From positions 1-56,073 of the IMG/VR virus record IMGVR_UViG_3300035698_005073: a stretch of DNA of 56,073 nucleotides; one strand, written 5' to 3'. The position numbers were made by a program, and so were the translations under genes. The notes beneath the pieces were generated by a model that was not told the DNA's origin, made no database searches, and saw nothing but the letters and a program-made list of their open reading frames with translations. Of this stretch, positions 1 to 56,073 are shown piece after piece (within the stretch, counting starts at the first letter, position 1; the number at the start of each line of letters is the position of its first letter). The stretch is from a virus.

Positions 1-421
1 CAAATATGCCTGGCTTGCAAGGGTAAAATTCACCAGCAACCCCCTTGATAATCCAGTCACCAAGAGATGCGGTGTGATCACCTTCCCAAGTTTCTATTCT
101 TAAAGTTGGGTTCCCGTCCCCATCATGTTCAGGATAACAATTGCACCGCACAAAATTATGTGCCATGTCTTTTTGTTTATCTGTAAATTGTATGGACTCT
201 ATTTCTACGGGCTTCTTTCTGGCTATTACCACCCCGGCAAATAAAGTCCCGCCATGCCCTTCTTCCACACCCGGCTGGCTAACCAAAGGCTGCTGTTCGG
301 ATGAAACCCACCCTTCCTCAATATACTTTTTTACTTTTCTTATTTGACTACCGCAATATCCTGAAGTTTTCGTAAGCCCTTCTATATCTTCCAAGCAATC
401 TTTAATCTCTTTCTTGTCCAT
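1..421 (-). CDS. Conserved phage protein of the 'EGDxTAS-GDWIIxGVxGEFYPCKPxIF' family, 3' end outside window
   Basis: Open from ATG at 421 to the window edge (140 codons seen), preceded by AGGA five bases upstream of the start. The C-terminal half has GDHTASLGDWIIKGV and GEFYPCKPGIF, a signature I recognise from many phage genomes where the protein is small and of unknown function. A basic 'ARKKPVEIESIQF' stretch precedes it, which is normally the N-terminus of the family. Here about 60 extra N-terminal residues, acidic and lysine-rich, come first. The stop codon is not in the window; if the molecule is circular the frame stays open across the junction for about 24 more codons. Function unknown. 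Confidence 0.75.
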   Translation of the reverse strand, partial: MDKKEIKDCLEDIEGLTKTSGYCGSQIRKVKKYIEEGWVSSEQQPLVSQPGVEEGHGGTLFAGVVIARKKPVEIESIQFTDKQKDMAHNFVRCNCYPEHDGDGNPTLRIETWEGDHTASLGDWIIKGVAGEFYPCKPGIF

Positions 422-536
422 AATTGTCCTTTCTGCCCCGCCGTTTCACCGCAGAGCCTCAATCGTTATTCGGAATTTTTGTTTCCCCTAACATCTCTCA
501 AGTTAAACAATTCAATCTTTTTCGATACGCTTAAAT

Positions 537-719
537 CTATTTTCCCCACCGATCACAGGTTTTAAAATATTCCCTACAATCACAAACATCAAATAATACT
601 TGGCATTCATCGTCTATTCTTTTACAGCAAAAACCACTATCACCATCATAATATCCATCTTTACAGTTAGCGCAGCATCTTCTATTTGTATCTCTTAAAT
701 TTTTTATCGCCTTTAACAT
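537..719 (-). CDS. Small cysteine-rich protein
   Basis: Sixty residues with nine cysteines arranged as CCxxC, CC, CxxxxxxCDC and C, which suggests metal binding rather than a disulfide-rich secreted peptide because no signal sequence is present. Start ATG at 719 follows a GGGGTTGGA purine-rich stretch. The gene sits alone between two palindromic spacers, the upstream one being the conserved leader repeat at 738-785, so it looks like a one-gene cassette. No family recognised. Confidence 0.5.
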   Translation of the reverse strand: MLKAIKNLRDTNRRCCANCKDGYYDGDSGFCCKRIDDECQVLFDVCDCREYFKTCDRWGK

Positions 720-737
720 TCCAACCCCAATAATTTT

Positions 738-785
738 CGCCGTTCATAAGCGCGCCTTGATGAGGCGCATTCACTAAGTATAACC
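738..785 (-). repeat. Conserved cassette leader repeat, copy 1 (hairpin)
   Basis: One of three copies of a 48-bp element lying just upstream of a leftward gene (others at 55557-55604 and 55941-55989). In gene direction it reads GGTTATACTTAGTGAATGC, a hairpin, then GCTTATGAACGGC. The hairpin here is GCGCCT-N5-AGGCGC; the other copies use different bases but keep pairing. The outer GTTATAC matches the R' half of an attC-type site. The matching R'' half on the far side is degenerate and falls inside the 3' end of the neighbouring gene. Confidence 0.65.
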
Positions 786-788
786 AAA

Positions 789-965
789 TCATGAAACGGA
801 TTTTGACCGCTCCGCCCTTCTTTTATATGCACGCCTCAAATCGTCAAGAATGTCCATACCGCCTGTCCATCCTTTAAATTTAGCATGTTCATCCGGCGTG
901 TCTGGTTCTTCCTGCATAAAATATTTTATCGCCTTATTTATTCTTTCAAATTCACGTCTTGTCAT
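789..965 (-). CDS. Small hypothetical protein, helical and charged
   Basis: Fifty-eight residues beginning MTRREFERINKAIKYF. I place the start at ATG 965 because GAGGTG lies six bases upstream; a TTG at 977 in the same frame would sit inside that ribosome-binding site. The sequence is highly charged and probably helical, with a basic C-terminus. The last codons run into the palindromic spacer upstream of the next gene, so the C-terminus may be partly derived from a recombination-site sequence. Function unknown. Confidence 0.5.
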   Translation of the reverse strand: MTRREFERINKAIKYFMQEEPDTPDEHAKFKGWTGGMDILDDLRRAYKRRAERSKSVS

Positions 966-1032
966 ACCACACCTCAAAACCGCTTATGATAAATCGTTAT
1001 ATTGTTTTTGAAGGGCCACAGGCCCAACCACC

Positions 1033-2055
1033 CTAGTGCGCCATCCTGTCATACTTACGCAATTCTGATTTTTCATCTAAGTGCCGTCTAATTATATCAA
1101 CAACAATCTCTCTCCTTTCATTAGGCCATTTCAAATGACGTGCAAGTTTATCAACAATGTCCCCACCCAAATAATCATGGTAATAGTAATGTGCATATCC
1201 CTTTTTTTTAAATCGCACAAATGGCTTTGCAATATCGTGCAGCAACGCCGCCCACCGCATATTCAAATCTTTAGGTGTAGCAGCTACCGTTAATTTAGTA
1301 TGTGTCCACAAATCATGCTGATGCCATTCATTGTTTTGATCATAGTCTTTTTGTATTGCAAGTTCAGGTATCATAAAACCTAGAACCATTGTATCCATTA
1401 ACAAATCTAATCCTAATTCTGGACTATCAGACATTAAGAGTTTATCCATCTCTTGGACCCACCGCTCTTTTGATATGTGTAATATTTTATAAGCACATTT
1501 TTTCAATTGGCCCTGTAAATACTGATCTACACTAAAACCATATTTAGCAACAAATCTAGCACATCTTAACATTCTTAAGGGGTCTTCTTTTAGTCTTGTA
1601 TGCGGGTTCCCAACGGCCTTTATCATTTTACCCATTATGTCTAATTTTCCACCAAACGGATCAATCAACTTTCCGTCTCTGTATGCAATAGAATTTATAG
1701 TAAAATCCCTACGGCTCAAATCAGCAGTAATGTCTTGTACAAATTCCACTTCAGGCTTACGGCTTTTGTATGTATATTTCTCAGTCCTAAAGGTTGTTAT
1801 CTCAACCATATTTCCAAGAACCTTACAACCAATAGTTCCAAACTTTTTACCAATATTATAGGCCTTTCTATTATCACCATGTTCGTTTTTTGATTTCTTA
1901 ATCAATGCTTCAATTTCATCCGGTGTGTGCTGGCAGCAAAAATCATAATCCTTTGGTTCATTGCCCATAATTATATCTCGAACAGCTCCACCCACCAAAT
2001 AAACAGGTGATAATATCTTTTTCACCTCTTCATAGGTTGTTTTGTAATCACTCAA
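1033..2055 (-). CDS. cca: CCA-adding enzyme / tRNA nucleotidyltransferase with HD domain
   Basis: Adds or repairs the 3'-CCA end of tRNA using CTP and ATP. The N-terminal class II polymerase-beta-like head shows LVGGAVRD (20-27), the catalytic DxD at D36/D38, RRDFT (115-119) and the RMLRCARF helix (161-168). A C-terminal HD domain is visible as LLHDIAKP (271-278) with further histidines at 245-252 and 289-293. The start is TTG at 2055, seven bases after AAGGAG, overlapping the stop of the upstream nucleotidyltransferase gene by eight bases, so the two are translationally coupled. The protein ends at 340 residues, shortly after the HD motif and next to a palindromic spacer, shorter than cellular enzymes, so it may be C-terminally trimmed. 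Family assignment is firm; substrate in vivo is inferred. Confidence 0.9.
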   Translation of the reverse strand: MSDYKTTYEEVKKILSPVYLVGGAVRDIIMGNEPKDYDFCCQHTPDEIEALIKKSKNEHGDNRKAYNIGKKFGTIGCKVLGNMVEITTFRTEKYTYKSRKPEVEFVQDITADLSRRDFTINSIAYRDGKLIDPFGGKLDIMGKMIKAVGNPHTRLKEDPLRMLRCARFVAKYGFSVDQYLQGQLKKCAYKILHISKERWVQEMDKLLMSDSPELGLDLLMDTMVLGFMIPELAIQKDYDQNNEWHQHDLWTHTKLTVAATPKDLNMRWAALLHDIAKPFVRFKKKGYAHYYYHDYLGGDIVDKLARHLKWPNERREIVVDIIRRHLDEKSELRKYDRMAH

Positions 2056-2704
2056 AATTCATTCTCCTTATATCCAAAAGTGTTTCATTGATTTTTCCAA
2101 AGTCTGGGTTTTCCGGCATATTACTCTCTATTTCATTGAATTCTTTAAATTTATTTTCAAACAATACCATCATCTCATCTATTGGCAGTTTGCTTATTTC
2201 AAAAAACACCTTTGGATTCTTAAGTCTTACATTCAATCCCCCTGTTTTAAGAAGCTCTTCCCCTTGAAATAGCAACCTAAAACAGTGTCGTGCATGCTTC
2301 TCATGCCTTGTGTCTTTATTGCCAAGTTGAGCCTTTTTGTACAACCGTTTCGCCTGTTGCAATGCGTACCCGCCATATGAATTATATACGGTCTTATTCA
2401 AAAATGCATCTCTAATTTCTATTAACATTCTACCTTCTTTTGTCAATTTCGTGTACTTGTCAAGAAAAAGCAGTTCTAGTATAGTTGGGTTGCATTTACT
2501 TGCAAGCCGCATAAATTTTTCAACTTCATGATGCTCAACGTCTGGCTTTGTTCTGTTGACTGTTTCCTTGCCTTTGCTTAAAGACAGTATTTTTAATGTT
2601 GGATATATCATAACGCCTTTTATATCAGTATCGCTTTCTACTGTATCTAAACCATAGGCTTTAGAACCAATTATCCCCTCCAATATTATTTTCATTTCTT
2701 TCAT
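2048..2704 (-). CDS. RlaP/YcgL-type nucleotidyltransferase (DNA polymerase beta superfamily)
   Basis: A minimal nucleotidyltransferase of the RNA-ligase-associated (RlaP) type, expected to transfer a nucleotide to an RNA or other acceptor. The catalytic head is clear: LEGIIGSKAYGL followed by SDTDIKGV, giving the GSxxYG and DxD motifs within the first 35 residues. The rest is helical, with NPTILELLFL typical of the family. I start at ATG 2704, eight bases downstream of AAGGAA; an in-frame TTG at 2770 would extend into the upstream attC-like palindrome. It overlaps the CCA-adding enzyme gene, so the pair probably acts together in tRNA end repair, which is an inference. No RNA ligase is seen nearby. 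Confidence 0.82.
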   Translation of the reverse strand: MKEMKIILEGIIGSKAYGLDTVESDTDIKGVMIYPTLKILSLSKGKETVNRTKPDVEHHEVEKFMRLASKCNPTILELLFLDKYTKLTKEGRMLIEIRDAFLNKTVYNSYGGYALQQAKRLYKKAQLGNKDTRHEKHARHCFRLLFQGEELLKTGGLNVRLKNPKVFFEISKLPIDEMMVLFENKFKEFNEIESNMPENPDFGKINETLLDIRRMNFE

Positions 2705-2744
2705 TATCTCTTTTCCTTCTTGTTTTTGGGTAAAGGCAAAAACA

Positions 2745-2835
2745 ACATAACCCACATTTGCAACGGCCAAGCCGTTACGTATTATGTTTTGGATAGTTAC
2801 AGTTGGCTTGTCCTATGAAATGCCACCCGTTATGT
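2745..2835 (-). other. attC-like recombination site (palindrome)
   Basis: Outer arms ACATAAC (2745-2751) and GTTATGT (2829-2835) pair perfectly and match RYYYAAC/GTTRRRY. Inside, CATTT (2755-2759) pairs with AAATG (2818-2822), and CAAGCC (2768-2773) with GGCTTG (2805-2810). The spacers between outer and inner arms are unequal, as in integron attC sites, and a loop of about 30 bases closes it. The stop codon of the neighbouring gene (2830) lies inside the outer arm. Orientation agrees with leftward genes. Confidence 0.6.
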
Positions 2836-3324
2836 GTCAAGACACTGGTACGGGTCTGTACAATTCTCTACATCTACACCGTGTGAACCATATACAGTTC
2901 CAGAATGTTCTTTCATTACTTTGTTGCAGCACAAATAATCCGTACCGCCTTGAAGTCCCGCACTTTCCCCCAACCCGCCCACTGGTGAACCAGAGTTTGC
3001 ATTTGGATTTTGACCCTGCCCTTCCAATTCATATAAATCCACATAAGCAAGCCAAATTATTTCTGCCATACAATCCCAAAAAAACTTTGTTATTGCAAGA
3101 CCAGAAGCACCGCCTTCAATGTGGCCCTCTTCGCGCCATATCTGTAAAACAGCGCGTTCTTCTTGATTAACTTTGCTAGGGTCAATCCTTTGGTTATTAA
3201 CAGCAACATATTGTACATAAGCCATTAACCTTAATTCGGTTTGATCAATTTCTCTTTTTAGTAATTTCTTTGATTTGGTCTTGATTCTGTCTGTCAATTG
3301 ACCTCTGCCTTGTCTTTTATCCAC
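2830..3324 (-). CDS. Conserved phage protein (REIDQTELRLM...EEGHIEGGASGLAI family)
   Basis: A 164-residue protein. Residues 15-95 (KSKKLLKREIDQTELRLMAY, then IDPSKVNQEERAVL, then HIEGGASGLAITKFFWD) match a small phage protein I recognise from enterobacterial and other phages; its function is not established. The last 60 residues are Gly/Asn/Cys-rich and unlike that family, ending within an attC-like palindrome, so the tail may be a later addition. The start is GTG at 3324, after AGGTGG. It forms a single-gene unit flanked by two attC-like sites. Confidence 0.75.
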   Translation of the reverse strand: MDKRQGRGQLTDRIKTKSKKLLKREIDQTELRLMAYVQYVAVNNQRIDPSKVNQEERAVLQIWREEGHIEGGASGLAITKFFWDCMAEIIWLAYVDLYELEGQGQNPNANSGSPVGGLGESAGLQGGTDYLCCNKVMKEHSGTVYGSHGVDVENCTDPYQCLDT

Positions 3325-3424
3325 ACCCCACCACCTTTCATTCCTTTTTAAATTTTCGTTAAAGTAACCGCAGTCCCCACCCTTGCGTCCGGCATCCCGG
3401 CTGCACTAAAATTGTCAAGTAACT

Positions 3425-3486
3425 GTATAACCAGCGTTAGAACGCGGATGCAAAGAAACGCACCGGTTAAACGCATCCCGTTATGC
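3425..3486 (-). other. attC-like recombination site (palindrome)
   Basis: A compact 62-bp site. Outer arms GTATAAC (3425-3431) and GTTATGC (3480-3486) pair with one wobble. GCGTT (3434-3438) pairs with AACGC (3470-3474). The apex CGGATGC (3445-3451) pairs with GCACCG (3460-3465) with one extrahelical A, leaving a short loop. The unequal spacers and the single bulged base are hallmarks of attC folded as single strand. It lies four bases 3' of the stop of the DUF551 gene. Confidence 0.65.
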
Positions 3487-3490
3487 ACAC

Positions 3491-3895
3491 TTAAAAATTC
3501 CCCACCGGATCATCTGGCAATGGCATCCAATGTGTAACACTATAACAGTCAGCTCTGATACATGGTTGAATTAAATTTAGATACCAATGCTTTCCTGTGG
3601 CATCATAGCCCACTCTTCTCTTTATTTTTTTGTTATAAACATTTTTATCTCCAACAAGATAACACAAATGATATTTACTTTCTTCTGGCAACCTATCTTT
3701 TACAGAAATCCACCCACCATTTTTAAGGCCACCCACTTCCATGACCTCGTCCCCTGTAGAACCCACGGCAGCACCGGATTTTGCCCCAGCCCCGTTTTTA
3801 ATTAATTCGTATATTTGATTTATAAAATAATCTCCAACTGGGTTGCAATCTCGCAAAGCACAGCACTCGTCTTTTAATTCCTCTCTCGTAATCAT
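3491..3895 (-). CDS. DUF551-containing phage protein
   Basis: The C-terminal part, from WISVKDRLPEE to VTHWMPLPDDP, is the DUF551 signature found in many phage accessory proteins; function unknown. The N-terminal 65 residues (CCALRDCNPVGDY..., then an Ala/Gly-rich linker) are not recognised. ATG at 3895 follows AAAGGAAATAAA. The gene is the last before the compact attC-like site at 3425-3486. Confidence 0.8.
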   Translation of the reverse strand: MITREELKDECCALRDCNPVGDYFINQIYELIKNGAGAKSGAAVGSTGDEVMEVGGLKNGGWISVKDRLPEESKYHLCYLVGDKNVYNKKIKRRVGYDATGKHWYLNLIQPCIRADCYSVTHWMPLPDDPVGNF

Positions 3896-3910
3896 TTTAT
3901 TTCCTTTCCG

Positions 3911-3979
3911 CTATACCCGCCCACCGCAAAACCGGCAAGCACTCTCCACCCCATAAGCATCTCGAATAATTTTATTCAT
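3911..3979 (-). CDS. Possible 22-residue CxxC peptide
   Basis: A very short frame, MNKIIRDAYGVESACRFCGG and two more residues, with a good AAGG site ahead of the ATG at 3979, ending 16 bases before the DUF551 gene start. The CRFCGG motif suggests a zinc knuckle or a leader peptide. Its size makes it uncertain. Confidence 0.35.
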   Translation of the reverse strand: MNKIIRDAYGVESACRFCGGRV

Positions 3980-4022
3980 TCGCCACCTTCAAAGCGAAAG
4001 ATAATAAATACTAACCGAAAAG

Positions 4023-4226
4023 TCAAATGTTATTTTGATCATCAATGATTCTATCGAGTCTCCCTAGTTCAGCATTAAGTAGCGAATCCACATGATTAAT
4101 CAAAGAATCCAGGGGTACTTGTTTTATTAACTTTAGGTTTTTTCTTAACCTTACTTGAGACTCTCTTATTCGGCGTGTAGTTAAGGTATTTCTTTGTTTT
4201 TTTCGGACAGGCGATAAAGTTTTCAA
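4023..4226 (-). CDS. Possible basic helical protein overlapping the next gene out of frame
   Basis: Sixty-seven residues from a TTG start at 4226, nine bases after GGAG. The N-terminal half is very basic; the C-terminal half (SLINHVDSLLNAELGRLDRI) looks like a real amphipathic helix. It overlaps the 4096-4317 gene by 131 bases in another frame, so either both are translated, a frameshift joins them, or only the C-terminal part is real. Confidence 0.4.
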   Translation of the reverse strand: MKTLSPVRKKQRNTLTTRRIRESQVRLRKNLKLIKQVPLDSLINHVDSLLNAELGRLDRIIDDQNNI

Positions 4227-4317
4227 TTTTATTGTCTCCCGTTACTAGTCCGCAAATCTGCCCTTTGCATGAGGACGCGCAGACATTGTTTTCACAAAAC
4301 CTACAAGGGCCATACAT
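4096..4317 (-). CDS. Small cysteine-rich protein
   Basis: Seventy-three residues beginning MYGPCRFCENNVCASSCKGQ, with CxxC and further Cys pairs in the first 40 residues, probably binding zinc, followed by a lysine-rich tail. ATG at 4317 lies six bases after GAGG, inside the 3' end of the upstream gene, so translation is coupled. No family recognised. Confidence 0.6.
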   Translation of the reverse strand: MYGPCRFCENNVCASSCKGQICGLVTGDNKIENFIACPKKTKKYLNYTPNKRVSSKVKKKPKVNKTSTPGFFD

Positions 4318-4504
4318 CTAAATCCTCGAATATCTCACCTACCGGGTGGGGTTTGGGGATTGTTATAGTAACACCATCTGAAATGAGTTTAACCTCATAC
4401 CCAACAAATTTCACCAAGTTCTTTCCCTCTTTAAGGGCTATCTCATAAGATGGGAATTCCATTGGTATTGTTTTACCATCGATTACTAATTCAAGTTGTA
4501 CCAT
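4301..4504 (-). CDS. Small hypothetical beta-rich protein
   Basis: Sixty-seven residues, MVQLELVIDGKTIPMEFPSY onward, predominantly beta-strand, with an acidic C-terminus. GGAG lies upstream of ATG 4504, which comes six bases after the stop of the preceding gene. Part of the tightly spaced leftward small-gene operon. Function unknown. Confidence 0.65.
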   Translation of the reverse strand: MVQLELVIDGKTIPMEFPSYEIALKEGKNLVKFVGYEVKLISDGVTITIPKPHPVGEIFEDLDVWPL

Positions 4505-4510
4505 TTTAAC

Positions 4511-4759
4511 TTACTCCTCCAATAAGATGTCAAGGATTTGTTTTAATTCCTCCTCGCTCTCATGAATCCCCTGAATTGGATCTTTGAACCATGCGGCATC
4601 AAACCAAGTCGGAGTTGAAAATCCAGTAACAACTCGAAATCGTACACCACTTTGACAATGTCGATGCAACGAGACGGCATTAATTTTAACTTTTTGGCCC
4701 TTCTGTAGTTTACCACTATAGCTCATTGCCATTGTGAGTTTAGTCTTAAGTCGTATCAT
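4511..4759 (-). CDS. Small hypothetical protein
   Basis: Eighty-two residues with a central beta-rich segment (GQKVKINAVSLHRHCQSGVR) and an acidic helical C-terminus. GGGGG precedes ATG 4759, which overlaps the upstream stop codon as ATGA. Unknown function; the small SH3-like barrel pattern is shared in feel with the next gene upstream. Confidence 0.65.
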   Translation of the reverse strand: MIRLKTKLTMAMSYSGKLQKGQKVKINAVSLHRHCQSGVRFRVVTGFSTPTWFDAAWFKDPIQGIHESEEELKQILDILLEE

Positions 4760-4932
4760 TTCGTCCCCCTAATTTGACTTGGTTTAATTTTGATTGGACG
4801 TGGGTCCAGCAGCTTGACGTATACAAATTTTGATCCGATCTTTTGTATTATACCAGTGCGTAACATACCTGGCCCATGCGTAGTATCTTCGTAAAAGTCA
4901 ATTGTGTCGCCTTGTTTTTTATTTGTTATCAT
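4756..4932 (-). CDS. Small predicted SH3-like beta-barrel protein
   Basis: Fifty-eight residues from ATG 4932, preceded by GAAGAG. An alternative GTG at 4947 lies inside the upstream gene. The pattern KQGDTIDF, GIIQKIGSKFVYVKLLDPRP and IKIKPSQI looks like a five-strand barrel with a DPRP turn. The DPRP phrase recurs in the product of 7222-7476, hinting at a small paralogous family in this phage. Function unknown. Confidence 0.6.
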   Translation of the reverse strand: MITNKKQGDTIDFYEDTTHGPGMLRTGIIQKIGSKFVYVKLLDPRPIKIKPSQIRGTK

Positions 4933-5251
4933 GTTCAATCTCTTCACGTTCTACGCAAAAAGTCACACGTCCCATTGTATTAAGTGCCTGTTCTGCCCCC
5001 CGTATGGCCCAATTAGAATTATAGATCATAATATGTGGCGGTTTTGTTGTTCTTAAATATTGTTGTCTATCATTGACTAAGTGCCCATCTTTGTGCATCC
5101 GTTTTTTAATCCATTTGCGTTCGGTCATTTTTTCAAGGATTGGTTTCATGTGGTACATGAGCCGGGATTCTCCTGCATTAATCCCGTAGAACTTGAGATC
5201 GCCTAGTTCGCTCGTAACGATACAACTATGTTCTTTTAGTTCAATTTTCAT
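4919..5251 (-). CDS. Hypothetical protein, 110 residues
   Basis: Starts at ATG 5251, four bases after GGGAGG. An ATG at 5263 in frame would include that ribosome-binding site. The sequence is mixed alpha/beta with a basic middle (ERKWIKKRMHKDGH) and shows no recognised motif. It overlaps the downstream gene by 14 bases. Function unknown. Confidence 0.65.
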   Translation of the reverse strand: MKIELKEHSCIVTSELGDLKFYGINAGESRLMYHMKPILEKMTERKWIKKRMHKDGHLVNDRQQYLRTTKPPHIMIYNSNWAIRGAEQALNTMGRVTFCVEREEIEHDNK

Positions 5252-5337
5252 AGTGCCTCCCATTAGACCTCTCGTTTATTTAAAAACACCTTGGTTGTAA
5301 ATTCACAAAATTAACGGTATTTAGGAATTCCGGCAAC

Positions 5338-5445
5338 TTACAGTTTATCCATTCCATACGAATCATAAAAACCGGCCTCTGCTCGATGTATTTGAGCGAA
5401 ACAGACACTGCAAGTAAAAAGGAATAGAAAGATAATTTGTCGCAT
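5338..5445 (-). CDS. Short exported peptide with signal sequence
   Basis: Thirty-five residues starting MRQIIFLFLFTCSVCFAQ, an arginine followed by a hydrophobic run and a likely signal peptidase site after CFA. Start ATG 5445 follows GGGTGGATTTAAT and lies two bases after the stop of the upstream membrane-protein gene. A longer frame on the same strand (5280-5486) is rejected because it lacks a ribosome-binding site and contradicts this pair. Possibly a secreted effector or lipopeptide; the role is unknown. Confidence 0.5.
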   Translation of the reverse strand: MRQIIFLFLFTCSVCFAQIHRAEAGFYDSYGMDKL

Positions 5446-5446
5446 A

Positions 5447-5611
5447 TTAAATCCACCCAAATAACTTGGCAGATGCAAATAAACATAGGAGCCCCAAGAA
5501 AAATGGGATCACCTTAAACATGAGGGCGCTCAAGAAGTTTTTTGTGGATAAACATAGCGCTCCTATTATGAGCCATACACCAGTAACCAAAAGCATAATT
5601 TGTGTAAACAT
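5447..5611 (-). CDS. Small membrane protein with two transmembrane helices
   Basis: Fifty-four residues from ATG 5611, preceded by a perfect AAGGAG seven bases upstream. Two hydrophobic segments (about residues 4-20 and 32-50) are separated by a short STKNF loop, giving a hairpin membrane protein. It is followed within two bases by the exported-peptide gene. Could be a holin-like or superinfection-exclusion protein, but nothing specific identifies it. Confidence 0.65.
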   Translation of the reverse strand: MFTQIMLLVTGVWLIIGALCLSTKNFLSALMFKVIPFFLGLLCLFASAKLFGWI

Positions 5612-5625
5612 TTTATCACTCCTTC

Positions 5626-6321
5626 TTACCAGTTTTTTGCTTCTTTAATTGTTAAAAACCAATGTATACCGTTTGAACATTCATTCCAGCGATCAGTGTC
5701 CCACTTATCCGCTACTGTAATTTGTCCAATTTCGTATACACCGCCCCAGGATGATTTGCCTAGTCCCTTGTTTTTTCCTAAAATATCGATAACTTTCGCT
5801 TTATTACTTCGAAATTTACGAGTGGTGGCGCAAGATCGTTTATATGATTTATAGATTAACAATTTAGCTATACGATCATCGCATAGTTTTTTATAAGCTA
5901 TCAATTCGCCAATGGGTGCGGCATGGATACTAGTTGTTAAATAATCAATTTTAGCACCCCGTAGGTCAGCATTTCGTAGGTCAGCACCCCGTAGGTCAGC
6001 ACCCCGTAGGTTAGCATTCCATAGGTTAGCATCCCATAGGTTAGCATTCCGTAGGTTAGCATTCCATAGGTTAGCATTCCATAGGTTAGCACCCCGTAGG
6101 TTAGCATCCCATAGGTTAGCATTCCATAGGTTAGCACCCCGTAGGTTAGCATTCCGTAGGTCAGCACCCCGTAGGTCAGCACCCCGTAGGTTAGCATTCC
6201 GTAGGTTAGCATTCCATAGGTTAGCATCCCATAGGTTAGCATTCCGTAGGTTAGCACGTTTTCCACCCTCTTCATTATTTAGCCACATTTGGTGCAAATG
6301 TTCTATTTGTTTAATGTCCAT
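5626..6321 (-). CDS. Pentapeptide-repeat protein with C-terminal DUF5758-like domain
   Basis: Residues about 23-125 are uninterrupted A(N/D)L(R/W)(N/G/D) pentapeptides, which fold as a right-handed quadrilateral beta-helix. The C-terminal ~90 residues ([34 protein letters not shown]) match the domain often attached to phage pentapeptide proteins. ATG 6321 follows AAAGGAG. DNA-mimic and gyrase-binding roles are known for some pentapeptide proteins, but nothing here shows that function. The repeat is built from a 15-bp DNA unit and is therefore prone to copy-number change. Confidence 0.88.
5953..6252 (-). repeat. Twenty tandem copies of a 15-bp unit encoding pentapeptides
   Basis: Exactly 300 bp made of 20 imperfect 15-mers of the type AGCATTCCRTAGGTY (plus strand). 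Variation is limited to a few positions that switch the codon between Arg and Trp, Asn, Asp or Gly. A second frame on the same strand is also free of stops across the array (MLTYG repeats), a by-product of the 15-bp period. Confidence 0.9.
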
Positions 6322-6374
6322 AGTTAACTCCTTTGTTTTTGTTCTAAAAAAAGAAAAAGAATCCCTAAACCTAT

Positions 6375-6653
6375 TTACGTATGAAAGATAACATCCCCAG
6401 TAACATCAATATCAATAAGATAGTCAACAATCTTTCGGATCTTAGTTAAGTGGGGCATGCCACTATTCCGCAGTTCTTCAAATTCCTCAAACAAGGATTC
6501 AGAAGAAATTACAAGGTTACGACTTCCCGATGCAAAACAACTAAACATAGCATCTATTGCATCATAAAGGACAGGAGGCACTTGTACATATGCAACGGTA
6601 CTGGTGGTAATCGTGACATTATTATCTTCAAACTTTGGGCTCTTAATTGGCAT
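6375..6653 (-). CDS. Hypothetical protein, 92 residues
   Basis: ATG 6653 follows GGGGG eight bases upstream. The N-terminal half is beta-rich ([15 protein letters not shown]) and the C-terminal half helical and acidic, with a [20 protein letters not shown] segment. No family recognised. It lies between the pentapeptide gene and another small leftward gene. Confidence 0.6.
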
Positions 6654-6752
6654 TTTATTACCCCCTTTGTTAAAAATGTAGTGATTCGCTTTATAATATA
6701 AAGTAGTTTGCGGTACAAACTGATGTAAAGTATACTTGACATGGATTAGTCA

Positions 6753-6944
6753 TCAGGGTCGAAATGCATCGTCGAAAGTGTTCCACATTTCAGTCGAACG
6801 TACTAGTTCTATAGGAACATCTGCATCTGTTGCAACCTTGCTACCCCTCATATTCAACCGATGCCACAAGCAAACGGCCTCTTGTTCCGTCTCAATTGTA
6901 ATTGTGATGGGCATAAACTTTTCTTTTTGTTTGACTGCTTTCAT
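6753..6944 (-). CDS. Small conserved-type phage protein, 63 residues
   Basis: Start ATG 6944 is chosen over an upstream in-frame ATG at 6980 because GAAGGGAG sits correctly before it. The core PITITIETEQEAVCLWHRLN resembles short phage proteins of the pattern 'hydrophobic strand, TEEEA, LW..LN' whose function is unknown. Confidence 0.6.
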   Translation of the reverse strand: MKAVKQKEKFMPITITIETEQEAVCLWHRLNMRGSKVATDADVPIELVRSTEMWNTFDDAFRP

Positions 6945-6998
6945 TTTATTTCTCCCTTCAAAGCAAGCCGCTTGTGACAAAGGGCTTGCGAGGTAGTG

Positions 6999-7241
6999 TT
7001 AAGAAGATGAGCCGTCAACCCGCTCCCAATTAACGTTCTCATAACCAAAAATGCACTGCATGCTCTCAAGGCGAAAGCAGTCCGATGCCTTACATCTTAA
7101 ATAGCATGGAGCGATACATTCCTCATTTTCACCGCTACAGACAAATTGGCATCCGTCTTTACTGTTTTTATCCAAAACAACCACCCTTCTAGTTAATGGA
7201 GTATTGATACGGTTACAGCCGTTATTCGTTAAACAATTCAA
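6999..7241 (-). CDS. Small cysteine-rich protein
   Basis: Eighty residues with eight cysteines, spaced as CxFVCxxxxxxCxxxCxxxCxxxxC in the middle, suggesting one or two zinc sites. Start is TTG at 7241 after AAGGA, inside the 3' end of the upstream gene, which it overlaps by 20 bases. Function unknown. Confidence 0.55.
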   Translation of the reverse strand: MNCLTNNGCNRINTPLTRRVVVLDKNSKDGCQFVCSGENEECIAPCYLRCKASDCFRLESMQCIFGYENVNWERVDGSSS

Positions 7242-7476
7242 TCCTTACTGATTCACCGGGTGCAAGCAAGTCAACTTGCAATGTACAGTGTTTATCCCAA
7301 CATCCATCTGGACGTGGGTCAATCAAATCGATAACCTCAAACACACCCTTACGCGCCGTACGCATAACAACGTGGTCAGGATCATCCAAAAGTGTACCGA
7401 CTTGCAATGGCTCCATGTTACACATACGGACACGTTTACGTTGTGGCCCTTTGTTTATACTAATGCCTTTGATCAT
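7222..7476 (-). CDS. Small beta-barrel protein ending in LxPGESVRIE
   Basis: Eighty-four residues from ATG 7476, behind AAAGGAAATCATT; an earlier in-frame ATG at 7509 lacks a site. It carries VFEVIDLIDPRPDGCW and ends LLAPGESVRIELFNE. The closing PGES(V/I)xI motif also ends the product of 7971-8222, so the two are probably distant paralogues. Function unknown. Confidence 0.65.
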   Translation of the reverse strand: MIKGISINKGPQRKRVRMCNMEPLQVGTLLDDPDHVVMRTARKGVFEVIDLIDPRPDGCWDKHCTLQVDLLAPGESVRIELFNE

Positions 7477-7664
7477 AATGATTTCCTTTCGTTTGAAGAA
7501 TGTGTACACAAACCCGCATCGATCAAGCCTACAGCCGTGCGGCCATAGCTACCTTGTAACTTCCATACTGTCCCATCGTTTATTAAGGACTGGAATAACT
7601 CGATAATCTCATCGTCTTCGAGTTCATCGTTTTCATATGCCATAAGTTTTTCAATGTTAACCAT
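7473..7664 (-). CDS. Conserved small phage protein (LFQSLINDGTVWKLQGSYGR family)
   Basis: Sixty-three residues. The segment ELFQSLINDGTVWKLQGSYG followed by RTAVGLIDAGLC is a pattern I recognise as widely conserved in phages and plasmids, usually annotated hypothetical. GAGGTG lies before ATG 7664. It overlaps the next gene's start by four bases, fitting one transcript. Confidence 0.8.
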   Translation of the reverse strand: MVNIEKLMAYENDELEDDEIIELFQSLINDGTVWKLQGSYGRTAVGLIDAGLCTHSSNERKSL

Positions 7665-7667
7665 GTT

Positions 7668-7955
7668 TCACCTCTTTAGTATCATATCATCCTTAAATGG
7701 GACTACTTGGTTCTTATAGCCAACGTACCAAACAAAATCCTTTTGAAACACCGCATAGCCCAAACCAAATTGATTGGCCACTTGATTCATTCGGGTTTTA
7801 GTTGTTACTGTCCGCCAACTGTTTGAATCAAGTATAATACATTGTTCATTCCATGCCACAACATTGGTTTGATGATATTTCACAACCATCATTCCAGTTG
7901 ATGTGTCCTTGTGTACCAATGTTGCATGTTTACCTACTTTGTTTCTTTGTGCCAT
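7668..7955 (-). CDS. Hypothetical protein, 95 residues, with a decayed paralogue upstream
   Basis: Beta-rich protein; ATG 7955 follows GAGGTGAAGC. The C-terminus reads DFVWYVGYKNQVVPFKDDMI. A fragment at 8236-8298 encodes a recognisably similar end (YWYAGYDKTIDFTFMIN), implying an ancestral tandem duplication. The role is unknown. Confidence 0.65.
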   Translation of the reverse strand: MAQRNKVGKHATLVHKDTSTGMMVVKYHQTNVVAWNEQCIILDSNSWRTVTTKTRMNQVANQFGLGYAVFQKDFVWYVGYKNQVVPFKDDMILKR

Positions 7956-7970
7956 GCTTCACCTCGTTTA

Positions 7971-8222
7971 TTATGAGAATCGAATTGTGATTGATTCGCC
8001 GGGTTCGAGTGTGCGTACTTCTATTGGGCAGCCTGAGGCATAACTGTCCGTACTGCCATGATTGGACAGAATTAAATGTATGGGCTCCCTGTCACAAAAC
8101 TGAACACACAAAACATAACATTTATTACTTGGGACATAACACACCTCACCTTTTTCCATCTCATGCATAGGCTTGTGAACAACGTCACTTGTTGCTTTTG
8201 TGGTCTTGATTACTTGCATCAT
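7971..8222 (-). CDS. Small beta-barrel protein ending in LEPGESITIRF
   Basis: Eighty-three residues; GAGGTG precedes two adjacent ATG codons (8222 and 8219). The middle is cysteine-containing (CYVPSNKCYVLCVQFCD) and the end LEPGESITIRFS matches the end of the 7222-7476 product. First intact gene of the 8.2-4.0 kb leftward cluster. Function unknown. Confidence 0.65.
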   Translation of the reverse strand: MMQVIKTTKATSDVVHKPMHEMEKGEVCYVPSNKCYVLCVQFCDREPIHLILSNHGSTDSYASGCPIEVRTLEPGESITIRFS

Positions 8223-8235
8223 TTCTTCACCTCGC

Positions 8236-8298
8236 TTAGTTTATCATAAAAGTGAAATCGATTGTTTTATCATACCCAGCGTACCAATAGCCGGGCAT
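8236..8298 (-). pseudogene. C-terminal remnant of a paralogue of the 7668-7955 gene
   Basis: Twenty codons ending TAA at 8236 read MPGYWYAGYDKTIDFTFMIN, aligning with the last residues of the 7668-7955 product (WYVGYKNQVVPF...MI). No in-frame start with a ribosome-binding site is found, and a stop lies 7 codons further upstream. I therefore call it a remnant of a duplicated gene. Confidence 0.4.
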
Positions 8299-8507
8299 AT
8301 TTGGGCTTTCCCCATCCGTTTACATATCATGCCCTCCAATTAAACTCCTTATCAATGTCTACATGCTAACAAAGCAACAAGCATGCCACAAATACCACGC
8401 TCAAACTGTTAATAAATCAACACGTTAACCTGGATGATAACCAGCCACGTGTACGACTATCAACCACCACAAGTAACAGACTAACAGACTAACAGCCTCA
8501 AGATAGT
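8299..8507. other. Intergenic region between divergent genes, no gene seen
   Basis: Between the leftward cluster and two rightward genes. I see no convincing coding frame and no consensus sigma70 promoter. A short direct repeat (GACTAACA twice, around 8478-8496) is present. The leftward cluster must start transcription in or near here unless it is read from further upstream. Confidence 0.4.
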
Positions 8508-8524
8508 TTGGCATAAGGATTGCA
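8508..8524 (+). promoter_or_regulatory. Sigma54-like -24/-12 element (weak)
   Basis: TTGGCATAAGGATTGCA has GG and GC separated by exactly ten bases, as sigma54 promoters require, and lies about 45 bases before the start of the rightward gene at 8568. No enhancer-binding protein is visible in the window, so this may be chance. Confidence 0.3.
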
Positions 8525-8567
8525 ATAGACAGAGTACAACAAAAAACAAATAATGAGGGAATGTATT

Positions 8568-8753
8568 ATGATTAAAAAACCAAGAATCGGTATGACTGTT
8601 CATATCAGTAAGCGCGGTGGACCTGAATCGGGCAAGGGGAGAATAATAAGGTTTGAGGGTTATTTTAAATTTGATATTATGGTACGAATGAAAGCTAGTG
8701 GCATTATATACAGATTACATCGTGAAAACTTAAAAAGATGTTACTGGTATTAA
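8568..8753 (+). CDS. Small basic SH3-like protein
   Basis: Sixty-one residues from ATG 8568, seven bases after GAGGGA; an in-frame ATG at 8553 is less well placed. The pattern PRIGMTVHI, GKGRIIRFEGYFKFDIMVRM, YRLHRENLKRC suggests a small beta-barrel like the product of 4756-4932, but on the opposite strand. Function unknown. Confidence 0.6.
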   Translation: MIKKPRIGMTVHISKRGGPESGKGRIIRFEGYFKFDIMVRMKASGIIYRLHRENLKRCYWY

Positions 8754-8780
8754 ACTAACAATTAAAAGCGAGGTGTAATA

Positions 8781-9119
8781 ATGCAAGCAGAACAGACAAG
8801 TATTAAAGAATATGTAGAGGCGAACCCGGACGGCTTCACTATCGACACAGAAGGTAACCCGGTATCAGTTGATGATGGCTACTTTGTATCATTGACCAAT
8901 AACATGGTGACACTTGACACAGTCGACCATGAGTTTCTGCATCTGTGTCGTTCGGCCAACAAACTCAGTCGTGCAACCTACATTGGCGGTTGGGCTAATG
9001 AATTCTATCTTGACTTATCCGTTCACGTTGACTGTCTCCTTGTTGCTCAAGCCATTGCAGAGACATTTGGACAATCCGCGATATATGACTGTAAGAACTC
9101 CGATACAATCCTACTATAA
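8781..9119 (+). CDS. Hypothetical protein, 112 residues
   Basis: ATG 8781 follows GAGGTGTAATA, a strong ribosome-binding site. An acidic alpha/beta protein (EGNPVSVDDGYFVSLTNNMV ... VDCLLVAQAIAETFGQS) with no recognised family. Co-transcribed with the preceding gene and followed by a clear terminator. Confidence 0.65.
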   Translation: MQAEQTSIKEYVEANPDGFTIDTEGNPVSVDDGYFVSLTNNMVTLDTVDHEFLHLCRSANKLSRATYIGGWANEFYLDLSVHVDCLLVAQAIAETFGQSAIYDCKNSDTILL

Positions 9120-9154
9120 CCCACCTTTCCTCTTCCAAACACATCCACACTATA

Positions 9155-9192
9155 AAGGCCCTTAGCTAATAGCTTGGGGCCTTCTTCTTTTT
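9155..9192 (+). terminator. Rho-independent terminator
   Basis: AAGGCCC (9155-9161) pairs with GGGCCTT (9177-9183), with an inner AGCT/AGCT pairing, followed by a T-rich tract. It ends the two-gene rightward unit. Confidence 0.8.
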
Positions 9193-9456
9193 ACCCATAG
9201 CTAGACATGGGTCAACATGCGTTCATTCGTCTACGAGCTTGTGTGTGGCTCGCTTTGCATGTATGTCAGCTTGTTTCGGCTGTCATGTGGGTTTGTCAGC
9301 CTGTTTAGCATCAAAAGAAGGCTTTTTCGTTTTCAACGTGTTTCTTGATTTCCTTTTCCCAGCTCGGTTAGGGGCGGGCCGTCTTGTAGGAGTCCCCCGC
9401 AATCACATAAGCTCACATTTTTTTATTTTAAAATTTTCGCTAAATGATAACGCGCT
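9193..9456. other. Non-coding stretch, possible gene remnant
   Basis: About 265 bases after the terminator. Both strands have only short frames without good ribosome-binding sites. A frame on + (9239-9460) has unnatural composition and is rejected. A short leftward frame reading CDCGGLLQDGPPLTELG could be a decayed zinc-ribbon gene. ACCCAT/ATGGGT forms a small hairpin at the left edge. Confidence 0.4.
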
Positions 9457-9813
9457 TTAAGTGAACAGCCACAGCCCCACCACTAGATGTAACATTTGGT
9501 CCACCCCAATTGTAAAATAGAACCAATAATCTTTTGCATGTAAATTCCTATATTTGTATTCTTTATTGAATGGTCCTCTGGCTTTTTTAAATATGGACCA
9601 CACAAGTTTATCCAGTATTCCGTGGATAAGCGTGTTGAAGACCACATTTATATGGGAAATATCTAATAATAGTGCAAAAATGCTAAAACTTACATGGATT
9701 ATACACAAGTGAAATACCATCCACTTTAAAGAACTTGTCTTATTCTCTGCCCCTGCTCTTGGCTGTAGAATCCAATCACCTATGAAATGTGTTATGATAA
9801 CCCAGTAGCTCAT
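9457..9813 (-). CDS. DUF3307-like integral membrane protein
   Basis: 118 residues with three or four hydrophobic helices carrying the polar signature of the DUF3307 family: THFIGDWILQP near the N-terminus, LIHGILDKL in the middle and VDQMLHLVVG at the end. The conserved His/Asp/Gln residues inside membrane segments suggest a small enzyme or transporter, function unknown. ATG 9813 overlaps the end of the upstream gene; its ribosome-binding site is weak, so coupling is likely. Confidence 0.75.
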   Translation of the reverse strand: MSYWVIITHFIGDWILQPRAGAENKTSSLKWMVFHLCIIHVSFSIFALLLDISHINVVFNTLIHGILDKLVWSIFKKARGPFNKEYKYRNLHAKDYWFYFTIGVDQMLHLVVGLWLFT

Positions 9814-9952
9814 ATTTTTTCTTTTTCAACACACACCTTGTATGTTTAGACGTAACTCTTAATAGTCCCCATTCACCCCTTCGTCGATAATAATCTCCAA
9901 TGCTAACCATCTTTGTTTTCTTCAACTCATCAAGTATCTCTTGTTTTCCCAT
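9776..9952 (-). CDS. Small basic hypothetical protein
   Basis: Fifty-eight residues from ATG 9952, preceded by GGGGGAATAAT; the in-frame ATG at 9982 is poorer. Basic throughout (YYRRRGEWGLLRVTSKHTR), possibly nucleic-acid binding. Overlaps the DUF3307-like gene by 38 bases. Confidence 0.55.
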   Translation of the reverse strand: MGKQEILDELKKTKMVSIGDYYRRRGEWGLLRVTSKHTRCVLKKKKYELLGYHNTFHR

Positions 9953-9974
9953 ATTATTCCCCCTTTTCTTTTTT

Positions 9975-10262
9975 TTACACAAGTTTACTAACCAATATCA
10001 CGATAAACATTAAAAACATCCCAACCCATCCAGCTAAAATATCCTTATACGAAAAACCGTCTCCGCCCCACCATCCAAATTTCTCCCATGAAACTAGCCC
10101 GTCCTTGACTTCCCACAGCAAGGCAAATGTGGTTGTAATTATGAAAGCTATTAACGGATGTTTTAAAAGGAGTGACACAATAAAGAAAATTGCAGCATCC
10201 CTAATCATGTGTTGTGTTTTATCTTTACCTATCCACTTGTCTTGTGCAAAGTTAAATTTCAT
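9975..10262 (-). CDS. Inner-membrane protein, YfiM/DUF2279-like
   Basis: Ninety-five residues from ATG 10262 with AGGG ahead. Features are DKTQHMIRD, a hydrophobic helix, WEVKDGL, a Gly/Trp-rich loop and FSYKDILAGWVG followed by a second helix. The spacing of the DxxxH, E-x-x-D and D residues resembles the YfiM-type family, whose function is unknown. Sits with the DUF3307-like membrane gene in one operon. Confidence 0.6.
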   Translation of the reverse strand: MKFNFAQDKWIGKDKTQHMIRDAAIFFIVSLLLKHPLIAFIITTTFALLWEVKDGLVSWEKFGWWGGDGFSYKDILAGWVGMFLMFIVILVSKLV

Positions 10263-10264
10263 TG

Positions 10265-10486
10265 TCAAATCCCTCCGAGTCCAATTGTACAATTATAAAC
10301 CATGTAATCATCATTGCTATATCTATCAATTTTTATGTTATAATGATAACGCTCAACCAAATTTCTCAATTTATACCTCAATGCTGTTAAATTTTCATAT
10401 CTGCACACATCGGTCATTTTAACCGTAAACTGCTCCGGCAGATCTTCTTCTGGTATGTCCAGGAATTGTTTGTCAGCGTATTGCAT
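10265..10486 (-). CDS. Hypothetical protein, 73 residues
   Basis: ATG 10486 after AAGG. Starts MQYADKQFLDIPEEDLPEQF; an alpha/beta fold is likely. The stop lies two bases before the next gene's ATG. Not recognised. Confidence 0.6.
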   Translation of the reverse strand: MQYADKQFLDIPEEDLPEQFTVKMTDVCRYENLTALRYKLRNLVERYHYNIKIDRYSNDDYMVYNCTIGLGGI

Positions 10487-10817
10487 TTTGTGACCTTTTT
10501 TTTAATTCATATGACCTATTATTGCTGTGATACTTATTCCATTGTTTAAATGTATCTATGCGAGCACATGGCCAATCTGCCATTGTGAGTCTACAAAACT
10601 CGCAATGAATACGGTCCTTACGGTAACCATCCCCAGGCTGAAAATCCGGGAGAGCCCCACACGCGCACGGCATCAACTCTTGTCCCCTATAACTCACAAT
10701 TTTCGGACCGGAGTCCTCACTTAATTTCTCAAAATACCCGCATTCATTTGGACACAGTTGGTCATTAAACTTACATACTGGCATGTGGATACAATCTTCT
10801 CTTTTTATGTGTTCCAT
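10473..10817 (-). CDS. Zinc-finger protein resembling Lar-type restriction alleviation proteins
   Basis: 114 residues from ATG 10817, four bases after GGAGGA. It has an N-terminal Cys cluster (CIHMPVCKFNDQLCPNEC) and a second module CACGALPDF...HCEFCRLTM...WPCA...WNKYH, the C-x-C/C-x-x-C plus W-N arrangement seen in Lar-like phage proteins. Lar relieves type I restriction in lambdoid phages, but many family members are untested, so the function here is only a suggestion. Confidence 0.6.
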   Translation of the reverse strand: MEHIKREDCIHMPVCKFNDQLCPNECGYFEKLSEDSGPKIVSYRGQELMPCACGALPDFQPGDGYRKDRIHCEFCRLTMADWPCARIDTFKQWNKYHSNNRSYELKKRSQNAIR

Positions 10818-10832
10818 CGTTTCCTCCAAAAT

Positions 10833-11291
10833 CTATTCCTGTTGCTCTTTCCCGTCAATGATATTTAGGTAGTAAAGAACTACTAGGATAATTTTCTTTA
10901 TTTTTTTAAAGAATACTCTGTGCTTTCGCTCGACACGTTTCTTTTTCTTTTCCTTGGCAAGTTTTTCATTTTCAACCGGCACGTCGGCATAACTTTTTGC
11001 AGGATCACAGGCATACGTATGAATATAGGCATGGGCTTCGGGCATCCCATAATCTATCCCAAACTCTGTGTGGTATAGGCCGCCCTTATTTAGAACAGCA
11101 CCGGGGGTTGTAAGCTGTTTAAGAACTTCTTTTTCCGCTATATATTTTTCCTTCTGCCTTTTTAGCCCTTCATTATACTCCTCCACTTTTCTATTTAACT
11201 CTTCTACATATTCGTTGATTATTCTGCTATTATTCTTTGTCCCCATTTCCAAAAGTACTCGTAAATCATCTATAATTTTTTCATCAGACAT
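10833..11291 (-). CDS. Coiled-coil protein with C-terminal membrane helix
   Basis: About 152 residues. Residues 1-60 form a charged coiled coil (INEYVEELNRKVEEYNEGLK); the middle is Gly/Tyr/His-rich; then comes a long Lys/Arg run and a hydrophobic end (IILVVLYYLNI) that may anchor it in the membrane with the basic part cytoplasmic. The start is ATG 11291 or the GTG two codons earlier. Function unknown. Confidence 0.6.
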   Translation of the reverse strand: MSDEKIIDDLRVLLEMGTKNNSRIINEYVEELNRKVEEYNEGLKRQKEKYIAEKEVLKQLTTPGAVLNKGGLYHTEFGIDYGMPEAHAYIHTYACDPAKSYADVPVENEKLAKEKKKKRVERKHRVFFKKIKKIILVVLYYLNIIDGKEQQE

Positions 11292-11332
11292 GCTCACCGC
11301 CCTTTTTAGCTACCAAGTACGGAATAATCGTA

Positions 11333-11524
11333 CTAACGTGCCGACTCTCCACCTATAACAAGTGGCTCGTGTCTTGTGTAAAACTTTTTTAAATCTTTGT
11401 AAAGCCTGCGTGGTGAACCGTGTGGCCAAAAACATGTGCCATCTAAATCAATTGGTGTAGCATCTGGCCTACTTGCTACAATTCTCGCCAGGTGTCTCAA
11501 TGCTTTTGCTTTCTTCTGTCGCAT
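11333..11524 (-). CDS. Small basic hypothetical protein
   Basis: Sixty-three residues from ATG 11524, right behind GGAGGAAAAG. Arg/Lys-rich N-terminus (MRQKKAKALRHLARIVASRP). First gene of the 11.5-9.4 kb leftward operon, starting about 20 bases downstream of the predicted transcription start of the 11552-11580 promoter. Unknown function. Confidence 0.65.
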   Translation of the reverse strand: MRQKKAKALRHLARIVASRPDATPIDLDGTCFWPHGSPRRLYKDLKKFYTRHEPLVIGGESAR

Positions 11525-11551
11525 CTTTTCCTCCAATTAAATGTTAGTACC

Positions 11552-11580
11552 AATATACTAAATAAAAAACACGTTGTCAA
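11552..11580 (-). promoter_or_regulatory. Sigma70 promoter, leftward
   Basis: Reading leftward: TTGACA (11580-11575), 17-base spacer, TATATT (11557-11552). Near-perfect consensus, directly before the 11524 gene. Confidence 0.88.
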
Positions 11581-11636
11581 GCCGATAGTTACATTTTTTT
11601 ATTTTTTTCTCTTTTTTTTCTAAAAAACATTCAGAC

Positions 11637-11665
11637 TTGACAAATCAATTTTTTCGCATTACCTT
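11637..11665 (+). promoter_or_regulatory. Sigma70 promoter, rightward (first)
   Basis: TTGACA (11637-11642), 17-base spacer, TACCTT (11660-11665). It shares the flanking phrase CAGACTTGACAAAT with the promoter at 11858 (one base differs downstream), suggesting duplication. Drives the small gene at 11682. Confidence 0.75.
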
Positions 11666-11681
11666 ACAGGGAGCGAACCGA

Positions 11682-11849
11682 GTGGAAGATATTAAAAGAT
11701 TAAGAGAATCAATAAATAAATCCAACTCCTTTCAGTCGTTATATTTATTTATTGACAAAATTTTTTTTTTAAAGAGTACACACGCTCAAAGTTCTAAAAA
11801 ATTAAAATACAAGTCTAAAATGAAAAAAGATAAAAATCAAAAAAAATAA
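11682..11849 (+). CDS. Small lysine-rich protein
   Basis: Fifty-five residues from GTG 11682, eight bases after GGGAG. Starts with an amphipathic helix (EDIKRLRESINKSN) and ends in a very basic tail. The A-rich base composition makes chance coding possible, but a promoter and ribosome-binding site precede it. Confidence 0.45.
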   Translation: MEDIKRLRESINKSNSFQSLYLFIDKIFFLKSTHAQSSKKLKYKSKMKKDKNQKK

Positions 11850-11857
11850 AAACAGAC

Positions 11858-11886
11858 TTGACAAATGGAAATTAATTTCGTACATT
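11858..11886 (+). promoter_or_regulatory. Sigma70 promoter, rightward (second)
   Basis: TTGACA (11858-11863), 17-base spacer, TACATT (11881-11886), 40 bases before the packaging operon's first gene. Probably the main promoter for 11927 onward through terminase and portal. Confidence 0.82.
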
Positions 11887-11926
11887 ATCTACCGTATAGT
11901 TTGTTTTAGATTAATTGGGGGCGAAG

Positions 11927-12148
11927 ATGTGGGACTATCGAGTTATAAAAACAGAAACTGACTATGGAACAGTGTTCCGTATTCACGAGGTTTTTTATGA
12001 TAAGAAGCTGGTGCCGGAGGCTATGTCCGTGGACCCGATGTTTCCGACCGGTGACACCCTGGAAGAATTAAAGGTAGACGCAAAATTATACATGTTGGCT
12101 TTCGACCAAGCCGTACTAGATGATAACTTTGGAGGAAACGATGGGTAA
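11927..12148 (+). CDS. Hypothetical protein, 73 residues
   Basis: ATG 11927 (MWDYRVIKTETDYGTVFRIH); GGGGGCG lies just upstream, and an in-frame TTG at 11915 is less likely. The pattern 'W-D-Y-R-V, then F-x-I-H-E-V-Y' plus an acidic C-terminus is like small phage proteins of unknown role. Overlaps the next start by eight bases. Confidence 0.65.
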   Translation: MWDYRVIKTETDYGTVFRIHEVFYDKKLVPEAMSVDPMFPTGDTLEELKVDAKLYMLAFDQAVLDDNFGGNDG

Positions 12149-12383
12149 AGCTATAAACCAATCTACTTGTGCTGAGGATCAACTCGATGTGCCTGTTCGC
12201 ACCCCGAAACTTACAATAGAGCTTCGGAACCAGGAATATGAGCATTTGAGAAACATAGACAATGTTGTACAGGTTGATGACAAAGGTGACCTGCTTACAC
12301 TTGTTCAAGAAAACGGAATTGTTGATAATATCCGTTTAACGCCACATATTGGTGGATGGAGAGAGGTGCCGCAGAATGATTAA
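12141..12383 (+). CDS. Hypothetical protein, 80 residues
   Basis: ATG 12141 directly follows GGAGGAAACG, which outweighs the upstream in-frame ATG at 12120. Alpha/beta, with LTIELRNQEYEHLRNIDNVV. Its 3' end overlaps the next small membrane gene. Unknown function. Confidence 0.65.
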   Translation: MGKAINQSTCAEDQLDVPVRTPKLTIELRNQEYEHLRNIDNVVQVDDKGDLLTLVQENGIVDNIRLTPHIGGWREVPQND

Positions 12384-12510
12384 TTTTATTCTTATAATTG
12401 CAACAATACTTATATTTTTAGTTCTTGCCTGTGCCGGTATTAATTCGCTTATCGACAAAAAGCCGTACCTTAGAAGTCTCAGAGAAGTATTGTTGCGTAA
12501 AAGGCTATGA
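12376..12510 (+). CDS. Single-pass membrane peptide, 44 residues
   Basis: MINFILIIATILIFLVLACA is an N-terminal membrane helix, followed by a basic tail (KKPYLRSLREVLLRKRL). The frame starts inside the preceding gene's end and its stop overlaps the next start as ATGA, so it fits the polycistron exactly. Unknown function. Confidence 0.6.
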   Translation: MINFILIIATILIFLVLACAGINSLIDKKPYLRSLREVLLRKRL

Positions 12511-12797
12511 TTACAGAAAAATACATACGAATGTGCATGAACGATCAGGTACTACAAGACAGGTGGCTGCCTTGGCGTGGACAAATGTGTATTCACGAGT
12601 CGGATTTACCTTTTAAATCACACTTGATATATGATTCCATATCGATTGTTGATTACGATTGGGTACGTAGCCACGGTGCAAATCTTGGCGGTCCAGATGG
12701 TTGGTACTGGATTCCACGAATTGAAGATCTTTACAGGATTTTTAATTTGGACTTTGATTACGAGAAATTTTTCACGGAGAACAGGGAGAAACTGTGA
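12507..12797 (+). CDS. Hypothetical protein, 96 residues
   Basis: Starts by ATGA overlap with the membrane peptide gene. Rich in Trp and Asp (WLPWRGQMC, DYDWVRSHGANLGGPDGWYW). The Trp/Gly/Asp pattern resembles small uncharacterised phage proteins. Its stop overlaps the GTG of the next gene. Confidence 0.6.
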   Translation: MITEKYIRMCMNDQVLQDRWLPWRGQMCIHESDLPFKSHLIYDSISIVDYDWVRSHGANLGGPDGWYWIPRIEDLYRIFNLDFDYEKFFTENREKL

Positions 12798-13642
12798 AAG
12801 AATATAAATATCAAGAGGGCGACGAAACAAAAACTTTTTCATCTATTAAAGATTTGAACCAATATTTATTGGAAAACAAGAAAGACTGTAGGTATCTCAA
12901 CGGTAAGTTTCACCACGTATTCAGATCAGAAAGTGACTTTACAGAACACTTTGACGGGAGCCCACCTGAGATAAAAAAAGAATGGCACACTGCCCAAGAG
13001 GGTGACTGGGTTATATCTGGTGATAAAGCTATTGTACAGATTTTGAGGAGACATGAGTATGGGCCAGACAAAAACGCCAGCGATGGTAACTTCTACGGAT
13101 ACATTGGGACGGTCGTGGGTACGTTCAGGTTGTCAAGAGACCTGGCGAGGCTTAAACCGATGGACACTGATTGGGGCGCACACGAAAATAGATATTCCTA
13201 TTCGGGTAGGCTGCCAGCCCAAAATAAGTATCGTCTTACAGTACAAGACAAAATGACCATTGAGTGGATAGGGGCTGGGCATGATCCTATTACCTCTTAC
13301 ACAAAGGCACACAAAACAAACAATGTTGAATATGCGTATATTAAGATTAAGTGGCTTTTTAAGCAAGAGGTTTTTATGGCCAAATTAAGAGAAGAGATAC
13401 GAGAAGCTGCGAAGGCTGCCGGGATTGATGTTCCATATATCTTAGAAGCGTATAAGGAAGTAGCAGATAATGGCAAGATGGATAAGGACAAACTGGCGGC
13501 GCTTGACAGACTGGCTTTTATGATAGAGGCCACGCCAATACAACATGGCGGAAAACTAGGCCCAGGCAAGTCGCCAAGAGAGCAAGGGTATATAGAAGAT
13601 GCTGAATTCGAAGAACTTGAGACGAGACAATTAGAACCATAA
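12794..13642 (+). CDS. Two-domain protein; C-terminal part resembles a terminase small subunit
   Basis: 282 residues from GTG 12794 behind AGGGAG. Residues about 55-140 (AQEGDWVISGDKAIVQILRR, then YGYIGTVVGTFRL and MDTDW...RYSYSG) match a domain I have seen near terminases in environmental phages. Residues 195-282 (AKLREEIREAAKAAGIDVPY, then a helical KDKLAALDRLAFMIEA) look like a compact small terminase subunit. A second ribosome-binding site (AAGAGG) sits five bases before the in-frame ATG at 13376, so the 88-residue C-terminal part may also be made alone. The position two genes before TerL supports a packaging role; the assignment is an inference. Confidence 0.6.
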   Translation: MKEYKYQEGDETKTFSSIKDLNQYLLENKKDCRYLNGKFHHVFRSESDFTEHFDGSPPEIKKEWHTAQEGDWVISGDKAIVQILRRHEYGPDKNASDGNFYGYIGTVVGTFRLSRDLARLKPMDTDWGAHENRYSYSGRLPAQNKYRLTVQDKMTIEWIGAGHDPITSYTKAHKTNNVEYAYIKIKWLFKQEVFMAKLREEIREAAKAAGIDVPYILEAYKEVADNGKMDKDKLAALDRLAFMIEATPIQHGGKLGPGKSPREQGYIEDAEFEELETRQLEP

Positions 13643-13653
13643 TGGGAGGAAAC

Positions 13654-13836
13654 ATGAAAAAGGACCATTCAATTCCAAGGGATCAATGGGAGCAGGTATT
13701 TCGAACCGCAAGTCTTGGCTGTCCAGGATGCGACAAGAACATGAGATTACTAACAACCGACAAAACAAATTCGAACAAGCCTGAGATGTACTGCGGAGAT
13801 TGCCATATATCAGTACCGTTATTTATGAGACAGTAG
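13654..13836 (+). CDS. Small zinc-ribbon protein
   Basis: Sixty residues with LGCPGCDKN and MYCGDCHI, i.e. two CxxC pairs about 25 residues apart, a classic zinc ribbon. ATG 13654 follows GGGAGGAAAC. Lies between the TerS-like gene and TerL; may bind DNA or assist packaging, but nothing shows this directly. Confidence 0.65.
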   Translation: MKKDHSIPRDQWEQVFRTASLGCPGCDKNMRLLTTDKTNSNKPEMYCGDCHISVPLFMRQ

Positions 13837-13845
13837 GGTGACGAG

Positions 13846-14388
13846 ATGGGAATTATTTCATTTATTCGTAAGGCCCGGCGTACCAAAAGACAATTTTGCT
13901 TATTGCCGTCCTATTATGGTAAACTTGATTTTGAAAGTCTAGGCATTCTCGTTACGCTTGATGATTTACAGCAAGGCAAAGCGCAAGAGAATAAAATACT
14001 ATCACTCAGAAATAGTAGTGATAGTATAATAGTAGTATGGTCAACCTCTGTTCGTTTTTATGTAGAACCATCAAGTATAAGATCTGAATCTGGGAATATG
14101 CCAATTGTTTCTGTGGCTCGGAATATGTCTAGTCGCATTCCACCCCAGGGAGAGCTAGATATTGTCGTTAGCGATTCCGACTTTATAAATGAAGCTGTGC
14201 CGAGATTTTTAAATAAAATGCTTACGGGGTATGTTGGTTTAAACATTACATATACTAAGCAAGGTTCTAGCATTAAGCATAACGTAGTTTATTATTTTCG
14301 CGTTAGTCTTGATGGAGACGTTTCCAGCTTAACAGATGTGGATTATGTGAAATTAAAAAAAAGGGGGATAGTGAATGAAAGGTATTAA
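13846..14388 (+). CDS. Hypothetical beta-rich protein, 180 residues
   Basis: ATG 13846 after GGGTGACGAG. Basic N-terminus followed by alternating strands. No motif recognised. Overlaps the next small gene by 14 bases. Confidence 0.65.
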   Translation: MGIISFIRKARRTKRQFCLLPSYYGKLDFESLGILVTLDDLQQGKAQENKILSLRNSSDSIIVVWSTSVRFYVEPSSIRSESGNMPIVSVARNMSSRIPPQGELDIVVSDSDFINEAVPRFLNKMLTGYVGLNITYTKQGSSIKHNVVYYFRVSLDGDVSSLTDVDYVKLKKRGIVNERY

Positions 14389-14539
14389 CGAATTATTTAG
14401 CGACAATATCCGTCAATTATTAACTGAGATGGAAGCTAGTCAGGACTTTCGAAAGCACGGTAGCGAGGTTATCTGTAATCTCGTAATCGCCCGTCATGGT
14501 TATAATGAAACCACAGTGAAAGACGAAAAATCTGGATAA
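14375..14539 (+). CDS. Small hypothetical protein upstream of TerL
   Basis: Fifty-four residues (MKGINELFSDNIRQLLTEME onward), helical. AAAGGGGGATAGTGA precedes ATG 14375, giving a good GGGGG site. Ends within the possible N-terminal extension of the terminase frame. Confidence 0.55.
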   Translation: MKGINELFSDNIRQLLTEMEASQDFRKHGSEVICNLVIARHGYNETTVKDEKSG

Positions 14540-14609
14540 TTTCAACATTACACCTCCACCGGAGGAATTATCTAAACGGGAGAGGGTCCTAGAGCTTGCG
14601 CGTGTTGAT

Positions 14610-16163
14610 TTGATCAACTTCGGCAAGCTCTTTTTGCCTGGTGATTTTAAAAAAAGTGCTACACCGCCCTTCCATAGGGAGATGGGCGAGGCGTACCTTG
14701 ATATGTCAATTTTACGTCTAGCTTTTGTATTGGCCAGGGGCCACGTAAAAACCACGATGACGAAAGCGTTTCTTCTCCACTCTTTACTTTTCCCGGTCAA
14801 GGACCGCCCACCTGCATTCATAGCATGGATTTCTGATACCATTGATAAGGTTTATAGCAATATGGATTATATAGACAAAAATTTGTCTTCAAATCCAAGG
14901 ATACTTTATTATTTTGGAAAGCAAGCTGGAAGTACCTGTGGTAAGAAATGGAATGAAACATATAAGGAATGCAGGTCTGGCGCTACGCTAATATCTCGCG
15001 CTATGCGTAAGGGAATTCGTGGAGAAACTAAAGCTAATATACTCGGAGGCGCTGAGAGATTCCATGTGTGTGTACTTGATGACGTTGAGAACGAAGAGAA
15101 TACAAAAACACGCGATTCTAGGAACTGGGTTAAGCGTGTAATTTCTGACAATATTTTCCCGGCACTTGAGCCCAACTTTGGGAGAATGATATTCAATGGG
15201 ACTCCGGTTGATGATGATTCATTTTGTATGAACCTTATGGTCAAATCTAAACAAGCGAAGGAAAGCAAAAAAAAGTTTTCATGGAAAACGATTATATACG
15301 GAGCAACCCAGCCTAGCATGCCTGGTGGTGTGCTTTGGGATTCATACATGCCACGCGCGAAACTGGATGAGCGTAAACAGTTTTACATCGATACCTATGG
15401 TAGTGCTGCTGGCTATTACCAGGAATACGAGCTTCAGCCTCGCGGTGAAGAATACCGAATATGGACATCAGACCATTATTATTTTCACAATATGCAGTAT
15501 ACGTGGGACAATAGACTAAAGCAGTCGTTTTTAATTGACAAAGGTAAGAAGATACCGGTTAATTGTTTTCTTGGATGTGACCCAGCTACAGATATTGATA
15601 CTAGAGATTCTGATGATAGTGCGATTGTTGTTATTGCTATAGACCCCGATAGTAGGATATTTGTACTTGAGACCATAGCAAAGAGAGCCATACCTGAGAT
15701 GGCGCTACGAGACGCTGAGGGCAAGATATTACCATCGTCTCAAAAGGGCGTAGTCGATTATATTGTAGAGCTTTATGATAGGTATCATTGTATAAATGCT
15801 AAGGTTGAAGATGTTGGTATGACACGCGGTATCTGGCAGCATATTCGTGGTTATAAAGATTTGAATAAACGGAAAGATATGAGAGTGTTACCGGAAGAAC
15901 CGCAGGGCCGGGAAAAGCGCAATAAGATTAAAACCGGTATTGGCAGTTTTTTCATCAAGAGATTGGTACATATACGGTCTGACATGTACAAATTAAAGGA
16001 CCAAATAGAAGGGTTTGGTCCAAGAATGACAAATGACGACGTTATTGAAGCGTTCTTTTTTGCGACGCGCAACATTTACGGGCCAAAGAATATAAGAGTC
16101 AATCACAACAAATGGTTTAGAAAATCAGTTGAACCAGATGGGTTTGACTGGACAGTTGCTTAG
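14610..16163 (+). CDS. terL: Terminase large subunit (ATPase and nuclease)
   Basis: Packages DNA into the prohead. ATPase: ARGHVKTT (42-49) in the Walker A position, VCVLDDVE (153-160) as Walker B, FNGTP (195-199) as the coupling motif. RNase H-like nuclease: GCDPATD (322-328), VEDVG (399-403) and a TNDDVIEAF acidic pair (474-482). The Walker A glycine before the lysine is replaced by valine. The only standard start is TTG 14610, which has no nearby ribosome-binding site; the frame is open 30 codons further upstream (NITPPPEELSKRERVLELAR), which looks like a natural TerL N-terminus, so the true start may be a CTG at 14532. Function firm, start uncertain. Confidence 0.92.
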   Translation: MINFGKLFLPGDFKKSATPPFHREMGEAYLDMSILRLAFVLARGHVKTTMTKAFLLHSLLFPVKDRPPAFIAWISDTIDKVYSNMDYIDKNLSSNPRILYYFGKQAGSTCGKKWNETYKECRSGATLISRAMRKGIRGETKANILGGAERFHVCVLDDVENEENTKTRDSRNWVKRVISDNIFPALEPNFGRMIFNGTPVDDDSFCMNLMVKSKQAKESKKKFSWKTIIYGATQPSMPGGVLWDSYMPRAKLDERKQFYIDTYGSAAGYYQEYELQPRGEEYRIWTSDHYYFHNMQYTWDNRLKQSFLIDKGKKIPVNCFLGCDPATDIDTRDSDDSAIVVIAIDPDSRIFVLETIAKRAIPEMALRDAEGKILPSSQKGVVDYIVELYDRYHCINAKVEDVGMTRGIWQHIRGYKDLNKRKDMRVLPEEPQGREKRNKIKTGIGSFFIKRLVHIRSDMYKLKDQIEGFGPRMTNDDVIEAFFFATRNIYGPKNIRVNHNKWFRKSVEPDGFDWTVA

Positions 16164-16175
16164 GAAGGAAAGGCT

Positions 16176-18464
16176 ATGTCTATTATAAAATTTAACCACA
16201 AGGGAGACAGCGAAAAAAAGAAAGTCGATTCCAACAGATCCCTGTATCATGCTATAAGTGGTAGTGCTGCCTATGATGGATGGCGCACAAGATCTACTGA
16301 GTCTAACAATTTCTCTCTTGGCGATCAGCTTACCAAGAAACAAAAAGATGGGCTAAGGTCTGCTGGAATGCCAGATTTTATTGTCAATAAAATGACAAAA
16401 TCATTTGAAATTCTTAAATATTTTGCAACAGCGAATGACCCGTCATTCCTTGCATCTGGCACTACGCCCGACGATGACACAAAAACAAATACACACAATG
16501 CAATTTTTAAACATGTCTTTTACATTTCTAACTTTAATTCTAAGTTCGGCCAATGTACTGAAGATTCTATGACAAAGGGGCTTGGGTACCTTATTATGTA
16601 CTACGACCCCGCTGCGGATAGTGGGAAGGGTGAGATAAAAATTGATTTTGTTAACCCGTGGCATGTTTTTGTAGACACTGCGAGTACCGACATTATGTTT
16701 AAGGATGCTTCGTTCATTTTAATTAAAAAAGATGTTACGAAGTCACAATTGATTAATAAGTTTCCACAGTATGAAGACAAGATTAAAAGAGCATCCGGTA
16801 GCGACGAGCACTTAGATAAATGGGGTGGACGCGATCAAAACACGTCACATGTATCATCCTTTGAGGATATGGATATTTTAGCTGATCTGGCTGGTGGTAC
16901 GCAGGGTACAATCGATTACTATGAAAAATACTTTAAAAAACAAATAAAATCTGTCTGGGTCAAGATGAAGAACATGCCATCAGAAAAAGACATGGAAGAG
17001 ATCGGCATGAATGTCAAGCAAATGACTCAGCAATTTGAGCAAGAAGTTGCGCTACAAGTAGAAGACCAAGTTATTGCAATTGGCGATTCGTTAAAGAAGG
17101 AAGAGATTTCTAAGGAACGCGCCGAATTTGAGATTAAAAAAATAAACGATGCAGCACAAAAACGTGTTCAGCAGTATTCGAAACAAGAATATGATAAGCA
17201 GATTTCCGCATTAACCACAGTACAGGAAGCCGTAGTGACAGAAAAGGAATTTAAAGAGTTAAGCAAGGCAAAGGACTTCAAAGACAGGATCGTTGCGAGT
17301 ATTGAGCATTTTGATACAAGGATAGGTGTTATTTGTAACGTTGGCGATCAGCTCTTATATGAACTAGAACTTCCGATCAGCGAGTACCCACTTATGCCAA
17401 TTCCGTATCATCACACCGGGACGGTCTACCCAATCTCTGCTGCGATGCCGGTTATCGGCAAACAGAAAGAAGTCAATAAGACCCACCAGGTCATGGTCCA
17501 CAATGTTACACTTGGGTCTAGTAATAGATGGAAAGCCGAGGAGGGTTCTGTTACTGATTCGTGGAAAAAAAATTCTACCATACCGGGTGCCGTGCTTGAA
17601 TATCAACCGAACACGCCAGCACCAGAACAAGTTCTTCCAGCGCCTCTCCCGTCTGCATTTATGGAACTTTTATTGAAGGGAGAACGAGATATAAAAGAAG
17701 AACTTGGAGCTTCGCCTATTGCCCTTGCAGCGCAGAGCCAGGCAAATGTACCATTTAAAGGTATGGCATTGCAAGACGAAGCGTCTACAAGGCCAATGAA
17801 AAGTTGGATGAATAATGTTGTTGAACCGGCGCTTGAGCAATTCGGAAAAACAATGACCCAGTATTGCCAGGCTGTATATTCTGAGAAAAAAGTCATTCGT
17901 CTAATGGACCCGAATTCTGGAAAATGGGAGACGGTAACGATTAACGACCCGAAGTATGATAAGCTCGGACAAGTCATTGGTAAATATAACGATTTCTCCG
18001 CCATACAATATGATCTTAGGATTATTTCCGGTTCTACGCTTCCCAAGAATAGACAGATGGAAATGGCCGAGAGAATGGAGTTGGCTAAAATGGGGATAAT
18101 AGACGATATAGCTGTGATTGAATATACGAACCTTCCAGACAAGCGTGCTATTATTGAGCGCAAGTCTATCCAAGCACAGCAGAAGAAATTAATCGAGGCA
18201 CTTGAGGATGACGGCAAAGGGAAAGATGGTATCATTCAAACCCTCGAACGTCAGCTCGTACAGAACGGTATAAAGATGAACATCATCAAGAACGATGCGG
18301 AGCTCAAGAAGAACGTTGATGAAACCAAAGCGGCACTTCGGGCAGCAGAGGGCAAGTATAGAAATGAATTTAGGGGCGCAGAGCTTGAATACGAGTATGG
18401 ATTAAAGGAGGATCGCCTTGAAAGAAAAAAACGAATGGAAAAAGACGGCGAGGAGACATCATAA
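16176..18464 (+). CDS. Portal protein
   Basis: 762 residues, in the size range of podovirus portals. N-terminal GDQLTKKQKDGLRSAGMP followed by FIVNKMTKSFEILKY resembles the 'GDQ...P...N.I' opening of P22-type portals. The middle has a long charged helical stretch (about 270-350), then YPLMPIPYHHTGTVYP and GAVLEYQPN; the C-terminus is a coiled coil. GGAAGG precedes ATG 16176, 12 bases after TerL stops. Order TerL-portal-scaffold-capsid supports the call. Confidence 0.88.
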   Translation: MSIIKFNHKGDSEKKKVDSNRSLYHAISGSAAYDGWRTRSTESNNFSLGDQLTKKQKDGLRSAGMPDFIVNKMTKSFEILKYFATANDPSFLASGTTPDDDTKTNTHNAIFKHVFYISNFNSKFGQCTEDSMTKGLGYLIMYYDPAADSGKGEIKIDFVNPWHVFVDTASTDIMFKDASFILIKKDVTKSQLINKFPQYEDKIKRASGSDEHLDKWGGRDQNTSHVSSFEDMDILADLAGGTQGTIDYYEKYFKKQIKSVWVKMKNMPSEKDMEEIGMNVKQMTQQFEQEVALQVEDQVIAIGDSLKKEEISKERAEFEIKKINDAAQKRVQQYSKQEYDKQISALTTVQEAVVTEKEFKELSKAKDFKDRIVASIEHFDTRIGVICNVGDQLLYELELPISEYPLMPIPYHHTGTVYPISAAMPVIGKQKEVNKTHQVMVHNVTLGSSNRWKAEEGSVTDSWKKNSTIPGAVLEYQPNTPAPEQVLPAPLPSAFMELLLKGERDIKEELGASPIALAAQSQANVPFKGMALQDEASTRPMKSWMNNVVEPALEQFGKTMTQYCQAVYSEKKVIRLMDPNSGKWETVTINDPKYDKLGQVIGKYNDFSAIQYDLRIISGSTLPKNRQMEMAERMELAKMGIIDDIAVIEYTNLPDKRAIIERKSIQAQQKKLIEALEDDGKGKDGIIQTLERQLVQNGIKMNIIKNDAELKKNVDETKAALRAAEGKYRNEFRGAELEYEYGLKEDRLERKKRMEKDGEETS

Positions 18465-18555
18465 TAACAAGGGATCTTGTCAAGTGAGAAATGGAAAGAC
18501 AAGAGAACAGGTAAAAAAAATTGCAAAGCGGCTTAATATTAAATATGGGTTTTAG
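18418..18555 (+). CDS. Small basic protein overlapping the portal gene end
   Basis: Forty-five residues from TTG 18418 in a different frame, behind AAAGGAGG six bases upstream. Arg/Lys/His-rich (EWKKTARRHHNNKGSCQVRN) with a C-terminal helix (KTREQVKKIAKRLNIKYGF). The strong site and the good protein composition argue it is real. Possibly nucleic-acid binding. Too short for most gene finders. Confidence 0.6.
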   Translation: MKEKNEWKKTARRHHNNKGSCQVRNGKTREQVKKIAKRLNIKYGF

Positions 18556-18612
18556 TTGCAGATAGTTGTAGTTATAGTTGGTAAGAAAAACATTGCAAAG
18601 TGAAACGATTTA

Positions 18613-18681
18613 GTGTTCAATTTCTGTACACATGTACTAGAATTGGACACTTTTCTATTTTAGGTGTTCAGAAATTGTACA
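18613..18681 (+). promoter_or_regulatory. Three operator-like half sites upstream of the late promoter
   Basis: An 18-bp sequence GTGTTCAATTTCTGTACA (18613-18630) has an inverted relative at 18633-18650 (14 of 18 positions), forming a 38-bp palindrome, and a third, direct relative at 18664-18681 (GTGTTCAGAAATTGTACA) that ends eight bases before the -35 box. The layout suits an activator or repressor binding cooperatively. Confidence 0.65.
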
Positions 18682-18688
18682 TTCTCGC

Positions 18689-18717
18689 TTGACAATTGCA
18701 AGTTGAAATGTTATATT
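18689..18717 (+). promoter_or_regulatory. Sigma70 promoter for scaffold and capsid genes
   Basis: TTGACA (18689-18694), 17-base spacer, TATATT (18712-18717). Only 60 bases before the scaffold start, next to the operator cluster. Confidence 0.88.
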
Positions 18718-18725
18718 GTGCCTAA

Positions 18726-18767
18726 CTGATAACAAAGTTTACAGTGAACTGACAACAAGGTTTACAG
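18726..18767 (+). repeat. Direct repeat in the late leader
   Basis: CTGATAACAAAGTTTACAG (18726-18744) and CTGACAACAAGGTTTACAG (18749-18767) differ at two of 19 positions, 23 bases apart. They start about at the predicted transcription start, so could be an operator or an RNA element in the 5' leader of the scaffold mRNA. Confidence 0.65.
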
Positions 18768-18779
18768 ACGGGAGACATT

Positions 18780-19688
18780 ATGGAAGAAGCCGATAACACG
18801 GTAGCAGATCTAAATCTTTTAAGCCTTTACGGTGACGGCAGTAATGAGCCTGATAACAAGGATTCGGATGCCGGAAAATCACCAGACGATCTCAAGAAGG
18901 ATCTTGAAAATCTGACTAAGCGATATGATAGTTCGGATACAGAGGGCAAGCGTCTGGGGGCTGAGAATCACCAATTACGTGGGCAGATAGAAGAGCTTAG
19001 ATCACAGTTAAAGCAATTCGATGAGGTGAATAAACAGTACCAAGCGTTTAAGCCGTTCATCGACAACATCCAAACGGATGACAAGTTTTTCGACCACGTT
19101 TACAACTACGATCCCGATAACACGGGACGCGGTGGCGTTCAAAAAGTGTCGGTTGAGGATTACGGTTTTACGGACCCAGAGGCTGAGATCCGTGTTTCAG
19201 ATCTCAAGAACCCAAATTCTGGTATTTCCAAGTATCTTTCGGACATCGCAGACGGTAAGGCAGGAGAAAAAATAAAAGGCCTTGAGAAGAATATGGCTGT
19301 GCGATTGAGGGAAATGGAAAACAAGTTTACTGGAATGCAGAACAAGTCCGAAAGGACCAGGGAACTACAGGATGAAATTAAAGAAACCGTATCCGCGCTT
19401 AACGGCAAGGGAGTTAAAGCAAGCGTTGAAGATGTCACAAAAGCAATCTTACGCCTTAAGAGTAACCCAATGACCCCGATGGATGCATATGTTCTTGCGA
19501 ATCAGGAAAGTATTGTAAAGACGGGCATTGAACGAGCTATAGACGAACATAGCGAGGCCTCAAGAAAGAAAAGGACTCTTCCGATTTCCCTTGCTGGTAT
19601 AAATTCAAATGGGAGCGACAAACAGCCAGCAGACGCGATTTTAGAGAATTTACTGGCAGTTAGTAGCTCTGGACTTGAGGGATTATAA
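18780..19688 (+). CDS. Scaffolding-type protein
   Basis: 302 residues, acidic N-terminus, long coiled coil (about 38-85, RLGAENHQLRGQIEELRSQL) and a helical C-terminal half. Position directly before the major capsid protein, acidic character and coiled coil are typical of scaffolding proteins, which are removed during maturation. No protease signature seen. GGGAG precedes ATG 18780. Confidence 0.7.
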   Translation: MEEADNTVADLNLLSLYGDGSNEPDNKDSDAGKSPDDLKKDLENLTKRYDSSDTEGKRLGAENHQLRGQIEELRSQLKQFDEVNKQYQAFKPFIDNIQTDDKFFDHVYNYDPDNTGRGGVQKVSVEDYGFTDPEAEIRVSDLKNPNSGISKYLSDIADGKAGEKIKGLEKNMAVRLREMENKFTGMQNKSERTRELQDEIKETVSALNGKGVKASVEDVTKAILRLKSNPMTPMDAYVLANQESIVKTGIERAIDEHSEASRKKRTLPISLAGINSNGSDKQPADAILENLLAVSSSGLEGL

Positions 19689-19699
19689 GGAGTTTTTAA

Positions 19700-21253
19700 A
19701 TGGCTGACACACCCTTTACCTTTAGTGATCTTAGCCAGACTGATAACGATAGTACTTTAGATATAGGCGATCTTAGACAGGCGTACGGAGCGGTTAATTT
19801 TGGAAGTTATCGACTTTCGAAGTTGAAGATTAACCAAGATCCGGTTTTTGCGTTATTGGCTATGAAGTCTATGAAAATGAAGGAAGCGGTTAACAGCGCT
19901 GAGTTTAAGATCATTGAAGAGCGACCGTTTATTTGGAAGCGGTATGCTTACGTAACAGGCTGGAAAGTATGGACTGGCGCGGGTTCTGTCCCAACTACGG
20001 GATATACAACCAATAGTGCCGATATTTCCAGCTTAACACCGGAGACTGCCAGTTCGTACATGGCATTGAAAATGGAAACTGACTACAAGTCTGCCGGTAA
20101 TGTTCAAAATATATACGGACAAGCTACAGACGCAATAAGTGTTGGTGACGCTGGTACAACGCCAATTTTCTTATTGGAAAATCAGATCATCCAGATTTCT
20201 ACAAAATCCGCCACGACCGATAAGGTTGCAGACGACTTTTTCACCGCACGTGTTGTGGACGTAGAGACATCTGGTACTGCGGCATATGTTGGTGTTATTG
20301 TAATACGACCGATTAAAACCGCTGCAAATAAATATTTGTGTTCATTTACGGACGCAACTACACCTATTTCTACTACATACGACAAGTCGCCCGGCCACGA
20401 TGTCGGTGCTACTAAACAGATCTTGGACACTATGCGATCTTACGTTGTTGGCAGTGCATATGCCCGTGGGTCCGGGTTACCGGGTCACTATAAAGATGAT
20501 CCATTCAAATCTCGATACGGTTATACCACTATTGAGAAGAACGAGATGTCGATGGACGGCACCGCACGAGCCACAGAGCTTAAGCAGTATCCGAATGAAA
20601 TGGCTAGATTGTGGGCAAACACCCTTACGGATCACAAATGGGACATCGGTAATACCCAGTATTTTTCTACCCTTGGTACAGAGAATGGTAGGTATTATAC
20701 CCAGGGTATGGTAGACTGGGCCATTAACTACGGAAATCAGTTTAGCCTCCCAACAACTAAGACTTGTGATGGAATGCTAGACGATTTTACAACATTGCAC
20801 GATCCGCGCTACAATGAAACCAATAGTTATCTCTTTGCCGCTTCTACGCAGTGGTTTAATTTTTTCCGTAAGCGTGGCGGTTTCACCGCGAATAACCTCG
20901 CACTGGGCGATTCGGGTTCATCTCCATATGCCGCACATTATTGGCAAGATTTTGATGGGCTTGGTCCGCGCAAAGTAGCAGGAGTAAGTCTCCTGGCTTA
21001 TTCTGCCGGTGATATGGAGGTTAACATTGTTCGGGATGTTCACCTTGATAAAACACCCATCAAAATGATGGCGATTCCGATGAATTATTGTAAGTATCGA
21101 CCGCTTGTTGGTAACGGCGAGAGCAGAGACACCACGATTATGCCAGGTGTACAAACCGAAGCCACAAATGGTGTAGATGCAACCGTTAACTTAGTCCGCA
21201 CAGAGTTCGGGATGGAACTGACCATGCCTGAAGCCTGGGCAATTTGGACTTAA
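19700..21253 (+). CDS. Major capsid protein (SU10/N4-gp56-like HK97 fold)
   Basis: 517 residues behind AAGGAG. The sequence from DPVFALLAMKSMKMKEAVNSAEFKIIE to the C-terminal block (VNIVRDVHLDKTPIKM then KYRPLVGNGESRDTTIM) resembles the SU10/N4-gp56 type of capsid protein, where a late 'hp..viD...v..r.L....' block is followed by a terminal strand. Position after the scaffold and the overall size support it. Near relatives would fix the exact family. Confidence 0.82.
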   Translation: MADTPFTFSDLSQTDNDSTLDIGDLRQAYGAVNFGSYRLSKLKINQDPVFALLAMKSMKMKEAVNSAEFKIIEERPFIWKRYAYVTGWKVWTGAGSVPTTGYTTNSADISSLTPETASSYMALKMETDYKSAGNVQNIYGQATDAISVGDAGTTPIFLLENQIIQISTKSATTDKVADDFFTARVVDVETSGTAAYVGVIVIRPIKTAANKYLCSFTDATTPISTTYDKSPGHDVGATKQILDTMRSYVVGSAYARGSGLPGHYKDDPFKSRYGYTTIEKNEMSMDGTARATELKQYPNEMARLWANTLTDHKWDIGNTQYFSTLGTENGRYYTQGMVDWAINYGNQFSLPTTKTCDGMLDDFTTLHDPRYNETNSYLFAASTQWFNFFRKRGGFTANNLALGDSGSSPYAAHYWQDFDGLGPRKVAGVSLLAYSAGDMEVNIVRDVHLDKTPIKMMAIPMNYCKYRPLVGNGESRDTTIMPGVQTEATNGVDATVNLVRTEFGMELTMPEAWAIWT

Positions 21254-21263
21254 GGAGGATTCG

Positions 21264-21719
21264 ATGGCTGGAACAGATAGAATATATCTTGGTAACAAAA
21301 ATGCCAAATTCGAAGTATCCTCTGCAAAGTTAACCGCACTGGTTAATTGTCCGATTGTGTCGGATGATCTTGATTGTAATGCGGCTACAGGAGCTACAAC
21401 ACTTGTTGAGGTTCCCGCTGGGGCAATTATCACTAAGGTTGGTGTTTTCGCAAAGACTGCCCTTGCTGGTGGGTCTGGCGACATTGATATTGGTGATGGT
21501 ACAACTGCTGATTTGTTTGTTGATGCGCTTTCTGCTCTTGCTGCAAATGTGATCAAATACGCCGGTGCTGAAGGCACTGCTTCTGCTGATCCACATGGCG
21601 GTAAGTATTGCGCGACACAGACTTCGATCAAGGCAACAATTAATGCAACTGCGGCTGCCGGAACACTTAAGCTTCTGGTATGGTACGATATTGACGATTC
21701 GACTGAAATTAGCTCTTAA
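21264..21719 (+). CDS. Capsid decoration or head-fibre-like protein
   Basis: 151 residues, Ala/Thr/Gly-rich and beta-rich (VEVPAGAIITKVGVFAKTAL, DIDIGDGTTADLF), a composition typical of capsid decoration proteins. AAGGAGGATTCG precedes ATG 21264, ten bases after the capsid stop. A hairpin follows the gene. Role inferred from position. Confidence 0.6.
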   Translation: MAGTDRIYLGNKNAKFEVSSAKLTALVNCPIVSDDLDCNAATGATTLVEVPAGAIITKVGVFAKTALAGGSGDIDIGDGTTADLFVDALSALAANVIKYAGAEGTASADPHGGKYCATQTSIKATINATAAAGTLKLLVWYDIDDSTEISS

Positions 21720-21739
21720 TTAGTTCTTAATTAAAATGT

Positions 21740-21760
21740 GGCGGTCACACCGTGGCCGCC
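21740..21760 (+). terminator. Strong hairpin, likely partial terminator
   Basis: GGCGGTCA (21740-21747) pairs with TGGCCGCC (21753-21760), one G-U pair, five-base loop. Only a weak T tract (ATATTTT) follows, so read-through into the downstream genes is expected. It would lower expression of glycosyltransferase and tail genes relative to capsid. Confidence 0.55.
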
Positions 21761-21786
21761 CTAACTAATATTTTGGGAGAAACCTC

Positions 21787-22830
21787 ATGAAAGAACAATC
21801 CATGAGCATCGCTTTCGTAACATATCATTGTTGCATTCGAGTCATTAAAGAGGCGCGTGTACTAAGTGACCTCGGATATAATGTCCATTTAGTCACGAAC
21901 AGGTTTGAATCCAACCCTTGTTTTACGTCAACGCATGTGTGGTCTGACGTTAAGCAGCTACAAAATATCATAAAAAATTTGAGCGTTGATGTTATTCACG
22001 TTCACAACGAACCCACCTATATGATTGCAGCTATTCGCGAGACCGGTTGCAAAATCCCCATGATTCTGGATTATCACGATTCTAACTATTGGCGCACTGA
22101 TAGCAAGCGTTCCATTGAGTCGATAAATGAGGAGAATTCATGGTACGAAGAGGACGTTGCCGTTGAGCTTGCAGATGCTTTTGTTGTACCATCTGAGGCT
22201 TGCGCGAAAGAACTCTCCAACAGGACCAGTAAGCAGATAGCCTACTTACCATCCGCTGTTCCAAGAAACGATTATCTTTATCATGTCTTTGGCTTTAGGG
22301 GTGGACTTGTATCGCAAGGTGGGCATGTCGTAGTGGATGCTGGCGTTAATCATTGGCGTGACTACACCGAGCTCTATTCTGAATTAAAGGGCAAGCGCCA
22401 GGTGTATGCCTATTCTCCGAGCGCCGAATTTGACGAGGAGAGTGATTTCTACCGGCATTATGTTGATAGGCTTGGGTGTAAGATAGGCAAGTTTGGATAT
22501 ACCGAATTACTTGACGAATTAACCAAGCACACTTGGAATCTGGCTGGCAATTATCACACAAAACCAGCCCTGGTTTGGGAGTACGCCCTACCAAATAAGT
22601 TTTTTGATGCAGTTGCCGCTGGTACGCCTACTGTTGTTTTCGGGGCACCTGAACCGGCAAAGATTGTTAAAGAGCTTGATATTGGGATAATTGCTGACAA
22701 ACCGCAGGATCTATTGGACCAGTGGGATTTGCATATCGAGAAGCGGAAAAATCTCTTACTCAGGAGAAAAGACCTTTGTATGGAAGCTTTTATTCATAGA
22801 CTTACCGATCTTTACAAGAGCCTAACATGA
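21787..22830 (+). CDS. Glycosyltransferase, GT-B fold (GT4-like)
   Basis: 347 residues. N-terminal Rossmann half: SIAFVTYHCCIRVIKEARVL, SVDVIHVHNEPTYM, MILDYHD, DAFVVPSEACAKELS. C-terminal half ends YALPNKFFDAVAAGTPTVVF, the donor-binding E-x7-E-like region in which phage versions often vary. Expected to move a sugar from a nucleotide donor to a virion protein or host glycan. GGGAG precedes ATG 21787. Paired with the next gene by ATGA overlap; its place in the late operon suggests capsid or fibre glycosylation. Confidence 0.8.
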   Translation: MKEQSMSIAFVTYHCCIRVIKEARVLSDLGYNVHLVTNRFESNPCFTSTHVWSDVKQLQNIIKNLSVDVIHVHNEPTYMIAAIRETGCKIPMILDYHDSNYWRTDSKRSIESINEENSWYEEDVAVELADAFVVPSEACAKELSNRTSKQIAYLPSAVPRNDYLYHVFGFRGGLVSQGGHVVVDAGVNHWRDYTELYSELKGKRQVYAYSPSAEFDEESDFYRHYVDRLGCKIGKFGYTELLDELTKHTWNLAGNYHTKPALVWEYALPNKFFDAVAAGTPTVVFGAPEPAKIVKELDIGIIADKPQDLLDQWDLHIEKRKNLLLRRKDLCMEAFIHRLTDLYKSLT

Positions 22831-23612
22831 TAAAGCAATTCTTCATATCTGATTCGGTCAAGTTCTTTAAGCCCGTTTACGAGGATCATGGATTAAAATG
22901 CGTAAACGAAGGTAACTATGACCGAGATGCTCCATGCCTTTTTGTTGGAATGTATAGGACAGTTGACATGGCAAGGGCACAGGCCCACAATGGGGAGCGT
23001 GTTGTTTTGTGGATGGGAATTGATGCAGAATCTGCGGACAAGGCATTTAAGGTAATTGGAAATACTATAAATATTGTTATAAACGATAAGACATTTGATG
23101 CTTTTGAGCAAAAAGATAGACATGCATGTCTTATAAAAATGCCAAATACGATTATTGATTTTTGGGAACCGTGTGAATTGGGGAGTAAGGTTTATTGCTA
23201 TGCGCCCAATGAAGTCTATGGTTTGGAATTGGCAGAAGATATTGCGGATTCAATCGATCATGACATGATCATCACCCAATCACCTTTCGAATTGAACCGA
23301 CCAAATCTCCTCCAAATATATAAAGAATGTTTTGTTGGTTTGAGGTTGAGGAATAGATGGGACGGTTCTTCTGCCTCTGTGCATGAAATGGGCTTGATGG
23401 GAAGAAAAACAATATGGAATGGTGGGACACCTACCGCTATTTCATGGAACACAAAAGAAGATGTAGTTAACACGATTAATGACGAAGCCAAGAAGATAGG
23501 GACCACGCAAAACAAAGTGGCCTCTGATTTATATAAATTTTTAGATATTGGGGACCAGTGGTTATGGCCACATTTTCTGAAAGAACACAAGCATTATCCG
23601 GCTCAATTGTAG
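22827..23612 (+). CDS. Second glycosyltransferase-like protein
   Basis: 261 residues, starting by overlap with the preceding glycosyltransferase. CLFVGMYRTVDMARA, ERVVLWMGIDAE and the late segment VGLRLRNRWDGSSASVHEMG followed by GRKTIWNGGTPT resemble a GT-B C-terminal donor site. Probably acts with its neighbour to build a short glycan. The acceptor is unknown. Confidence 0.65.
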   Translation: MIKQFFISDSVKFFKPVYEDHGLKCVNEGNYDRDAPCLFVGMYRTVDMARAQAHNGERVVLWMGIDAESADKAFKVIGNTINIVINDKTFDAFEQKDRHACLIKMPNTIIDFWEPCELGSKVYCYAPNEVYGLELAEDIADSIDHDMIITQSPFELNRPNLLQIYKECFVGLRLRNRWDGSSASVHEMGLMGRKTIWNGGTPTAISWNTKEDVVNTINDEAKKIGTTQNKVASDLYKFLDIGDQWLWPHFLKEHKHYPAQL

Positions 23613-26002
23613 ATGCTACTGAGTTAAGTACGTGGCTCTCTGATGCTGCTATTGATGTATCTAGGCGCATAGGTAGGGTCAGGCGCGACCTATTGTACAG
23701 ATTTGCCAGTACATCCAGTATTGGTACTCAGGGCTTGTCTATGGGTACTGGCATGGAACTACTTGATGTTGCCAGGAACGGTTATGAGGCTAATGAGGCC
23801 CCTGCTGATATGAGACATAGACTCGGTAGGACAACATCATTAATGAGAGCGACTACGAGTCATCCAAAATATTATAATTTAAACGATAAAATTCATGTCA
23901 TGCCGGTGCCTACCGTTGCACAGACTGCATCGGCCTCTATTATTGCACCCTGGACTGTAGGTTCTACGGATACGGCTATAGCCAATTTCCCAAGTGAGTT
24001 CTATTACCTTGTAGTTCTGTATGCTGCACTTCAGAATTTACACGCAAAAACAAGTGATCATACATTGCCCTCCGACCCAACGATGTCTGTCCTGCCGACA
24101 ATAGGTGATTTTTCAGACATAACTGAATCGATTCCGACATTCAGTGTTCCATCTGGGTTTGTCATACCCGAAGGTTTAAGCGATGTAGATATAGACTTGT
24201 CTGGCGTTGGTAGTGCCCCAACATTTGAATCGCCCAATGCGCCCGTTCTTCCTACATTGAGTTTGGGAGGTGACCTTTCTTTAAGTTCATTATCCCTTAG
24301 TGTCGTACCTCCTGTTATGGAAAACATTGACATCGATGACGGGTCTATAGACTCGTTCGGTACTTCACCTGCATTTGTTGCGCCTACCGTAGTGTTGTCG
24401 GATGCGCCCACCCTAGATTCTATGCCCATACCACCACCGCCAGACCTTGATTTTACGATGGACAAAACGTTGACAGATGCAATTGAGGCTGCCGGTTTTG
24501 CGTTACCAACACTTATATTGCCAGCCACTCCAACTATTACCGATCTGGACCTTTCTGGGATTTCAGTCCCATCCGCCCCATCCGCCCCAGCTTTTACGTC
24601 GAGTACGATTGCACTTGGGACTACGCCTGTTTATGTTCCACCCAGTAAGACATTAAACAGATCAACATATCAGGGTTATGTTGATACTAATTTGACAGCA
24701 GAAGATTTAGAGCTTGCTCAAATTAGAATGCAACAGATTCAAATTGACGTTGCTGATTACGCGACAAGTCTACAGGATAGCTTGAATAGTTTCAATGAAG
24801 ACATGGAAACATATCGAGCTACGCTACAGAAAAACATAGAACAGGCCAAACAGACCTTATCTGAAGAGTCTCAATCGTATACCGGAGATATTCAGAAATA
24901 TTCTAACGAGATCCAAAGTTACGCATCCCAAATAAATGCTTCCGTACAAGAATATACAGTAAACGAAGTACAGAAAGAGATTTCACTTTGGAATACGGAG
25001 ACACAAGCCGCGCTGAGTGAATACCAATACAAGTCCAGCGCTTTAATTCAAAAGCATTCTAATGAGATTTCAAGCAAGTCGAATCTCTCTGGTGCCGAAG
25101 TAACGCTTTATGGGGCAGAACTTCAAAAACTTACAAACGAAAATAGTGCTAAAATAGCTAATTATAATTCAGAAATTACTGCAACCGTACAACAGTGGAC
25201 CGCAGAGAACCTTCAATATTTACAGGGTCAGTGGTCAACCAAGCGCCAAAATGAATTAAACCAGTACCAGCTTAATATCCAGAACGCCTTAAATACGTTC
25301 AACTCTTCTAATGTGGAATACCAGGCGACTGTTCAGAAAAATATCCAGGAAGCAGCTAATCAGCTTTCTAGCGAGTCCGAAGAATTTAGATCTAAGTTAC
25401 AGAAATATGCACAGGAAAATGAAATATACAGAACCAAAGTAAATTCAGAGGTTCAAGAATATCTACAAAAAGATGTTGCCGCTGAGTTACAGGAATGGAC
25501 AACCAAACGCGCAAACTGGTTGCAGGAGTTTACCCAAAAATCCGGTAATGAATTACAGCGCTACACTATCGAGCTAAACGAAAAAGCACAGAAGTTTAGT
25601 TCCGAATTACAGATTTACCAAATTGCTATCGATAACGTATTTAAAACCTACCAGGCTGAAACGGGTTACGATGTCTCAAGGTATACTGCAACAGCAAGTA
25701 CGGAAACTTCAAGAATTGGCGCTGAAATGCAAAGGCTTTTAGGCGAATTTAATTCTGGTATTCAAAGTTATACAGCTGAGTTACAGGTGGTAACGGAAAA
25801 AAATAGAAGAGTACTGGATAAATATTCACAGAGCGTTGGAGCTTACGGACAAGAAGTACAAGCTACGCTTGGTGAGTTTAGCAGTTTAATCAATAAGCAA
25901 CAGGCGCAGTACCAATGGTATATTGATCAGTATGTGCGTTTGACACAGCAATATGAAAATGGTTTTACCTTAATTGGAGGAAATGATGGCCGACAAGTTT
26001 AG
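23564..26002 (+). CDS. Large virion protein: connector-like N-terminus, proline-rich middle, long coiled coil
   Basis: About 812 residues; ATG 23564 lies nine bases after GGGGA. Residues 1-170 (LSDAAIDVSRRIGRVRRDLL ... FYYLVVLYAALQNLHAK) look like a neck or adaptor domain. Residues about 170-360 are Pro/Ser/Asp-rich with repeats of the type 'I-D-L-S-G-x-x-x-x-P'. Residues 370-800 are Gln-rich coiled coil with an irregular repeat of the type 'LQ-E-W/Y-x-x-K-x-x-x-E-L/I-Q-x-Y'. Probably a trimeric stalk or tail needle linked to the neck. Overlaps the next gene. Confidence 0.65.
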   Translation: MATFSERTQALSGSIVDATELSTWLSDAAIDVSRRIGRVRRDLLYRFASTSSIGTQGLSMGTGMELLDVARNGYEANEAPADMRHRLGRTTSLMRATTSHPKYYNLNDKIHVMPVPTVAQTASASIIAPWTVGSTDTAIANFPSEFYYLVVLYAALQNLHAKTSDHTLPSDPTMSVLPTIGDFSDITESIPTFSVPSGFVIPEGLSDVDIDLSGVGSAPTFESPNAPVLPTLSLGGDLSLSSLSLSVVPPVMENIDIDDGSIDSFGTSPAFVAPTVVLSDAPTLDSMPIPPPPDLDFTMDKTLTDAIEAAGFALPTLILPATPTITDLDLSGISVPSAPSAPAFTSSTIALGTTPVYVPPSKTLNRSTYQGYVDTNLTAEDLELAQIRMQQIQIDVADYATSLQDSLNSFNEDMETYRATLQKNIEQAKQTLSEESQSYTGDIQKYSNEIQSYASQINASVQEYTVNEVQKEISLWNTETQAALSEYQYKSSALIQKHSNEISSKSNLSGAEVTLYGAELQKLTNENSAKIANYNSEITATVQQWTAENLQYLQGQWSTKRQNELNQYQLNIQNALNTFNSSNVEYQATVQKNIQEAANQLSSESEEFRSKLQKYAQENEIYRTKVNSEVQEYLQKDVAAELQEWTTKRANWLQEFTQKSGNELQRYTIELNEKAQKFSSELQIYQIAIDNVFKTYQAETGYDVSRYTATASTETSRIGAEMQRLLGEFNSGIQSYTAELQVVTEKNRRVLDKYSQSVGAYGQEVQATLGEFSSLINKQQAQYQWYIDQYVRLTQQYENGFTLIGGNDGRQV

Positions 26003-26495
26003 ATATTCAGTTAGCGTTACGCCTGTTGAAGAACTGACAGACGACAACAGCGGTACGCATGATGTAATAGCAGGTGAGGTTGGGACCAGTCTTGGCGGTA
26101 GCGGGGATGCCACTGTAACCAATTTTTCCGGGACAGCAGCCGCACAGGGATATTTGAATGCGGCGGCGTACTATATTGAAGCCATTGACAGCGCAGACAC
26201 AACAGCCCTTACAGCAGAAACGACGGCATCTGGTATCCTTATTAAAAATACGGGATACACTTATTCGAGTTCGTCTGCCTTGGGCGTAGCTCTCGATAAA
26301 TCACTTAAGATCATGGCTGGCGACAACGATAAGGAATGTATCGCAGTTTTGGAACTAGGCGCGTCTATTGTTTTACCGTGTAATACGGGCGCGAATATTG
26401 ACGGTAGTGCTCTTTATGTTAGAACCGTTGATCATGATGGTTCAGATAATACAAGCGCGGGTCATTTGGCAGTTGAATTTCTCTGTGTTGACTAA
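25986..26495 (+). CDS. Virion surface protein, paralogue of the next gene
   Basis: 169 residues from ATG 25986, directly behind GGAGGAAATG. Shares with the following product GEVG near residue 30, then IKNTGYTYSSSSALG, KIMAGDNDKECIAVL and YVRTVDHDG, clearly a tandem duplication with divergence. Beta-rich, Thr/Ala-rich; likely a fibre or decoration subunit. Receptor role is an inference. Confidence 0.7.
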   Translation: MADKFRYSVSVTPVEELTDDNSGTHDVIAGEVGTSLGGSGDATVTNFSGTAAAQGYLNAAAYYIEAIDSADTTALTAETTASGILIKNTGYTYSSSSALGVALDKSLKIMAGDNDKECIAVLELGASIVLPCNTGANIDGSALYVRTVDHDGSDNTSAGHLAVEFLCVD

Positions 26496-27079
26496 TGGCT
26501 CATAAGTATCAAATAAAAGTCCGGGTCTGGCCAGAAGAGGCCGTTACTGACAAAGGCGGAACCGTTAAGTACGTTACTGCCGGTGAGGTCGGGAAAAGAT
26601 TCGGCGTATCAAAGGAAATGGATGAACGCAGCACGTATTTTTTTGACTTAGACACTACCGGGGAGGTTCAGGGCTATGCTAGTGGGCAACCATATTACAA
26701 AGAGGCACCGTTTAACGTTGATACTCAGCATATATCTAGTGAGCGTGGCGCTAATGTTATTTTTATCAAAAACACGGGTAGAAAGTATGTCTCAAGCTCA
26801 AACCTTGGAGCCAAGGCTAATTGGTCTGTAAAAATTATGGCTGGTGAGAATGACAAGGAATGTCTCGGCGTTCTTGGGCCTGGTGGTGGAATGATAGCTG
26901 GTTGGGACGTGAACTGTAAACTCGATTGTACACATTTTTTTGTGCGAACTGTTAACAATAATGGAACCAATGGAACGATGGATAATATGGCTGTGAAATT
27001 TCTAATTGGAAACGTTGCTCCGCATGACTACGCCGTTTCGTGCTTTGGGTTAAATAATTTATCTGTGGGGAATTTATAG
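26495..27079 (+). CDS. Virion surface protein, paralogue of the preceding gene
   Basis: 194 residues; TAATG overlap with the preceding stop. Same core motifs: AGEVGKRFG, FIKNTGRKYVSSSNLG, KIMAGENDKECLGVL, FFVRTVNNNG. It adds a C-terminal 30-residue tail. The pair may form hetero-oligomers or bind different receptors. Confidence 0.7.
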   Translation: MAHKYQIKVRVWPEEAVTDKGGTVKYVTAGEVGKRFGVSKEMDERSTYFFDLDTTGEVQGYASGQPYYKEAPFNVDTQHISSERGANVIFIKNTGRKYVSSSNLGAKANWSVKIMAGENDKECLGVLGPGGGMIAGWDVNCKLDCTHFFVRTVNNNGTNGTMDNMAVKFLIGNVAPHDYAVSCFGLNNLSVGNL

Positions 27080-28480
27080 ATGGCTTCATGGGCTAAAGAA
27101 AATGTAGTTGTTCCTGTTGCTGGTGTTACGCCATCGACTGTTGAGGTGCTTAGAGAAGACCAGGTTTATGCCACGTCTGCTGTAAGTTGTACGGTACAAT
27201 CGGTATCAGAAACATTTTGGCGACCAGATTCTGACTTGGATGACAATTATAATTATAAAATCTATATTGATGGATCTGCCGTGAGTGCATTTAGGGGCTC
27301 TGCCGCAGATGAAATCATTGATCACAACATTACCCAGGGAGACGCTAAATACATAGCCACCGATGAAATTCGCGCCCGCGATGCAGATGGATTAAAGCTT
27401 TATGATGATGGTGGAAATGGGATATTTGTTAAAGATGGTGGTGATGTTGGTATTGGAACAACAGTGCCAAGTGCTACTTTAGAAGTAATAGGACATACAA
27501 TATTGGGGGCAGGAGATATACCTGATGAAAATATTTTAACTATTTCTACAGCTTCTAATGATGAGGGAATTACCATTTATAATAAGTATAGCACTGGCAA
27601 AAATGTAGCTAAACTATATTCCTCTAGTTACGTAGGGTTGTTGGATTTATATAATGCAGACGGTTCAACAATAGGGACTAAGATTGGTGGTAATGGTGAT
27701 ATTTATTTTAATGGTGGCAACGTAGGCATTGGAACAACAGCACCTTCAAGTATTTTAGATGTAAATGATACTGCTTTTACAATTGAAACTGCTAGTCATC
27801 AAGGAATCTTACTTTCTGGTGGAACAGCCGGTGTAGGTAATTATGGTTCTGGATTAGGATTTACTGTTGGAGCAACAGGTGTTCGTGCTGGAATTGCTGG
27901 TGTACAAACTGGAGCTGATATTGACCAAATAGGCATATCATTATTTACACATGGTGGTGCAAATGGTGCTGCTGATATGATTGAAGCTATGAGAATAGAT
28001 AAAGATGGCAATGTAGGTATTGGAACTACAACACCGACAGCATCTTTACACGTTGTATCACCAAATATAAATATGGTTAGATTTTATGGTCCCGGTAATG
28101 CTGGAGCAGACAGTTTATTTTTTACAAATGATGAGGATGGTGTCTTAGGGATTGAATGGGTTGGTGGAACAGATTTAAAATTTGAAGAAGCAGGTGTTGA
28201 ACATATGAGAATAGACAATTCTGGTAACGTAGGAGTAGGCACTGCCACATTTGATGGAACCGCTGTCGGATGTATGGCTATTTATAATGGAACCGCCCCA
28301 GCAGCCCATACAGATAACCAGATATACATTTATTCCACAGATATTGCAGGAGATGATGCTACATTGGGCCTTTATACAGAAGCCGCTGTTGCCGCTGAGG
28401 TTGATGAAACAAAGTTTAGTCATAAATTACCAGTTCAAATAAATGGTGCAACTTATTACATAATGTTAACAGACGCATAA
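27080..28480 (+). CDS. Tail fibre / tail spike-like protein
   Basis: 466 residues. Contains three or four copies of the (G)NVGIGTT(x)P(S/T)A(S)L(x)V motif, common in phage tail fibres and adhesins as a trimeric beta-structure, separated by more variable segments (e.g. HQGILLSGGTAGVGNYGSG). Starts ATG 27080 right after the preceding stop. The base composition of the middle is more AT-rich with different codon use (ATA, GGA, AAA), suggesting exchange with other phages. No chaperone domain seen. Confidence 0.82.
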   Translation: MASWAKENVVVPVAGVTPSTVEVLREDQVYATSAVSCTVQSVSETFWRPDSDLDDNYNYKIYIDGSAVSAFRGSAADEIIDHNITQGDAKYIATDEIRARDADGLKLYDDGGNGIFVKDGGDVGIGTTVPSATLEVIGHTILGAGDIPDENILTISTASNDEGITIYNKYSTGKNVAKLYSSSYVGLLDLYNADGSTIGTKIGGNGDIYFNGGNVGIGTTAPSSILDVNDTAFTIETASHQGILLSGGTAGVGNYGSGLGFTVGATGVRAGIAGVQTGADIDQIGISLFTHGGANGAADMIEAMRIDKDGNVGIGTTTPTASLHVVSPNINMVRFYGPGNAGADSLFFTNDEDGVLGIEWVGGTDLKFEEAGVEHMRIDNSGNVGVGTATFDGTAVGCMAIYNGTAPAAHTDNQIYIYSTDIAGDDATLGLYTEAAVAAEVDETKFSHKLPVQINGATYYIMLTDA

Positions 28481-28490
28481 GGACAAGACA

Positions 28491-28880
28491 ATGGGAGTAT
28501 TTGATTTTATAAGTTCAATATTTAAACCAGCAGCTAAGTTGGTGGATGACATTTCTACTAGTGACGAAGAGCGGCTGATACTTAGAAATGAATTGTCACA
28601 GATTGAATCTGGCGTTACTTCTAAAGTACTTGAGATTGAGTCTCAACTTATTTCTGCACAAAAAGAAATTATTGTATCCGAGGCCCAGGGTAAATCATGG
28701 CTTCAAAGGAATTGGCGACCAGTTACTATGATGGCATTTCTTGCGTTGATTATATGCGACTCTTTCGGATTGCTTGTAAACTCTTTACCGAACAAAGGGT
28801 GGGATGTTATTCTTCTTGGCCTTGGCGGGTATGTAGTGGGTAGGTCAGGTGAAAAGATAGCTAAATCTATAAAAAAATAA
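28491..28880 (+). CDS. Holin of the 3TM type
   Basis: 129 residues. N-terminal amphipathic region (FDFISSIFKPAAKLVDDI), a coiled-coil middle, then WLQRNWRPVTMMAFLALIIC and two further hydrophobic stretches before a basic end. The 'S-W-L-q-R-n-W-R-P-x-t-M' phrase is the signature of the 3TM holin family that permeabilises the inner membrane. AAGGACAAGACA precedes ATG 28491. Confidence 0.85.
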   Translation: MGVFDFISSIFKPAAKLVDDISTSDEERLILRNELSQIESGVTSKVLEIESQLISAQKEIIVSEAQGKSWLQRNWRPVTMMAFLALIICDSFGLLVNSLPNKGWDVILLGLGGYVVGRSGEKIAKSIKK

Positions 28881-28890
28881 GTAGGATGCG

Positions 28891-29187
28891 ATGTCTGAAT
28901 TTGATAAGGCTATGGATTTGTTAGGACAGCAATTAGGGCAACGGGCAGTGGTGGATCAGAAGCAGATAGAGCAGATGATTAAGCTAAACGGGAATATTCG
29001 AGCACTAAACGATAGCTTGTCGAATGGAAAGTTCAAGAATATATGCGACGGTATCAGCGACAACAAAGTATTATTAGAGACACAGGGCAAACAATTAAGT
29101 AAGGTCTTTTGGAGTAATATAAGTTTAATTGTGGCGCTAGTTGGAACGGTTATTACAATGGTTGTACTTATGAGGGGTATAGGATGA
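28891..29187 (+). CDS. Tail-anchored membrane protein in the lysis region
   Basis: Ninety-eight residues: helical soluble part followed by one C-terminal helix (SLIVALVGTVITMVVLM). Ten bases after the holin; ATGA overlap with the next gene. Might be an antiholin or spanin-like factor; no specific motif. Confidence 0.65.
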   Translation: MSEFDKAMDLLGQQLGQRAVVDQKQIEQMIKLNGNIRALNDSLSNGKFKNICDGISDNKVLLETQGKQLSKVFWSNISLIVALVGTVITMVVLMRGIG

Positions 29188-29330
29188 GCGAAGAAGATAA
29201 AAAAGACGAAAAGAAAGCACCTGGGGATATTCCTTGTAAAGGTAAGTTTCTTACATACTGTACTATGGAAGGTTTTTTCAAGTCATGGTGTGAAGAATGC
29301 GATGGCGCATCACCGCCGGACCAATCATAA
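29184..29330 (+). CDS. Small four-cysteine protein
   Basis: Forty-eight residues, Asp/Glu/Lys-rich start then IPCKGKFLTYCTMEGFFKSW and CEEC. Four cysteines suit one zinc site. Overlaps both neighbours (ATGA and TAATG), which strongly supports expression. Unknown function. Confidence 0.6.
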   Translation: MSEEDKKDEKKAPGDIPCKGKFLTYCTMEGFFKSWCEECDGASPPDQS

Positions 29331-29530
29331 TGGGGGAGAGCATGGTATCAAAAAAAGAAATAGAAGCAAAAATCGAAGAAATCAAAGCAACTCAGGGCCA
29401 ATTGGCAACTTACCGGGCAGATCTTGAACGAAAGCTGGCGCGGGTCAATAGTGATTTGAGTGGTACGAGTTATCAGATTGGCATTCTCAATAAATTGATT
29501 GAAGACACAGAACCAGAAGAGAAAGAATAA
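29330..29530 (+). CDS. Small coiled-coil protein
   Basis: Sixty-six residues with a heptad pattern (SKKEIEAKIEEIKATQGQLA). ATG 29330 overlaps the upstream stop; an alternative ATG at 29342 lies just after GGGGGAG. Resembles small phage coiled-coil proteins of unknown role. Overlaps the next gene as TAATG. Confidence 0.6.
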   Translation: MGESMVSKKEIEAKIEEIKATQGQLATYRADLERKLARVNSDLSGTSYQIGILNKLIEDTEPEEKE

Positions 29531-30195
29531 TGAGTTACAATGTTGAAGAGATAATGGAGCGTGTGCATAGCGATCAGCCTGGATTGGTCATTGCGTTTAT
29601 CAAAGACTGTTTCAAGCAAGAGCTTCCAAGGTTTGGGGTTTTGAAGAAAAAGTCCAAGACGTACAATATTGTTAAAGATCGCATTCACTATGACCTACCG
29701 AGTGATATTGCACATATCTTTGGTGTGTCAATTATACACACCCGTGGGTCATCTGAATTAATAACGACCACAGCCGATAGGGACTTTAGTGGTACAACTA
29801 ATTGGACGGATGTTGACTTTGCTACGTTTGATACGACAGGTGATTTAAGTTTGATCGCTGACACCCAGAACCAGTATTGCTACCTGGATGTTGATGATAT
29901 TATAACTTCTGGCAAGTACTACAGATTGAACTATGACTGCACTTTAACCACTGGTACTTTTGAGCTTCAAACAAAAGACAGCGGTGATAAACTTGGTGTG
30001 TTCCAAAACGGGACAGACCTGGCTATAGAATTTGCAGCCACAGAAACGAGTGAGCTTGTGATCAAGTGTACTAGTTCTACTGGGCAAGCAGATTTTGATG
30101 ATTTCAGCTTAAAGCTGACAGCCCAGGATAAATATAAGAAAATCAGCCCAATCCTTGGCGACATGAGATTCGAATACATGGATGAGGAGTCGTAA
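29530..30195 (+). CDS. Neck/adaptor protein with an inserted carbohydrate-binding-like domain
   Basis: 221 residues. Residues 1-70 (HYDLPSDIAHIFGVSIIH) and 200-221 (YKKISPILGDMRFEYMDEES) read as one adaptor-type protein. Between them, residues ~80-195 (DFSGTTNWTDVDFATFDTTG ... GKYYRLNYDCTLTTGTFELQ ... GQADFDDFSL) have the jelly-roll pattern of carbohydrate-binding modules. An inserted decoration domain at the neck would expose a glycan-binding surface. Assignment by pattern only. Confidence 0.6.
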   Translation: MSYNVEEIMERVHSDQPGLVIAFIKDCFKQELPRFGVLKKKSKTYNIVKDRIHYDLPSDIAHIFGVSIIHTRGSSELITTTADRDFSGTTNWTDVDFATFDTTGDLSLIADTQNQYCYLDVDDIITSGKYYRLNYDCTLTTGTFELQTKDSGDKLGVFQNGTDLAIEFAATETSELVIKCTSSTGQADFDDFSLKLTAQDKYKKISPILGDMRFEYMDEES

Positions 30196-30608
30196 TGTCA
30201 GAAACTACACTTGTGACTCGTAGCTGGGCATATCAAATCGACCAAAAGCGCCTTTACTTGTACGAAATAGATTCGAACGGTTCTTTTGTTCCGCCGATGA
30301 CATCAGAAACACTTGGACTGAAGGTTACATTCACTGATGGTGAAGATGCATTCGTGGATACGAATGGCGATAGGGTTGCACCTGCCAGTGCCGATGAAAC
30401 CAGTATTTTAAGTGTATCGGACCCCGTAGCGCTTGCCGTTATTTACTATATCACGTCAAAGCTCGAAGAAGACAAGGGAGATATAAATAAGTACGAGTAT
30501 TATTACAAGAAATTTAAAGCGCAAGTTTCAATAGCAAAAAAGGCTACAACGAGTGAACCAAACATTTGTGTTCCGTGTAAGCCGTATGCAATAATTGACG
30601 ACGCATAG
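30195..30608 (+). CDS. Structural protein, probable neck component
   Basis: 137 residues; TAATG overlap. Starts with a strand-rich segment then a helical C-terminal part (VALAVIYYITSKLEEDKGDI) like head-tail connector proteins of podoviruses. Exact role not shown by the sequence. Confidence 0.55.
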   Translation: MSETTLVTRSWAYQIDQKRLYLYEIDSNGSFVPPMTSETLGLKVTFTDGEDAFVDTNGDRVAPASADETSILSVSDPVALAVIYYITSKLEEDKGDINKYEYYYKKFKAQVSIAKKATTSEPNICVPCKPYAIIDDA

Positions 30609-30619
30609 GAGAAAAAGAT

Positions 30620-30943
30620 ATGCAACGCAAGGACAATGTGTGGACAGAGTACACTGCCGGTACTAATGCCGGTGCCACCGCAACCAGGGCTGCTGTAACG
30701 GGGGATAGGCATTGGATAACGAATATATCTGGTCATACTGATACGGATTCGCTCATCACCGTAAAAGATGGGACGACTACAATCTGGGAAACTTATATTG
30801 ATGTCAGCGTTGATGGCATGAGTTTTCATTTTCCAATTCCATACGGGAATTTGGGCGGCACGAGAGGTAATAAAGTTGAAGCTATCATTGCGGCATCCAC
30901 TACTGATTGTGGCGTTTCAATAACGGGCTATAGCTTACAATAG
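30620..30943 (+). CDS. Small beta-sandwich virion protein
   Basis: 107 residues behind GGAGAAAAAGAT. Pattern DRHWITNISGHTDTDSLITV, TTIWETYIDV, FHFPIPYGN, KVEAIIAAS suggests a beta-sandwich as in decoration or fibre-tip proteins. Probable structural protein. Confidence 0.55.
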   Translation: MQRKDNVWTEYTAGTNAGATATRAAVTGDRHWITNISGHTDTDSLITVKDGTTTIWETYIDVSVDGMSFHFPIPYGNLGGTRGNKVEAIIAASTTDCGVSITGYSLQ

Positions 30944-30952
30944 GGAGGGAGT

Positions 30953-31324
30953 ATGTTTCTTTCACAGAAGCAATCGGATTTTCTTTGGATGACCCGCGAT
31001 TTACTTAATTATGTCAAAGATGCCATACCGGATGGTTACTATTTGGTTGAGACTTGTTATAATCGTAATCCGAGGGAGCAGTTAAAACTATTCAACTCTG
31101 GAAAATCATGGACTCTTAAGTCTAAGCACTTAAAGCGTTTAGCTAGAGATTACTTACTGTATAAGAACGGGAAACCGGTTTGGAACCATGAATTCTATAG
31201 TAAGATGGGCGCATTTTGGAAGAGCCTTGGCGGTAAGTGGGGAGTCGTGAAGAACGGGAGACAGGTTGACCCTTATCATTTTGAATACAATACTATAATG
31301 CGTAAACGGATATTTAATGCGTAA
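30953..31324 (+). CDS. Endolysin, M15-type peptidase
   Basis: 123 residues behind GGGAGGG. Zinc ligands are readable: SKHLKRLARD (H59, D66) and DPYHFEY (H109), with YNRNPREQLKLFNSGK before them, the arrangement of phage L-alanyl-D-glutamate/D-Ala-D-Ala peptidases. Residue 62 of the S-x-H-x-x-G-x-A-x-D motif is Arg rather than Gly. No signal peptide, so it depends on the holin. Cuts the peptide stem of peptidoglycan for release. Confidence 0.88.
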   Translation: MFLSQKQSDFLWMTRDLLNYVKDAIPDGYYLVETCYNRNPREQLKLFNSGKSWTLKSKHLKRLARDYLLYKNGKPVWNHEFYSKMGAFWKSLGGKWGVVKNGRQVDPYHFEYNTIMRKRIFNA

Positions 31325-31383
31325 GCATGCGTGGCTACGACTCTCCCATCGTGTAAGTCCACGCTGTTGCGCTTAAGGTAATT

Positions 31384-33369
31384 ATGCCATATAAAAAATA
31401 CATAATCTCTGATTTTTCTGGTGGACTAAATGATTCGGCAGATGCAAAGGATATTGCTGATAACCAGGTTGCTGACGCGCAAGATGTTGTTTTTAATAGA
31501 GTTGGGTACACCCAAACCATTGGAGATATTAGAGCAGCGTCCACCATTATAACCTCTAGCCCTAGTGGTACCATTACGTTACTGGGGGGGTATAATGCTT
31601 ATTATTGCAAGCCTGATTGGGTAATGCCAGCGACATACTCAGTGACTACGGTAACTAACGATGGTTCCGGTTTCGCCGTATTTACTGTTTCTACGGGTCA
31701 CGGCATGAGTGATGGTGAGCATGTTTTTCACAGTAATTTTGGTGTTGCTGCATATAACGGGTATCATGAAGTAATTGCTACATCTGGTACAATTTATAAA
31801 CTAAAAGATCCGAGTGGTACATATCTAACTTATTCTGCGAGTACTCCTGGTAGTGCGGTATGGATGACACCATCGTCTCTCAACGGTAGCGATGGGTTGT
31901 ATATTTTGGTTGATCAGCTTTGTGGGGTTTATATATATTCACTCGACCTTAATGATTGGCTTTATAGTTTTACAGATCTTGGTACGCCAGTTTACACCCC
32001 GAAATGTGTGTTTCATTTTACACATGGTGGGTTAAGGATTGATTCTGGGGAGCATAGTACAACAACTACTAATAAATACATAGGATATTCGTCATCTCTT
32101 TGGATGTCTGGGGAAAGCGAAAAAAGTATTTATGTTGAAGACGCAGAGATAGCAAAACCAGATGGTTCGTTTGTATGGGCCGCAACCACAGCAACCGGTA
32201 ATACGGCAACTGGCTTTCACCCCGTATATGGTCCGGCTGCTGCAGGTTCTTCTACTACTGTTTTTGTTAATACTGCCGCACATGGGTTGGGGGCGTATTC
32301 TTTAAGCCTTAATCTCGTTGGAACATCAATAAATAAGTCAGAAAATATTCTTAGTTATGCACCAAGTACTACGATTACCACCGCAAATGTCGATGGTGGT
32401 GATTGGACGGGACAATATGCTGCATTGTCAACAGACGCAGACGGAACGCTTAATACATTAATACCAATAGGAATACATGAACACTCAGCAGATAGCGGAA
32501 CATGGCAAGCTAGTAATACGATTTCTTTTGGGGTAACGTTGCTTTATGATAGTAGTAAACAAGAAAGCTTGATAGGGGATGGCTATGAAAATACGTGGAC
32601 CGGTACAACGGATAACGTAGCGTTGAGTATGGCCATTGGTATAACAAAGGGAAATTTTAATAAAAGGGTTTCTGGTGCAAGGGTTTATTATAGGGTAGCC
32701 GAAACGACTGATGCATGGAAGTTGTTTGCTGACATAGACTTTGACAAAGGAATTAGACCTGACCTACATAGCGATTATACGGCAGCAAGTAATTATCCGG
32801 GACAAGTAACATATTATCTTTATAACACGACAAGTTATAATCCGTTATCACTTACATATGAAGGGATAACCGGATATTCAAATTCAGGGTATGATCTTCA
32901 TTGTAGGTATAAATGTTCCGTATCTACCAATAATAGAATATTTGTTGGCAACACAATGAAACTTGGCGGAACCGGTTCTATTCAAGTCATAAGTGGCGAC
33001 AGGGTTCATTATACTCCGGTTGGTAAGCCTGATGTTTTCCCCGAAGGGTATTTCATAGATGTGGGGTCTGATGACGGGGATTCAATTGTTGCCCTTGAGA
33101 ACTACGCAGATCGCCTTTTGGTATTTAAAAATAATTATCTTTATATTATTAATATAGCACAGGGCAATGACACTGCGTGGTTCCTCGAAACGACACTTAA
33201 GGGTGTTGGCGTTAAGTCTCCACATGCGATTACAAGGACAGACGAAGGTATCTATTGGGTGAATGATTATGGGACTTTTCATTACGATGGAAATATTATA
33301 AATAACTTGCTTTATAATACAGTAAAAAGAGTAGGTGCTGTACCGATAAGAGCGGAGGTACCAAGCTAA
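31384..33369 (+). CDS. Tail nozzle/tubular protein B-like, N-terminal part
   Basis: 661 residues behind AAGG. Opens KKYIISDFSGGLNDSADAKD IADNQ..., the usual beginning of podovirus nozzle proteins, and carries beta-propeller-like blades, ending DEGIYWVNDYGTFHYDGNII. In related proteins that last segment continues directly into 'IGYDP...vYYYSMDTKAWTK', which here begins the next gene. So the nozzle appears split into two coupled genes. Confidence 0.7.
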   Translation: MPYKKYIISDFSGGLNDSADAKDIADNQVADAQDVVFNRVGYTQTIGDIRAASTIITSSPSGTITLLGGYNAYYCKPDWVMPATYSVTTVTNDGSGFAVFTVSTGHGMSDGEHVFHSNFGVAAYNGYHEVIATSGTIYKLKDPSGTYLTYSASTPGSAVWMTPSSLNGSDGLYILVDQLCGVYIYSLDLNDWLYSFTDLGTPVYTPKCVFHFTHGGLRIDSGEHSTTTTNKYIGYSSSLWMSGESEKSIYVEDAEIAKPDGSFVWAATTATGNTATGFHPVYGPAAAGSSTTVFVNTAAHGLGAYSLSLNLVGTSINKSENILSYAPSTTITTANVDGGDWTGQYAALSTDADGTLNTLIPIGIHEHSADSGTWQASNTISFGVTLLYDSSKQESLIGDGYENTWTGTTDNVALSMAIGITKGNFNKRVSGARVYYRVAETTDAWKLFADIDFDKGIRPDLHSDYTAASNYPGQVTYYLYNTTSYNPLSLTYEGITGYSNSGYDLHCRYKCSVSTNNRIFVGNTMKLGGTGSIQVISGDRVHYTPVGKPDVFPEGYFIDVGSDDGDSIVALENYADRLLVFKNNYLYIINIAQGNDTAWFLETTLKGVGVKSPHAITRTDEGIYWVNDYGTFHYDGNIINNLLYNTVKRVGAVPIRAEVPS

Positions 33370-34100
33370 TGCCAGCAAATCCAAGCCCAATACCAGAACC
33401 GATTGAGTGGCCGAGGCCGATAGGAGATCCAATTCCAAGAGATCCAACCGGTGGTGGCAAAACAAGCGGTACCGACAGCGAACTTAATATGGGTGGTTGG
33501 TCGTCTGATATAACATCTGATGCTATTATTGGTTATGATCCAGTATACAGAACTCTAATTATTAACGGTGATCATGACAATCCATCCGCAGCTGTTTATT
33601 ATTACTCTATGGACACAAAAGCGTGGACAAAGGCAACAAAGCCCAGAGCTGTGAGCGAGATTGCTAATTTTGTCACAATTAACGATAAGATGATTATAAC
33701 CTATCACAACGCCGGTGGGGTTAACGTAAAAGAACTTAGGATGATTTATACATTAGGCCATTCTGGTCAGGCAACATTTACAACGAAGGCATTAGATTTT
33801 GGATTCCCCGGTGTTGTTAAAAAGATTAAGGGGTTTGAATTTAGTGCAAAGCTTTCCGCTGATATAAATATGAATGATTTGGTAACATATAAAATAGACG
33901 ATGGGTCTTTTGTAAATACATATATTCCTACTACGTCAATTAGCACAACGTCTAGTTGGGATAACGTTAGGATTGTGTTCTCTACTATACTAGAGTGTGA
34001 GAATATTCAATTTAAATTTACCGGTACTGCAAATGGGTGGTTTAATATTAATAATGTACAAATAGAATATAGAACGTTACCATATAAGGCGGCAACATGA
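33369..34100 (+). CDS. Tail nozzle-like protein, C-terminal part
   Basis: 243 residues starting by TAATG overlap. After a Pro-rich start it shows DAIIGYDPVYRTLIINGDHD, VYYYSMDTKAWTKATKP and a C-terminal beta domain (FKFTGTANGWFNINNVQIEY). It reads as the missing C-terminal third of the preceding product. Whether the split is natural or caused by an insertion of the Pro-rich joint is open. Confidence 0.65.
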   Translation: MPANPSPIPEPIEWPRPIGDPIPRDPTGGGKTSGTDSELNMGGWSSDITSDAIIGYDPVYRTLIINGDHDNPSAAVYYYSMDTKAWTKATKPRAVSEIANFVTINDKMIITYHNAGGVNVKELRMIYTLGHSGQATFTTKALDFGFPGVVKKIKGFEFSAKLSADINMNDLVTYKIDDGSFVNTYIPTTSISTTSSWDNVRIVFSTILECENIQFKFTGTANGWFNINNVQIEYRTLPYKAAT

Positions 34101-34291
34101 TAAATACCAGACCAACCACAAGACAGGTTTTAGGTGGTAGTGCAAAATATGTTAACACGCTTAATAGGGAGCCCGCCATGAGTGAGCTTGCGGAGAATGA
34201 GTCAGTATTTGCGTTCATTGGTGGCATACTATATTTATATGTTAAAAAGAATAACCAGTTGCACAAATTTACATCTACGCTAGTATCATAG
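34097..34291 (+). CDS. Small structural-type protein
   Basis: Sixty-four residues; ATGA overlap. Contains a short beta segment (FAFIGGILYLYVKKNNQLHK) resembling the 'ENSVAFVGDRLYIKVNGEL' motif that ends many phage tail gene clusters. Unknown exact function. Confidence 0.6.
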   Translation: MINTRPTTRQVLGGSAKYVNTLNREPAMSELAENESVFAFIGGILYLYVKKNNQLHKFTSTLVS

Positions 34292-34300
34292 GAGCATGTA

Positions 34301-34807
34301 ATGCAGAGCACTAAAGGCATAAAAGGGGCTATCTCAAAACACCGCACTTCCACATCAGACATTGGTGGAATTGGTGAGCGCATGGCTCAGTTCCAATATA
34401 AGATGAAAGAAATAGAAGAGGAAAGTAGGCGACGTGTAGCCCTCTTGACGCAACTTGGGCAACTTGGGCAGCTCGTAGGCCAGCGTTTAGAGAAAGTGGG
34501 CAACGTTCGCACTGGTGCTGATGTGATGAAACAGCAAGTAGCTGGCCCAACTGCCGGTGCGGTTTCTGTTGCAGAACAGGGCGCAGCCCCAACATCACCA
34601 GTTGGTGTACTCGGCGGTGCAGTTGGTACTGTCAAAACCCAGAGTGCCGTTAGAAATGCCTTTGATAAAAAGAGAAGCACCTTAGATGATACTCGAACAT
34701 TTCTTGGTGTTGGCAGAGAGGATGAGCCAGCACTGGAAGAAATTGGGCGTAGCCCACAGAACCAGGACATGATTGACATGCTTTTAGCCAAATATAGGGG
34801 GCGATAA
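34301..34807 (+). CDS. Coiled-coil virion protein, Ala/Gly-rich end
   Basis: 168 residues behind AGGAG. Helical residues 20-75, then an Ala/Val/Gly/Thr-rich stretch. First of four consecutive proteins likely packed inside the capsid or ejected; assignment by position and composition only. Confidence 0.5.
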   Translation: MQSTKGIKGAISKHRTSTSDIGGIGERMAQFQYKMKEIEEESRRRVALLTQLGQLGQLVGQRLEKVGNVRTGADVMKQQVAGPTAGAVSVAEQGAAPTSPVGVLGGAVGTVKTQSAVRNAFDKKRSTLDDTRTFLGVGREDEPALEEIGRSPQNQDMIDMLLAKYRGR

Positions 34808-36591
34808 TGCCTGTGCCTGTAGCAGGAATAGCTGCTGTTATATCTGCAATTTCTTCTATATTACCACTTTTTGCTAATTCCGGTAAAGCGGAGAAGAAGC
34901 GCATACGTGACCATGTTTGGTATTTTATACGTGGTACAATTTCATTTGAAATGCCACAGGCTCGCAAGGCAGCAGAGGAATTATATGATCAGCGAAATCA
35001 ATTTATCGAAGGGAAGCGGATTGACGACTTGGCTGGCATTGAACAGAAATTTGGAGCACAAGCGAGACAGCTTTTCGAGGCCGTAGAAGGTAAGATGGGG
35101 GAATCAGGTTTTAATAGTTACGGTGCAGTTGAGAGAGAGCGAAAAGAGGATTTGAAATATTTAAGTGGCACCTCTTCTTCTGAACGCGGCAAGACTGTTA
35201 CGCGATACGAAGAAGAAGACCTCGGAGCCTTTAAGGATAAAGAATCTGCACTTGAAGCCCTTGATGCTTCGCGTAGGCAATTCCATACTCAACTTCTTGG
35301 GCTTGGGTATAACCCAGACGAAATGCCGTGGGAGGAAGACGGCGGCGAGTACTCCGATAAATATGAAGCGTTCTATAAGTGGGCACAAGAGAATGATAGG
35401 ATGCCTCTTTCTGAAGATCGTCGTAATGAATTATTACCGGATGGTTCAACACCCCTCACTAGAAAAGGTAGCGGGGAAAAACCTGTAGGTGCATGGTGGA
35501 AAGAAAGCCTTGAAAAAATGGGTTGGGAACAAAAATCTCTAAGCGATTTTAGCTGGTATACCGGTGATGGTACCGGTGGCCCTGATCCCAAACGCGTACC
35601 TAAAGATGATAGCGTAGACTATAAAAGTTTGTGGAATGACTTTAAGTCGTCCCCGTTTTATAGTGATACAAACCCCGCATCCCTTACGGAGGCGGAGTGG
35701 AAGAATTTTCTACAAGCATCTGGTACTGATTATAAGTCATTAGATAGTTTTAGCTGGTATACCGGTGATGGTACCGGTGATGGCGGTGGCACCGGCGACG
35801 ATACTAGGGATGGTACTGGTGATGATGATGGTGATGATGATGATGATACTGGTGTAGATTATAAAGATCTGTATGATAAATTTTCAGGTAGTCGGCGTGA
35901 TCGCGGGGAAGGTGCGTGGAGAAAGTATTTACAAGAGATGGGCGTTGATTATAAGTCATTAGATAGTTTTGGTTGGTATACCGGTAAGACTGACCCAGGG
36001 CCTGGGGATATACTCGATCCAATAGGTGATCCGATAGAAAAGCCAGAGCCAACTGACCCAGGAGATGATCCGGGCGGGGGTGGTATTGAAGAACCAGTGG
36101 GGCCCAAAGACCCTACTGATCCTGTTGGTCCGCCAGGTGCAGATCTTGGTGATGTTTTGGGTGGTGGAATTGGCCCAATTGATCCAGGTGATGACCCATA
36201 TGGATACTTAACGGAAGAAGACGACAGGATCGACCCAAGGACGGGCCTTATCCATGATCCGAATTTAGTAAAAGAACCCGATTGGAAGAAAGACCTGACC
36301 GGCTTAGAGCTCGATGAGTTTGAATCAGAAGCTCAAGACAGGTATAGTTATCTATTCGGTCCAGGTAGTTCTCCATATAGAGACAAGATAGGCCCATCGT
36401 TTGATGAATACAGGGATACGCTTTCAGACAGGTATGGCAGGGACCAAAGCAAAACATTTGGTGAACTCTCAAACGAAATAGTAGAAGCTGGAAACAGGAT
36501 GCAGACACCAACTGGTGTTGCACAGCAGAACGAAGACCTAGGAAATTCTTACGATTCTATATTAAAATCATCTACAAAGAGGTTAAGATGA
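34807..36591 (+). CDS. Internal virion protein with three DYKSL...WYTGDGTG repeats
   Basis: 594 residues. N-terminal helical part. Then three repeats of about 60-110 residues, each with a W/helix segment, MG(W/V) or SG, (Q/Y)KSL(S/D)xF(S/G)WYTG (about residues 238-256, 305-320, 383-398), joined by Gly/Asp/Thr-rich linkers including a run of aspartates that could bind calcium. A Pro/Gly/Asp-rich stretch (400-470) follows, then a helical C-terminus. No enzyme motif seen. Overlaps the next gene by ATGA. Confidence 0.55.
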   Translation: MPVPVAGIAAVISAISSILPLFANSGKAEKKRIRDHVWYFIRGTISFEMPQARKAAEELYDQRNQFIEGKRIDDLAGIEQKFGAQARQLFEAVEGKMGESGFNSYGAVERERKEDLKYLSGTSSSERGKTVTRYEEEDLGAFKDKESALEALDASRRQFHTQLLGLGYNPDEMPWEEDGGEYSDKYEAFYKWAQENDRMPLSEDRRNELLPDGSTPLTRKGSGEKPVGAWWKESLEKMGWEQKSLSDFSWYTGDGTGGPDPKRVPKDDSVDYKSLWNDFKSSPFYSDTNPASLTEAEWKNFLQASGTDYKSLDSFSWYTGDGTGDGGGTGDDTRDGTGDDDGDDDDDTGVDYKDLYDKFSGSRRDRGEGAWRKYLQEMGVDYKSLDSFGWYTGKTDPGPGDILDPIGDPIEKPEPTDPGDDPGGGGIEEPVGPKDPTDPVGPPGADLGDVLGGGIGPIDPGDDPYGYLTEEDDRIDPRTGLIHDPNLVKEPDWKKDLTGLELDEFESEAQDRYSYLFGPGSSPYRDKIGPSFDEYRDTLSDRYGRDQSKTFGELSNEIVEAGNRMQTPTGVAQQNEDLGNSYDSILKSSTKRLR

Positions 36592-37823
36592 GTGACAATA
36601 CCTTACGTGCAATAGCGGCTGTTAACACGCTTGCACAGACCGCTTCGCAGCGACAAGAATCTCGTGAAGAGCGCGATTTTGAACGAGACATGCGTCAGTA
36701 TGAGACAAAGATGCGTAATAACCTCGCTGATAAGCAGATGAAGATGTCTCTAAAGATGCAGGAACTTCAAAATACTTACACAGAAGTGAAGGAACTTAAA
36801 GATAAGGCCATGCGTAATGGTATATTGTTTGATGATGGTGATAGTCCGGGTATGCAATCTATTGCATCTGCGGCTACTGAAAAGTTAGACAGAGAATACA
36901 CCTCTTTAGCTCAGAAACAAAAAGGGCTAGAAAGTAGTTTGATAGATATGCAGACTGCTATTAACTCCGGTGCTGTTCAAGTGGTTAAAACACGGGAGCA
37001 GTTAACTCAATTTTACAGTGGTGGTAATAGCGAGTTAGTTGGTGAAATTGCAGCGGCGGCTGGTGATGATTATGTTCTTGGCGTAGACCAGAAAGGTGGC
37101 GGAGAAGCAAGTGAATTAAGAAGCTCGTGGCTCAAATCTGGCGATAAACAAAAACAAGCTTTAGCAGGTAACCCAGTTGCATGGAAAGGCGCTGTGGTTG
37201 CCGCTCGTAAACTCTTGCCACAGATGCATAAACAATTTGTTGATGAAGAGCAACTTGGTATTGAACGTGGGAAAGCCGCAGTGATGGCGAATTATTATGG
37301 GGGTGGTAAAGGTGGTAAAGCCGGGGATATTGGCAAACAAGCAGAAATGATGTTAAGGATGCGCCTAATGCAATTGGGAGAGGGTGCGACATCGGAACAA
37401 GTACGAGAAGCTAATGAAGCAACGGCCATGTGGGAAGATAAAGCAAGGGCAAATGAAGCTGCCGGTCTTCCGAGACCGTCGATGGCTGAGTATTTTGGCA
37501 AAGAAGAGATGCCTACGCCAGAGTCTGGCGGTAAGAGTATTTGGGACACACTGGGTGGTGCGCTTGGTGGTATATTGGGCGGTGGTGGCCCTGCAAGGTC
37601 TTCGAAGAATTACGCCGACTCAGGCGCTGCTGATTGGCTAGAACTACCTAAGTCAAGCGATAGGAATGCACGTAAACTAGCCACTGATAAAGAGAGCGAA
37701 GAATATGGAATAGCAGAGTCATTTTTCAACGAGCAAGGGATTAAGGTTATACCTGGCCTAATCCCGTCCCTTATGGGTAAAAAGGGATGGATGCAACACG
37801 TCTTAAAGTATTCGGGAGAATAA
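36588..37823 (+). CDS. Helical internal virion protein
   Basis: 411 residues, mostly charged helix (residues 15-130), with a Gly-rich hydrophobic segment (LGGALGGILGGGGPARS) near residue 330. Sits in the run of large proteins expected to form the ejection apparatus of podoviruses. Starts by overlap; stop overlaps the next start (TAATG). Confidence 0.5.
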   Translation: MSDNTLRAIAAVNTLAQTASQRQESREERDFERDMRQYETKMRNNLADKQMKMSLKMQELQNTYTEVKELKDKAMRNGILFDDGDSPGMQSIASAATEKLDREYTSLAQKQKGLESSLIDMQTAINSGAVQVVKTREQLTQFYSGGNSELVGEIAAAAGDDYVLGVDQKGGGEASELRSSWLKSGDKQKQALAGNPVAWKGAVVAARKLLPQMHKQFVDEEQLGIERGKAAVMANYYGGGKGGKAGDIGKQAEMMLRMRLMQLGEGATSEQVREANEATAMWEDKARANEAAGLPRPSMAEYFGKEEMPTPESGGKSIWDTLGGALGGILGGGGPARSSKNYADSGAADWLELPKSSDRNARKLATDKESEEYGIAESFFNEQGIKVIPGLIPSLMGKKGWMQHVLKYSGE

Positions 37824-39748
37824 TGTACTATCCAGATAGGGACTTCTTTGAGGACGCGATAGCCAATATTGGGGCTGGTGCAATTGATGCTACCGAAAGG
37901 ACTGCAAAAGCCCTACATACAATTGGGCTCGTTGACCTTAGTGATTTTCTTCAAGATGTACAAGATTATAAGCAGACAGTGAGCTTTGACGATCCGTCTA
38001 GGCAGATGATCGAAAGCGGACTTACAAATACTGTTATGCAAGCACTTCGCTCTACTTCAAGCTCTGTTTTATCGAGACTTGCTGGATCTGGCGTAGGGGC
38101 TGGTGCCGGTTTTGCAGTGGGCGGTCCTATTGGGGCTGTAGCTGGTGCAACTATTGGTGGCATTGCTACCGGTGGACCCATTTACGGATTAGCAACTTAT
38201 TACGATTTTGTTAAAGATGCAGAGGCCGCAGGAATACCAAAGGCTATTTATCATGACGATGCTATCTTAGCCGCAGCAGCAGAGGGTGGCCTTGAAATGG
38301 CTTCTGATATAATATGGAGTCAAATATTCGGGCTTGCGTCAGTTGGGCCGCTTGACGATATGGCCAAATCATTAACTAAACCATTAGCCAAAAACTTTCT
38401 TGGAAAATTTGCAGTTAAATATCTAAAGACTGCTTCCGCTGAGATCTCTACTGAAATAGCCCAGGAATGGGTCGGACTTAAGCTTCGCCAGGGCGTTGGC
38501 CTTGATATGGACGTAAATCCAGATGAAGCCATTAAGGCTGTTATAGGGCCTACGGCTGTATCTTCTTTATTGTTTGCATTGGGCGGAGGAGCGGGAAGAG
38601 AACTTCAGAATCGCAACATTAAAGCACGAGATAAAGCTCTTGGGATATTGGAACGCATGTCGAGCGAACCAGATAAACCTATGACGATAGAAGAACAAAA
38701 AAGCCTTAAGGAAGTAGTTAGTACCCGCATGGAGAACATGCGAACACTAAACGGCTTTAGGTGGGACGAAGCAAATAACGCCAAAACAATAATCGATATA
38801 ACTGATTTGATACATCAATTCGGATTTAACTATGAGATGATGCCAGATAGCTGGGCTAAAAAAGGAAAGTACGGTCAGGTTGATGGTAAAAATAGGAATA
38901 TTAAGTTTATAAAAGATGCTTTTGTGGGTTCTCATGAATTGGGACATGCTATAAGTTTGTCATCTGCATTCCAACAAGTTCTACCCGCTACGTCTGTTAT
39001 GAAATCAATCCCATTAACGAATGAACTTAAAGACATTCACAGAAGTGCCGGATTTAACATGGCAGAGCAATACAATTCAGAATGGAGAACTAAATATTTA
39101 AAAGGGAAATACAGTTGGAGCCAGAAGTGGACTGACCTTTCTGATGCACAGAAATACAAAGAGGGTATGGCTTCTTTTATTGGGACATGGTTATACAAGC
39201 CAGAACATGCACAGAAGCTTGCGCCGCAGCTTTACGCTAAGTTAAATCCCGTTTTGGAGAACATGACCGCTACTCCGCAGCAATTGAAGTTTAATCGCAT
39301 TTCCGCACTTCAGTCTATGAAAAGTTCAACCGGTAAGGAAGCGCCAGTTAAATTCTTAGGCGTACAAAAGAATCCATTTGGGAAAGATTTAAAACTTTAC
39401 AACCTGACAGAAGATATTGAGGGGCATCCGATTGGATCTACGGTATCCGACGACACGTTAATTGATCTCGGCTATGATTTGCCAAGTGAATCGTTCGCGT
39501 CCACAGCGCCCAATAAAGGCGTGGATGGCTGGAATCAAGCAATTGAAGAACATGTGGGCGGTAAGTTATACGGTAAGTGGAGCACGGTATCTCCGAAAAC
39601 AAATCAGTCTGTAGTGGGAAAGGCCATTCTTCATCTTAATCATTATTTCGATGAGATACCAGGAGATTCGAAAACTCGTGGACTTTTAGTTAAAAATGCA
39701 ATTAGGGCTGGAAGGGCTGGTCAAAAAATAGCCAGTTCGCGCTCATAA
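37823..39748 (+). CDS. Internal virion protein with zinc-metalloprotease motif
   Basis: 641 residues from ATG 37823. A Gly/Ala-rich hydrophobic stretch (about 88-127: VGAGAGFAVGGPIGAVAGAT) could insert into membranes. Farther on, GSHELGHAIS (HExxH at 371-375) is followed about 72 residues later by KEGMASF, supplying a glutamate as in gluzincin metallopeptidases. Such peptidase domains occur in large polyvalent proteins carried in virions, where they may process phage or host proteins after entry. The catalytic motif is seen; the substrate is unknown. Confidence 0.7.
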   Translation: MYYPDRDFFEDAIANIGAGAIDATERTAKALHTIGLVDLSDFLQDVQDYKQTVSFDDPSRQMIESGLTNTVMQALRSTSSSVLSRLAGSGVGAGAGFAVGGPIGAVAGATIGGIATGGPIYGLATYYDFVKDAEAAGIPKAIYHDDAILAAAAEGGLEMASDIIWSQIFGLASVGPLDDMAKSLTKPLAKNFLGKFAVKYLKTASAEISTEIAQEWVGLKLRQGVGLDMDVNPDEAIKAVIGPTAVSSLLFALGGGAGRELQNRNIKARDKALGILERMSSEPDKPMTIEEQKSLKEVVSTRMENMRTLNGFRWDEANNAKTIIDITDLIHQFGFNYEMMPDSWAKKGKYGQVDGKNRNIKFIKDAFVGSHELGHAISLSSAFQQVLPATSVMKSIPLTNELKDIHRSAGFNMAEQYNSEWRTKYLKGKYSWSQKWTDLSDAQKYKEGMASFIGTWLYKPEHAQKLAPQLYAKLNPVLENMTATPQQLKFNRISALQSMKSSTGKEAPVKFLGVQKNPFGKDLKLYNLTEDIEGHPIGSTVSDDTLIDLGYDLPSESFASTAPNKGVDGWNQAIEEHVGGKLYGKWSTVSPKTNQSVVGKAILHLNHYFDEIPGDSKTRGLLVKNAIRAGRAGQKIASSRS

Positions 39749-39760
39749 CAAAATAGAATA

Positions 39761-42070
39761 ATGAACCCCCTCTCGTCTATGCGTTATGTCATGTCGAATA
39801 TTGAGAACGCATCAGATGTGCCTGGGCTTTACAAGAAATATATCGATTATATGGACCAGGCCTCAACGAATAGGCAAGTTGCACAGGAAAGTGTTGACCA
39901 ATTATTTAAAGACTTCGATGTAGACGTTAGGCAGTACAACAAACAAGAACGACAGAATGCCGCAGCATCTATTTTTGAAGAAGATAAAAAAGCAAGAAAA
40001 GAGCTAGCTGACAATTTAACACCAAAAGAAGCAAAACTCGCGCTTGCAATGGATACTGAATTACAGAATGCTACTGCTGGTGCTATTAGATTTGCAGAGT
40101 GGTTCAAGTGGAAATTGAGATCAGATAGGCCGTTGGGCGCTCTTAATACAACACGTAGACAGATTAAAAACCTATATGCTGAACAGGCAAAGAACACCAA
40201 AGACATCAAACAGGGTGTCAATACTAAGAAGAACATGCTCCGCAACCGCAGTATTAATAAAGAGATAGCGTCTCTAAAACAGAATTCAAAAGATATTAAA
40301 AAATCACTAGATGTTCTTAAGCCTCATAATGCAACAGTTGAAGATATGGAACTTGCTGACAAGATAAATAATGAGCAGGGCAGAAAGGCGCTACTTTCAC
40401 ATCTCGGAACCCAGGCACAATGGGGTACACGTAAACATTATTACATGTCTGAACATACGATGCCAGAATTCGAAGACTTGATCGATTCTATTATTCCTTC
40501 TCAAAACATTCAACCGTCCGGCAATGAATCAGCAGAATTCGGCATCCAGCCCGGCGAAGCCAAACCAAGAAAGAGCCCGACCCCAAGAATGAGAGAGGGT
40601 GACCCGATCTCTAATTTTTATAGTCACGTAGTCAGAGCTAAAACATTTGCGAACATGGCTGACCAGGTACTGGGTCTTACTGAAACATTTAAAACTGCGA
40701 ACCCTGCGACACAGGATGTCAGGTTGTTCAAGCGAACCGTCAAGAACTCACTGGGATTCGGCGAAGAGGTTGGCCCTGCAATTAAAGTTGCTGAGAAGTT
40801 TAACAGACTAGCATGGAGGACTTATCCCCTTGCAGTTGGACGCGGAGCATGGTTCTTCCTTAGGAACTTGGCACAGAACGTTGCATTAGCACCCGGTCAA
40901 TTTGACATGGGTGAATTTGCGAAAGCTACCGGAAGTATTATGACCCAGGGCCGGTCTCAGTTACTTAAAGAACACACTAAAAAGTATTTTAAAAATACTA
41001 TCTCCCAGAAAATGCCTATGTTTCAGCATCAAATGATGCTACAGGGCGAAGACCTGGTTGGTAAGGCTGGGTCTAAGATCACAAGGCTGATAGACAATGT
41101 TGGTCAAATCATTCCATTATCTGATGAAATTAACCGTAGTATACTTTTCCCGGTAGCCCATAGACTCGCCGAGATGAATGTCGAGAAGTACGCAAAGGGC
41201 GAGATAGATATTAATCAACTTAATGCACGACTACAACTAGACACCCTTGAAACTGGTGATACATTTGCAATGATTAAGATGCTTGAAGAGGGAAATCACT
41301 CGGATGCTATTTTACACTATGCCTCTCGCAAGGTAGAGAATGTTCACTTTAAATACACCACTGAACAGAAATCGGGCATGGAGCAGCATAGAGGGGCAAG
41401 GCCGTTCGTTGGTCTTTATACATGGCCGAAGGGATTAGTTGAATCATTCGTTAAAGGCGGAGCAAGTCCATTTGTTAATGGTATTCAAACAAAAGATTAC
41501 GGTCAAGCGTTTAGAGGTTTGAGGAATATGTTAGGCACCGCTGCTGGAATGTATGCCGCCAGGGAGCTTGTTAAGAAATTACTTGGAGAAAAAGGCGATC
41601 ACGGGGCATACGACATAATGGACACAGTGGCCGGTTTTCAGCCAGGTAGCCTTGGATTACATTTAACAATGGATGTCTTTGAAGACTTTAACCGTGCCGT
41701 TGATTATGCCCGTGAGGGTGATCTAGGTAGGGCTATGGAAGTAATGGGCGATAGGGTAGCTTACCATCTTCCACTTATTTACGATCTAACAAATACATAT
41801 GAAGCAATTAATGATAAAGCCGGTGTGAGAGCCACGAAAGCATTGCGTGGATTAATAGATACAAAGTTAAAAAAGCAAGGTAAGAACGCAAAACGCACTG
41901 CCGTTGAAGCATGGCAGCACGTCTTATTTGCGACAAATGAAAGAAAAGGTAAGACTAAACAAGAGAAAAAAGTGGATGAGTACTGGTCTAAAATGAATAA
42001 GCGCTTTGGTATCGAGCGACCGAAGTCTCCGAGTGAGATCAGGGAGAAACTTCTAGCACAGTATCGTTAG
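39761..42070 (+). CDS. Large internal/ejection-type protein
   Basis: 769 residues, helical. The segment RPFVGLYTWPKGLVESFVKG and the following AARELVKKLLGE, with QPGSLGLHL and VAYHLPLIYDL, resembles the C-terminal domain shared by large podovirus internal proteins and polyvalent proteins. Last gene of the rightward late operon, converging with the replication block six bases later. Start ATG 39761 lacks a strong site. Confidence 0.6.
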   Translation: MNPLSSMRYVMSNIENASDVPGLYKKYIDYMDQASTNRQVAQESVDQLFKDFDVDVRQYNKQERQNAAASIFEEDKKARKELADNLTPKEAKLALAMDTELQNATAGAIRFAEWFKWKLRSDRPLGALNTTRRQIKNLYAEQAKNTKDIKQGVNTKKNMLRNRSINKEIASLKQNSKDIKKSLDVLKPHNATVEDMELADKINNEQGRKALLSHLGTQAQWGTRKHYYMSEHTMPEFEDLIDSIIPSQNIQPSGNESAEFGIQPGEAKPRKSPTPRMREGDPISNFYSHVVRAKTFANMADQVLGLTETFKTANPATQDVRLFKRTVKNSLGFGEEVGPAIKVAEKFNRLAWRTYPLAVGRGAWFFLRNLAQNVALAPGQFDMGEFAKATGSIMTQGRSQLLKEHTKKYFKNTISQKMPMFQHQMMLQGEDLVGKAGSKITRLIDNVGQIIPLSDEINRSILFPVAHRLAEMNVEKYAKGEIDINQLNARLQLDTLETGDTFAMIKMLEEGNHSDAILHYASRKVENVHFKYTTEQKSGMEQHRGARPFVGLYTWPKGLVESFVKGGASPFVNGIQTKDYGQAFRGLRNMLGTAAGMYAARELVKKLLGEKGDHGAYDIMDTVAGFQPGSLGLHLTMDVFEDFNRAVDYAREGDLGRAMEVMGDRVAYHLPLIYDLTNTYEAINDKAGVRATKALRGLIDTKLKKQGKNAKRTAVEAWQHVLFATNERKGKTKQEKKVDEYWSKMNKRFGIERPKSPSEIREKLLAQYR

Positions 42071-42075
42071 GCCGC

Positions 42076-42333
42076 CTATTGTTCTGTAATTAAACAATCA
42101 CATGGAGCGGCTTCAATAATTTGGTAGAAGTAGCATGCAGAAATAACTTTTGTAACCAGGGGTTTCCCGCATTTACAATTCACTTTTACCTGTCTCTCCC
42201 ATTTGCCTTGATGGGCCTCGTATGCCATTTTCAAAGTAAAGATGTCATCGTCCATATTTCGAGTCTTATCTTGTTTGTATAAGTCGATAACGGATTTTAT
42301 CGCAGTCATCAAATTATTGTGGTTAGTACCCAT
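42076..42333 (-). CDS. Small hypothetical protein with a cysteine motif
   Basis: Eighty-five residues behind AGGAGGGG. Contains VKVNCKCGKPL and APCDCLI, two C-x-C/C pairs consistent with zinc. Last gene of the leftward replication operon. Function unknown. Confidence 0.6.
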   Translation of the reverse strand: MGTNHNNLMTAIKSVIDLYKQDKTRNMDDDIFTLKMAYEAHQGKWERQVKVNCKCGKPLVTKVISACYFYQIIEAAPCDCLITEQ

Positions 42334-42365
42334 GACCCCTCCTAAAATGGCATTTCTTTTTCATC

Positions 42366-42551
42366 TTATTCTCCTTCTGGTTTATTGGATTTAAAACACT
42401 TTGGCTTGTCAACATAGGTACAAATTGGTGCATCCTTCATCCACTTTTCAGCACTCTCTTTGACTTTGTCCGTCAACGCTCTGCCGCATTGTTTGCCATC
42501 TTTGCATTCTTCCCAGAATTGACAAAATGTCATGTCTCTATAGCACATCAT
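42366..42551 (-). CDS. Small cysteine-rich protein
   Basis: Sixty-one residues; CYRDMTFCQFWEECKDGKQC GRAL resembles the short 'C...C.FW..C....C.RAL' zinc-binding segments seen beside phage recombination genes. Starts by ATGA overlap with the ATPase gene. Role unknown. Confidence 0.6.
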   Translation of the reverse strand: MMCYRDMTFCQFWEECKDGKQCGRALTDKVKESAEKWMKDAPICTYVDKPKCFKSNKPEGE

Positions 42552-43882
42552 GGCGATACTTCCGGTATATCCGCATGTCCATTGACCATTATGATTTCAC
42601 AGAACTCCCTAGTTCCTACAATCTCGACCAGTACGTGTACATCATATTTTTTCTCTTTCAACTCATCCGGGGTGTCAGCGTAAATTTTATCAACCATCTT
42701 TTCCAATTCACCCAACTTCTGATCATCATATAGTGATCCGTCTTTTATAATTGCGATACGGTGTTTTTTCATTGGTCCCAATGCGATCTTTAGGGCAACA
42801 AGGGATTTCTCTGAAGCTGACAATTGATCATATAGGATACCATTGACTCTCAGCTCACCGAAATCAAATGTTAACCCGTCAATTGGGATACTACAATCCT
42901 TTATCCTGGTGACTTTTTCTTCTTTTAAGGAATCTATGTTTGCAGTGAGGAGTTCACTTTCTGTTTCCCTTTTAACTAGTGATGTTGTATTTGTTTTCAG
43001 TTCATTATTATCCCTGATTAACTTGTTGGTTTTCTCGACTTCTAACATCGCCTCTTCTATTGGCCTAAGGGGTTTTTCTTTATTTTCTTTGAGCCATTTG
43101 TCCAATCTGAATTGTTCGGCATTTTTTATTTCAAGGTTTTCTCGGTATTCTAACAGGGCAGCTTGAAGATTTTTAATTTGCTCTTCTGCCGCTAAAATAC
43201 TCGTGTTGATGGTTGATATTGAGGCATCCACCTCTTCGCGTTTACGCCCTGCTTTAGCCACGTTATTATTGTGGTCATTTAACGCCTGAAGCTTACTCGT
43301 CAGCTCAGCCATTTTAACTTCTTCTTCTGGTAGGGTGTTATCGACAACCCCGCTAGACGTTTTTAACTTTAAATTTGCTACCGTACGATTTACTTCTGTT
43401 CGCGCTTCGTAATCAGTTGCTATGGCTTTGTCGAGATCTGAAAAATCCAACCCAAACGCTTCCTTGATAAATGAAATTCTTTCAGCGTCTGTTTTTTGTG
43501 TAAAATCGTTCGGGTCTAAGTTATTCGAAAACAACTCTTTTGCAAGTGCCCTTGGAGTCGTATTTGCGATAATTCGTTTTGCTTCAACATCTTTTCCGTC
43601 TACCGGCCTAACTGTTAATTGACCGGCGGGTCTCTTGGCGGTTACCTTGTATTCAAAGACAAAGCGGTCATCGGTCACACGCGCAAAACCGTCCCTTTCG
43701 CCTTTTTTAAGAAGTTCGGCAAAATCGCCCTTTGAAACTATGGCGGCCTGTACAATACTTAGGGCTGCTGTCTTTCCTGCACCGTTATTTCCACCGATAT
43801 ACCCCACTCGTTTTCCGAGTTTCCAAAAAAAAGTTTCAATATTTCTCCAATTCTTACCTTCAAGAATGATAACTCCACTCAT
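42548..43882 (-). CDS. SMC/RecF-like AAA ATPase
   Basis: 444 residues. Walker A GGNNGAGKT (30-38), a coiled coil in the middle (about 165-310), and an ABC-type signature LSASEKSLVALKIAL near 360 followed by HRIAIIKDGSLYDDQ. The segment in the Walker B position lacks the usual Asp-Glu pair. Likely a SbcC/RecF-like factor holding DNA ends during replication or recombination, acting with the nucleases of this operon. AGGGAG precedes ATG 43882. Confidence 0.8.
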   Translation of the reverse strand: MSGVIILEGKNWRNIETFFWKLGKRVGYIGGNNGAGKTAALSIVQAAIVSKGDFAELLKKGERDGFARVTDDRFVFEYKVTAKRPAGQLTVRPVDGKDVEAKRIIANTTPRALAKELFSNNLDPNDFTQKTDAERISFIKEAFGLDFSDLDKAIATDYEARTEVNRTVANLKLKTSSGVVDNTLPEEEVKMAELTSKLQALNDHNNNVAKAGRKREEVDASISTINTSILAAEEQIKNLQAALLEYRENLEIKNAEQFRLDKWLKENKEKPLRPIEEAMLEVEKTNKLIRDNNELKTNTTSLVKRETESELLTANIDSLKEEKVTRIKDCSIPIDGLTFDFGELRVNGILYDQLSASEKSLVALKIALGPMKKHRIAIIKDGSLYDDQKLGELEKMVDKIYADTPDELKEKKYDVHVLVEIVGTREFCEIIMVNGHADIPEVSP

Positions 43883-43911
43883 GATAAACTCCCTTTTTTT
43901 GTTTTTATAAT

Positions 43912-44253
43912 TTATCCCTTGTAGCTCTCTACGTTTTCCATTTTAATCTCACAATCCATTTTCCTCACTTTTAACTTGGCACCAACGATATTTCCAAGTG
44001 CGATCTCCTGGTTGAGGATAAATTTAACAAGATGTGAGAAGATCCCAAATGGTAGATAGTTGGCAAGCCATTCGTATAGCTTCTCAGCCTCTCGCCTGTT
44101 CGTACTCTCGTCAACCAGTTCTCGATATGGCCTTGGGTCGGGTGTCAATATGAGTCGCTTGATGAGCTCGTTCGGCATGGGCTGCACTGTTGGGACTTTG
44201 GTCTCTCTTAGTAGCTCGTGGTTCTTGCTCATGTATGGTTTTGCTTTTCCCAT
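43912..44253 (-). CDS. Hypothetical protein, 113 residues
   Basis: Starts by TAATG overlap with the phosphoesterase gene. Basic, helical middle (EAEKLYEWLANYLPFGIFSH). Lies between two DNA-repair-type genes; function unknown. Confidence 0.6.
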   Translation of the reverse strand: MGKAKPYMSKNHELLRETKVPTVQPMPNELIKRLILTPDPRPYRELVDESTNRREAEKLYEWLANYLPFGIFSHLVKFILNQEIALGNIVGAKLKVRKMDCEIKMENVESYKG

Positions 44254-45254
44254 TATCTTAGTGCTCCGCTAGGCATAATTCTTTTATTGACAACCTCAAA
44301 GTTGCCATCCTTTTCAATATTAATGAGTGCCGCGCCCCAATTCCAATCATTCCCAAATGGGTTGTAGTCTGGCTGTAGGTCGCATAAACAGCCAAAGGAC
44401 CAGGTAGTTATGATCTTGTTATGAATATCCCTAGTTGTATGCTCTGACGTTTGATGGCAATGCGAACAGGCTGCAAATGCTTTTGCTTTTCTGTACAACC
44501 CACGCGCCGGGTTAACAGCGCGATCTATGTAGCGCATCTCGTGTCCATGTAGGACTGGAAGCTTACCAGCCATGACCTTTTGATAGTAGTCAAGGTACTC
44601 GATGTTGCGATGGTCAAATCCGCATACTGTTTCCATAGCAGCGACTGGTGATGCTGCAAGCTCAGGTGCCTTAGATACAAAATATCTTGGTAGCCTGTAT
44701 TCGTGGTTTCCTGGCTTATAAACAATTGGCTTGCCCTTGAACTCACCCCGCAACCAATCCAAGAAATCGATAAAGACTTCAAGCTCTTTGTTGAAATTTC
44801 TCATAGCTGTGGGCCAGTACGAGACGGCACTTGCATCAAAGATGTCGCCATTTAAAAAGATTCCATCAACTTTTTCTGCTTGCCCCCATTTTACGGCGGT
44901 CTCAACAGGCCTGGGCTCGTGAAAAGGCACATGAATATCCGACAGGACCAGCCACAATCCGGGTTTTAATATATGATCAGTTCTTATTCGTCTCCATGTG
45001 GGCGGTATTTTTTTAATGGCTGGGGACGTTCTAAAGAGATCCTTTTCTAGGGCCTTTTTCCTGCTATCATCTCCTGATGCACCCACCACATATCTTACTG
45101 CTTTTCTTGCTACTTCTAAATCATTATCGTAGTGTTCGCCATAATGCTCAATTAGGTGCCTAGCTATCGTGCGATTGGGTAAACCGATAAACCTGCGTAC
45201 AACTTCACGAGTTATCTCTATTCGCTTGTGGTTAGTTTTTTTGTCATATGGCAT
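44253..45254 (-). CDS. Calcineurin-like metallophosphoesterase
   Basis: 333 residues. All five phosphoesterase blocks are visible: LVLSDIHVP (D106, H108), LNGDIFD (D137), PGNHEYRL (N183, H184), a VLHGHEM block (236-239) and SHCHQTSEH (264-272). The N-terminal 95 residues are an added helical, possibly DNA-binding part (KTNHKRIEITREVVRRFIGL). Next to the SMC-like ATPase this recalls the SbcCD arrangement, suggesting an end-processing nuclease pair, but such phosphoesterases also serve other roles. AAAGGGAG precedes ATG 45254. Confidence 0.85.
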   Translation of the reverse strand: MPYDKKTNHKRIEITREVVRRFIGLPNRTIARHLIEHYGEHYDNDLEVARKAVRYVVGASGDDSRKKALEKDLFRTSPAIKKIPPTWRRIRTDHILKPGLWLVLSDIHVPFHEPRPVETAVKWGQAEKVDGIFLNGDIFDASAVSYWPTAMRNFNKELEVFIDFLDWLRGEFKGKPIVYKPGNHEYRLPRYFVSKAPELAASPVAAMETVCGFDHRNIEYLDYYQKVMAGKLPVLHGHEMRYIDRAVNPARGLYRKAKAFAACSHCHQTSEHTTRDIHNKIITTWSFGCLCDLQPDYNPFGNDWNWGAALINIEKDGNFEVVNKRIMPSGALR

Positions 45255-45582
45255 TTTTAACTCCCTTTAAGTTATTGTCTCCCCAGAGAATTTTCATGTC
45301 CCTTGCTATCACATGTGCTTGTGGCGGCTGACCAGAGTCAACGTCTTTTTTGACTTTAAGTAATCGCTGTTTTGCGTGTCCGAATCTTTTGGTTTCGTTT
45401 GTCTTGAAGAAATCTTTTTCGACATGTACGCTGTACGGGTCTTTCCCGTACTTAGCCTGTCCGTCACCATAAAAAACCATCGCAACCTGATACACTTCTT
45501 TTGGCATGAGTTTAATCATGTAGTTTATCGCTTCCCATTCTTCTTCGTTGAATACTGGTGAGCCTTTAATAAACGTGTTCAT
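45244..45582 (-). CDS. Hypothetical protein, 112 residues
   Basis: ATG 45582 behind GGGGGTAAC; eight further upstream codons in frame are less likely used. Helical, basic (KTNETKRFGHAKQRLLKVKK). Overlaps the phosphoesterase gene. Function unknown. Confidence 0.65.
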   Translation of the reverse strand: MNTFIKGSPVFNEEEWEAINYMIKLMPKEVYQVAMVFYGDGQAKYGKDPYSVHVEKDFFKTNETKRFGHAKQRLLKVKKDVDSGQPPQAHVIARDMKILWGDNNLKGVKNAI

Positions 45583-45583
45583 G

Positions 45584-45850
45584 TTACCCCCTAGTCTTCC
45601 AGCCACAATTATTGGTAAAATCTTGTGCTGCGTCAGTATATTTTTTTGTATCCGGGTAGCGCATAATGCAACGCCTTGCTTTCTTGCTTCTTTTAAGATA
45701 CCTGGCTAGCCAAATAGTAAATTTTGCCTCATCTTCACGGCTCCATGAGTATTCGTAGAACCAATTTACAGCTTTAAAATCTATTTCATCGTAATTAGCA
45801 TGGACCATTTTACACATCTTTTTTAATACTTTTTTCATGTACTTATTCAT
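45584..45850 (-). CDS. Small basic hypothetical protein
   Basis: Eighty-eight residues from ATG 45850 behind GGGAGG. Aromatic and basic (ARYLKRSKKARRCIMRYPDT). Between DnaB and the next small gene; could be a helicase-associated factor, not recognised. Confidence 0.6.
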   Translation of the reverse strand: MNKYMKKVLKKMCKMVHANYDEIDFKAVNWFYEYSWSREDEAKFTIWLARYLKRSKKARRCIMRYPDTKKYTDAAQDFTNNCGWKTRG

Positions 45851-45851
45851 T

Positions 45852-47177
45852 TCAACCTCCCGATATGTAATTCTCAAATGACGCGAACTTCTCCATATAG
45901 CTCACGGGTATACTATCGACGGGTCCATCCCGCCATTTTGCTATAATAATCTCATCTCTATCGGTGTTTACTGCGATGCCGCGTTTAGTATAGTAGCTTG
46001 GCCTAAATGGGAACAGAATAATATCCGCATCTTGTTCTAACGCGCCTGTCTCTCGCAAATCCGACAGTACTGGTTTCTTATTTGTACGTGCTTCAACGGC
46101 ACGGGACAGTTGTGACAATGCTAGTATAGGCATGTCGAGCTCTTTCTTTAAGGCACACAATGACGCGCTAATATTCTCCACTTCTAATCGCTTGTCTGCG
46201 CCCACGCCACGCATAAGTTGAATATAGTCGATAATAATGAATCCAATATTAAATTTGCGCTTAAATTTTCTAGCTTGAGCACGAATATATTCCGGGGATA
46301 CGCCAGCCGTGTCGTCAATGATCATATTCTTTTTATAATTGGATAACTCGGAAGCTTTTCTTGCTAGTTTTTCTTGTTCCATTGGGTTAAGCATACCAGT
46401 TCTAAGTTTCTGCCCGTCTATGTGCGCTTCACCGCAGAGTATCCTTGATAATAGTGCTTTGCGGTTCATTTCCAAGGAGAAGAAAGCACCTGGGACACCT
46501 CGATTAATAGTATTTTCTCTGAATACCTTAATAGCAAATGCTGTTTTACCCATTGAAGGGCGGCCAGCTATTAAAACATACTCGTTATCAAAGCCCCACG
46601 TATGTTTATCGAAGTCGGCCAAGCCCGTACAGAGTCCAGATGGTTTATGTGTTATGCTACGCTTTTCGTGTTCATTCATGATAGCATGGAGGGCATCATC
46701 ATTTGTAGTGGGACTATCAGAGTGTTCATAGTCTGCCATCTGTTGTACTCGATACATCACATCGTCGTATGGCTCGTCATCATAACAACTTCTTGCTACC
46801 TCACACGTACCTTCTATTAGTTTTCTGAGCTGGTATTTTTGGACAATGATTTTAGCGTGGTGTTCGATATTTGCAGCGGAGATTACGGCCTCAGCGAGTT
46901 CGGTCAGCGCGTATGATCCACCCACCCCTTCGAGCTCTCCAATAGTCCTGAGTCGATCCGACAGCGTGACCAAATCAACCGGGATACTTTGTGCGTGTAC
47001 GTCGAGGGCAGCCTGGAAGATTTTTTTATGGTTTGTTTTATAGAAATGTTCTGGCTTTAACTTACCAGCTATTTCATCTATAGCTTCTTGGTTTATCAGT
47101 ATAGCACCAAGTACTGTAATCTCTGCGTCGAGCGCTTGTGGTGGTACTCTGTCGTAGATAGTCTCGTTCACACTCAT
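45852..47177 (-). CDS. dnaB: Replicative DNA helicase, DnaB family
   Basis: 441 residues. N-terminal helical domain (PPQALDAEITVLGAILINQE), RecA-like core with AGRPSMGKT (205-213), FFSLEM (233-238), IIIDYIQLMRG, a late LSQLSRAVEAR and LRETGALEQDADI. Unwinds the fork as a hexamer. No DnaG primase or helicase loader was recognised, so these may come from the host or from unknown neighbours. AAAGG lies very close to ATG 47177; a GTG two codons later is better spaced. Confidence 0.95.
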   Translation of the reverse strand: MSVNETIYDRVPPQALDAEITVLGAILINQEAIDEIAGKLKPEHFYKTNHKKIFQAALDVHAQSIPVDLVTLSDRLRTIGELEGVGGSYALTELAEAVISAANIEHHAKIIVQKYQLRKLIEGTCEVARSCYDDEPYDDVMYRVQQMADYEHSDSPTTNDDALHAIMNEHEKRSITHKPSGLCTGLADFDKHTWGFDNEYVLIAGRPSMGKTAFAIKVFRENTINRGVPGAFFSLEMNRKALLSRILCGEAHIDGQKLRTGMLNPMEQEKLARKASELSNYKKNMIIDDTAGVSPEYIRAQARKFKRKFNIGFIIIDYIQLMRGVGADKRLEVENISASLCALKKELDMPILALSQLSRAVEARTNKKPVLSDLRETGALEQDADIILFPFRPSYYTKRGIAVNTDRDEIIIAKWRDGPVDSIPVSYMEKFASFENYISGG

Positions 47178-47182
47178 CACCT

Positions 47183-47476
47183 TTAAATTATTAGTCCTTC
47201 GTTGATAAACTCGTCCACTTCACCTTGTAGCGGGAGAGTTGAATAATTGGCTTGGTTTTCATAGTCGGACCTTAGGATTCCAATTACTTTTCCAACCAAC
47301 CTATTATCGAATTGACCGCGATACTCAGGGAGCTCATTCATTTTTTGAATACAATACGTTGATGGGTACTTTTTATACAGTTTATTCCTTCTGACAATCG
47401 CCCATGCTGATCTTTCCGGGCAGTTGGTGCATCTGCGGAATGCATCAACAATCAGTTCTTCTTGTGTTTTTTCCAT
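47183..47476 (-). CDS. Hypothetical protein next to dnaB
   Basis: Ninety-seven residues behind AAGGAG, six bases before the helicase. Contains CTNCPERSAWAIVRR and an acidic C-terminus. Its position fits a helicase loader or accessory, but length and motifs do not identify one. Confidence 0.6.
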   Translation of the reverse strand: MEKTQEELIVDAFRRCTNCPERSAWAIVRRNKLYKKYPSTYCIQKMNELPEYRGQFDNRLVGKVIGILRSDYENQANYSTLPLQGEVDEFINEGLII

Positions 47477-47485
47477 TAATGCTCC

Positions 47486-47695
47486 TTACTTTTTGGGTAT
47501 AATAACACCCTCATCGCCAGCATACGCTATTATCCCATCAAGCCATTTTCCTAAATCATCATGTCTTTTCTCGAATTGTTCTTTATTGCCGTAATATGAT
47601 CCTTCATTTTCAGCCCACCTTAAATATGTCTGCAACTGTTCAAAGTGTGTTTTTCTCAATCCTTTAATACCTACTTCACTAAATACTGTTGCCAT
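47486..47695 (-). CDS. Small hypothetical protein
   Basis: Sixty-nine residues from ATG 47695; GGAGAG and GGGGAG lie upstream. Helical, charged (THFEQLQTYLRWAENEGSYY). Function unknown. Confidence 0.6.
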   Translation of the reverse strand: MATVFSEVGIKGLRKTHFEQLQTYLRWAENEGSYYGNKEQFEKRHDDLGKWLDGIIAYAGDEGVIIPKK

Positions 47696-47709
47696 TCTCC
47701 CCACTCTCC

Positions 47710-47895
47710 TTATCCTGTGCATATATTAGTTTGTAAGACATAAAACCCATTGGTATGTCCCTCATTATCATCTATATATATATTTTCAATATCACCCTCT
47801 GCTCCGTATGCTGCTGTCACAATGTAATGTCGATCACCGTACTTTTCAATCATTCCGTCGATTTCTTTTTTTAAATCTGATAACTTACTATACAT
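47710..47895 (-). CDS. Small hypothetical protein
   Basis: Sixty-one residues from ATG 47895 behind GGGAGGTGAAG. Pattern LSDLKKEIDGMIEKYG ... DIENIYIDDNEGHTNGFYVL is of the small phage alpha/beta type. Function unknown. Confidence 0.6.
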   Translation of the reverse strand: MYSKLSDLKKEIDGMIEKYGDRHYIVTAAYGAEGDIENIYIDDNEGHTNGFYVLQTNICTG

Positions 47896-47907
47896 CTTCA
47901 CCTCCCA

Positions 47908-48087
47908 CTATTTCATCATTCCCATTAGATCTTCAAGACCAAAACCCGTATTCCCCTTAAGCGACGACTCTGCGATTCTGGCCCTGCGGTTGCATTCTTT
48001 GCATAGATACACGATACCTTTACGTAGGTTGCTTCCCTTTAGGATTTCACCCATCGGCTTTTTGCACCTGTCGCATTTGATTTTCAT
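47908..48087 (-). CDS. Small zinc-ribbon protein
   Basis: Fifty-nine residues from ATG 48087 (ATGA overlap with the exonuclease). MKIKCDRCKKPMGEI and YLCKECNRRARIAE give two CxxC knuckles of a zinc ribbon. Probably binds DNA or a partner in the operon. Confidence 0.65.
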   Translation of the reverse strand: MKIKCDRCKKPMGEILKGSNLRKGIVYLCKECNRRARIAESSLKGNTGFGLEDLMGMMK

Positions 48088-48743
48088 TGTCTCAACGCCT
48101 TGCCGATTAACCGGCAGTTCTCGCAATCTTCCATGACATACTCTTTTAGCCTTGTATACTCACCATTCTTATAGGCATCGTACACCATCGACCCGTCCAT
48201 GTCAGTTTTTGATTCAATGCCAAGGCATGCACATGCTTTTTTCATAGCATAATAATCGTTATAGTTTGACCACACATGCATCAAATCAAGTGACAACGTG
48301 TGATTGTATTTGGACGTGTAAGCAAGGTAGTCAAAATAATGCTCCTGTAACAAGTTCTGGATTACCATGCGTTTCCAGATAACGGGGATGTCGAATTTCT
48401 TACTATTCCAGCCCACTAGTCGAAATGGATGAGAGCGGTACACCTTCATAAACTGTTTCAATAGATAGGCATCATCATCCCAACCCGTTATGACACCTTC
48501 ATTGATCATATTCCACTGCTCATCAGTGCGTATCCAACCACATAGAATAATTTGGCATAAGTCTGGGTCAGTGCTCATTTTTTTATTCAGCCCAACTTCG
48601 AATTTTTCTTTTTCTTTTTCGATCTTAGCATCAATTTTATCCTGGTCTTTCATTTGGCCGAGTTTCACTGACGCGGGATCAAAAGTTGGCGCTGCCGCGA
48701 ATAGCCTCGGAATGGTTTCAAGGTCAAATATTAGGTTGCCCAT
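48084..48743 (-). CDS. 3'-5' exonuclease, DnaQ/PolB-like DEDD type
   Basis: 219 residues. FDLETIP gives D7/E9 (motif I), GWNSKKFDIP gives D118 (motif II), and YVMEDCENC gives E205/D206 (motif III). The 'GWNSxxFDxP' phrase is typical of PolB-exonuclease-like phage proteins that stand alone. Likely proofreading or DNA trimming. Overlaps its neighbours on both sides. Confidence 0.82.
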   Translation of the reverse strand: MGNLIFDLETIPRLFAAAPTFDPASVKLGQMKDQDKIDAKIEKEKEKFEVGLNKKMSTDPDLCQIILCGWIRTDEQWNMINEGVITGWDDDAYLLKQFMKVYRSHPFRLVGWNSKKFDIPVIWKRMVIQNLLQEHYFDYLAYTSKYNHTLSLDLMHVWSNYNDYYAMKKACACLGIESKTDMDGSMVYDAYKNGEYTRLKEYVMEDCENCRLIGKALRQ

Positions 48744-49120
48744 ATGCTCTCCTTCATAGCATAGTTAAATGCCTGTCTCAGCGTATATCCAATACCACCA
48801 CCCCACAAGCCAATCACCCTCCCATAGAAGTCCCCGGTCCAGCAGGACTCATCCAGGAAGGTTAAAATAAAGTATGGTATGTTACGTTCGAAACACCATT
48901 TTGCTTTATCTTTTTCGCGTGGCGTAAGTTCACCACCTTTTTTCTTGACTTCTGTGCGAATACTGAAAGAAATACCATGATCGTCATAAACCAACAGACC
49001 ATCGTAACCAGGCGAATTCTTATTGCCTGTTTGCGAGTCTCCGAGTCTTTCCCAGACCCAGCCACCTGGCAGGTTTTGGTCTAACCAACCACCTTTTTTA
49101 GTTATCTCACGTTCTAACAT
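48731..49120 (-). CDS. PD-(D/E)XK nuclease-type protein
   Basis: 129 residues; ATG 49120 is chosen over far upstream starts because AAAGGG precedes it. Core: E4, PGYDGLLVYDDHGISFSIRT (D40), EVKKK (E57/K59) and a later helix with YFILTF. This is the resolvase/VRR-like fold that cuts branched DNA. Function inferred from motif. Confidence 0.65.
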   Translation of the reverse strand: MLEREITKKGGWLDQNLPGGWVWERLGDSQTGNKNSPGYDGLLVYDDHGISFSIRTEVKKKGGELTPREKDKAKWCFERNIPYFILTFLDESCWTGDFYGRVIGLWGGGIGYTLRQAFNYAMKESIWAT

Positions 49121-49124
49121 TTTG

Positions 49125-49379
49125 TTACCCTTTCCCTGGCCCTCTGTCATGCAACATATCCTTAACCCAATCGTCAGCTTCGTCTGCCGGAGTGGGTCCA
49201 CTCGGTTTACGCGGTTGGTCTTTGGCCCAGGCGTAAAGATCATCCAGGTTATCAAAGAGGTATTCATATGATGTAGTATTACATGAAATGCCCCCGGCTC
49301 CATCTGGAAACATTATGATATGTCCCTCATCCCCGTAAACTTCCCCAACTACTTCTAAGGCTTCTTTAATATTCATCAT
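49125..49379 (-). CDS. Acidic hypothetical protein
   Basis: Eighty-four residues, behind GGAGGGC and two adjacent ATG codons. Asp/Glu-rich with YEYLFDNLDDLYAWAK. Overlaps the next upstream gene by 14 bases. Unknown. Confidence 0.6.
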   Translation of the reverse strand: MMNIKEALEVVGEVYGDEGHIIMFPDGAGGISCNTTSYEYLFDNLDDLYAWAKDQPRKPSGPTPADEADDWVKDMLHDRGPGKG

Positions 49380-49701
49380 GCCCTCCAAATAATTGTGATA
49401 TTCTCCATTCCAGTTTTTGCTGCCAGTCAAACATGGGATATTTCACCATGTCACCAGGTCTTATTTTCATCAGCGACATAAATTCAATATGCGCCCGGTA
49501 TTCTTCTTCATTGTCGTGTACGTGCTTACAGACCGGTACGATAGCCCATAGCTCGTTGATTTGTTTCTTGTTATAGGTCCACGAATGGTGCCATTCGCAT
49601 AGCCCACATGGGTGTTCGACACCCATAATGCTTAAGACGCATATTCTCATGGCTGGGTTATCTGAGAGTTGGCTACGCATTTTTGGTGGTATGGCTCTCA
49701 T
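49366..49701 (-). CDS. HNH-like nuclease domain protein
   Basis: 111 residues. CGLCEWHHSWTYNKKQINEL followed by WAIVPVCKHVH is a variant HNH/treble-clef: CxxC plus paired histidines, a central Asn, and C-x-H-x-H. Similar small phage proteins sit beside recombination genes. Starts by ATGA overlap. Confidence 0.65.
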   Translation of the reverse strand: MRAIPPKMRSQLSDNPAMRICVLSIMGVEHPCGLCEWHHSWTYNKKQINELWAIVPVCKHVHDNEEEYRAHIEFMSLMKIRPGDMVKYPMFDWQQKLEWRISQLFGGHDEY

Positions 49702-50057
49702 ATCTCTGCCTGGACACGATTTATTGATTGATACCCATTAAGCTCTGCCTTTAAAGCTTCTATGGACTTGTTTATGCTCAAATAATTAGACTTGCCGAGC
49801 TCCATAGCTATCTCTTCTTGAAAGGCTAACCCCTTGGCAACATCTTTCAGATAAGTCGTAGCTGGGTTTTTTATCTTTATCTCGTCTAGGACAAACTCTT
49901 CTCCACCTTTGAGTCGGACGATATACTTTGCAAGGGTCTTGCTATAATTCCCAATACCGTCAGCTTTCGCTTGACCCGCAGCCCTCAACAGGCCCCTGGC
50001 GCATTCCAACTTTTTAATTCTGTCAAGCATCTCTTCTGATATGACTGTTAATTCCAC
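49698..50057 (-). CDS. Hypothetical protein, 119 residues
   Basis: GTG 50057 is five bases after AAAGGAGA. Helical with a basic centre (YSKTLAKYIVRLKGGEEFVL). Function unknown. Confidence 0.6.
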   Translation of the reverse strand: MELTVISEEMLDRIKKLECARGLLRAAGQAKADGIGNYSKTLAKYIVRLKGGEEFVLDEIKIKNPATTYLKDVAKGLAFQEEIAMELGKSNYLSINKSIEALKAELNGYQSINRVQAEI

Positions 50058-50251
50058 GTAATCTCCTTTACTATGTGCGGTAATTTAATGGTAGGGTTAT
50101 TTTCCCGTGTCGTTTCATCCCGCCAGGATTCGCGAAAGAACTACCCACACATAAATTTTATAATAGGGGCACAGACATGGTTAAGTTACGCGCTCTGGCT
50201 TGCTGGCCTTTTCCCATGTCTACCAGAGTCAATTTTTTATGCCCCTTTATA
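50058..50251. other. Intergenic stretch, no convincing gene
   Basis: Short leftward frames of 15-25 codons exist but lack good sites. A weak leftward promoter candidate (TTAACC, 16 bases, TATAAA) lies here. A rightward frame of 63 codons (50073-50264) has no ribosome-binding site and opposes all neighbours. Confidence 0.4.
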
Positions 50252-50356
50252 TTATAACCAGTAGGGGGTCATCCATGCATTAACTAGTAGGTCGATGTTT
50301 TGCGCCGCGCATGCGCTGCACGGGGGATAACATGCGAAAACCCTTATTGTTTTCAT
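50252..50356 (-). CDS. Small cysteine-containing peptide
   Basis: Thirty-four residues, MKTIRVFACYPPCSACAAQN onward, four cysteines (C9, C13, C16 and vicinity), from ATG 50356 behind AAAGGGGATTATT. The good ribosome-binding site supports it; function unknown. Confidence 0.5.
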   Translation of the reverse strand: MKTIRVFACYPPCSACAAQNIDLLVNAWMTPYWL

Positions 50357-50424
50357 AATAATCCCCTTTATTAAATATAACCAAAATTAGCACGGGATCT
50401 AAAAGATGACCCATGAAATAAACG

Positions 50425-51045
50425 TTAAAATGGAAGATCGTCTTGTGGTGGGACATCGTTAAACGGTGGAGCACTGGGGCTTGCCGCAACAAATATATCC
50501 ATCCTGCCAGCCTGAATAAAGATTGACGTGGCGACTTCTCTGCGATCTGCCGCTGGGATGCAACTTAATGCGGCGACCTTCTGGTAAATTGTTTTATATG
50601 TGTTAACGATAGTGTCGATTATTGGTTTACTGGGCGCTATAATCGGCGCTTGGATTAATTCAGTATGTGTTGGTATGGGTTGTGCCGGAGGCCCTAGTTG
50701 CTGGGCCCTCTGCGCCGATACGGGTACAGGTGCTGGCTGCTCCCTAACCATATCACGAGATGATTTTGCAATGCCGTCAATGGTGACTTCCCAGTATTTT
50801 ATCTTGGCATCTTCCGGGGCTTCTTTTTTTGCAATAGTAGCCACTACGCCTTTTTTCGCGCCGCATTGTGTCAAGAAATCATGTAAGGTTGGTGTTGCAT
50901 AGAAATGCATCTCTGGGATTCCGTTGATTGTACCGCCGTACATAAAACTTGGCCCGAATTCGCCGTCTGGATACGACTTTGATTGGTCGTAGCTGAATTG
51001 GACCGTCGCAGGAACATTTGTTTGAAACTTGAATTGTGTTGACAT
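50425..51045 (-). CDS. ssb: Single-stranded DNA-binding protein
   Basis: 206 residues behind AAAGGAG. The N-terminal ~95 residues are beta-rich like an OB fold (FKFQTNVPATVQFSYDQ, then FYATPTLHDFL). A Pro/Gln/Ala linker, a helical segment and the acidic tip PPQDDLPF follow. That tip is the protein-interaction tail of bacterial SSBs. Sequence identity in the OB part is not obvious, so this is an SSB by architecture and context (replication operon). Confidence 0.72.
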   Translation of the reverse strand: MSTQFKFQTNVPATVQFSYDQSKSYPDGEFGPSFMYGGTINGIPEMHFYATPTLHDFLTQCGAKKGVVATIAKKEAPEDAKIKYWEVTIDGIAKSSRDMVREQPAPVPVSAQRAQQLGPPAQPIPTHTELIQAPIIAPSKPIIDTIVNTYKTIYQKVAALSCIPAADRREVATSIFIQAGRMDIFVAASPSAPPFNDVPPQDDLPF

Positions 51046-51057
51046 AATTTTCTCCTT

Positions 51058-51336
51058 TTATGTGGTCTCTTCCGCGTGAGGTGCTATTATTGGTTCAATC
51101 TTTTCTATTGACTTATTTATTGCGTTAATTCCCACCTTTATCTCGCCAAGTTTCTTTTTATTGGCCGAGATCGCTTTATACTTATCATACATGGCGTTTA
51201 CTTTAATCGTTGTTCCAATTTCAATTTTCCTGTCATCATAGTAATTGCCAAGTATCATTTTCAATTCACTGGAACCAGCCTCAACTATGTAATGCTTGTC
51301 TGTGCCCTTTGGCGCTGAAAGTGCTAATACTTTCAT
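51058..51336 (-). CDS. Hypothetical protein next to ssb
   Basis: Ninety-two residues behind GGAGGAGATT. LSAPKGTDKHYIVEAGSSEL then a helical lysine-rich end (ANKKKLGEIKVGINAINKSI). Possibly ssDNA-associated by position; not recognised. Confidence 0.6.
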   Translation of the reverse strand: MKVLALSAPKGTDKHYIVEAGSSELKMILGNYYDDRKIEIGTTIKVNAMYDKYKAISANKKKLGEIKVGINAINKSIEKIEPIIAPHAEETT

Positions 51337-51347
51337 AATCTCCTCCC

Positions 51348-51701
51348 TTAGCTTAGTTTTTTGAAAATCTCATTTAAAGATTCAAATGATTCATGTGAGA
51401 TCTTTCGTTCAACTCCATCAATCGTGATGGTATGTTCAGTTTCACGTTCCCATATTAAATTACAATCTTCCGTGCTATCGTTAAAATAGCCTAGATATCC
51501 CTTCTTATGAAGAGGCTGAAAAATTGCCATGACATCAGATTCTCTATTACTACCATACTCAAGTCCTTGGTTTAGACTATTCAGTGAGAACCAAGTACCA
51601 CCGCTTACAATATCCCCATTTTCTGTGTCCAATAAGACTGTCCCAAGCCGATCGTTCCTTAGTCGAATCTTCATCCCCGTTTTTAATTCGCTTTTCTTCA
51701 T
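51348..51701 (-). CDS. Conserved-type phage protein, 117 residues
   Basis: AAGGAG precedes ATG 51701. N-terminal LKTGMKIRLRNDRLGTVLLD and DIVSGGTWFSLNSLNQGLEY with ESDVMAIFQP resemble a small beta-barrel protein found in many phages, usually unannotated. C-terminal 30 residues (TITIDGVERKISHESFESLN) form a second segment. Function unknown. Confidence 0.65.
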   Translation of the reverse strand: MKKSELKTGMKIRLRNDRLGTVLLDTENGDIVSGGTWFSLNSLNQGLEYGSNRESDVMAIFQPLHKKGYLGYFNDSTEDCNLIWERETEHTITIDGVERKISHESFESLNEIFKKLS

Positions 51702-51716
51702 TGGTTTTCTCCTTTT

Positions 51717-52028
51717 TTAGGTCGTTTCACACTCTTTACTTATGGATTTGATAAGGTCGAATAATATTCTTAAGTCTTCTTTACATTCTTTACACTTGTT
51801 CTTTTCACAAGCAATTAGACTTTCAATGCTTTGAATTGCTTCACGTTGCCATCCACCTTGGTTAATAATATCGTTAACTTCTGCCTGATCAACTTTTTCA
51901 TGCCAATCAACTGCGGCCATACACGCACGAGACACCATTTCATTTATTTCTTCATCCGATACTAAATCTATTCCGTCTAATGCTTTTACAATTACTTCAG
52001 CAAGCGGATGATTTCCTTTTACCCTCAT
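51717..52028 (-). CDS. Hypothetical protein, first gene of the replication operon
   Basis: 103 residues from ATG 52028 behind AAGGAG; a longer frame to 52094 lies in the promoter leader. Helical with four cysteines near residues 75-85 (CEKNKCKECKEDL). First gene after the 52.1 kb promoter, so a candidate early regulator or helper. Confidence 0.65.
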   Translation of the reverse strand: MRVKGNHPLAEVIVKALDGIDLVSDEEINEMVSRACMAAVDWHEKVDQAEVNDIINQGGWQREAIQSIESLIACEKNKCKECKEDLRILFDLIKSISKECETT

Positions 52029-52047
52029 TAGCTTTCTCCTTTTTTTA

Positions 52048-52077
52048 TTGTCGGGAGATGTTGACAACCCCCGACAA
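52048..52077 (-). promoter_or_regulatory. Hairpin in the 5' leader of the replication operon
   Basis: TTGTCGGG (52048-52055) pairs with CCCGACAA (52070-52077), extended by one A-T pair, with a 14-base loop containing GTTGACAAC. It sits between the promoter and the ribosome-binding site; no U-run follows in the leftward direction, so it is an operator or mRNA element, not an ordinary terminator. Confidence 0.65.
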
Positions 52078-52101
52078 TTTGTCACAAAACCCATTGCCTT
52101 A

Positions 52102-52130
52102 AATATAACATATTACATCATCAGAGTCAA
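52102..52130 (-). promoter_or_regulatory. Sigma70 promoter, leftward, for replication genes
   Basis: Leftward: TTGACT (52130-52125), 17-base spacer, TATATT (52107-52102). Same architecture as the 11.55 and 18.69 kb promoters. Confidence 0.85.
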
Positions 52131-52142
52131 GCTTTTTATTAA

Positions 52143-52337
52143 CTATGTGTCCAAATATTTTGTAACGTAATCAAATACGAGTTCTGATTTTGTTACGCTC
52201 CAACACGAATTTCCATGTTTCATTACGTGAACTGCCTTTTCACCCTCTTCATTATGATCTACTGCAAGGCAGCAGGGGCTGGAAACTGCCCCATGTACCT
52301 GCTCGAACATCCATACCATTTTCTCTTCTTCATTCAT
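52143..52337 (-). CDS. Small acidic hypothetical protein
   Basis: Sixty-four residues behind GGAGGAGAATA, overlapping the stop of the glycoside-hydrolase-like gene. Contains SSPCCLAVDHNEEGEKAVHV. Unknown role. Confidence 0.65.
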   Translation of the reverse strand: MNEEEKMVWMFEQVHGAVSSPCCLAVDHNEEGEKAVHVMKHGNSCWSVTKSELVFDYVTKYLDT

Positions 52338-54180
52338 TATTCTCCTCCTCTTTTTTCTTTTTAGGCCAAAAGATTCCTGATAATATGGCCAATAATGCAG
52401 CTATAATACCACCAATTAACCCATAGTCTCCAAGTATATCTGTTTCCTCGGTATGTACGGGGTCAACAATGATTGGATCTTCAACGCCGGTAGATTCTGG
52501 AACATACACCAACTTAAATGCATCAGCAATCAATAAGCCGCCGTTATTTGATAAAACAACGTCTGTCGTACCAGTCAGGTTGAAAGTATCTATTCGATTC
52601 CATTGCCCCTGGCATGTTTTTTGATTGATAGGATAAGTTTGCCCTTGCACTAGGACCATCGCGGAATCTGTCTCCAAATCATCATGGTTGCCGTGCCACT
52701 CGTACAGATCGTAATTACCGGGCACATTCACAACAAAAATATATGTTGCAGTTCCATCCGTTGAATATGAATAGGCATAGAAATCTAGGTATTGATCAAC
52801 TAGGACGGAGTAATTGTCTCGATACGCGGGCGATTTTTCCCATTTGCCATTTAAAACGGCAGGGGCCTGACCTGGTGAGGTAACTAGATCTTGAGAACTA
52901 ATAATAATATCCGATACAATTACTTCAGGTGTTTTTAAAAGAATGATACCATCGCCCGTGCGTTTTAACAGCTTCGCCCCGTAATTTTCATTATACTTAC
53001 CGCCGAACAAATCTACGGAATCAAAAAGTTCGCCATTATTAAAGTCTGGATCTTGACCACCTTGAAATCGATAATACGGACCGGCATATCCATCCAAACC
53101 CTGCAAATCGTTGTCAGTAACAGTTACTTCTTTGCCGGTCAAATTACAAACATTTACACCGTTGTCGAAAAACCGAACGAAAATGTCTCGATCTCCAATC
53201 TTAACCGCACCAGAAACCGGATACCCCAAATCTGTATCGAACTCATCGTAATACTTTGCATTGCCGTGCCCAGGATGCCAACGATCCGTAAACCCAAAGT
53301 ATCCATCGCCAAGTAAACATTTTGTCAGCAAGAAACGTAAATAATAAAATCGATTCTTATGTTCTAACGACTTAAAATACGGGCTCTGACCATTATATGG
53401 AGCAGGGAATATGCTTCCATGTGGCTTATGGCAATTTTCTACTAAGTCAGAATAAACCCAACGGTCAAAGTTCACATTGTACACGTCGCCATCATACTCA
53501 ACGATGGCTCCGTTGATTGCCGATTTGTTCGGGTGCCCCTGCATCTGCCAGCCAGAATTAATAACTAGTAACTTATTAGGCCCAATCAGTTCCCGAATTT
53601 TATCAAGCATTTTTTCGACACCGTTATTCCAATGTCTCTTAATCCAGCTACGGTCATGCTCGTTCCAATCACTTACGCCGTTTGCATCCATATCAATTTT
53701 AATCTTTTTCGGGATATTGTCAACGCCGTCACCACTCCACAAACCGTCCGTAGCAAGGCCGTCAAATACATTCAAATTTACCCTATTAACAATGTATACA
53801 GCAAACCATTCCCAAGCCTGCTTGCCGTCCTTCTCAAGGCATTTATCAGAAAAATTTGGAGCCGTTTGTCCCCAAGATGGATTCAAAGCCCATCCATAAA
53901 AGCCAATTCTTTTACCATCGAACGTTTTTAATCTGTATTCATTTGGAAGTTCGCTACCCATATGGGCAGCTACGTTCCAATCAACCATGTACAGTACTTT
54001 TGTTTCCGGGTTGATCTGTTTTACTTCGTTGGCGAATCTTGCTGGCATATTAATCAAAACCAGATCGAATCTTGCCGCGTACTCTGGGGTATGACATGAA
54101 TAAATCATAGCCCCTGATCTTGGGAATGACTGTGCCATCAAAAACACCGGGAACAACAAAAAGAACAATGCACGTTTCAT
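52330..54180 (-). CDS. Membrane-anchored putative glycoside hydrolase with golvesin-like C-terminal domain
   Basis: 616 residues. Signal peptide MKRALFFLLFPVFLMAQS. Residues 20-330 (NVFDGLATDGLWSGDGVDN, FDTDLGYPVSGAV) look like the putative GH15-like (GHL15) barrel family; catalytic acids are not certain. Residues about 460-570 (YIFVVNVPGNYDLYEWHGNH, QGQWNRIDTFNLTG, GGLLIADAFKLVYV) are a golvesin C-terminal-like beta domain. A C-terminal helix (GLIGGIIAALLAILSGIFWP) plus a lysine tail anchors it. Such a protein would act on the outside of the host cell membrane, perhaps on surface polysaccharide. AAGGAG precedes ATG 54180. Confidence 0.75.
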   Translation of the reverse strand: MKRALFFLLFPVFLMAQSFPRSGAMIYSCHTPEYAARFDLVLINMPARFANEVKQINPETKVLYMVDWNVAAHMGSELPNEYRLKTFDGKRIGFYGWALNPSWGQTAPNFSDKCLEKDGKQAWEWFAVYIVNRVNLNVFDGLATDGLWSGDGVDNIPKKIKIDMDANGVSDWNEHDRSWIKRHWNNGVEKMLDKIRELIGPNKLLVINSGWQMQGHPNKSAINGAIVEYDGDVYNVNFDRWVYSDLVENCHKPHGSIFPAPYNGQSPYFKSLEHKNRFYYLRFLLTKCLLGDGYFGFTDRWHPGHGNAKYYDEFDTDLGYPVSGAVKIGDRDIFVRFFDNGVNVCNLTGKEVTVTDNDLQGLDGYAGPYYRFQGGQDPDFNNGELFDSVDLFGGKYNENYGAKLLKRTGDGIILLKTPEVIVSDIIISSQDLVTSPGQAPAVLNGKWEKSPAYRDNYSVLVDQYLDFYAYSYSTDGTATYIFVVNVPGNYDLYEWHGNHDDLETDSAMVLVQGQTYPINQKTCQGQWNRIDTFNLTGTTDVVLSNNGGLLIADAFKLVYVPESTGVEDPIIVDPVHTEETDILGDYGLIGGIIAALLAILSGIFWPKKKKEEENNE

Positions 54181-54181
54181 T

Positions 54182-54256
54182 TTAGAACTCCTTTTTTACT
54201 GGGTTTTGTTTCTCTAACTCAATAATTTTCAATAAAAGATCAAGTTGAGTTGTCAT
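54182..54256 (-). CDS. Twenty-four-residue coupled peptide
   Basis: MTTQLDLLLKIIELEKQNPV onward, a short amphipathic helix. ATG 54256 overlaps the upstream stop (ATGA) and lies four bases after GGAGG; the stop overlaps the spacer to the hydrolase gene. Good signals for a very small gene, perhaps a leader peptide for the hydrolase. Confidence 0.5.
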   Translation of the reverse strand: MTTQLDLLLKIIELEKQNPVKKEF

Positions 54257-54537
54257 TTATGCCTCCAAAAACATTTTTTATTATACGGTTTCACAAATCT
54301 CAAATTTGGGATTTCTTGCAATTCAATTTCTAGTGGCATATCATCAACTGAAGCATAGGTTCCTGAATCAGAATCATAATTCAAAACTCCGTTATTTGCC
54401 TTAATGTGGGCTAGTATTGCCTCCCGAACTAAAACGCTTAAATTATTAGAATCGTGAATTTGTTTCGCAGCCTGTCTATAAACAGGTTCCATCCTTGGGT
54501 CGATTCTGATTCTCACTATTTTAGTTTTTGTGGCCAC
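54253..54537 (-). CDS. Ribbon-helix-helix-like protein
   Basis: Ninety-four residues; GTG 54537 behind TAGGGATT. KIVRIRIDPRMEPVYRQAAK followed by NNLSVLVREAILAHIKAN matches the strand-helix-helix pattern of CopG/Arc-type repressors. C-terminal 45 residues unknown. May regulate its own operon, including the hydrolase. Confidence 0.65.
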   Translation of the reverse strand: MATKTKIVRIRIDPRMEPVYRQAAKQIHDSNNLSVLVREAILAHIKANNGVLNYDSDSGTYASVDDMPLEIELQEIPNLRFVKPYNKKCFWRHK

Positions 54538-54608
54538 AAATAATCCCTAGCTTATGTTTCTGTCTATTGTTTTTATTGATTTTAAGACACACACCTACTA
54601 TCAATATG

Positions 54609-55187
54609 TTAGCTGGTTTCGCAAGGTTTTAGGGGTGGAAGAAGCTCTGGATGCTTAACTTGTTCAATCACCACCCCACAAAACTTATTCCAATGCGGCA
54701 AACGATGTGACCTTCGTTGTAGTATGATATTCCGCAACGTCTTGTAATTCATGCACCACATTCGTCTTTGTAGAAAACACTCCGGCAACAGTTGCTTTAA
54801 CAATACCAACTTTTTAACTGGGTCTTTAGTTTTTAGTGCCTCATTTAAAGCGTGTACTGTTTGCCCGTTTATAGCACCTGGATTTTCAAACGCATCTAAA
54901 TCGATCGCATTTGACATTTCTCTGACAAGCGTATGCATGGTTGATTCAGATTGTTTGGTGCTAATCCTATATGTATCGGCTTCCTGCCACCAGTAACGCG
55001 GTGCATTAACGGATATCCACACATAGATAGATTCCAAAAACTTATTATGTCCTCCATCCATTTGTGAAAGTTTTGCCGCCACCCCGGTCATGTCTTTTTC
55101 TTGCTTTTTGTTATATCCTAAACCGATAAGGGCAGCATCATAACCGGCTTCATCTACAATCTGAACGTCCATTGTATAATCAATCAT
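54609..55187 (-). CDS. ThyX-like phage protein
   Basis: 192 residues. KFLESIYVWISVNAPRYWWQ, EADTYRISTKQSESTMH and the C-terminal LPECFLQRRMWCMNYKTLRN ... RSHRLPHWNKF match a widespread phage family that resembles flavin-dependent thymidylate synthase (ThyX) in layout. The ThyX signature RHRxxSxNExSxRY is not intact (only R..S..QSEST), so catalysis is doubtful. Gene direction and the attC-like site upstream make it the boundary gene of the cassette region. Confidence 0.65.
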   Translation of the reverse strand: MIDYTMDVQIVDEAGYDAALIGLGYNKKQEKDMTGVAAKLSQMDGGHNKFLESIYVWISVNAPRYWWQEADTYRISTKQSESTMHTLVREMSNAIDLDAFENPGAINGQTVHALNEALKTKDPVKKLVLLKQLLPECFLQRRMWCMNYKTLRNIILQRRSHRLPHWNKFCGVVIEQVKHPELLPPLKPCETS

Positions 55188-55245
55188 CTTTTAGTCCTCT
55201 CTGTTTTTAGGGTTAAGGGCGAAACATCGGCTGTAGAAGCGCCTC

Positions 55246-55338
55246 AGCTAACCCGCGCGTGAAACGGCTAAACCGTCTCTTTTCTGGTTGTGGATGGTGC
55301 GCGGTTGGTTTATCCTATTACGCGCCATCCGTTATGCT
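55246..55338 (-). other. attC-like recombination site, hybrid ends
   Basis: Outer AGCTAAC (55246-55252) pairs with GTTATGCT (55331-55338) only if one base bulges. GCGCGT (55255-55260) pairs with ACGCGC (55320-55325), and GGCTAAACC (55266-55274) with GGTTTATCC (55307-55315) at 8 of 9. The unequal outer pair is what exchange between two cassettes produces: one half from the 55350 gene's cassette, the other from the ThyX-like gene's cassette. A second hairpin (GGATGG/CCATCC) lies across one arm. Confidence 0.65.
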
Positions 55339-55349
55339 TGCCAAATGGC

Positions 55350-55535
55350 CTATTCTACCATTATTGTTGTTGTGACACTATCCAATCCCATAGCCTTTAA
55401 AAACATACCTCTTTGATGTTCTGGTAGGCCCATAAAATCATTATTGTTTGCTTCCATGATAGCCTTTGCCTTCCAATTTTTTTCACACAATTCGTCAAGT
55501 TTTTGTTTGAATTCTTTACTGTTCACGTCCATCAT
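55350..55535 (-). CDS. Small hypothetical protein in a single-gene cassette
   Basis: Sixty-one residues, helical (SKEFKQKLDELCEKNWKAKA then FMGLPEHQRGMFLKAMGLDS). AAGGTGGTA precedes ATG 55535. Flanked by an 11-bp perfect inverted repeat, attC-like site on the 3' side and leader repeat plus attC on the 5' side, so it forms a complete cassette. Function unknown. Confidence 0.6.
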   Translation of the reverse strand: MMDVNSKEFKQKLDELCEKNWKAKAIMEANNNDFMGLPEHQRGMFLKAMGLDSVTTTIMVE

Positions 55536-55556
55536 TACCACCTTTCTTGGCCATTT

Positions 55557-55604
55557 GGCCGTTCATTAGCGCCGATTTGTGATCGGCATTCACTAAGCAT
55601 AACC
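55557..55604 (-). repeat. Conserved cassette leader repeat, copy 2 (hairpin)
   Basis: Copy upstream of the 55350 gene: GTTATGCTTAGTGAATGC, hairpin GCCGAT-N5-ATCGGC, GCTAATGAACGGCC in gene direction. The stem differs in sequence from copies 1 and 3 but not in position. Confidence 0.7.
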
Positions 55605-55677
55605 ATTGGCAGAACACGGCGACCCTACAAAAGCCTATCCTTACCGCCATCTCGCCGGTTAGCCTAAACGTTATGCT
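55596..55677 (-). other. attC-like recombination site, best example
   Basis: Outer arms AGCATAAC (55596-55603) and GTTATGCT (55670-55677) pair 8 of 8. Inner arms include CGGCGA (55617-55622) with TCGCCG (55652-55657), GGC/GCC and AAC/GTT pairs with single bulges, and a 29-base variable loop. Length 82 bp. Lies just 3' of the 55688 gene, its stop ten bases away. Confidence 0.7.
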
Positions 55678-55687
55678 TGCCAAAAAC

Positions 55688-55915
55688 TTATATTGTCCCC
55701 ACCACCATTTTCATATTAATATTATCAAGGGGTTGTCCCATATAATTAGCTGCTGCCTCACCCCAATTTCCAATATTCCATATTCCTCCGAGAGACATTT
55801 CATTCCACATTTCCTCAAAAATTTCGTCCATATTATTTGTGGGTATGGTCAGTTCAATTATACCACCCCCAATTAGTAATAACGAGTAATTTTCAATTTC
55901 CTTTTTCTGCGCCAT
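55688..55915 (-). CDS. Small hypothetical protein in a single-gene cassette
   Basis: Seventy-five residues from ATG 55915 behind AAAGGATAAGATC; upstream in-frame codons run through the leader repeat and are not used. IENYSLLLIGGGIIELTIPT then an acidic helix (NNMDEIFEEMWNEM). Alpha/beta, no family known. Flanked by the leader repeat at 55941 and the attC-like site at 55596-55677, and by a 9-bp perfect inverted repeat (55682-55690 and 55933-55941). Confidence 0.6.
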   Translation of the reverse strand: MAQKKEIENYSLLLIGGGIIELTIPTNNMDEIFEEMWNEMSLGGIWNIGNWGEAAANYMGQPLDNINMKMVVGTI

Positions 55916-55940
55916 GATCTTATCCTTTCTTTTAAGTTTT

Positions 55941-55989
55941 TCGCCGTTCATTAACGCTCTCCTGTATCGAGCATTCACTAAGCATAACC
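55941..55989 (-). repeat. Conserved cassette leader repeat, copy 3 (hairpin)
   Basis: Copy upstream of the 55688 gene: GTTATGCTTAGTGAATGC, hairpin GCTC...GAGC, GTTAATGAACGGC in gene direction. The following 80 bases to the window end hold CGG-N7-CCG and TTCTTT phrases also found beside copy 1, but no clean partner for the outer arm. Confidence 0.65.
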
Positions 55990-56073
55990 ACGTATAGCAC
56001 ACGGATCAAACCCGCCCTTCACACTCTTCTTTGTATAATAATATCCATCCAATAAGTGCCATATACCAACCCG

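What the first reader, a model, noticed from the sequence alone, without database searches (positions are those of the whole stretch)
54609..56073. Integron-like gene cassettes inside a phage genome (right end)
Two single-gene units (55350-55535 and 55688-55915) and the ThyX-like gene lie in one orientation, each separated by a long palindrome with attC architecture (55246-55338, 55596-55677): RYYYAAC/GTTRRRY outer arms, unequal spacers, inner L''/L' stem with bulged bases, variable loop. Cassette arrays are known from bacterial chromosomes; cassettes in a phage genome without its own integrase would be a new or rarely described vehicle for moving them.
Basis: partly seen in the sequence, partly recalled or inferred. 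Interest (0 to 1): 0.88.

Follow-up and report, generated by a model that had tools for sequence, protein, structure and literature searches.

The report
Backwards integron gene cassettes in phage
This phage genome carries a row of genes boxed between integron recombination sites, the kind bacteria use to swap genes, but every gene faces the wrong way relative to its site and several are ordinary phage genes, suggesting that phages use the bacterial gene-swapping machinery for their own genes.

Summary
A detector trained only on known attC sites puts its four best hits of the 56-kb window in one array: 778-1002, 2745-2835, 3425-3486 and 55597-55676 (35.6-43.1; 400 shuffled windows gave four hits this high in total). 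55246-55337 scores low alone but fits in context. All share the attC layout, with a bulged base at position 16 of the left arm, and each site's arms pair with each other and not with another site's arms.

The array spans both contig ends (54608 to 56073, then 1 to 3486, with an unsequenced gap). It includes the ThyX-like gene, boxed by the window's only GTTAGCT and only AGCTAAC.

All sites point along +, whereas the genes lie on -. The same test called orientation correctly for 28/28 control sites. One 225-nt site encloses a whole ORF in its loop. Cassette contents with relatives are phage genes (RlaP + CCA-adding enzyme, ThyX-like).

Clusters of attC sites without integrase are already known in phages (PMC9892861). 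New here are the uniformly antisense genes, the phage-gene cargo and the ORF inside a site. Recombination was not tested, and no integrase was found in the sequenced part.

The parts
54608..54614 (+). GTTAGCT, left boundary core of the ThyX cassette (first cassette of the array in + orientation)
   Evidence: Only GTTAGCT in the window; its complement AGCTAAC, also unique, is R'' of attC A; together they flank the ThyX-like gene
54609..55187 (-). ThyX-like gene, 192 aa, antisense to its attC
   Evidence: Pfam Thy1 E=7.7e-4 (below cut-off), PHROG 6721 E=7e-27; 18 IMG/VR loci encode relatives, none with an attC-like hit >=32 nearby
55246..55337 (+). attC A (ThyX cassette); array R' belongs to the next cassette
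   Evidence: Score 24.4 on +, 3.9 on -; stem-only 11.7 vs 1.7; own arms pair best; similar to site 2745-2835
55350..55532 (-). gene 2, 60 aa, unknown; cassette core 55331-55596
   Evidence: ATG with upstream AAGAAAGGTGG; weak PHROG 12421 E=0.047; cassette ends form a 20-bp inverted repeat interrupted by hairpin X
55560..55596 (-). hairpin X, 5' leader of gene 2, directly abutting R'' of attC B
   Evidence: RNA fold -10.1 kcal/mol; copies differ in sequence but keep the stem
55597..55676 (+). attC B
   Evidence: Score 39.8 (+) vs 19.6 (-); covariance model R1 13.2 bits, E about 1, + strand; bottom strand folds as an attC hairpin with bulges
55688..55915 (-). gene 1, 75 aa, unknown
   Evidence: ORF with upstream GAAAGGATAAGATC; no relatives in phage, viral or genome collections; cassette ends match over 20 of 21 bp with X inserted
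55945..55981 (-). hairpin X, 5' leader of gene 1
   Evidence: RNA fold -8.1 kcal/mol
55982..56073 (+). left arm of attC C, cut by the contig end (tentative)
   Evidence: GCATAACCACGTATAGCACACGG carries R'' and G at position 16; no partner arm found in 1-1500
277..471 (+). possible attC (tentative)
   Evidence: Score 23.0 (+) vs 6.7 (-), not above background
2..421 (-). phage gene (PHROG 419 domain) running off the left contig end
   Evidence: PHROG 419 E=3e-23, residues 67-140
537..719 (-). small unknown gene, 60 aa
   Evidence: ORF; preceded by hairpin X
741..777 (-). hairpin X, third copy, abutting R'' of attC D
   Evidence: RNA fold -12.3 kcal/mol; BLAST match to 55554-55605 at 79%
778..1002 (+). 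attC D, 225 nt, with an ORF in its loop
   Evidence: Best hit in the window, 43.1 (+) vs 21.2 (-); own arms 20.1 vs at most 4.6 for its left arm with other sites' right arms; bottom strand folds with R and L stems
789..977 (-). 62-aa ORF lying inside the loop of attC D
   Evidence: weak PHROG 11586 E=0.01
1033..2055 (-). CCA-adding tRNA nucleotidyltransferase, cassette II
   Evidence: PHROG 2244 E=7e-70, Pfam PolyA_pol; 71% identical relative in an IMG/VR phage without attC nearby
2048..2725 (-). RlaP-like nucleotidyltransferase, cassette II
   Evidence: Pfam RlaP 3.8e-23, PHROG 388 E=7.8e-44
2745..2835 (+). attC of cassette II
   Evidence: Score 35.6 (+) vs 12.4 (-)
2830..3324 (-). phage gene, 164 aa, cassette III
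   Evidence: Residues 7-95 60% identical to a Pseudomonas phage Itty13 protein
3425..3486 (+). attC of cassette III, last site of the array
   Evidence: Score 41.6 (+) vs 8.2 (-)
3491..3895 (-). DUF551 phage gene, flank after the last attC
   Evidence: Pfam DUF551 8e-13, PHROG 924

Best explanation
The phage carries a cluster of integron gene cassettes (at least five attC sites, at least five cassettes) inserted into its leftward gene block, between a DUF551 gene and a ribbon-helix-helix gene. Shown here: the sites have attC sequence and structure, their top strand is +, and all genes are on -, so the genes are antisense to their own attC. Inferred: the - strand of each site folds when single-stranded (phage replication or DNA entry would expose it), an integron integrase made by the host or a co-resident element binds it, and cassettes are inserted, excised or shuffled as circles. 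Insertion next to an existing attC keeps site orientation fixed, and because the phage transcribes this region leftward only, cassettes whose genes run against the attC are expressed and kept. Cassettes thus ride as parts of a phage operon instead of behind an integron promoter. The cargo is largely phage genes, so the exchange is more likely phage-to-phage than bacterium-to-phage.
For: Detector trained on plasmid, Shewanella, Vibrio and Tetrasphaera-phage attCs: the four best window hits are all in the array and all on +; 0.01 such hits per shuffled window; held-out sites of virus Rctr41k score 33-37. Strand: 28/28 controls called correctly when their locus was left out of training; window sites + 24-43 vs - 4-21. 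Arm swap: the native pairing of the five sites is the best of 120. Cassette units: starts and ends match each other and not their neighbours for ThyX, gene 2, gene 1 and RlaP-CCA; GTTAGCT/AGCTAAC unique. Bottom strands of B and D fold as attC hairpins. No tyrosine recombinase in the window. Phage cargo. Phage attCs can be recombined by IntI1 (PMC9892861).
Against: The covariance model built here finds only B, at E about 1; it also misses most long-loop Vibrio and all Rctr41k sites, so it is insensitive rather than contradictory. No relative of this array was found to show cassette gain or loss. attC A, half site C and 277-471 do not stand alone statistically. Cassette III and the cassette holding 537-719 do not show matching ends. 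Uniformly antisense genes are not how integron cassettes normally look. The detector's layout was fixed after the window sites had been looked at, although its weights and the shuffles are independent of them.
Confidence: 0.72

Rival explanations
1. The palindromes are phage intergenic hairpins (terminators, RNA processing or mRNA-stabilising elements) that resemble attC by convergence; the array is an ordinary operon of small early genes.
For: All sites lie between or around genes of one leftward operon; the X leader is an RNA hairpin on the gene strand; all known cargo is phage-type.
Against: Terminator-like sites are no more frequent than in shuffles. The layout R''-8 nt-extrahelical base-6 nt on the + strand only, the R boxes GCATAAC/GTTATGC and the unique GTTAGCT/AGCTAAC pair are not expected of terminators. 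The attC signal favours the strand opposite the mRNA.
Confidence: 0.15
2. Degraded bacterial integron fragment carried by accident: a CALIN picked up from the host chromosome, no longer mobile.
For: Most CALINs are thought to be degraded integrons (PMC9024848); site A has a divergent R''.
Against: Sites are well formed and cassette ends match; cargo is phage genes in phage transcriptional orientation; gene 1 has no relative in 84,980 bacterial and archaeal species genomes at the sensitivity used; G+C of array 0.395, rest 0.416.
Confidence: 0.08
3. The units are non-integron mobile elements (gene boxes bounded by GTTATGCTT...AAGCATAAC inverted repeats, MITE-like), with the attC-like hairpins as spacers.
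For: Genes 1 and 2 are each bounded by 20-21-bp inverted repeats including hairpin X.
Against: The inverted repeats differ between cassettes, no target-site duplication was noticed, and the spacers themselves carry attC structure with independent own-arm pairing.
Confidence: 0.05

Closest known systems
CALINs in phages (Tetrasphaera phage TJE1, Pseudoalteromonas phage PH101, Polaribacter phage P12002L; Qi et al. 2023, PMC9892861)
   Same: attC sites and cassettes in a phage genome without an integron integrase; TJE1 sites have the same layout and R boxes (GTATAAC/GTTATGC) and were used here as training and control sites
   Different: TJE1 and Rctr41k cassettes are sense to their attC; here all genes are antisense, cargo includes typical phage genes, and one attC encloses an ORF
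Integron in virus Rctr41k (KX853513, DAMO enrichment)
   Same: Row of at least five attC-like sites in a phage contig, G or C extrahelical base at position 15-16, spacer' of similar length
   Different: Carries an IntI-like integrase (45% to IntI1); sites about 130 nt; genes sense
Chromosomal and class 1 integron cassettes
   Same: R''/L''/L'/R' layout; extrahelical bases on one side; cassette core complementary to its own R''
   Different: No attI, no integrase found; genes antisense; extended complementarity of cassette ends with an inserted hairpin
attG integration sites (Loot et al. 2024, cited in PMC12444791)
   Same: Would explain how a first cassette entered a phage genome without attI
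   Different: Not tested here; only the boundary ATATG/TTAGCT at 54608 is visible

Membership tests
Integron attC sites | R''/R' boxes ending AAC / starting GTT, complementary | tested here: met
   All five complete sites; exact complement in B and 2745-2835, 1-3 mismatches in the others
Integron attC sites | Inner imperfect L''/L' stem with unpaired spacers and variable loop | tested here: met
   Own-arm stem scores 11.7-20.1; native pairing best of 120 permutations
Integron attC sites | Two extrahelical bases on the same side (T-N6-G, T-N6-C or A-N7-8-C in the bottom strand, PMC3053210) | tested here: inconclusive
   First base (G at + position 16) in all five sites; the second is a clear A in 778-1002 and 3425-3486, a C/A mismatch in two, absent in B
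Integron attC sites | Score above background in an attC model | tested here: met
   Own detector, four sites 35.6-43.1 against 0.01 per shuffled window; covariance model R1 weak, B only, E about 1
Integron attC sites | Recombination of the folded bottom strand by an IntI | not testable with these tools
   Needs an attC x attI assay
Gene cassettes | Start core TTRRRY complementary to the cassette's own R'' | tested here: met
   ThyX 6/6 (GTTAGCT/AGCTAAC), gene 2 6/6, gene 1 6/6, RlaP-CCA 5/6, cassette III 4/6
Gene cassettes | Usually one gene, sense to attC (typical, not strictly defining) | tested here: not met
   All genes antisense; RlaP-CCA cassette has two genes
CALIN | At least two clustered attC sites and no integron integrase | tested here: met
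   At least 4-5 sites; no PF00589 match in the window; the array gap is unsequenced
Complete integron | intI gene, attI and Pc beside the array | tested here: not met
   No tyrosine recombinase; a small ribbon-helix-helix-like gene lies beside the first cassette; attI not assessable without intI

The most novel reading that the evidence does not exclude
Phages keep their own cassette economy: phage early genes (ThyX-like, RlaP-CCA, small unknown genes) are packaged as integron cassettes with antisense genes suited to a phage operon, and are swapped among phages by host integron integrases acting on phage single strands.
Probability: 0.35. Interest if true: 0.85.

Novelty: new variant of a known kind. 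Interest (0 to 1): 0.62.

Why it matters
Phage attC clusters have been read as bacterial cassettes hitch-hiking on phages. Here the cassettes carry phage genes, all turned to fit the phage's transcription and against the usual cassette orientation, which points to integron recombination being used for phage gene exchange. It gives concrete sites on which a bench test of cassette movement between phages could be run.

Tried and rejected
Rfam scan of the window: nothing. First relaxed palindrome scan: too noisy, rejected. Covariance model R1 from loop-trimmed attCs: insensitive to long loops. Exact search for hairpin X in viral and bacterial genome collections: none. Relatives of the phage by terminase and capsid in IMG/VR: none. 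Gene 1 in viral, phage and genome collections: none; gene III in IMG/VR: none. Partner arm of half site C at the left contig end: none convincing. The hit at 39743-39789 (R1 15.4 bits, own detector 27.6) was judged chance: its inner stem scores only 2.6. The idea that gene-flanking inverted repeats are separate mobile elements is kept only as a rival.

Full report
What was checked. The window is a 56,073-base IMG/VR viral record of linear type, with no repeat at its ends. It is a real phage: terminase, portal, an internal virion protein, DnaB-like helicase and exonuclease are recognisable. A DNA self-comparison also matched 55554-55605 to 735-786 at the other end of the record, which led to a second row of small genes and palindromes at 1-3.5 kb.

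An attC detector independent of the window. Arrays were fetched from plasmid class 1 integrons, Shewanella phage M16-3, Vibrio phage p16, Tetrasphaera phage TJE1 and virus Rctr41k. 21 known sites (Rctr41k left out) gave weights for the R'' and R' boxes; the inner stem was scored with one extrahelical base at position 16 of the left arm, the position at which the control sites show it. On the window the four best hits were 778-1002 (43.1), 3425-3486 (41.6), 55597-55676 (39.8) and 2745-2835 (35.6), all on the + strand; the next was 29.9. In 400 dinucleotide shuffles of the whole window four hits reached 35.5 and one 39.5. In 244 kb of other phage DNA only TJE1's own attCs exceeded 32. Held-out Rctr41k sites scored 33.4-37.0. 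55246-55337 scores 24.4 and is accepted only on context.

Orientation. With each control's locus left out of training, the coding-sense strand scored higher in 28 of 28 control sites. All window sites score much higher on + (24.4-43.1) than on - (3.9-21.2). The genes are on -: ThyX-like, RlaP and CCA-adding enzyme, the Itty13-related gene and DUF551 have homologues, so their strand is certain.

Structure. Each site's left arm pairs with its own right arm; of the 120 ways to pair five left arms with five right arms the native one is best (75.0, mean 28.6). This includes 778-1002, whose arms are about 200 nt apart with a 62-aa ORF (789-977) between them. Its left arm reads GTATAAC CAAATCAT G AAACGG A, with both extrahelical bases in the position described for attC sites (PMC3053210). 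The bottom strands of 55597-55676 and 778-1002 fold into the expected bulged hairpins. Folding energy alone is only modestly better than shuffles for most sites, so the claim rests on layout and pairing, not on energy.

Cassette units. In an integron, a cassette's first bases are complementary to the R'' box of its own attC (general knowledge of cassettes). The ThyX-like gene lies between the only GTTAGCT and the only AGCTAAC of the window (54608 and 55246), which also explains the mismatched R''/R' of site A in the array. Genes 2 and 1 show 6/6, RlaP-CCA 5/6, cassette III 4/6. For the first four the match extends beyond the core: gene 2 over 20 bases, gene 1 over 20 of 21, RlaP-CCA over 14 of 15, ThyX over 8 plus 7, each interrupted on the gene-start side by an 18- to 35-nt insert. 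Within these four, a cassette's start matches its own end better than another's when the R boxes are included. In genes 1 and 2 and before 778-1002 the insert is hairpin X, AGTGAATGC-N13-GCGYTWATGAACG, whose stem is kept with different bases. Its role is unknown; it lies in the 5' leader of the genes.

Array limits. Read along +, the array starts at 54608 (first cassette core, beside a small ribbon-helix-helix-like gene) and ends at 3486 (last R', beside DUF551), running across the contig ends. Repeated attC sites are known to break assemblies (PMC9024848), which fits a contig that begins and ends inside the array. An unknown stretch, possibly with more cassettes, is therefore missing, and the absence of an integrase holds only for what was sequenced.

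Cargo. RlaP and CCA-adding enzyme form a two-gene unit; the same pair in the same order, with CCA 71% identical, occurs in another IMG/VR phage without attC sites above background (L012). The ThyX-like gene has relatives in 18 IMG/VR loci, none with an attC-like site scoring 32 or more nearby. The 164-aa gene shares its N-terminal half with Pseudomonas phage Itty13 (60%), whose region also lacks attC hits. Gene 1 has no relatives in phage, viral or bacterial collections at the sensitivity used. The evidence favours phage genes that became cassettes over bacterial cassettes that entered a phage.

How it probably works. Shown: attC-type sites, their orientation, the cassette units, the cargo. 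Inferred: an integron integrase supplied in trans acts on the folded - strand; new cassettes join next to existing attC sites in fixed orientation; only cassettes whose genes run with the phage's leftward transcription are useful, hence the uniform antisense pattern. A first entry could have been at a non-classical attG site (Loot et al. 2024, cited in PMC12444791); the boundary ATATG/TTAGCT is all that can be seen of it.

Known and new. attC clusters without integrase in virulent and temperate phages, and their recombination by IntI1, are published (PMC9892861). What is not described there or found in the library is an array whose genes are all antisense, whose cargo is phage genes, and an attC with an ORF in its loop. 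The library searched is open-access only.

Limits. The official attC covariance models could not be run; the home-made model R1 found only 55597-55676, at E about 1, and also missed most Vibrio and all Rctr41k sites. The detector's layout was chosen after looking at the window, although its weights and the shuffled controls are independent. No close relative of the phage was found, so gain or loss of a cassette has not been seen, and the host is unknown.

Noticed in passing
L011 (virus Rctr41k, KX853513) 4680-10100: A phage contig with an IntI-like integrase (annotated only as integrase-like xerD, 45% to IntI1) followed by a row of at least five well-formed attC sites (6641-9434) bounding sense genes including a DNA methyltransferase: apparently a complete integron in a phage, not named in the text of PMC9892861.
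   Followed up: partly
window 55560-55596, 55945-55981, 741-777 (- strand): Hairpin X: a 35-nt leader with a covarying stem and a conserved short start ATGAACGGC, placed between attC R'' and the gene; no exact match in viral or genome collections. Could be a translation leader.
   Followed up: partly
window 54608-56073 and 996-2835: Extended inverted complementarity between the start and end of the same cassette, well beyond the R boxes, interrupted by an insert on the gene-start side; in an excised circle this would lengthen the attC stem.
   Followed up: partly
window 277-471 (+): Possible further attC whose left arm lies inside the reading frame 2-421, at the linker before the PHROG 419 domain.
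   Followed up: partly
window 39743-39789: Short palindrome between two structural genes that the attC covariance model scores at 15.4 bits; inner stem is poor, probably chance.
   Followed up: partly
window 5626-6321 (-): Repeat-rich protein with about 20 pentapeptide repeats ([10 protein letters not shown] type).
   Followed up: no
window 52330-54180 (-): 616-aa protein with a signal-like N-terminus and a C-terminal hydrophobic stretch followed by lysines, unusual for a phage early region.
   Followed up: no
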